Positions 1-23,900 of a stretch of 23,900 nt of DNA are shown piece by piece (the first letter of the stretch is position 1; every line of letters begins with the position of its first letter). The DNA is from a virus. The position numbers and the translations under genes are program-made. A model generated the notes under the pieces. It had not been told where the DNA came from. It searched no databases and saw only the letters and a program-made list of their open reading frames with translations. The stretch covers positions 1 to 23,900 of the IMG/VR virus record IMGVR_UViG_3300007346_006318, one strand, 5' to 3'.

Positions 1-22
1 AAAGCAAAAAAACACAAGTAGA

Positions 23-2758
23 ATGGACTTACTTAATCAATTAAAAACTCTTAGGGAAACAACCACTAACCCTGAAGTTAAATCTATTTGCGAATCTCAT
101 ATTAATAAAATACAAAACGGGGAGAACGTAAATGAATCCGCAGTCCTTGAATCTGTTGATCAGGTTGTGAAGGAAAGCGAAGGCGAAAGCGCTGTGAATC
201 CTATGGAGATGATCAGACAACAAGAAATTGAAAGATCTAAATCTGCAGCTCAGAGATTAATGGAATCTTGGGGAGGCATTGGATCATCAACTTCAAGAAA
301 TTCCGGATCCTATGTAGATGCTGAAAAGAAAGAGATCGATAACGAAGTTAATAACATCTCCGAAAGCTTAAAAGAAGTTGCTGAGAAAGACCCAGCAGCA
401 AAGGCTTTTGTTGACTCACAAACAGTAAATAACTTAGGAGTTTATGAGTCTATTCTTTCTCTTAAGGGCACTGGAATTTACGAGCACCCTAACGTTAAGA
501 TCCTTTGTGAAAAATATACACACCTACTGAAAAGCAATAACGTCCCTGAATATCTAGTTGCTGAATCTTTTGTACAGGAACTTCAGAACTTTAACTGGGA
601 CAATAAGATTAAGTCTGCAGTAGAATCTATTAGTGAAAAAGTCCAATCACACCTACCTGAAATTGAGGTATCTAAAGCTCTTTACTCGATCGAGAAAAGC
701 GCTGGTGCTGATTTCTACTCACCAGTAACTGAGTCTTTGAATAAGTGGTTAATTTCAGAGAACAAATCAGTTGCTCTACTTTCTAAGGAGCTATCAAGGT
801 GGTCTTTTAACCCAACGGTTAGAAATCTTGTTAATTCACTTTCTTTGATGGAGTCATCAGAAAGTAAATTAAGTATTCCAGTTAATAACGGAAATTCTTC
901 AGTTAAGAAAGTTTACTCTCCGGTACATGTAAGTGGCGGTAAAACCGTGTTTACCATTGGTAATAATGTCTTTGAAGGAAACTCTGAAGGAATTAAGAGG
1001 CTTAATAGAGCAGAATTTGAAGCTCTTCCAGCATCTTTTAGATCTTTATTAGAATCTTTCTATTCTCCTATGGTTAAGATTAACGAAAATGGTCTTAGCT
1101 TCTATGTTGGAAACAGCAGCTTTAAGCTTGTTGAAGAAAACGATTCAGTTTCTATCTACTCGAAAGAAACAAAGATCAACTTCAGTGACCTTAATCAACT
1201 TGCTAAGCAAGTAGCTTTGGAGATTTCTGGTAGCTTAGGAGTTAATGAAGCTAAAGCGGTTTCAGATCTTATTAATTTATATGAGAATTTCGAAAATATC
1301 GTTGAGTTGGATTTTGCTAAGAGATTGGAATCAAAGGTATTTGAAGGTGTATCTGTAAACCTTATTAAATGGAACTCAAACCTTTACCTTAACAGGATAA
1401 ACGAGGGAATGAATGAGAATTCTCTATTTAAGGTTAACGGATCACAAGCTACCAACATGGTTAAGGATTTGATGAAGTACGACATCTCTGAAGGATTAAC
1501 AGAATTTTTGGATGGCGAGAACAGAATCAAGTCTATTATGCTTAACGATAGAAAGCAAATCATTGATAACATTTCTATTGTCGAGAATGAAATCAATAAG
1601 ATTTCACATGCAATGGCTACAAACCCTCTTTACGAAAACTCAAAAGAAATGCACAGAGCCAAGCACATGCTTGAGCAAGAGCTTTCTTCATTGAGGAAAA
1701 AATGGGCGGCTGTTAACGAGGAGATCGAAAAGATTGAGTCAACTGCAACAGAGGTAAACGACTTAAACGAGGACGAGAAATTTACTGTAGGCGACTACGT
1801 GAAAGTAAAAGAGTCTGGTAATACTGGTAAGGTAATTTCAGTCGATAGCACTTCTGGATCTTATACAGTTCTTATGGACAACGGAAGAACTGGTGATTTC
1901 AGAATGGACGAGATCGTTGATATCGAAGAGGCATTAAAATCTGCTGGTGAAGAAAACCAAGAAGCAGACGAGACTCAAGAAGAAATCAAGGAGCAAGAAA
2001 TGGCAGTAGCTCCTGAAAAACAAACTGAATCTGCAAAAGATAAAACTCCTGCTGCTACACTTAAGGCTAATACTTCTGCAGCTCCTTCTGCTAAGGATCA
2101 AGAAGATGCTGGTAAAAAAGACATCGAAAAGGAAGATCATGCTAATTTAGAGGAAGCTCCAGAAGGTAGCGAGAAGGAAACCAAATATGACATAAAGTTA
2201 AAAGATTCTTTGGTTGACAAAATGGGATACAACGTGAATGAAAATTCTGAAGACGTTGAGTCTACTGAACCTGAAATGGCTGAGGCCCCTGCTGACGGTA
2301 ACACTGAGTTATCCGAAAGAGACGTTGAAAACACGGATCAAAACCTAGCAGAAGCACCAGGTGGAAGAGATCATGCAGATTACGATGTAAAAGCTGCTCA
2401 TGCAGAGGAGAATAATCCTGACATGGTTAAAACAGACCCTGAAATGGCTTCAGCTCCTGGTGATGGCACAGATAAAGAAATGCATCACGAGGTTGGTAAA
2501 GAAATGGGATACAATCTTGATGAAGCCAACGACGTTGAAAAGACAGATCAACAACTTGCAGTAGCACCAGGTGGTGAGCACAAAGCAGAATATGATGTTG
2601 AAGTTGCTAAAGCTGAAAAGGCAGTAGCGGATGTCATGAAGACAAACCAAGAATTGGCTGAAGCTCCTGCAGCAGGAACTGAAGCTGAAACTGATGTTGA
2701 GGTAAACCCAGAAATGGGATATAACATTGACGAAAGCGAAGAGTCAAAAAAAAACTAA
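23..2758 (+). CDS. Large acidic phage protein with KOW/SH3-like segment and AP-rich repeat tail
   Basis: A 911-residue protein of unrecognised family. Residues 1-580 are helix-rich and polar with no motif I can name. Residues about 587-635 (FTVGDYVKVKESGNTGKV and following) look like a small SH3/KOW-type beta barrel. From about 640 on the protein is very acidic and low in complexity, with a recurring 'xMAxAPxxG' motif (about seven copies) and three copies of MGYNxxE at DNA positions near 2222, 2504 and 2714. No signal peptide or membrane segment is visible. The ATG has an A-rich leader and no Shine-Dalgarno. The zero-frame stop (TAA, 2756-2758) directly follows a run of nine A, and the repeat motif continues in the -1 frame. 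A virion or head-associated role is inferred only from its position beside late and head genes. Confidence 0.85.
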   Translation: MDLLNQLKTLRETTTNPEVKSICESHINKIQNGENVNESAVLESVDQVVKESEGESAVNPMEMIRQQEIERSKSAAQRLMESWGGIGSSTSRNSGSYVDAEKKEIDNEVNNISESLKEVAEKDPAAKAFVDSQTVNNLGVYESILSLKGTGIYEHPNVKILCEKYTHLLKSNNVPEYLVAESFVQELQNFNWDNKIKSAVESISEKVQSHLPEIEVSKALYSIEKSAGADFYSPVTESLNKWLISENKSVALLSKELSRWSFNPTVRNLVNSLSLMESSESKLSIPVNNGNSSVKKVYSPVHVSGGKTVFTIGNNVFEGNSEGIKRLNRAEFEALPASFRSLLESFYSPMVKINENGLSFYVGNSSFKLVEENDSVSIYSKETKINFSDLNQLAKQVALEISGSLGVNEAKAVSDLINLYENFENIVELDFAKRLESKVFEGVSVNLIKWNSNLYLNRINEGMNENSLFKVNGSQATNMVKDLMKYDISEGLTEFLDGENRIKSIMLNDRKQIIDNISIVENEINKISHAMATNPLYENSKEMHRAKHMLEQELSSLRKKWAAVNEEIEKIESTATEVNDLNEDEKFTVGDYVKVKESGNTGKVISVDSTSGSYTVLMDNGRTGDFRMDEIVDIEEALKSAGEENQEADETQEEIKEQEMAVAPEKQTESAKDKTPAATLKANTSAAPSAKDQEDAGKKDIEKEDHANLEEAPEGSEKETKYDIKLKDSLVDKMGYNVNENSEDVESTEPEMAEAPADGNTELSERDVENTDQNLAEAPGGRDHADYDVKAAHAEENNPDMVKTDPEMASAPGDGTDKEMHHEVGKEMGYNLDEANDVEKTDQQLAVAPGGEHKAEYDVEVAKAEKAVADVMKTNQELAEAPAAGTEAETDVEVNPEMGYNIDESEESKKN

Positions 2759-2934
2759 GAAAAATACTTAGTAAAGTTTGGGCTTTTGCTCCAACGGGAA
2801 AGGATCAGTCTGAAACACCAGAGCCTTTCGTCGATGAGATAAAAGATAAAATGAGCGTCGCCCCAGATGGAAAAGAACCAACTGGAGACACGCTCATTTC
2901 TTCTGAAGATGGATCTGAAGAGGATAAGGTCTAG
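2746..2934 (+). other. Putative -1 frameshift site and 59-codon frame extension
   Basis: Nine A (2746-2754) followed by C give the heptamer A AAA AAC in the zero frame, immediately followed by the zero-frame TAA. In the -1 frame reading is open from CTA (2755) to TAG (2932-2934), 59 codons. The encoded peptide contains WAFAPTGKDQSE and MSVAPDGKEPTGD, acidic 'APxGK' units like those of the preceding repeat tail. An imperfect 6-bp inverted repeat (ACTAAG at 2754-2759, CTTAGT at 2767-2772) follows at once. A programmed shift, transcriptional slippage or a miscounted homopolymer would all give the same picture; the resulting protein would have about 970 residues. That the extension is coding is well supported; the mechanism is open. 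Confidence 0.6.
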
Positions 2935-2943
2935 GCCGAAACT

Positions 2944-2955
2944 AACCTCGAGGTT
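2944..2955. repeat. 12-bp perfect palindrome
   Basis: AACCTCGAGGTT is self-complementary and lies between the -1 frame stop (2934) and the sigma-factor gene (2989). It could form a 4-bp stem with a TCGA loop. There is no following T tract, so it is not a convincing terminator; its role is unknown. Confidence 0.4.
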
Positions 2956-2988
2956 TAAACTAAAAATAATATAAGTATTAATAAGGTT

Positions 2989-3348
2989 ATGGCAAAGGCT
3001 TATGTAAAAAATAAAGACCTGTTGGCTGCTATTCTAGAGTCAAAGGAAAAAGGTGAGCTAACACCAGAGACCGTCGAGATGTTTGGTTTAATGGTTCAAG
3101 GCATTTCAAAAAAGATGGCTTACCGTGACCCAGACGATAAAGCTGATTGTATGGCTTTTGCTATGGAAGACCTTTGTAAATATTGGAACAGGTTCAATCC
3201 AGAAAAGTCGAATAATCCATTTGCATATTATACACAAATTGCAAAAAATGGGTTTGCAAAGGGGTGGAAGAAAATACATCCACCAAAGGCACCAAAAACG
3301 ATTCCATTCTCTTACATAACAGGCGATGACAATACATATAATGTATAA
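2989..3348 (+). CDS. 55: Late transcription sigma factor, T4 gp55-like
   Basis: A 119-residue protein matching the T4 gp55 core: an N-terminal YVKNKDLLAAI (T4 has a YVNNKELLQAI-like start), then a helical stretch GLMVQGISKKMAYRD, then the sigma-region-2-like FNPEKSNNPFAYYTQIAKNGF, followed by a basic segment. In T4, gp55 is a minimal sigma factor that directs host RNA polymerase to TATAAATA late promoters with help from the sliding clamp and gp33. This copy is much shorter than the T4 protein (about 185 residues), ending soon after the conserved core with TIPFSYITGDDNTYNV, so the T4-style C-terminal clamp-binding tail is absent or replaced. An ATATAAG box lies 14 nt upstream. The gene is followed 2 nt later by the gp4-like gene. 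Confidence 0.85.
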   Translation: MAKAYVKNKDLLAAILESKEKGELTPETVEMFGLMVQGISKKMAYRDPDDKADCMAFAMEDLCKYWNRFNPEKSNNPFAYYTQIAKNGFAKGWKKIHPPKAPKTIPFSYITGDDNTYNV

Positions 3349-3350
3349 TC

Positions 3351-3836
3351 ATGCCCGATATAAAGAAAATAAAACCCAATGGGGACTATAAGTCTGGCTT
3401 ATACGTTCCACAAAACCCGGACAAGTACATTGGTGACGTCCATAACATAATCTGCAGATCTTCTTGGGAATTCAGGTTTTGTCGTTATTGCGATACTAAC
3501 GACAAAATACTTAAATGGAGTTCTGAACCAATCTCTATTCCTTATTACAATCCTTTGGATAAAAAAGAACACCAATATAATGTGGACTTTTATATGCAAG
3601 TTCTAAAGGACGATGAGCAAACTCAGGACTGGATAATAGAGGTCAAGCCAGAGAAGCACTTCAAGAAACCTATCCTTGAAGGAAATTCAACACTCAAGAA
3701 ACTTAAGTCCTACAACCATAAAATGCAGATTTGGATTACCAACCAAGCCAAGTTCAAAGCAGCACAAAGATGGGCAGATGCTAGAGGATACAAATTTGGT
3801 GTGGTTGATGAGAATTTTTTATTTAAAAGCAAGTGA
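3351..3836 (+). CDS. 4: Head completion protein, T4 gp4-like, PD-(D/E)xK nuclease fold
   Basis: This 161-residue protein has the gp4 family pattern: an N-terminal GLYVPQNPDKYIGDV, then RSSWEFRFCRYCD, then WSSEPISIPYYNP, then VDFYMQ and DWIIEVKPEKH. D79, E97 and K99 line up as a PD-(D/E)xK nuclease core. In T4, gp4 (gp50/65) acts after DNA packaging to make heads competent for tail joining; its length (about 150) agrees. The biochemical activity of the nuclease-like core is not settled for the family. The last codons overlap the next gene by 4 nt (GTGA). Confidence 0.88.
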   Translation: MPDIKKIKPNGDYKSGLYVPQNPDKYIGDVHNIICRSSWEFRFCRYCDTNDKILKWSSEPISIPYYNPLDKKEHQYNVDFYMQVLKDDEQTQDWIIEVKPEKHFKKPILEGNSTLKKLKSYNHKMQIWITNQAKFKAAQRWADARGYKFGVVDENFLFKSK

Positions 3837-4438
3837 AACCTTTTGAAGAGCAAATTAAGGACCTAAGAAAGGAATCACAGTCGATTTCTAGCATTTCTAA
3901 GGAATCGAATGATTTGTTTAAGAAAAAATATGGACCGAATGGTTCTGGGGGAAGACTAGAATTCAATGGAGATTTCATACCAGGTAAATTCTATACCTGC
4001 GAATATAAAACGAAAACCAAGATTTCTGATAAAGTTCCCTTTATTGATAGGGAGCCCGTTTTCATCTTTTTGAAAAAAGAGAAGTTCCAATCTGGATCTA
4101 TAGCGGTATCTGTAGATCTTGGTGTCATCCCTCCTGATTATAGGGGTAATATTATGGTTAAGTTGTGGAACCAGTATTATAATATATTTAAGGATAATGA
4201 GTCCTTACCATATACTTCCCAAATTCCCATACAAGGGATCAGTAGGGCATTTGATGCTTTATTAAACGGTACTGGGTGGAAAACTTCTCTTACCGGATTT
4301 AAGCTCGATTTTATGAATAATATAAAGGTTGTGGACTATACTGATCTTGTCAGGATCCCATATCTTTCTGATTTTATGATAGAGGGACAATCCATTAATG
4401 GGATATATAGTGATTATAGATCGAAATTAAATCTCTAA
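3833..4438 (+). CDS. Conserved phage structural-type protein, function unknown
   Basis: A 201-residue protein beginning with GTG in a 4-nt overlap with the gp4-like gene, which supports that start. The N-terminus is a charged helix, followed by a beta-rich middle (GKFYTCEYKTKTK, VPFIDREPVFIFLKKE, VSVDLGVIPPDYRG) and a C-terminus rich in aromatic residues. The stretch VPFIDREPVFIFL loosely resembles a 'PFYDxxPL' segment found in small structural proteins of marine T4-like phages, but I cannot assign a family. Its place between gp4-like and portal genes suggests a head or neck role; that is inference. Confidence 0.75.
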   Translation: MKPFEEQIKDLRKESQSISSISKESNDLFKKKYGPNGSGGRLEFNGDFIPGKFYTCEYKTKTKISDKVPFIDREPVFIFLKKEKFQSGSIAVSVDLGVIPPDYRGNIMVKLWNQYYNIFKDNESLPYTSQIPIQGISRAFDALLNGTGWKTSLTGFKLDFMNNIKVVDYTDLVRIPYLSDFMIEGQSINGIYSDYRSKLNL

Positions 4439-4471
4439 GATAAAGTACAAAAGACAGATCTTATTTTATAA

Positions 4472-6100
4472 ATGGCCGGATTTAACGAAACACCAGAAGG
4501 GAACCCGATATTCCAAAGGATTAGAGAGTCTGTAAAGTCTCTCAGCAATTTTGGTATGAGGTATGGTGATATGGTCATTAAAAATTCACAGGCCATTGGA
4601 TCGATAGAAGCTGATTTTATGAAAAAGCAATCTATCGATGATGAGAGCTTGCTTTATTCCCTCGGTAGACAAGACACGACCACAAGACAATTTATCAGCT
4701 ACTATGATAAGGATTACGCAGGAAAGAGAGATTATCTTAGGAAGTTTGCTCTGAATCCTGAGATAGAGTACATCTTGGATACTGTCTGTGACGAAGCGAT
4801 AACTTTTGATTCATACAACTTCTTTGCATATCCAGCATTTTTAAATCTTACCGATGTAAAGGATAAGATAAAAAACCGTCTGGACGAGAATTATAAGAAT
4901 TTGTATGACATGTTCGGCTTCGGCGATGATATCAGCGGGTGGCAATACTTTAGACAGCTAATGGTCGATGGCTTTCTTGCCTTTGAAATAGTTTATGATG
5001 ACAAAGGTAAGAAGATTATTGGATTTAAGGAATTAGATGCAACTACTCTAATGCCATCTGTTGAAAAGCAGCCTGATGGTACTTATTTGAGTGTTTGGTA
5101 TCAATACCCAAAGGATATCAATAAGAGGAGGATGCTATATGACTCCCAGGTGATTTACATATCATTTGCTAAGGGAAACACAGTTTCTAGGATTAGCTAT
5201 GTCGAAAGACTTATAAGGCCCTACAACATTCTTAGGATAATCGAGTACACTAGGGTAATATGGTCGGTTATGAACGCATCGTTCAGAATGAAAATGACTG
5301 TACCGATTGGATCGAGATCTCCACAGAAGTCTATGCAAACCTTGGGTGAGCTTATGAGTATCTATAAGGAAGATATTAGGTTCAATGATGAGAGTGGGGA
5401 GTTAACAGTAGATGGCAGACCTAAGATACAGTTTTATAAGAATTATCTAATGCCTTCTGGTGTTAATGGAACACCAACGATAGAACCTATTAATAATGCT
5501 GGCCCAAACTTAAACGATCCCCAGCCTCTTGCTTATTTCTACGATAAGCTAGTTCAGGAATCTAAAATTCCTTTTTCTAGGTTCCAAGGTCCTGATGGTG
5601 GATCTATAGGAAACTATTCGAATGGTGCAGAAGGATTGGATAAAGAGGAAATAAGGTTTGGTAAGTTTATTAGTAGGCTTAGATCTATCTTCCAGGATCT
5701 TTTGGTTAAGCCACTTTGGATTCAAATGTGTAAGGATTTTCCGGAGTTGGAGAAGGATTACTTATTTAAGAGTCAACTGGGGTTGGAATATGTTTCTGAT
5801 AATCCATTCAGGGTTAATCAAGAGATAGAAACCATGCTTAAAAAGAAAGAGCAAATTGATGGTATGTATGCTCTTACCGATGATAGCGGTGAGCCTTTCT
5901 TTTCATTGGCTTATCTAATTGAGTCTCATTTGGGAATGACTGAAGATGATATAAAGGCAAATAAGGAAGCTATCAAGAAAAGGAAAGAGGAGGAAAAAAA
6001 GAAAGCTGACGAAGAGGCTAAATCTTCGGAGGAAGAACCCGCAGAGGAAGCTCCAGAAGAATCTCCGGAGGAAACCCCGGAAGAACCCCCACAAGAATAA
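4472..6100 (+). CDS. 20: Portal vertex protein, T4 gp20-like (copy A)
   Basis: A 542-residue gp20-type portal. The N-terminal wing contains DKDYAGKRDYLRKFALNPEI and ILDTVCDEAI, the clip/stem core contains GWQYFRQLMVDGFLAFEIVY and KGNTVSRISYVERLIRPYN, and the C-terminal half has the conserved EEIRFGKFISRLRSIFQDLL. In T4 twelve copies form the ring through which DNA is pumped and from which head assembly starts. The tail of about 45 residues is a low-complexity K/E then E/P run that copy B lacks. The start context (TTTATAAATGG) is A/T-rich with no Shine-Dalgarno. It is 9 nt upstream of a paralogous portal gene, which is very unusual. Confidence 0.9.
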   Translation: MAGFNETPEGNPIFQRIRESVKSLSNFGMRYGDMVIKNSQAIGSIEADFMKKQSIDDESLLYSLGRQDTTTRQFISYYDKDYAGKRDYLRKFALNPEIEYILDTVCDEAITFDSYNFFAYPAFLNLTDVKDKIKNRLDENYKNLYDMFGFGDDISGWQYFRQLMVDGFLAFEIVYDDKGKKIIGFKELDATTLMPSVEKQPDGTYLSVWYQYPKDINKRRMLYDSQVIYISFAKGNTVSRISYVERLIRPYNILRIIEYTRVIWSVMNASFRMKMTVPIGSRSPQKSMQTLGELMSIYKEDIRFNDESGELTVDGRPKIQFYKNYLMPSGVNGTPTIEPINNAGPNLNDPQPLAYFYDKLVQESKIPFSRFQGPDGGSIGNYSNGAEGLDKEEIRFGKFISRLRSIFQDLLVKPLWIQMCKDFPELEKDYLFKSQLGLEYVSDNPFRVNQEIETMLKKKEQIDGMYALTDDSGEPFFSLAYLIESHLGMTEDDIKANKEAIKKRKEEEKKKADEEAKSSEEEPAEEAPEESPEETPEEPPQE

Positions 6101-6109
6101 TAATATAGA

Positions 6110-7714
6110 ATGGCAGGTTTTTTAGATTATGTAGCAGAAAGATCCTTCTTGGGTAACCTGTATAAGAATTTATCCAAGGTTGGAAGGTTTGGAATGGAAT
6201 ACGAAGATATGGTAATTCGTAATTCCCAAGCTGTTGGTGCTACTGAATCTAACTTTTTCAACGAACAGGGAAGTGGATTTACTGAAAACAACGCATTTTA
6301 TTGGACCCTTGGATATCAAGATACGAAGGTTAGAAAATATATTGCCTACTTCGACAAGGACTACATGGGTAAAAGAGACTTCCTTAGGAAATTCTCTTTG
6401 AATGGCGAAATTGATTTTATCCTGGATACACTTACTGATGATGCTATCAATTACGATGACAAAAATTTCTTTAGTTATCCGTCTTTAGCTAACATTGATC
6501 TAAAGCCTAATGTGCTTGATAAGGTAAACGAGACATATCAGAATTTGTATATGCTGTTTGGCTTTCAGCAAAGCATATTAGCTTGGCAATATTTTAAGCA
6601 GTTTTTGATTGATGGGTTTTTGGCTTTTGAGATTGTTTATTCTACTGATGGCAAGAAAATAGTTGGATTTAAAGAATTAGATCCAACCTCCCTTCAACCC
6701 GCTACAGAACAGCAGCCAAATGGTGAATTCCAACAGATTTGGATACAATACCCAGAGGATAATAAAATGACAAGGAAGCTCAGAAGTGAGCAGATCATTT
6801 ATCTTTCGTATGCTAAAGGAAATACAATTTCTAGGGTAAGCTATGTGGAGAGACTTATAAGGTCTTATAACATTCTAAGAATCATGGAAAACACCAGGGT
6901 TATTTGGAATGTGATGAATGCTTCTTACAGACTTAAGTTTGTAATCCCTGTTGGTTCACAGTCTCAGCAAAAAGCGATGCAAACCCTTGGACAGCTAATG
7001 TCTATCTATAAAGAGGAAATGGAAATTAATGATTCCTCGGGTGAACTAACAGTAAACGGTAGACCTAAGGTTCAGTTTTATAAGAATTATCTTTTCCCTG
7101 AGAAAGATGGACAATCCCCACAGATTGAAACCCTTGATCCCAATGGACCAGATTTCAATGTTATGGATAATGTTATTTACTTCTATAACAAGCTTAAACT
7201 GGATTCGAAAATACCTTATGCAAGGTTTGCTTTCCGAAATGGTACCCCGGCTAACTATCAAATAAGTATAGATCAGCTAGAAAGGGATGAAATTAGGTTT
7301 GAGAAATTCTTAACAAGACTAAGATCGATCTTCCAAGAAATATTGGTCAAACCTCTTTACATACAAATGTGTTTGGACTTCCCAGAATTAGCTAAGGATA
7401 GATCATTCAAAGCAAATCTGGGCCTAAGTTATGTAAGAGAAAACCTTTTCGAGGAGTTTATTCAATTGCAAAACTATACAAAACGCACCCAGTTTATAAA
7501 TGACCTTGGTGAAATGAAGCAAAAGATTGGCGAGGAAGAGGAATCTTATTTTGACAAAGAATTCCTGATTAAAAGGTATCTCGGTTTAACTATGGACGAA
7601 TATAAGAAGAACGAGAAATATAAGGAAGCTGAAGCTAAGCTTGCTGAGGAAAAAGCTAAGGAAGCCGGATCTGAGGGCGGAGAGGAAGGCGGAGGCGAGT
7701 CATTCACCCTATAA
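6110..7714 (+). CDS. 20: Portal vertex protein, T4 gp20-like (copy B, paralogue)
   Basis: This 534-residue protein aligns with copy A along nearly its full length. Matching blocks include DKDYMGKRDFLRKFSLNGEI, QYFKQFLIDGFLAFEIVY, AKGNTISRVSYVERLIRSYN, TVNGRPKVQFYKNYL and DEIRFEKFLTRLRSIFQEIL, with roughly 60% identity by eye in the central part. Both frames are intact and free of stops, so neither looks like a decaying copy. The C-terminus differs: a short A/E/K helix followed by a G/E-rich end (GSEGGEEGGGES) instead of the E/P tail. The DNA is diverged at synonymous sites as well, so the duplication is not recent. Confidence 0.9.
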   Translation: MAGFLDYVAERSFLGNLYKNLSKVGRFGMEYEDMVIRNSQAVGATESNFFNEQGSGFTENNAFYWTLGYQDTKVRKYIAYFDKDYMGKRDFLRKFSLNGEIDFILDTLTDDAINYDDKNFFSYPSLANIDLKPNVLDKVNETYQNLYMLFGFQQSILAWQYFKQFLIDGFLAFEIVYSTDGKKIVGFKELDPTSLQPATEQQPNGEFQQIWIQYPEDNKMTRKLRSEQIIYLSYAKGNTISRVSYVERLIRSYNILRIMENTRVIWNVMNASYRLKFVIPVGSQSQQKAMQTLGQLMSIYKEEMEINDSSGELTVNGRPKVQFYKNYLFPEKDGQSPQIETLDPNGPDFNVMDNVIYFYNKLKLDSKIPYARFAFRNGTPANYQISIDQLERDEIRFEKFLTRLRSIFQEILVKPLYIQMCLDFPELAKDRSFKANLGLSYVRENLFEEFIQLQNYTKRTQFINDLGEMKQKIGEEEESYFDKEFLIKRYLGLTMDEYKKNEKYKEAEAKLAEEKAKEAGSEGGEEGGGESFTL

Positions 7715-7724
7715 TTTTATATAA

Positions 7725-8732
7725 ATGGATCTAAAGGATCTCCTGTCTTCAAAGAAAATTCTGGTAGTTGGTGATGTTATATTAGACCATTACATCTATG
7801 GTAAGGTTTATCGGGTTTCTCCGGAAGCACCAGTACCTGTAGTGCTAAAATCAAATTCAACATATTGTTTGGGTGGATCAGCAAATGTCGCCCAAAACGT
7901 TTCTTCTTTCGGGTCTGAATGCTGGCTTCTAGGTGTTTATGGTAATGACCAGGGATCTGTAGAGATCGACAATCTTCTCGGTGAGAAGAATATACACTCG
8001 CTTATGATAACCGATATCTCTAGACCAACCGTAGAAAAAACCAGGGTTATTGGGAATAGTCATCAGATTGTTAGAATAGATTCCGAGACAAGTGACCCGT
8101 TGACATCTGATATCCAGGATGAGGTATTGGAATCTTTTAACAACATTATACACCAGATGGACGGTGTTATTATACAAGACTATGGAAAGGGAATGCTTAG
8201 TGGGGAGCTTATAAGTAAGATAACTGATATCTGCACCGAGCTGGAAATCCCTACTCTGACTGATCCTAAGGATAGAGATTTTTCCAAATATATTGGATCT
8301 ACCTGGATAAAACCAAATCTTAGTGAGTTTAAGTCATCTCTTAATATTCCACAGCCTGAAGCAATTGACTTAAAACGTACCACGAAACTCATGGATTCTT
8401 TGATGGACTCTTTTGGTTTTAGAGGAGTTTTGCTTACCCTTTCCGAGGATGGTATGATGTTAAAGACGAATTCAGATTTTGAACAGGTCGATGGAATCCA
8501 AATAGAGGTAACTGACGTTTCTGGAGCGGGTGATACAGTTAGTGCTGTTTTCATGCTTCTGCTAACAAATAACGTCTCTTATCTCGATTGCTTGAGAATA
8601 TCAAATCTTGCTGGTTCCCTGGTTTGTCAAGTATCCGGAGCAGTACCGGTAGATTCCAATAACCTTTATATGACACTTCTTAAAAATTCTTGGGTTATCA
8701 CAAGCCTTTCTGGAGAGCCCATTTTGATTTAG
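7725..8732 (+). CDS. PfkB-family sugar kinase, D-glycero-beta-D-manno-heptose-7-phosphate kinase (HldE kinase domain)
   Basis: A 335-residue ribokinase/PfkB enzyme closely resembling the N-terminal kinase domain of HldE (RfaE). Visible motifs are VVGDVILDHYIYG, the HldE-typical RVSPEAPVPVV (residues 30-40), the first PfkB signature GGSANVAQN (50-58), QDYGKGML, IKPNLSEF and the second signature DVSGAGDT (264-271) with catalytic D270. Family members phosphorylate heptose 7-phosphate to the 1,7-bisphosphate on the way to ADP-heptose for lipopolysaccharide. The nucleotidyltransferase half of HldE is absent, so this is a stand-alone kinase domain. It sits 10 nt after a portal gene and is out of place in a head module; a host-derived auxiliary metabolic gene is the likely reading. 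A related sugar kinase is the alternative. Confidence 0.85.
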   Translation: MDLKDLLSSKKILVVGDVILDHYIYGKVYRVSPEAPVPVVLKSNSTYCLGGSANVAQNVSSFGSECWLLGVYGNDQGSVEIDNLLGEKNIHSLMITDISRPTVEKTRVIGNSHQIVRIDSETSDPLTSDIQDEVLESFNNIIHQMDGVIIQDYGKGMLSGELISKITDICTELEIPTLTDPKDRDFSKYIGSTWIKPNLSEFKSSLNIPQPEAIDLKRTTKLMDSLMDSFGFRGVLLTLSEDGMMLKTNSDFEQVDGIQIEVTDVSGAGDTVSAVFMLLLTNNVSYLDCLRISNLAGSLVCQVSGAVPVDSNNLYMTLLKNSWVITSLSGEPILI

Positions 8733-8737
8733 ATCAT

Positions 8738-8768
8738 TTTTTTAGTACGTTTTGGTTTCTTAGATTTG
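8738..8768 (+). promoter_or_regulatory. Candidate Bacteroidota-type promoter for the ligase/replication block
   Basis: The box TTAGATTTGT contains TAGATTTG (8761-8768), a fit to the Bacteroidota -7 consensus TAnnTTTG, with a T-rich stretch at the -33 distance in place of the usual TTTG. It lies 17 nt before the ligase ATG. A matching arrangement (CG-TTT, T/C tract, TTAGNTTTGT) occurs before the gene at 15872. Confidence 0.5.
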
Positions 8769-8785
8769 TATTATAATAAAAGCAT

Positions 8786-10132
8786 ATGAAGAAGGAACTG
8801 GAGATATTTATGGAGATAGAAAGCCTTTCTGGTAATGGATCTCAGAAGGTAAAGCAAACACTCATTTCAGAGAATTTGTCTAATGAAATGGAATACCTTT
8901 TGGATGTTTGCTTCAATCCATTTATTACAACAAAGCTCCACAAGCTGAATCTTAATACACATACTCCTGGAAGAAAATACCAGAGAGACCCTGAGGAGTT
9001 TTGGAACACATTTAAAACCTTGGTGGAAGAGCTTAAAGCTGCACCTGCTGCAAATGATTCCCTTAGACAAAGGGCTGAGGATCTTCTTGAACACACTTTT
9101 GATCCCGACAGCGATGTTGATCTGGGTATAAGGAAGATGCTCATGAAAGTCCTAACTAAAAGGATGAATATCGGGCTAGGTGCTAAGTTGATCAATAAAG
9201 CAGTTGGGTCTGAGATTATCCCGGATCCGTCTTTAATGCTTGCAACTGATAAGCAGGAGGAGATTGAAACCTGGGACAAAATCTATTGTGAAGAGAAGTA
9301 TGACGGTGTTAGGGTTATAGCTATGATGAATCCTGACAGGTCATTCTCTTTTTATACACGTGCATTCAATGAGCTAGACTCTTCCAAATTAAGCAAGATT
9401 GCGAAGGACCTTTCCACAATCTCAGATAAGGCTGGTCACACTAATGTATTTTATGATGGTGAGCTAACAGATTTCGATAGAAAGTCAGTTTCTGGAAAGG
9501 TAACTCAGATTTTAAAAGGAACAGCCCCTGATAATATAGATGACAATTTCCTTTTTAATGTGTTTGACTTGGAGGACAATGCAACACTTGAAAAAGGCAA
9601 GGGCTCTGTACTGTATACAGAGAGAAGAAGGTCTCTTGCAGAGACGTTGAACTTTCTACCTGAGGATTCCAACATTAGGCTCGGTCAGATGTGGGAGGTA
9701 GATTCTATGGAGGATACCCTGATAATCTATAAGGATATCGTTTCTAAAGGTGGTGAGGGGGTTATTTGCAAGAATGATCATTTGTATGAGTGCAAAAGAA
9801 GCAAAAGCTGGATTAAGCTTAAAGAAGTAAATGATTGCGACTTAGAGGTAGTTGGATGGTATCCAGGAGAGGGTAAAAGAGAGGGATTCATAGGAGGACT
9901 TATTTGTACTGACCAATCAAAAACACTAAACGTAAAAATTGGTGCAGGATTTACCGATCTCGATCTTGAGACATTGAGTCAAAATCCAGATGATTTGATC
10001 GGTAGAATTGCTGCTGTTCAATACAATGTGCCTATCACGGATAAGCATCAAAATCGAAGCTTATTCCTGCCAAGATTTATTGAGATTAGAACTGATAAGA
10101 TGTTCCCCGACGACCTCTCTAACTTGTTCTAA
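8786..10132 (+). CDS. 30: ATP-dependent DNA ligase, T4 gp30-like
   Basis: A 448-residue ligase that seals nicks using ATP through an adenylated lysine. The nucleotidyltransferase motifs are in order: motif I EEKYDGVR with K171 as the adenylation site, motif III FYDGELTD, motif IIIa FLFNVFDLED, motif IV GGEGVICKN and motif V SWIKLKEV. Residues 1-165 form the helical DNA-binding domain and the last 100 residues the OB-fold (VVGWYPGEGKREGFIGGL). Length is close to T4 ligase (487). It has its own candidate promoter upstream and a strong terminator directly downstream, so it may be a separate transcription unit. It would join Okazaki fragments together with the RNase H encoded at 12274. Confidence 0.95.
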   Translation: MKKELEIFMEIESLSGNGSQKVKQTLISENLSNEMEYLLDVCFNPFITTKLHKLNLNTHTPGRKYQRDPEEFWNTFKTLVEELKAAPAANDSLRQRAEDLLEHTFDPDSDVDLGIRKMLMKVLTKRMNIGLGAKLINKAVGSEIIPDPSLMLATDKQEEIETWDKIYCEEKYDGVRVIAMMNPDRSFSFYTRAFNELDSSKLSKIAKDLSTISDKAGHTNVFYDGELTDFDRKSVSGKVTQILKGTAPDNIDDNFLFNVFDLEDNATLEKGKGSVLYTERRRSLAETLNFLPEDSNIRLGQMWEVDSMEDTLIIYKDIVSKGGEGVICKNDHLYECKRSKSWIKLKEVNDCDLEVVGWYPGEGKREGFIGGLICTDQSKTLNVKIGAGFTDLDLETLSQNPDDLIGRIAAVQYNVPITDKHQNRSLFLPRFIEIRTDKMFPDDLSNLF

Positions 10133-10146
10133 ATGGGAAACTTAAG

Positions 10147-10181
10147 GCTCTTTTTTCTGTACAAGAATAAAGAGCTTTTTT
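10147..10181 (+). terminator. Rho-independent terminator after the ligase gene
   Basis: GCTCTTT (10147-10153) pairs with AAAGAGC (10169-10175); after one T-T mismatch the stem continues for 4 bp around a GTACA loop, and six T (10176-10181) follow. It begins 14 nt after the ligase stop. Its T tract runs straight into the ATG of the next gene (10182), so the hairpin also occupies that gene's ribosome-binding region. Confidence 0.8.
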
Positions 10182-11129
10182 ATGATAGACCAACTCCTCA
10201 CAGAGAAGTTAAGACCCAAACAAATCAAGCATATGATCCTTCCAGACAGGATCAGAAAATTGTTCGACGAAAAGGGGCTTAACCATAATGTTTTATTAGC
10301 AGGATCTCCTGGGTGTGGAAAGACAACTTTAGCAAAGATTCTTTCCAACGATCTCCCACACATTTTTATAAATGTATCTGACGAGAGCTCCGTTGATACC
10401 ATCAGGACCAAGATAAATGAATTCTGTTCTACCATGAGTATCATGGATGGGAAGTCATCTAAAAAAGTGGTTGTACTGGATGAGTTTGATGGTGCTTCTG
10501 ATCAATTCTATAAGGCATTAAGGGGAACAATCGAAAAGTTTGCTTCCAATACTAGGTTTATTGCAACCTGTAATTGGCTGAATAAAGTACCAGAAGCTAT
10601 TCAAAGTAGGTTTGAGGTTATCAATTTCGATCCGATAAATCAAGCAGAGGAGGAGTTTTTACGAAATGAATGGAGAAGTAGGATCAAGCTAATTCTTGGG
10701 AAGTTGAGCATCTCTATTGACGATGCATCTCTTGATGAGTTTGAGAAGGAGTACTTCCCGGATCTTAGATCTTCCCTAAACCGAATCCAATCCTGGGTTA
10801 TCGAAGGAGTTCAAACAATTGATATTTCTAGGGTAAGGGATTCTGGCTGGTCATATGATGATCTCTACAATATGATCTTTTCTTCTAAGGATCCGATTGG
10901 TAATTACCAGGTGATAGTTGGTCAATATTCATCTAAGGTCGATGATGTTATGGCTGCTTTAGGTGAGGAGTTTATACAATGGATCATGAAGAATAAATCT
11001 ACGTACGCTAAGATTATTCCAGCAGTAGTAGTTGAGGTTGCTCATCACCAGGCACAGAGACAACTGGTTATTGATCCAGTAGTGAGTTTGTTGTCTCTGA
11101 TTTTTAAGATACAAAAACTAGTAGACTGA
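10182..11129 (+). CDS. 44: Sliding-clamp loader ATPase subunit, T4 gp44-like (RFC small-subunit type)
   Basis: A 315-residue AAA+ ATPase, close to T4 gp44 (319). Walker A is AGSPGCGKTTLAK (40-52), Walker B VVVLDEFD (96-103), sensor 1 TCN (129-131) and the clamp-loader SRC-type arginine motif is QSRF (141-144). The N-terminal LTEKLRPKQIKHMILP is typical of clamp loaders. It loads the sliding clamp at primer ends, needed for replication and, in T4, for late transcription. The ATG directly follows the T tract of the ligase terminator with no leader in between. It overlaps the next gene by 1 nt (TGATG). Confidence 0.93.
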   Translation: MIDQLLTEKLRPKQIKHMILPDRIRKLFDEKGLNHNVLLAGSPGCGKTTLAKILSNDLPHIFINVSDESSVDTIRTKINEFCSTMSIMDGKSSKKVVVLDEFDGASDQFYKALRGTIEKFASNTRFIATCNWLNKVPEAIQSRFEVINFDPINQAEEEFLRNEWRSRIKLILGKLSISIDDASLDEFEKEYFPDLRSSLNRIQSWVIEGVQTIDISRVRDSGWSYDDLYNMIFSSKDPIGNYQVIVGQYSSKVDDVMAALGEEFIQWIMKNKSTYAKIIPAVVVEVAHHQAQRQLVIDPVVSLLSLIFKIQKLVD

Positions 11130-11419
11130 TGGATTTATTACCTGAAGAAATAAGAAAGAACACTTACCTCTATAAATTTTATAAAAGAGGTGAAAGAGCA
11201 ATGATGTATGAACAAATAGAGCCAAGCACTGGACAAACAGTAGGGTTTGAGATATTTAAGAGAAAGATAGACAAACCAAAGGTAGTATTTGGTATCCAAT
11301 TGAATGAGAGAGAAATCTTTCCAGGAAACGAGGATTTTGGTAAATGGGCATGGTCCATTACTGATGAGGGAAGAGCTCTAGAAAGATTTAACCTAATTGA
11401 GAGTCAAACCGATGAATAA
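11129..11419 (+). CDS. Small hypothetical protein
   Basis: A 96-residue soluble-looking protein I do not recognise. It starts in a 1-nt TGATG overlap with the clamp-loader gene, which supports both the start and translational coupling. The sequence is charged, with a probable beta hairpin (MMYEQIEPSTGQTVGFEIFK), a central VVFGIQLNEREIFPG and an acidic C-terminus. Its stop overlaps the start of the membrane-protein gene. Being inside the clamp-loader/nuclease operon suggests a replication-linked role, but nothing in the sequence proves it. Confidence 0.75.
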   Translation: MDLLPEEIRKNTYLYKFYKRGERAMMYEQIEPSTGQTVGFEIFKRKIDKPKVVFGIQLNEREIFPGNEDFGKWAWSITDEGRALERFNLIESQTDE

Positions 11420-11756
11420 GCAGGGACTAGTATTTTTCTTAATTATAGCCCTTGCACAATCCGGTGCATGGTTCCAGCAGTTTTCCCAAGTGAGATGGGA
11501 ATGGTTTAAAAACAACAACTGGTTTAATATTGGTATCCTTGGAATTCTCCTTTCTATACTTTTTGTGTATGGTGCAAGAATTGGGTACACTGCCTGGGAA
11601 AGTGTTTGGAAAGTTCGATTGATACAATTTTCGATTGGAGCATTTGTCGTATCCTTTTGGAGTTGGATAATACTAGGAGAGGGTGTGAATTTAAAGACTT
11701 TTGTTTGTTTGATCCTAGCATTGATGATTATCCTTATTCAGGTTTTTTGGAAATAG
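11412..11756 (+). CDS. Four-helix membrane protein with DMT/SMR-like fold (DUF486-like)
   Basis: A 114-residue integral membrane protein with four hydrophobic segments at about 5-21, 35-57, 68-88 and 91-113. The pattern ARIGY before the third helix and SFWSWIILGEGVNLKTF between helices three and four resembles the small DMT-superfamily proteins (DUF486, and more distantly SMR transporters such as EmrE); the acidic residue essential in EmrE helix 1 is Q here. I chose the ATG at 11412 over an in-frame TTG at 11397 because it gives the usual N-terminus and a short overlap with the upstream gene. A holin is an alternative for a small phage membrane protein, but four helices and this motif favour the DMT type. 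Confidence 0.7.
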   Translation: MNKQGLVFFLIIALAQSGAWFQQFSQVRWEWFKNNNWFNIGILGILLSILFVYGARIGYTAWESVWKVRLIQFSIGAFVVSFWSWIILGEGVNLKTFVCLILALMIILIQVFWK

Positions 11757-11759
11757 AAT

Positions 11760-12281
11760 ATGAAAAGGCTTATTATAGTAGGTAAAGGTGGTTCAGGTAA
11801 AGATCATCTTAGGAAAAAACTAGAAGACAGAGGATTTAAATATTGTGTATCTCACACAAGCAGGCCACCGCGCCACGGAGAAATTGACGGGAAGGATTAT
11901 CACTTTATATCCCTGGATACTGCAATCCATGAATTTATTGAAACCAATAGATTCTATGAGCATGTTATTTTCAATGGCTGGGTTTACGGTACTTCTCTTG
12001 ACGAATTTAACTCGAGTAATCTTTTTATTATGACACCCTCTGGTTTGTCTTCTATGAAACCCAGAGATAGGGAAGAGTCTTTTGTGGTTTATTTGGATAT
12101 AGCCGAGGATGTAAGAAGGTCTCGATTATCTAAAAGAAACGATGCTGATAAGCTTGAAAGAAGGCTTCAAGCAGACTATGATGACTTTAAGAACTTTTTT
12201 GATTATGACGAGAGGATTACTGATCCTTTATTTGACAGTGTAGGTGATTGGGGAAATTTAAAATTTTATAGCAATGATTAA
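11760..12281 (+). CDS. Guanylate-kinase-like nucleoside monophosphate kinase
   Basis: A 173-residue P-loop kinase. The P-loop is GKGGSGKDHL (residues 8-17), with Asp where guanylate kinases have Ser/Thr after the lysine. The GMP-binding stretch SHTSRPPRHGEIDGKDYHF is very close to the guanylate kinase motif, and NGWVYGTS corresponds to the YGTS motif. A lid-like arginine cluster (RRSRLSKRNDADKLERRL) follows. It should phosphorylate a (d)NMP, probably dGMP or GMP, to feed phage DNA synthesis. Substrate specificity cannot be read from the sequence. It overlaps the RNase H gene by 8 nt. Confidence 0.82.
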   Translation: MKRLIIVGKGGSGKDHLRKKLEDRGFKYCVSHTSRPPRHGEIDGKDYHFISLDTAIHEFIETNRFYEHVIFNGWVYGTSLDEFNSSNLFIMTPSGLSSMKPRDREESFVVYLDIAEDVRRSRLSKRNDADKLERRLQADYDDFKNFFDYDERITDPLFDSVGDWGNLKFYSND

Positions 12282-13410
12282 CGTACTTATTGACGGAAAC
12301 TACATATTTCATAAAACATTTGGTGTTTTTGGTGGATATGGGAATAAAAACCCTGGCGATATCTTAGGAACCCAAAATGAGCAGTCAATGTTTATTAGAA
12401 AAATATCGACTGACCTAACATCATCCCTCAGATCTATTCCTATTGGGGGAAAGCTAGTTTTTACTGTTGACAGTAGAAGTTGGAGAAAGGATGTTGAAAT
12501 TGAAGGTGGAGGTTATAAATCCAACAGGGTGAAGGACGAGGAAGTTGATTGGAGTGTTTTCTTTAACCTCCTTACTTCTTACGGGGAACACCTTGAAAAA
12601 ATGGGATTTATATTTTCCAAAGTAAATGGGGCTGAAGGTGATGATTTGCTTTATTTCTGGGCTGATTACCTAAATACCAAGGGTGAAAATTGTATCATCA
12701 TTTCGGGGGATAAGGATTTACATCAGCTGGCTAGATGGAAAAAAGATAATTGGACCATAGTTTGGAACGCAAATTCTAAAAACAATATTCTCTCTGTGCC
12801 CGAAGGCTGGGAGGATAACTGGCTTAATAAAAACACAGAGGCAAGTGTATTTGATATGGGCAGTGTAATGGACCCAGATAAAGATAAGCTTAAGGAATTT
12901 ATTAAGAAGGTTGAAGTAAATGAAATTAATCCTAGGGATTTCATTTTCATTAAAATGCTTGTTGGTGATAAGGGAGATGCTGTCCCAGGTATATGGGAGG
13001 TACAAGCAGGATCAAAAACCCAAAGAGTTACCCCCAAGAAAGCTGAGACTGTTATGGAATCCTTGCAATCAACACAATGGGCTAAACTTCCCTTTGCTGA
13101 ACTTATTGAAGACGACCAATTCCTGGAGTGGACTGCAGGCTATTGTATTAGACTTCTCAAGGATATAGACAGCAAGGATAATCGGGAAAAAGCTGCTGAG
13201 AATCTAAAAAGAAATTATAAACTCATGTGGTTGGACAAGACCGTAATCCCACAGGAGGTAATTCAAGGAACCGTAGAGGAATTAAAAAGAGGAATATCCT
13301 TGCCTAAAAAATCTATTACCCTTGATAGGGTGAAGATTCTTGAGGGAACAAGCTGGATAAGCTCACAAAATGCTCCTAGCCAATTTGACCCCTTTAAAAA
13401 CTTTGGATAA
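12274..13410 (+). CDS. rnh: RNase H / 5'-3' flap exonuclease, T4 Rnh-like (FEN1 family)
   Basis: A 378-residue FEN/PIN-type nuclease. The metal-binding acidic residues are D7 (VLIDGNY), D66 (FTVDSRS), E121, D123 and D124 (GAEGDDLLYFWADYL) and D146, D148 (IISGDKDLHQL). A helix-three-turn-helix DNA-binding motif follows (LVGDKGDAVPGIW). Such enzymes remove RNA primers and flaps from Okazaki fragments before ligation. It is longer than T4 RNase H (305), with an insertion around residues 160-215. The start lies 8 nt inside the upstream kinase gene and the stop overlaps the next start (TAATG), showing a coupled operon. Confidence 0.9.
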   Translation: MINVLIDGNYIFHKTFGVFGGYGNKNPGDILGTQNEQSMFIRKISTDLTSSLRSIPIGGKLVFTVDSRSWRKDVEIEGGGYKSNRVKDEEVDWSVFFNLLTSYGEHLEKMGFIFSKVNGAEGDDLLYFWADYLNTKGENCIIISGDKDLHQLARWKKDNWTIVWNANSKNNILSVPEGWEDNWLNKNTEASVFDMGSVMDPDKDKLKEFIKKVEVNEINPRDFIFIKMLVGDKGDAVPGIWEVQAGSKTQRVTPKKAETVMESLQSTQWAKLPFAELIEDDQFLEWTAGYCIRLLKDIDSKDNREKAAENLKRNYKLMWLDKTVIPQEVIQGTVEELKRGISLPKKSITLDRVKILEGTSWISSQNAPSQFDPFKNFG

Positions 13411-13835
13411 TGGAATTATTTGATGTAGTTAAAACAATTTTCAAGAAGGATAAAGACTGGGATAAGGTTTCCAGGAACGATAAGGTTAGAAATTTCTTTA
13501 TGATTAATCGGATAATGTCCATCCAATTTCCTATCCAGGCGGATCAGTTCAACCACACAAAGATTTTACCAAGGCCTGTTGTGGATTGGTGGCACGACAC
13601 GCTGAGCAAGCATTATACCAGAATGCCTGGTTGGATCTTCACCAAAACCAAAAAATCCAAAAATAAGACAGCCCCAACCTCCGATATTGAGATCGATAAA
13701 TCTATCGAGGAGTTTGTAGCAAACAAGTACGAGGTATCATTAAGAGACCTTTCTGATCTGAAAAGATTCTATCCGGAAAAATATGAGAATTGGATGAGAT
13801 CTATAGGGGAACAAGTCACTATGATGAAAAAGTGA
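13410..13835 (+). CDS. 62: Probable clamp-loader small subunit, T4 gp62-like
   Basis: A 141-residue protein whose arrangement matches the gp62 family of T4-like marine phages: FFMINRIMSIQFPIQADQFN near residue 30, then a tryptophan/basic region (MPGWIFTKTKKSKNK), then a C-terminal helix pair (EEFVANKYEVSLRDLSDL). gp62 is the non-ATPase partner of gp44. In T4 the two genes are adjacent; here four genes lie between them. The assignment rests on pattern, not on a catalytic motif, so an unrelated small replication protein remains possible. Confidence 0.55.
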   Translation: MELFDVVKTIFKKDKDWDKVSRNDKVRNFFMINRIMSIQFPIQADQFNHTKILPRPVVDWWHDTLSKHYTRMPGWIFTKTKKSKNKTAPTSDIEIDKSIEEFVANKYEVSLRDLSDLKRFYPEKYENWMRSIGEQVTMMKK

Positions 13836-13841
13836 TTGTGT

Positions 13842-13851
13842 GATATATAAG
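13842..13851 (+). promoter_or_regulatory. Late-promoter-like box GATATATAAG
   Basis: The box lies in the 38-nt gap before the gene at 13874, with 32 nt from its first base to the ATG. The same ten-mer with almost the same spacing recurs at 17400 and a near-identical one at 20979. It resembles the T4 late consensus TATAAATA read by gp55. Confidence 0.5.
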
Positions 13852-13873
13852 ATGTTCCCTAATTAGATTTTTT

Positions 13874-14413
13874 ATGAGAAATGATTTCAGGAAATTAATA
13901 GAAAAGGTATTGTCTAGTTTAGATTGGGATACCATTTTTGAAATACACAAAGTTTTTAAATTCGGAGTTGGTGAGGGTAGCGAAGTAATTCCTGGACTGA
14001 AAAGAAAGATCTATAGCGAGGATCTTACTAAGAATGATGTTAAAAACGAACTCAAGTCCCTACTTAGATTTGTAATCAATAACGACGTTTCTAAATTTGG
14101 ATATGGACCGTGGATGATTACCTGGTTTAATCAGGATTGGGATATTATTTTCAACAATGAGTCTGAGGAGGATTTTGGTGATGACGAGTTGGATGATATT
14201 CAATTCGATTCAAGACTAGAGGTTGTTTATGCTCCACAGCGTATTTGTCTCACTGTTAATGCCGCTCCTGATGCTAAGGAAGAGATTTCTTCGGAGGAAA
14301 GTGTGCTAAATAAAATGCTCAAAAAAGCTCTTAAGTCCGAAAATTATGAACTTGCTGGAAAAATCCAGGAAATCTTAGATGAAAAGAAATCTAAGGAGAG
14401 TTCAGATAAATAG
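13874..14413 (+). CDS. Hypothetical acidic protein
   Basis: A 179-residue protein of unknown function. Residues 1-60 are helical; the middle (GYGPWMITWFNQDWDIIF) is aromatic and followed by a strongly acidic stretch (ESEEDFGDDELDD). The C-terminal helix pair, LNKMLKKALKSENYELAGKI, resembles a UVR motif (UvrB/UvrC interaction hairpin), but such helical hairpins also arise by chance. The ATG directly follows six T, as in the genes at 10182 and 17430. A late-type promoter box precedes it, so late expression is likely. Confidence 0.75.
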   Translation: MRNDFRKLIEKVLSSLDWDTIFEIHKVFKFGVGEGSEVIPGLKRKIYSEDLTKNDVKNELKSLLRFVINNDVSKFGYGPWMITWFNQDWDIIFNNESEEDFGDDELDDIQFDSRLEVVYAPQRICLTVNAAPDAKEEISSEESVLNKMLKKALKSENYELAGKIQEILDEKKSKESSDK

Positions 14414-14429
14414 TATAAATAAATTTATC
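14405..14429 (+). promoter_or_regulatory. T4-type late promoter TATAAATA within an inverted repeat
   Basis: TATAAATA (14414-14421) is an exact match to the T4 late promoter consensus. It is flanked by the inverted repeat GATAAAT (14405-14411) and ATTTATC (14423-14429), and lies 9 nt before the TTG start at 14431. The short distance to the start would leave almost no leader. Confidence 0.5.
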
Positions 14430-14430
14430 C

Positions 14431-14913
14431 TTGAGGTACATTAAAACCATAAATGAATTTTTTGACGTTGGTGTTTTTGGAGACACCTACGGATATGGTG
14501 GGGCAAATGGTATATTCAAGGTTCAATATAAGCCTTATAAGGATCTTTCCGTTTCTGTTGGTCCTGATCCAAATGTAAAGAGGAATGTAAGAGGATCACA
14601 ATTTCAGGTTGGTGATATTGTTATTGGACAGCCTGTAGATTCTGAGAAGAAAGTTGCTGGAATGATCGTTAGAGCTGAAAGAGCCCCTGACAACAAATCC
14701 TATAAGTATTTCGTTCAGGTTCACACTAAAGGAAAGGACACAGAGGAGGTATTAGAGCTTATCCCGGATTCGGTTGAATTCGTTGACAATGGCGATAAAG
14801 GGCATAAGCAAATTATCTCTCACTTTAAGCTGGATACCATGCCGGGTGGGGTTTACAATTCTCCTACTGTTTACAACAACACAAAACTTGGCATCGAGGC
14901 TATAGGAAGTTAG
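14431..14913 (+). CDS. Hypothetical protein with capsid-targeting-like N-terminus
   Basis: A 160-residue protein I do not recognise. It appears to start at TTG, giving MRYIKTINEFFD, a short amphipathic peptide with an INE site like those cut by T4-type prohead proteases ((L/I)xE) and like the N-terminal peptides of T4 internal head proteins. Residues about 55-115 look like a beta barrel (GSQFQVGDIVIGQPVDSEKK, then VAGMIVRAER, then YFVQVHTKGKD). No catalytic motif is seen. The late-type promoter in front fits a virion protein. Confidence 0.7.
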   Translation: MRYIKTINEFFDVGVFGDTYGYGGANGIFKVQYKPYKDLSVSVGPDPNVKRNVRGSQFQVGDIVIGQPVDSEKKVAGMIVRAERAPDNKSYKYFVQVHTKGKDTEEVLELIPDSVEFVDNGDKGHKQIISHFKLDTMPGGVYNSPTVYNNTKLGIEAIGS

Positions 14914-14947
14914 AAACTTTCATTCTTTTTACTGCTAAGATGTATTG

Positions 14948-15826
14948 ATGATTCTAAGCAGGAACTTAAACAAAATAGGCTACATTAACAGGGAGATACC
15001 TCAATCCCTGGAAGGTGTTTCGCAGTTCCTATCTTTGATCCTAGATAACCTAAAACTTGATAGTGATAGAGGTATTCCTGTATCGTGCTTTGAGGTTCCT
15101 CAGGGATTCCAAGTTTTGGATTTTTCATCTATTGAAGAAGGGTCTGACGAGTCCTCTAAGGTGTGGGAGATTTTCCAATTCCTTAAAAGTAGTAAGCAAA
15201 GGATTTTCTTTTACTTGCCTAATTACTATTTCTTAGGTAGCCAAATACCAGAAGTGGTTGAAACTACCAGAGGAATGATTTCATCCCTTTGCTCTTTTTT
15301 GGAGCAGGTTGGTGTCAGGGAAACCTCGGTTGTTATTAGAATTGGTAGTGCTTATGGTGCAAGAAAAGCTACCATGGATAGATTTTGTAGCGAGATTAGA
15401 TCCTTCGATAAAACAACAATTGCAAAGCTTTCTGTTTGTAATGATGAAAAACCAAGTCTCTTCTCGGTAACAGACCTTTTAAGTGGAGTCTTCTATCAGG
15501 TTGGAATACCTATCGCCTTTAGATTTCTACCGCATCAGTTTAATAATGGTGGACTTTCGGTTAGGGAAGCTTATTTTCTTGCTGTCTCGACGTGGGATAA
15601 AAACCAAGTCCCCGTTTTCTTTCACTCAGAGTCCGAAGAAGTTGATGAGAATGGTTACTCATTATCACCTTCACCCTCGTTAAAACTGAGACACCGAATA
15701 CCCACTTTTGGACTTGAGATTGATGTTATCTTGGATTCTTCTGACGGCCTTTCCACTTGTGCAAATTACCTAGGTAATTATCTTTCCCTTAAGCCTATGG
15801 TAATTAATAAAGTTAGTAAGAAATAA
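14948..15826 (+). CDS. UvdE-like TIM-barrel protein with altered metal site
   Basis: A 292-residue protein that follows the UV damage endonuclease (UvdE/UvsE) layout: ISRN/IGYINR-type start, VVIRIGSAYGARKATMDRF, LSVCNDEKPSLFSVTDLL, GIPIAFRF, AVSTWDKN and DVILDSSDG. UvdE nicks DNA 5' of UV photoproducts using a cluster of metal ions. Here most ligand motifs differ: YLPNYYF (89-95) stands where HPGQF is expected, R131 replaces the His of IHxG, CNDE (164-167) replaces ENDD and RFLPHQ (192-197) replaces the DxHH motif. It may be inactive, bind DNA only, or use another chemistry. I chose ATG 14948 over the preceding in-frame TTG. Confidence 0.7.
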   Translation: MILSRNLNKIGYINREIPQSLEGVSQFLSLILDNLKLDSDRGIPVSCFEVPQGFQVLDFSSIEEGSDESSKVWEIFQFLKSSKQRIFFYLPNYYFLGSQIPEVVETTRGMISSLCSFLEQVGVRETSVVIRIGSAYGARKATMDRFCSEIRSFDKTTIAKLSVCNDEKPSLFSVTDLLSGVFYQVGIPIAFRFLPHQFNNGGLSVREAYFLAVSTWDKNQVPVFFHSESEEVDENGYSLSPSPSLKLRHRIPTFGLEIDVILDSSDGLSTCANYLGNYLSLKPMVINKVSKK

Positions 15827-15857
15827 TTTTTATTAGCGTTTGTTTTCCTTAGTTTTG
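15827..15857 (+). promoter_or_regulatory. Candidate Bacteroidota-type promoter before the DNA glycosylase
   Basis: TTAGTTTTGT contains TAGTTTTG (15850-15857), fitting TAnnTTTG, with a T-rich stretch at 15827-15830 at the -33 distance. It lies 14 nt before the ATG at 15872. It shares the order CG-TTTG-TTTTCC-TTAGNTTTGT with the region before the ligase gene (8747-8770). Confidence 0.5.
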
Positions 15858-15871
15858 TGTAAAACAAGAAT

Positions 15872-16651
15872 ATGCCTGAGTTAGCGGAGCTTAAACTTAC
15901 TTCTGATTTTGTCAATGGAGTTGTAAAGGATAAGGTGTTTACACACATATCTAAAAATCCAGAGCACAAATGGATTGAGGTTGATTTTGGTGAACCCTTT
16001 GCTTTGAGGTCTTTCAGCAGGGGTAAAGAGATTAAACTGGTTCTTGAATCTGCAGAAACTGACAAGGTCGATAATCTTATGATGACCATGGGCATGGGAG
16101 GTCATTTCCAATGGGCTTCTCGAGGGGAGACTATAAAACATACCCACCTTTTCTTTCACTGTAATGACGGTGGACATTTGGCCTTTGTTGATGTGAGGAG
16201 ATTTGGTAAATGGAAGTGGGGAGATTGGAATAAAGATAGAGGTCCAGATCCAACCACCGAATATTTCCTTTTCTGTAATAACATTTTACAAAATCTGCAC
16301 AAAAGAGCCTTTGATAAACCCATATATGAGGTGCTAATGAACCAGAGGTACTTCAATGGAATTGGAAATTATCTGAGAGCAGAGATTTTAATCAGAATTC
16401 CTGATGAGGATCCTTTCCAATCTGCCAGAGAATTTATCAGTAAAAGGAAATGGGAACTATTTGAATTGTGTAAGGATATACCAATTCTTGTTTATGAAAT
16501 AGGAGGGGGGACACTAAAAGATTGGAAGAATCCCTTTGGTGAAGTATCCTCAGTTCGGGCCTTTATGAAGTGTTACGGAAATCCAGTGATGGAAAAAATA
16601 GAAGATCGTGGCGGAAGAATGTTCTGGTACGACCCAAAATGGAAAAATTAA
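15872..16651 (+). CDS. Fpg/Nei-family DNA glycosylase, NEIL1-like, zincless
   Basis: A 259-residue base-excision repair glycosylase/AP lyase. The N-terminal MPELAELKL provides the catalytic Pro2 and Glu3, RGKEIKLVL provides the beta-hairpin lysine K52, and the helix-two-turn-helix is NQRYFNGIGNYLRAEIL. VDVRRFGKW, the RAFDKPIYEVLMNQRYFNG stretch and the C-terminal CYGNPVMEKIEDRGGRMFW are much closer to animal NEIL1 than to bacterial Fpg or Nei. The C-terminal finger has a single Cys, so no zinc is bound, as in NEIL1 and the Mimivirus enzyme. It would excise oxidised pyrimidines. It belongs to a repair block with the UvdE-like and DnaQ-like genes and has its own candidate promoter. Confidence 0.9.
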   Translation: MPELAELKLTSDFVNGVVKDKVFTHISKNPEHKWIEVDFGEPFALRSFSRGKEIKLVLESAETDKVDNLMMTMGMGGHFQWASRGETIKHTHLFFHCNDGGHLAFVDVRRFGKWKWGDWNKDRGPDPTTEYFLFCNNILQNLHKRAFDKPIYEVLMNQRYFNGIGNYLRAEILIRIPDEDPFQSAREFISKRKWELFELCKDIPILVYEIGGGTLKDWKNPFGEVSSVRAFMKCYGNPVMEKIEDRGGRMFWYDPKWKN

Positions 16652-16655
16652 AAAT

Positions 16656-17363
16656 ATGGTAGATAAAAGAATTTTAGAAAATTGTCTCTTCCTTGACGTT
16701 GAAACAGCTACGGGATACAGATCCTTTGAAGATCTGGAGACTGAAAATCCAAGACTAGCAGATCTTTGGTCAAAAAGAGCAAAGTACTACAGAACAGTAT
16801 ATGAAGACATGAATGGTCTTTCGGATTCTGAGATCTATAAGGAAAAAGCTACACTCGAACCTGAATTTTCTAGAGTTGTATGTGTATCCTTTGGTGTACT
16901 ACAAGAAAGTGGACAAGTGAGAATGACCTCTTTTTATGGAGACGATGAGGAAGAAATATTAACCAAGTGTGCTAAGGTCTTTAATAATGCACACGTAAAG
17001 AGTATGAAGCTTGCTGGTCATAATATTAAGGGATTTGATATTCCATGCTTGGGTAAAAGCATGATCTATAAGTTAAGCTCACCAGAATTACCTCCAAATT
17101 TGGTTATCTGGGATAAGAAACCTTGGGAAATACCTTACCTAGATACCTCCGAGGTTTTTTCTTTTGGTAGCTGGTCTCACCAAAAATATCTTTCTCTTGA
17201 CCTATTAGCATGCTCGCTTGGTATCCAGTCTCCTAAGGATGATATGGATGGATCGAAAGTGAGTGAATACTTTTGGTCAACCGGAGATTGCGAGAAAATT
17301 AAAGAGTACTGTGAGAGAGACGTACAAACGGTAATTGATGTTTTGCTAAAGGTGGCTAAATAA
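16656..17363 (+). CDS. DnaQ-fold 3'-5' exonuclease (PolB exonuclease-like)
   Basis: A 235-residue DEDD exonuclease. ExoI is LFLDVETATG with D14 and E16, ExoII is AGHNIKGFDIP with D128, and ExoIII is YCERDVQTVIDVLL with D222. The spacing and the extra segment around residues 30-75 resemble the stand-alone 'predicted 3'-5' exonuclease related to PolB' group. I chose ATG 16656, 4 nt after the glycosylase stop and after an A-rich leader, over an in-frame ATG at 16608 that would overlap the glycosylase by 44 nt. It likely acts in repair or proofreading; it carries no polymerase domain. Confidence 0.85.
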   Translation: MVDKRILENCLFLDVETATGYRSFEDLETENPRLADLWSKRAKYYRTVYEDMNGLSDSEIYKEKATLEPEFSRVVCVSFGVLQESGQVRMTSFYGDDEEEILTKCAKVFNNAHVKSMKLAGHNIKGFDIPCLGKSMIYKLSSPELPPNLVIWDKKPWEIPYLDTSEVFSFGSWSHQKYLSLDLLACSLGIQSPKDDMDGSKVSEYFWSTGDCEKIKEYCERDVQTVIDVLLKVAK

Positions 17364-17388
17364 GATTTCCCTTTATTTAAATCCTCCT

Positions 17389-17429
17389 GGGATTGTTTGG
17401 ATATATAAGATTCAAATAATCCCTTTTTT
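17389..17429 (+). terminator. Rho-independent terminator with a late-promoter-like box in its loop
   Basis: GGGATTGTTTG (17389-17399) pairs with CAAATAATCCC (17413-17423) over 11 positions with one G-A mismatch, followed by six T (17424-17429). The 13-nt loop is GATATATAAGATT and contains GATATATAAG (17400-17409), the putative late-promoter box. The T tract runs directly into the GTG start of the next gene at 17430. Confidence 0.75.
17400..17409 (+). promoter_or_regulatory. Late-promoter-like box GATATATAAG inside a terminator loop
   Basis: Identical to the ten-mer at 13842-13851 and placed 30 nt before the start codon at 17430, against 32 and 34 nt for the copies at 13842 and 20979. Confidence 0.5.
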
Positions 17430-18221
17430 GTGAGCGTAGTTAAAGGCTTTAGTGATTTTGTTCTAAACGAAGACAAGGTAGGTTCCTTTTATAACGATGA
17501 ACTTAATCCCAAGTTTTGGGACAAGTACAAAACTAAAGACGGAAAGGAAGAGTGGGTCTTTGATAGAATAGTAAGGAAAAAACTTCTTAAGATTGCTGAA
17601 GACTTCTATGAAAAGTATGAGGATCTTCTGGGAGATCTCCCTATATCAGATATACAGCTCACTGGATCCTTAGCTAATTTTAACTACACCGATAAATCGG
17701 ACCTTGATGTACACGTCTTGGTAGATTTTAATAAGATAAAATCCAAAAGGGATATTGTTAAAGCTGCAGTGGATGGAGTAAGGTTCGTTTGGAACCTCAG
17801 ACATGATGTTATCATTAGAGGCCATGACGTAGAACTTTATCTTCAGGATGTTCACGAACCACATACAGCTTCTGGTTTATATTCTCTTATGGATGATAAG
17901 TGGATACGTAAACCAAAGTTTGATCCACCAGAAGTTGACGAGCATGATGTTAGGAAGAAGTTCGATGGATTTGCTTCTGAAATCAACCAAATGGAATCTA
18001 AACTTGTTACATCCTCTGCTTTGCCTGACAATGCAAAAGAGATGTACAAGCGTCTCTTGAGGATCAAGGAGAAGATTCAAAAGATGAGAAAAGATGATCT
18101 TGCCAAGGATGGTGAGTTCTCTGTGGGTAACCTAGCCTTTAAAATGCTCAGGAATGAGGGATATATAGGTAAAATAATAGATCTTATTTCTAAAGCTTAC
18201 TCTAGGATCTATTCAGAATAA
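17430..18221 (+). CDS. Nucleotidyltransferase-fold protein with capsid-targeting-like N-terminus
   Basis: A 263-residue protein of the polymerase-beta nucleotidyltransferase superfamily: GS at 79-80 (LTGSLANFNYTDKSDLDVHV) with metal-binding D91 and D93, and a probable third acidic residue E135 in HDVELYLQD. The group transfers a nucleotide to a target, but the target here is unknown. Translation appears to start at GTG, giving MSVVKGFSDFVLNED, which resembles the cleavable capsid-targeting peptides of T4 internal proteins and ends in an LxE site (LNE, 12-14). Residues 165-263 are helical. With a late-type promoter in front and the prohead protease downstream, packaging into the head is a reasonable hypothesis. 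It is 14 nt from the next gene. Confidence 0.8.
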   Translation: MSVVKGFSDFVLNEDKVGSFYNDELNPKFWDKYKTKDGKEEWVFDRIVRKKLLKIAEDFYEKYEDLLGDLPISDIQLTGSLANFNYTDKSDLDVHVLVDFNKIKSKRDIVKAAVDGVRFVWNLRHDVIIRGHDVELYLQDVHEPHTASGLYSLMDDKWIRKPKFDPPEVDEHDVRKKFDGFASEINQMESKLVTSSALPDNAKEMYKRLLRIKEKIQKMRKDDLAKDGEFSVGNLAFKMLRNEGYIGKIIDLISKAYSRIYSE

Positions 18222-18235
18222 TAAAAAGAAAGACA

Positions 18236-20947
18236 ATGTTATTAGTATTCAGAAAAGGGTTGGAATATGATGGTAGCATGAACGGCGAACCGTCGGACAA
18301 AGAAGCCAATATATTTCCACTAATGTCTTTGCCTCTAGATATGGAGGGAGAAGAAACGGATTTAAATGATTTCCAGTGGTGGGCATATTCCGATAAATGG
18401 AAAGAGTGGCTAGAAGATAATCCTAGAGAATGGCAAGCAGAATCCAAAACGTCAGACTTTGATAAAGCTGAAGCTGTTCTTGAAAACATGGTTACCTCTA
18501 AGGGTGCTATTTCTGAATATGTCTCAAGTCAAGCTAAAAATATTTGGAACAACGGTAAAGTATCTTCTTTCAGCGATTATGTAAAGCTTTTGGAAGCTGA
18601 AGATGAATCCGGATCTTCCGAATCATTCAAGAAATTTGTAAAGTTAGGGTTTGCTCTTGAAAAACTTGCTAAAGACGGCAAATTGAAAGACAAACTAAAA
18701 ATAGAAGATCTTGAGGAAGACAAGGAATATTCCATTGTTATAGATCCTATGAACGAGGCTGGCGAACCCATACAGGAAGCCAGGCAAGCTATTAGAATTA
18801 AAAAGCTGGACGAATCAGCAGGTTTTATCCTTGCTAATTTCGATTATAGTATTCCGGTAGGTAAAGTTAAGGATACTGAAAACTTTCTTGATAAGGTTTC
18901 TGATTTTGCAAAAGATGTTGCTATAGCAGGTGCAGGATTTGCAGGCCTTTATGCTGTTGCTTACGTCGGCGGCGGTCTGTTATCATCTTGGGTTCTAATG
19001 AAGTCAGCTCGTGGAATTTATAGAACCTTCTCAAGGGGTAGAAGAATATATGGTGCAGTTCAAGCAGCAAGAGGTTCTAGTAGTGCTATTAGAGGTGGAT
19101 TTGCAACTGTAAAAAACTTTGCAACTAGAGCCTTTGGTAGAAGAGCAGCTCAAGGAGCTTTAACTAATGCCGCAAGAATAACTTTACCCTCTGGTGCTTT
19201 TGTCGAGGGTGGACTTGCTTACTCAACAAGAGCTACTGGTAATGTTCTTCTAAAAGGAGCAGCAGAGCAATCGGTTAAAGCTGCAGCATCAAGAGCAGTT
19301 GCACAAGGTGGTGCCCGTGCAGCAACCGCTATCGGGGCAAGAGCAGCAGCCGGTGCAGGAGCAGGTGCTCTTGCTGCAGAAGCATCTAATCCTGTAGGAT
19401 GGATAATGTTAGCAGTTCAAGCTGTAGGTTCTGGAATAAATCAGATTTGGAATTGGTACAGCGATAAGCAGGCACCTAGATATAGTGAGGTTGAAGATTT
19501 TGCTTATGGTACATTTAAGCCTAAAAATATTCCTATCGGAAAATCAATCACTGTTTGTTGGACAAGCGATGGAGGAGCAGGCTGGGGTGAATACATCTTG
19601 GATATAATAACAATGAGCAAGGATGACACAAGGACTACTATGGAGATAGTTAAGATTGGTGAACTTGAAGGTAGATCTATTTTCATGGTTTTGCAGATCA
19701 ATTCGGAAATGTTCCAGAAAGCTTTGCAAGATAACGATCTAATGCTTATGTCATTTAGCAATAGTGATGTATTTGAAAGGGGATATCTAGATAATGATGA
19801 TTTGGAGTTCCAAACAATCCTTATACCAGATATTACTGAGCTTACAATCGCTACTTCATTTGTTGGTTACTCAACCTGGGACGAAATGGAGGAGGCTTAT
19901 AATAAAGCCCCAGACAATCCAGTATATGTTCCAAAGGATGCTAAGAAAACTTACGAATTCCATTATGTGGATTCTGAGGGCAGGGATGTAAACGTAACCG
20001 GTACACTAGTTAGTGAAAGTGAACTTGAAGGAAGTGTATTGAAAGAGCTTATACCTGGTGAAGCGGATGTTGTTGAAGAATCTTTTGACGGTGCAAGAGA
20101 ATTTGAGGATCTCTTAAACGAAAGTAAAGTGGTTTCATTCTCTGATTTTTCTATGAGAACCTCTAATTTAATAAAAGAGGAAGAAAACGAAGATCCTGCA
20201 CAAGCAGAAGAAAAACCAGCAGAACAGACAGAAGAAACCCCAACTGAAGATGAAAACAAGGAACTTGAAGGATATGAGGCTGAACTTGATGATGTAATCA
20301 ATTCTGGAGTTGGCTTAAAGAAAACAACATATTCTAGAATTCCAATTGTTTCTTATGCGGTAAATACAATCAGTTTTGTAGATCCTAATATCAATGAATC
20401 CCCTGGGGAATTTTCATACTTCTTAGTTGGTGATCAAAGTGTAGATCCCAAACCAAACCAACCTATTTTGGTAGAGTCTGCTTCTGATGATCTAATCGGA
20501 GAACCAAGATTCGGTTTGAAAAAATACGTACCACCCACTGAGGAAGATGATGAAGGTACTATTGTAGAACCAGACGAGGAAGTAATTGATATAGAAGATG
20601 TTGATAAAAAGAGAACTAAAATTTCTACAGATCGTGCTGATGTGCAGATAAAAAGTGGTTCTAGATCACTCTCTATTAAAGATCGTGATATAGAAGGTGG
20701 AATAAGTATCCTTGCCGAGTTTGGGACTGATGACCTTAAGAGAAAGCTTAATATCGAAGACTGGGAAGAAATTTCTAGCGTCAAGGTTAGAGAAAATAGT
20801 GATGGTGAGCCAATCAAAGTAGTACTTAAGAATAGGTTTGCAAAAATGGGTGATAGAAGAAGGGTTCTTAGAAAAGGAGAACAAGGATTCAACACTGCAC
20901 TGAAATTTGCTAACTCAGTTGAGGATGGTATATCTTTCTCTGGATAA
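18236..20947 (+). CDS. Large head-associated or ejection-type protein with Ala/Gly-rich hydrophobic core
   Basis: A 903-residue protein of no family I recognise. Residues 1-105 are soluble and tryptophan-rich. A motif VSSFSDYVKLLEAEDE at 109-124 recurs as VVSFSDFSMRTSNLIKEEE near 632-650; both resemble the N-terminal peptide of the preceding nucleotidyltransferase. Residues about 228-256 (AIAGAGFAGLYAVAYVGGG) are membrane-like, followed to about 410 by a basic Ala/Gly/Arg-rich stretch with glycine-zipper character and a last hydrophobic helix (NPVGWIMLAVQAVGSG). An acidic linker follows 650, then beta-rich segments. It could be an internal protein ejected with DNA or a membrane-anchored assembly initiator; this is inference from composition and position next to the protease. 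Confidence 0.75.
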   Translation: MLLVFRKGLEYDGSMNGEPSDKEANIFPLMSLPLDMEGEETDLNDFQWWAYSDKWKEWLEDNPREWQAESKTSDFDKAEAVLENMVTSKGAISEYVSSQAKNIWNNGKVSSFSDYVKLLEAEDESGSSESFKKFVKLGFALEKLAKDGKLKDKLKIEDLEEDKEYSIVIDPMNEAGEPIQEARQAIRIKKLDESAGFILANFDYSIPVGKVKDTENFLDKVSDFAKDVAIAGAGFAGLYAVAYVGGGLLSSWVLMKSARGIYRTFSRGRRIYGAVQAARGSSSAIRGGFATVKNFATRAFGRRAAQGALTNAARITLPSGAFVEGGLAYSTRATGNVLLKGAAEQSVKAAASRAVAQGGARAATAIGARAAAGAGAGALAAEASNPVGWIMLAVQAVGSGINQIWNWYSDKQAPRYSEVEDFAYGTFKPKNIPIGKSITVCWTSDGGAGWGEYILDIITMSKDDTRTTMEIVKIGELEGRSIFMVLQINSEMFQKALQDNDLMLMSFSNSDVFERGYLDNDDLEFQTILIPDITELTIATSFVGYSTWDEMEEAYNKAPDNPVYVPKDAKKTYEFHYVDSEGRDVNVTGTLVSESELEGSVLKELIPGEADVVEESFDGAREFEDLLNESKVVSFSDFSMRTSNLIKEEENEDPAQAEEKPAEQTEETPTEDENKELEGYEAELDDVINSGVGLKKTTYSRIPIVSYAVNTISFVDPNINESPGEFSYFLVGDQSVDPKPNQPILVESASDDLIGEPRFGLKKYVPPTEEDDEGTIVEPDEEVIDIEDVDKKRTKISTDRADVQIKSGSRSLSIKDRDIEGGISILAEFGTDDLKRKLNIEDWEEISSVKVRENSDGEPIKVVLKNRFAKMGDRRRVLRKGEQGFNTALKFANSVEDGISFSG

Positions 20948-20978
20948 AAAAACGTCAATTTTTCTGAGAAAGAAAATC

Positions 20979-20991
20979 GATATATAAAGTT
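20979..20991 (+). promoter_or_regulatory. Late-promoter-like box GATATATAAAGTT before the protease gene
   Basis: This box lies in the 65-nt gap before the protease gene, 34 nt from its first base to the ATG at 21013. The identical 13-mer occurs once more in the window, inside the protease gene at 21639-21651. Confidence 0.55.
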
Positions 20992-21012
20992 AAATAATAG
21001 TAAAGTCAAGAA

Positions 21013-23019
21013 ATGAACGAGTCTTTATTGAATGAAAACCTCCTTTTTATTCTTGAAAAACAAGATAATAATCTTGATGTTTCAAAGGATGGTGCTGAAA
21101 ATGGCTATGTACTGAAAGGTATAGCAGCTCAATTTGGCAAGGAGAACAATAACAATAGAATATACGAGGAAGGTGAATACCTGCCTCACCTTGAATATCT
21201 AAAGGATAAGATAGGACAGAAGAGATTGGTTGGTGAATTAGATCACCCCGAAAAATTCGATGTCTCTCTTAAAAACATTTCTCACGTTGTTGAGGATCTA
21301 GTTTATGATAAAGACGGAAGAGTATTAAACATTAAAGTTCGTTTGCTTGACACTCCAGCAGGACAAATTGCTAAAAAGCTTGTTGATGCTGGTATACCTC
21401 TTTCTATTTCATCTAGAGCAGCTGGAAATGTTGGTCCGGATAAGAAAGTCCAGATCAAAAAAATCTTTACATATGATCTAGTAGCTGATCCTGGTTTTCA
21501 GGACGCACAGCTCGAGAGGGTTTACGAAAGCGCTGGTTTTGATGCTTTTGAATTTGAAGAAAGATCAAAAAAGTCTGTAGTAAACAACTTAGAGTGTGTA
21601 AACGAATCGCTAGGGCTAGAAAATGAATCTAGTGTAAAGATATATAAAGTTGAAAATAGCGAAGAATTCGAAAAAATCCTTAATCAAGACAAAAATAAAT
21701 CCAACATTATGGAGGCCAACAAAGAATATGTTACTGCTGACGAGCTTAACAAGTATTCTATCTTTTTGAAAAATAAGATGGATGAGCTGGAAACGCAGAT
21801 TTCTGAAATGAAACAACAAGAAGCTCAGGTATCTGAGAGTGAAACTGACAGTGTAGACTGTAAAGCTCTGGAAGAAAGAGTTGCTAAACTTGAAAAGTAT
21901 TCAGAATATCTTGCTGAAAACCTAGAGAGTGCTATTAAGTACGGTGAGTACCTAGCAGAAAATCTAGATAGCAGCATTACTTATTCGAAGTATTTAGCTG
22001 AAAACCTAGATAAGACTATTTCTTATTCTAAGTATTTGGCTGAAAATGTTGATAAGGGTATTTCATATTCAGAGTACGTGGCTGAAAATGTTGATAAGGC
22101 AATCGATTATTCTAAGTATCTTGCTGAAAAGCTAGATGATGGAATTCAATACACAGAGTATGTTGCTGAGAATCTTGATAAGAACATCGCTTATTCAGAA
22201 TATCTAGCAGAGAATGTTGATAAGAACATTGCTTACTCTGAATATTTGGCTGAGAATCTTGATAAAGGAATTTCTTATTCTGAATACCTTGCAGAAAACC
22301 TTGATAAAGGTATTGCTTATTCTGAGTACATCGCAGAAAAGCTTGATCAAGGTATCAACTATACAGAGTACCTTGCAGAAAACCTAAACAAAGGAATTGC
22401 TTACTCTGACTATTTGGCTGAAAAGCTAAATGGAAACATAGCTCAAACTGAAGCTATTCACGAAAGTGCTAAAACTCAAGTTTCTCCTTCTCTAAATGAG
22501 AACGCAAGAGAAACTGCTGAAAGCGCTTCACAAACTGAATTGGTCGAATCAGGATTTGCTGGAGATTACGAAAATCTCGGAAGCAAGATTGATTCTCTAA
22601 TTGAATCGGTCAAGACACAAAAGACTGAGGAAAACATAAACGAGGCTAATACGAAAGTACAGCCAACTGCTCAAACACAAAAAGCAGATGAGGCAATCAA
22701 CGAAGCCGAAGAAACTGTGGTAGAATCATCAGGTCACAAATTTATTGATGAAATGCCAGAAGATTATGCTCCGATTTGGGAGTCACTAAATGAAAGTCAA
22801 AAGCAATCAATCATTGCACAATCAGCTTTCTATAATTTAGAGACAAACTATCAGATCAAGAATTTCTGGTCAACTCGTCAGCTTGGTGCTAAGCCAGTAG
22901 GTTTACAGAAACTTCAAGAAAGCCAAGAAACACCAGAGCCTAAGACGGCTTCAAACCCCCAGGGGTACTCAAATGATTACCTTAATTGGGTCGCTAAGTC
23001 GCTCGAAGGTAAGTTTTAA
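21013..23019 (+). CDS. 21: Prohead protease (T4 gp21-like) fused to a scaffold-like repeat domain (gp22-like)
   Basis: A 668-residue protein. Residues 30-172 match the T4 gp21 protease: LKGIAAQFGKENNNNRIY, GELDHPEKFD with H78 as the likely catalytic His, and GIPLSISSRAAGNVG with the nucleophile Ser among S131-S134, then DLVADPGFQDA. From about 233 the protein becomes a charged helical region: a coiled coil (EERVAKLEKY) and then thirteen 14-residue repeats of type YSEYLAENLDKGIA (296-477), a low-complexity linker and a folded end. This part corresponds in position and character to the scaffold gp22. In T4 these are separate genes. A possible internal start at M233 (ATG 21709) could give the scaffold alone. 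The major capsid gene follows after 23 nt. Confidence 0.87.
   Translation: MNESLLNENLLFILEKQDNNLDVSKDGAENGYVLKGIAAQFGKENNNNRIYEEGEYLPHLEYLKDKIGQKRLVGELDHPEKFDVSLKNISHVVEDLVYDKDGRVLNIKVRLLDTPAGQIAKKLVDAGIPLSISSRAAGNVGPDKKVQIKKIFTYDLVADPGFQDAQLERVYESAGFDAFEFEERSKKSVVNNLECVNESLGLENESSVKIYKVENSEEFEKILNQDKNKSNIMEANKEYVTADELNKYSIFLKNKMDELETQISEMKQQEAQVSESETDSVDCKALEERVAKLEKYSEYLAENLESAIKYGEYLAENLDSSITYSKYLAENLDKTISYSKYLAENVDKGISYSEYVAENVDKAIDYSKYLAEKLDDGIQYTEYVAENLDKNIAYSEYLAENVDKNIAYSEYLAENLDKGISYSEYLAENLDKGIAYSEYIAEKLDQGINYTEYLAENLNKGIAYSDYLAEKLNGNIAQTEAIHESAKTQVSPSLNENARETAESASQTELVESGFAGDYENLGSKIDSLIESVKTQKTEENINEANTKVQPTAQTQKADEAINEAEETVVESSGHKFIDEMPEDYAPIWESLNESQKQSIIAQSAFYNLETNYQIKNFWSTRQLGAKPVGLQKLQESQETPEPKTASNPQGYSNDYLNWVAKSLEGKF
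21639..21651 (+). promoter_or_regulatory. Internal copy of the late-promoter-like box
   Basis: GATATATAAAGTT here is identical to the 13-mer before the protease gene. It lies within the coding sequence (peptide KIYKVE) 70 nt upstream of an in-frame ATG at 21709 that would start the scaffold-like domain. It may drive separate scaffold expression. Confidence 0.4.
21709..23019 (+). other. Candidate internally initiated scaffold protein
   Basis: An in-frame ATG (M233 of the fusion) begins MEANKEYVTADELNKYSIFL, which marks the boundary between the protease and the helical scaffold-like part and reads like a natural N-terminus. The product would have 436 residues. Phage lambda makes its scaffold Nu3 from an internal start within the protease gene C, so there is precedent in another system. 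No direct evidence of use is visible apart from the promoter-like box upstream. Confidence 0.4.
21898..22443 (+). repeat. Thirteen in-frame 42-bp repeats encoding YSEYLAENLDKGIA units
   Basis: The stretch holds exactly thirteen units of 42 bp with no indels, encoding residues 296-477 of the protease-scaffold fusion. Tyr at positions 1 and 4, Ala-Glu at 6-7 and Ile at 13 are nearly invariant, while position 2 (S/T/G), 8 (N/K) and 10-12 vary. The DNA copies differ at many synonymous sites, so the repeats are old and kept by selection on the protein. Confidence 0.95.
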
Positions 23020-23042
23020 AATCTAAAAAATATCTAAAAAAG

Positions 23043-23900
23043 ATGAAACTAATCAACGAAGCAGAAATCTTCGAAACCTGGTCTCCTATCATCGAGCAGA
23101 AGGCTGGAATTCAAGATGCTGAGAAAAAAGGATGGTTGAGCAAGTACTGCCACTACCATTCATTAAACGAGTCTGCTGGAGCTTACCAGTCTCTAGCAAC
23201 TGTAAACGGTATGGGTGCCGTACAACCACCCGCATACCCAGGTGGGTATAACTCAACTGGTGCAGCAGTAGGTACGCAAGCTAACTCAGCTTTCTATAAC
23301 TCTGCTAACCAAGGTTCAGGAGATAAGTTTCCTTCACTTCTTCCTTTGGCAATTCAGGTTGCTGCGAAGACTGTTGGATTCGATATCGTTCCTGTAATTC
23401 CTATGTCAGGTCCTACTGGCGTACTTTCTTACCTAGATTACGTATACTCAGGTGGTAAAATCAGCCCTAACGCTGCTGGTTCTACTGCTGCAGATGCTCT
23501 TGCAACTGCTCCATCGATGATCAAAGTACAGATCACTTCTTACACCGCAGGATATCCTGATAGTTTTGCAGTAGGTACTACTTACTACATCACTAAGGCT
23601 ACTTCAGCTGGTGCTTACATCACCACTGAATTCGTTGGTCTATCAAGAATTGATGGTTACCCAATCTTCAGAATCACAGGCCTAACCGCAGGTGAAACTG
23701 TCTCTGACGTTCTTGATGGTGGTGCAGCTAAAGTTGGTACTACAGTAAACGGTACTGAAGCTGGTACTACAACTGCAAGAGCAGAATTGGTTAAAGCTCT
23801 TGAGGATCACATCCAAGGATTCTCTGGTGCTGGTTTCAACAACGACCAAGACTGGCAAGGACCATTCGTAGATGGTACTAAGACTTACAACCCAATGCTA
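23043..23900 (+). CDS. 23: Major capsid protein, T4 gp23-like (5' part; runs off the window)
   Basis: The frame is open from ATG 23043 to the window end (286 codons). The core match to gp23 is FPSLLPLAIQVAAKTVGFDI followed by VPVIPMSGPTGVLSYLDYVY, equivalent to the T4 FDICGVQP...PTGQVFALRAVY region. The N-terminus (LINEAEIFETWSPII) resembles the T4 propeptide, and SLNES at 40-44 offers an LxE site for the prohead protease, so residues 1-43 are probably removed during maturation. The remainder is rich in Gly, Thr and Ala, as expected for a capsid protein. The gene is truncated only by the window edge. A repeated ATCTAAAAAA lies in the 23-nt gap before it. Confidence 0.93.
   Translation, partial: MKLINEAEIFETWSPIIEQKAGIQDAEKKGWLSKYCHYHSLNESAGAYQSLATVNGMGAVQPPAYPGGYNSTGAAVGTQANSAFYNSANQGSGDKFPSLLPLAIQVAAKTVGFDIVPVIPMSGPTGVLSYLDYVYSGGKISPNAAGSTAADALATAPSMIKVQITSYTAGYPDSFAVGTTYYITKATSAGAYITTEFVGLSRIDGYPIFRITGLTAGETVSDVLDGGAAKVGTTVNGTEAGTTTARAELVKALEDHIQGFSGAGFNNDQDWQGPFVDGTKTYNPML

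Follow-up and report, generated by a model that had tools for sequence, protein, structure and literature searches.

Two diverged portal genes kept side by side in a family of large uncultured T4-like bacterial viruses

Introduction

The portal is a ring-shaped gateway for viral DNA on its way into and out of the head, and it is usually regarded as being built of identical subunits. The symmetry mismatch that this ring makes with the five-fold capsid and motor has puzzled students of DNA packaging for a long time, and phage T4 copes with it by flexing identical subunits. To our knowledge no natural portal is made from two genes, and no report of one was found in the literature searched, a coverage that leaves out bioRxiv and most subscription papers.

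The closest described system is that of T4, where a single portal gene encodes the one protein that forms the dodecamer, as set out in PMC4493910. PMC9958956 describes T4 rings carrying GFP fusions on up to about half of their positions with prohead function kept, together with heads bearing C-terminal GFP portals, which stay unexpanded unless DNA is packaged; blocking half of the C-termini does therefore have an effect in T4. Deletion of the T4 tunnel loop alters ring size (PMC9958956 and PMC4493910), and the T4 vertex protein gp24 is given as a probable duplicate of the capsid protein gp23 (PMC9958956).

Results

The DNA analysed here, termed the window, is the entire virus record IMGVR_UViG_3300007346_006318 with a length of 23,900 bases. 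Two adjacent, intact gp20-like genes 9 nt apart had been proposed in the initial annotation, and the open reading frames at 4472-6100 and 6110-7714, both full-length matches to the Portal_T4 family, bear this out. The features of the pair and its context are as follows.

3351..3836, plus strand: gp4-like head closure gene (context)
3833..4438, plus strand: gp2-like DNA end protector gene (context)
4472..6100, plus strand: gp20-type gene for portal A (542 aa); N-terminal MAGF; C-terminal tail rich in E and P, untagged
5450..5467, plus strand: A inner-clip segment, A residues 327-332 (T4 gp20 336-341)
5564..5644, plus strand: A tunnel loop as placed by alignment, at residues 365-391 of A (T4 374-398), final residue K391
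6026..6097, plus strand: A E/P-rich tail, residues 519-542, pLDDT below 50, without the C-terminal tag
6101..6109, plus strand: A/B gap, 9 nt from the A stop (TAA) to the B start
6110..7714, plus strand: gp20-type gene for portal B (534 aa); N-terminal MAGF; C-terminal end ...ESFTL
7094..7111, plus strand: B inner-clip segment, B residues 329-334, K332 retained
7208..7285, plus strand: B tunnel loop as placed by alignment, at residues 367-392 of B, R392 retained
7703..7711, plus strand: B C-terminal tag Phe-Thr-Leu
21013..23019, plus strand: prohead protease domain (Peptidase_S77) within a 668-aa protein (context)

On the plus strand the window runs from gp55-, gp4- and gp2-like genes through A and B to genes mostly of DNA metabolism and then to the prohead protease. 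Of the 433 positions in the Pfam Portal_T4 profile, A covers 7-432 (200.5 bits) and B covers 9-432 (206.2 bits), the cut-off being 22.9, and both proteins match PHROG 213. By BLASTP, A and B are identical at 265/525 positions (50%) and similar at 372/525. An identity of about 60% had been claimed for the core, and this holds for the wing, the clip and the second part of the wing, for which the mean values in clade I (the subclade that contains the window) were 57%, 59% and 64%. The first stem helix is at 79%, the second stem helix at 36%, the tunnel loop at 35% and the crown at 25%, the domain borders being those of the T4 structure paper (PMC4493910), placed by alignment. The C-terminal tails differ as had been described, that of A being E/P-rich and that of B being G/E-rich with the Phe-Thr-Leu end.

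The 9-nt gap contained no promoter- or terminator-like site, and a scan of the region for sigma-70-type sites showed no excess over shuffled sequences. B lies in frame with A in the window, and an A-B fusion made by read-through was considered and rejected, since the spacing varies from 2 to 23 nt over 54 distinct pairs and the reading frame is not conserved among relatives.

Relatives of A and B were drawn from IMG/VR (the best 80 of 201, of 142 and of 183 matches), and the genomes with a pair formed two subclades, clade I and a deeper clade II, whose A proteins are 54-58% identical to the clade I query. The dual-clade loci among the matches listed, several of which share contigs, number 196 with the window included; at least two portal frames were present in 189 of these (two in 187 and three in 2), and the 7 loci with one frame are all cut by a contig end. 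Both three-frame loci have one copy split, B in L053 and A in L237. The order A then B, assigned by score, was seen in 185 of the 187 two-frame loci, the exceptions being L285 and L286, in which B is shortened by the contig end and scores slightly higher with A. Exactly two portals were found in all 28 dual-clade records that were searched whole (21/21 and 7/7), and loss of one copy was not seen in any dual-clade locus long enough to judge among the matches listed. The recurrence of the pair in many contigs from different metagenomes means that it is not an assembly artefact of the window record. This family of large uncultured T4-like bacterial viruses carries two portal versions, and both are present wherever the sampled DNA is long enough. 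In the survey of related phages that had been suggested with the initial annotation, the tandem pair thus occurs throughout two subclades and was not seen in single-portal relatives.

The single-portal lineages carried one portal in 159 of 160 loci (85/85 in a first set and 74/75 in a second, where L325 has one gene split in two), and in 97 of the 160 the portal is flanked by 2 kb or more on each side. One portal was also found in 12/12 records of the single lineages and in five of six huge-phage records, the sixth, LR756501, having one portal and a short fragment. When GenBank phages were searched by tblastn, the search with A gave hits at 1175 places, spread over 1173 records, and that with B at 2129 places over 2127 records; the extra places in both searches all came from LR756501 and LR756503, with two places each, and at the sensitivity of tblastn a second gp20-like gene was not seen in any other GenBank phage record. 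A genome scan for a host of the dual-portal clade found none, and returned three distant metagenome-assembled loci with one portal each.

In a careful tree of 52 rows, the A proteins of clades I and II were grouped with bootstrap and SH-aLRT values of 100 and 97, the B proteins of both clades were grouped with 97 and 92, and A and B together were separate from the single-portal rows (100 and 100). A larger quick tree agrees, and the A and B trees broadly mirror one another in branching. One A group and one B group, each spanning both clades, indicate that the tandem duplication most likely happened once, before clades I and II split, and the A-specific and B-specific crown gaps found in both clades agree with a single event. 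Independent duplications in clades I and II were 39-42 log-likelihood units worse and are modestly rejected, with AU p values of 0.057 for clade II on the quick tree and of 0.039 and 0.034 for clades II and I on the careful tree. Gene conversion is also rejected, A-B identity being 0.495 within genomes and 0.497 between them. The identity of A and B inside one genome is 47-52%, which points to an old divergence.

For 14 chosen near pairs, pN was 0.04-0.10 and pS was 0.70-0.89, alike in A and B. Because synonymous sites are saturated, dN/dS was computable in only 3 of 28 comparisons, where it was 0.02-0.05. As judged from these substitutions, A and B are both under similarly strong purifying selection. 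Across 45 dereplicated genomes the mean distances were 0.307 for A and 0.315 for B, and the A and B distances were correlated with r=0.990. Within 19 clade I genomes, each required to show two separate portal frames of more than 480 aa, the A-B correlation was 0.943, and A distances correlated with those of gp2 at 0.869, gp4 at 0.831, gp55 at 0.821, ligase at 0.763 and the PfkB kinase at 0.425. In the same genomes the A-B partial r was 0.593 given gp4, gp2 and ligase, and the A-gp4 partial r was 0.274 given gp2, ligase and B. Linked genes correlate too, and shared inheritance therefore accounts for part of the parallel evolution of A and B.

AlphaFold2 models built from alignments of 48 (A) and 47 (B) rows were of moderate confidence, with pLDDT of 68.7 for A and 61.0 for B and a pTM of 0.57. 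They were weakest at the N-terminus, in the tunnel loop and tail and in part of the clip, a part that in B takes up most of it, most of B residues 258-355 having a pLDDT below 50. The best Foldseek match of both predicted models was T4 gp20, and VIA-align against gp20 gave a Z of 23.0 over 436 residues for A and of 23.1 over 347 for B, other T4 entries scoring equally well. Both copies are thus predicted to adopt the fold of a portal, including wing, stem, clip and crown, the clip of B being assigned by sequence. A copy lacking stem or clip had been named in the initial annotation as a finding that would speak against two portals; here, by sequence, the alignment of each copy extends across stem, clip, wing and crown, and conserved columns in the stem and clip are found in both. 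The N-terminal segment reads M-A/P-G-F in almost every A protein and M-A/S-G-F in every distinct B protein, and sequence comparison revealed no lost or visibly relaxed domain in either.

The fixed differences between A and B were over-represented in the DNA channel. Positions T4 336-398 comprise the inner clip, the channel loop, the second stem helix and the tunnel loop, and fixed A/B differences occupied 19 of 36 doubly conserved columns there in clade I versus 23 of 168 elsewhere in the core (p = 1.6e-6 by Fisher's test); for clade II the counts were 15 of 29 versus 22 of 149 (p = 4.3e-5). Note that this region was picked after the per-domain table had been viewed, in which the fractions for the N-terminus and the crown are raised too. 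The tunnel loop alone was enriched in clade I (8/14 versus 47/228, p = 0.004), with no significant enrichment in clade II (4/10 versus 41/202, p = 0.23). Only 7 strict A/B-specific columns span both clades. The Arg that ends the tunnel loop (T4 R398) is kept in T4, in 21/21 single-portal rows and in 28/28 B rows, and is also present in 3/3 far huge phages and 2/3 Bacteroidota T4-like rows; in A the residue is Lys in 21/21 clade I rows and Gln in 8/8 clade II rows. The mean net charge of the tunnel loop was +2.0 (clade I) and +3.0 (clade II) for B, +0.4 and -1.4 for A, and -0.5 for single portals, and B is also more positive than A over the core in both clades. In the inner clip, A has Gly where 16 of 21 single-portal rows carry Lys, and this Lys is kept in 21/21 clade I B rows. 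Two further candidates were set aside, namely clip-tip charge at T4 292, where Gln is fixed in the B of clade I (21/21) and not in clade II, and a longer A tunnel loop, which amounts to one residue and occurs in clade I only.

The C-terminal tag was defined as [F/I]-x-L, with x being T, K, R or S, and was scored on the 68 distinct pairs with both stops among the matches listed, a set that includes near-copies. On that set the tag is carried solely by B in 52/52 clade I pairs, a basal pair (L261) with the tag on both A and B being counted apart, and solely by A in 14 of 15 clade II pairs. In the remaining clade II pair (L284), A ends in DITI and B is untagged, so that neither copy has the strict tag. 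Distinct single-portal rows have the tag in 0/116 cases and a hydrophobic last residue in 84/116. Ancestral A and B were probably both tagged, to judge from this distribution, with the tag later lost from A in clade I and from B in clade II. The tag pattern may reflect just two loss events. The loss of Arg is shared by the A of both clades and would most simply predate the losses of the tag, in which case the channel and tag traits assorted independently.

Other head genes were not doubled where they could be found, although the records searched for them may be fragments: a Gp23-type capsid gene was present once in 20 of 22 related records and absent from two shorter contigs, the large terminase was present once in 16 of 17 records and absent from one, and a gp14-like neck match occurred at most once, in 12 of 17 records and above the cut-off in 5. 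One Gp23 and one large terminase offer no hint that shell or motor has been duplicated.

Discussion

The reading that we favour begins with an ancestor of this large T4-like phage clade, in which the portal gene would have been duplicated in tandem once. On balance it is probable, from the patterns described above, that A and B co-assemble in one heteromeric portal ring. With N-terminal segment, wing and clip all retained, each protein would be able to touch capsid and motor, and specialisation would lie in the DNA channel, with B offering a positive tunnel loop and the family Arg, and A a near-neutral or negative loop from which that Arg has been lost. The C-terminal tag, which would face the head interior should the arrangement be that of T4, would be needed on some subunits only, so that either paralog may carry it; reciprocal loss of the tag and its independent assortment are what would be expected if A and B share one ring, part of which needs the tag. 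The T4 rings that work with GFP on up to about half of their positions, and the change in ring size when the T4 tunnel loop is deleted, speak for this reading, whereas the effect of C-terminal GFP on T4 head expansion and the flexing of identical subunits in T4 speak against it. The ring would probably be a dodecamer with an A:B ratio of about 6:6, in which A and B possibly alternate with six-fold symmetry. The complete picture, in which six A and six B alternate, the B loops grip the DNA, the A loops act as neutral spacers and one subunit type provides an internal tag, is put forward tentatively, and we would rather expect some part of it to fail.

Of the three possibilities raised in the initial annotation (a mixed ring, use in alternative particles, or a new role taken on by one of the copies), the mixed ring is the one that co-conservation, evolution in step, reciprocal tag loss and the single capsid and terminase genes favour, a partial support for that list. 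It could be that A and B instead form two separate homomeric rings with different jobs, for instance one at the tail vertex and one that starts the building of the head, or one that serves in another type of particle. Each is a complete portal by sequence and best fold match, and their channel differences would be expected if each ring were tuned to its own task; we nevertheless consider this unlikely, as there is a single Gp23 and a single large terminase where these were found, the spacing of 2-23 nt suggests joint expression, and the independent assortment of tag and channel traits between the clades would need a swap of roles. Less likely still is that one copy forms the portal while the other keeps the fold and acts outside the ring as a neck, inner-head or assembly protein. 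In its favour, A lacks the family's loop-terminal Arg in clades I and II, and the tag in clade I. However, A and B are under similar purifying selection with similar mean distances (0.307 and 0.315), stem and clip columns are conserved in both, the N-terminal segment is kept, and no domain has been lost or is visibly relaxed.

Regulatory differences can keep a pair of intact genes such as this one, and each might then build its own homododecamer under different conditions. The tandem order and short spacing, the promoter- and terminator-like sites that are no commoner than in shuffles (in a sigma-70-type scan) and the absence of single-copy loss in loci long enough to judge, among the matches listed, make such a use of the genes very improbable. 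Finally, one copy is split in two loci (B in L053 and A in L237), as might be seen if the pair were a functionless recent duplication, a gene-conversion pair or an assembly artefact. The divergence is old (47-52% identity within a genome), conversion is rejected and the pair is found in many contigs from different metagenomes, and we give this explanation hardly any credence.

A lineage whose portal subunits have specialised in two ways serves as a natural experiment. From it, one would suppose that the N-terminal segment, the wing and the first stem helix are required on every subunit and that tunnel-loop charge and the C-terminal tag may be confined to some subunits, and it gives studies of packaging and of ring size a testable hetero-ring.

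The closest sequence relatives outside the clade include the uncultured phage LR756500 (462 kb), which is 44% identical, and the single-portal IMG/VR loci L142-L226 and L292-L366, and the Prevotella Lak phages are 35-36% identical; each of these has one portal. The arrangement of the head genes also differs, the portal and capsid matches being 2-3 kb apart in single-portal records that have both (8/8) and 14-17 kb apart in dual-portal records that have both (12/12).

T4 gp20 (PDB 3JA7 and 6UZC; PF07230) belongs to the same family by profile and is the best fold match for both A and B, and its setting is alike, with gp2- and gp4-like genes nearby and a prohead protease downstream. In T4 it is one gene, whereas the dual clade keeps two diverged copies. 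The mixed rings made with GFP-gp20 in T4 are a laboratory construct of one gene, and A and B are a natural pair. A further likeness is to gp23 and gp24 of T4, a head gene that was probably duplicated and specialised within one particle. The records checked here have at most one Gp23-type match, and gp24 sits at different positions of the shell, whereas A and B are proposed to share one ring.

Gene order and content around the tandem portal pair

The distance from portal B, the second of the two tandem portal genes, to the capsid gene (a Gp23-type match) was 14-17 kb in all 12 of the dual-portal records in which both matches were present, and the corresponding portal-capsid distance was 2-3 kb in all eight of the single-portal records that likewise had both. 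The genes lying between portal B and the capsid gene, as seen in the window, are listed with other features below.

Features of the window
23-2758: large gene, 911 aa, no confident family match
7725-21012: genes between portal B and the capsid gene (kinase, ligase, clamp-loader, nuclease, others)
7725-8732: PfkB kinase, immediately downstream of portal B
14945-16651: UvsE-like and formamidopyrimidine-DNA glycosylase-like genes, adjoining
18236-20947: large gene, 903 aa, no confident family match
21013-23019: prohead protease domain gene, 668-aa product, domain at residues 24-141

HldE's heptose-7-phosphate kinase domain was the nearest match of the PfkB kinase, at a score of 297 bits that falls short of the NCBI cut-off of 345. 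The distances of this kinase (mean 0.53) were much greater than those of the portals. The likenesses to UV damage endonuclease UvsE and to formamidopyrimidine-DNA glycosylase both fell below the NCBI cut-offs. Searches of PHROGs and Pfam returned no confident family for the 911-aa product, with one Pfam match below the cut-off, and searches of Pfam and NCBIfam returned none for the 903-aa product. The long extension of the prohead protease protein matched a plant repeat model, and the protein is perhaps a protease-scaffold fusion.

Portal copies in related records

Two dual-portal loci carried a split copy: portal B of L053 (11629-13247) was broken into two overlapping frames, and portal A of L237 (6001-7614) into two frames with 3 bases between them. 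Both splits are possibly sequencing errors. Separately, a 101-aa frame resembling the portal C-terminal end was observed in the 735-kb phage LR756501.1 (15166-15351, minus strand), distant from the full portal gene of that phage.
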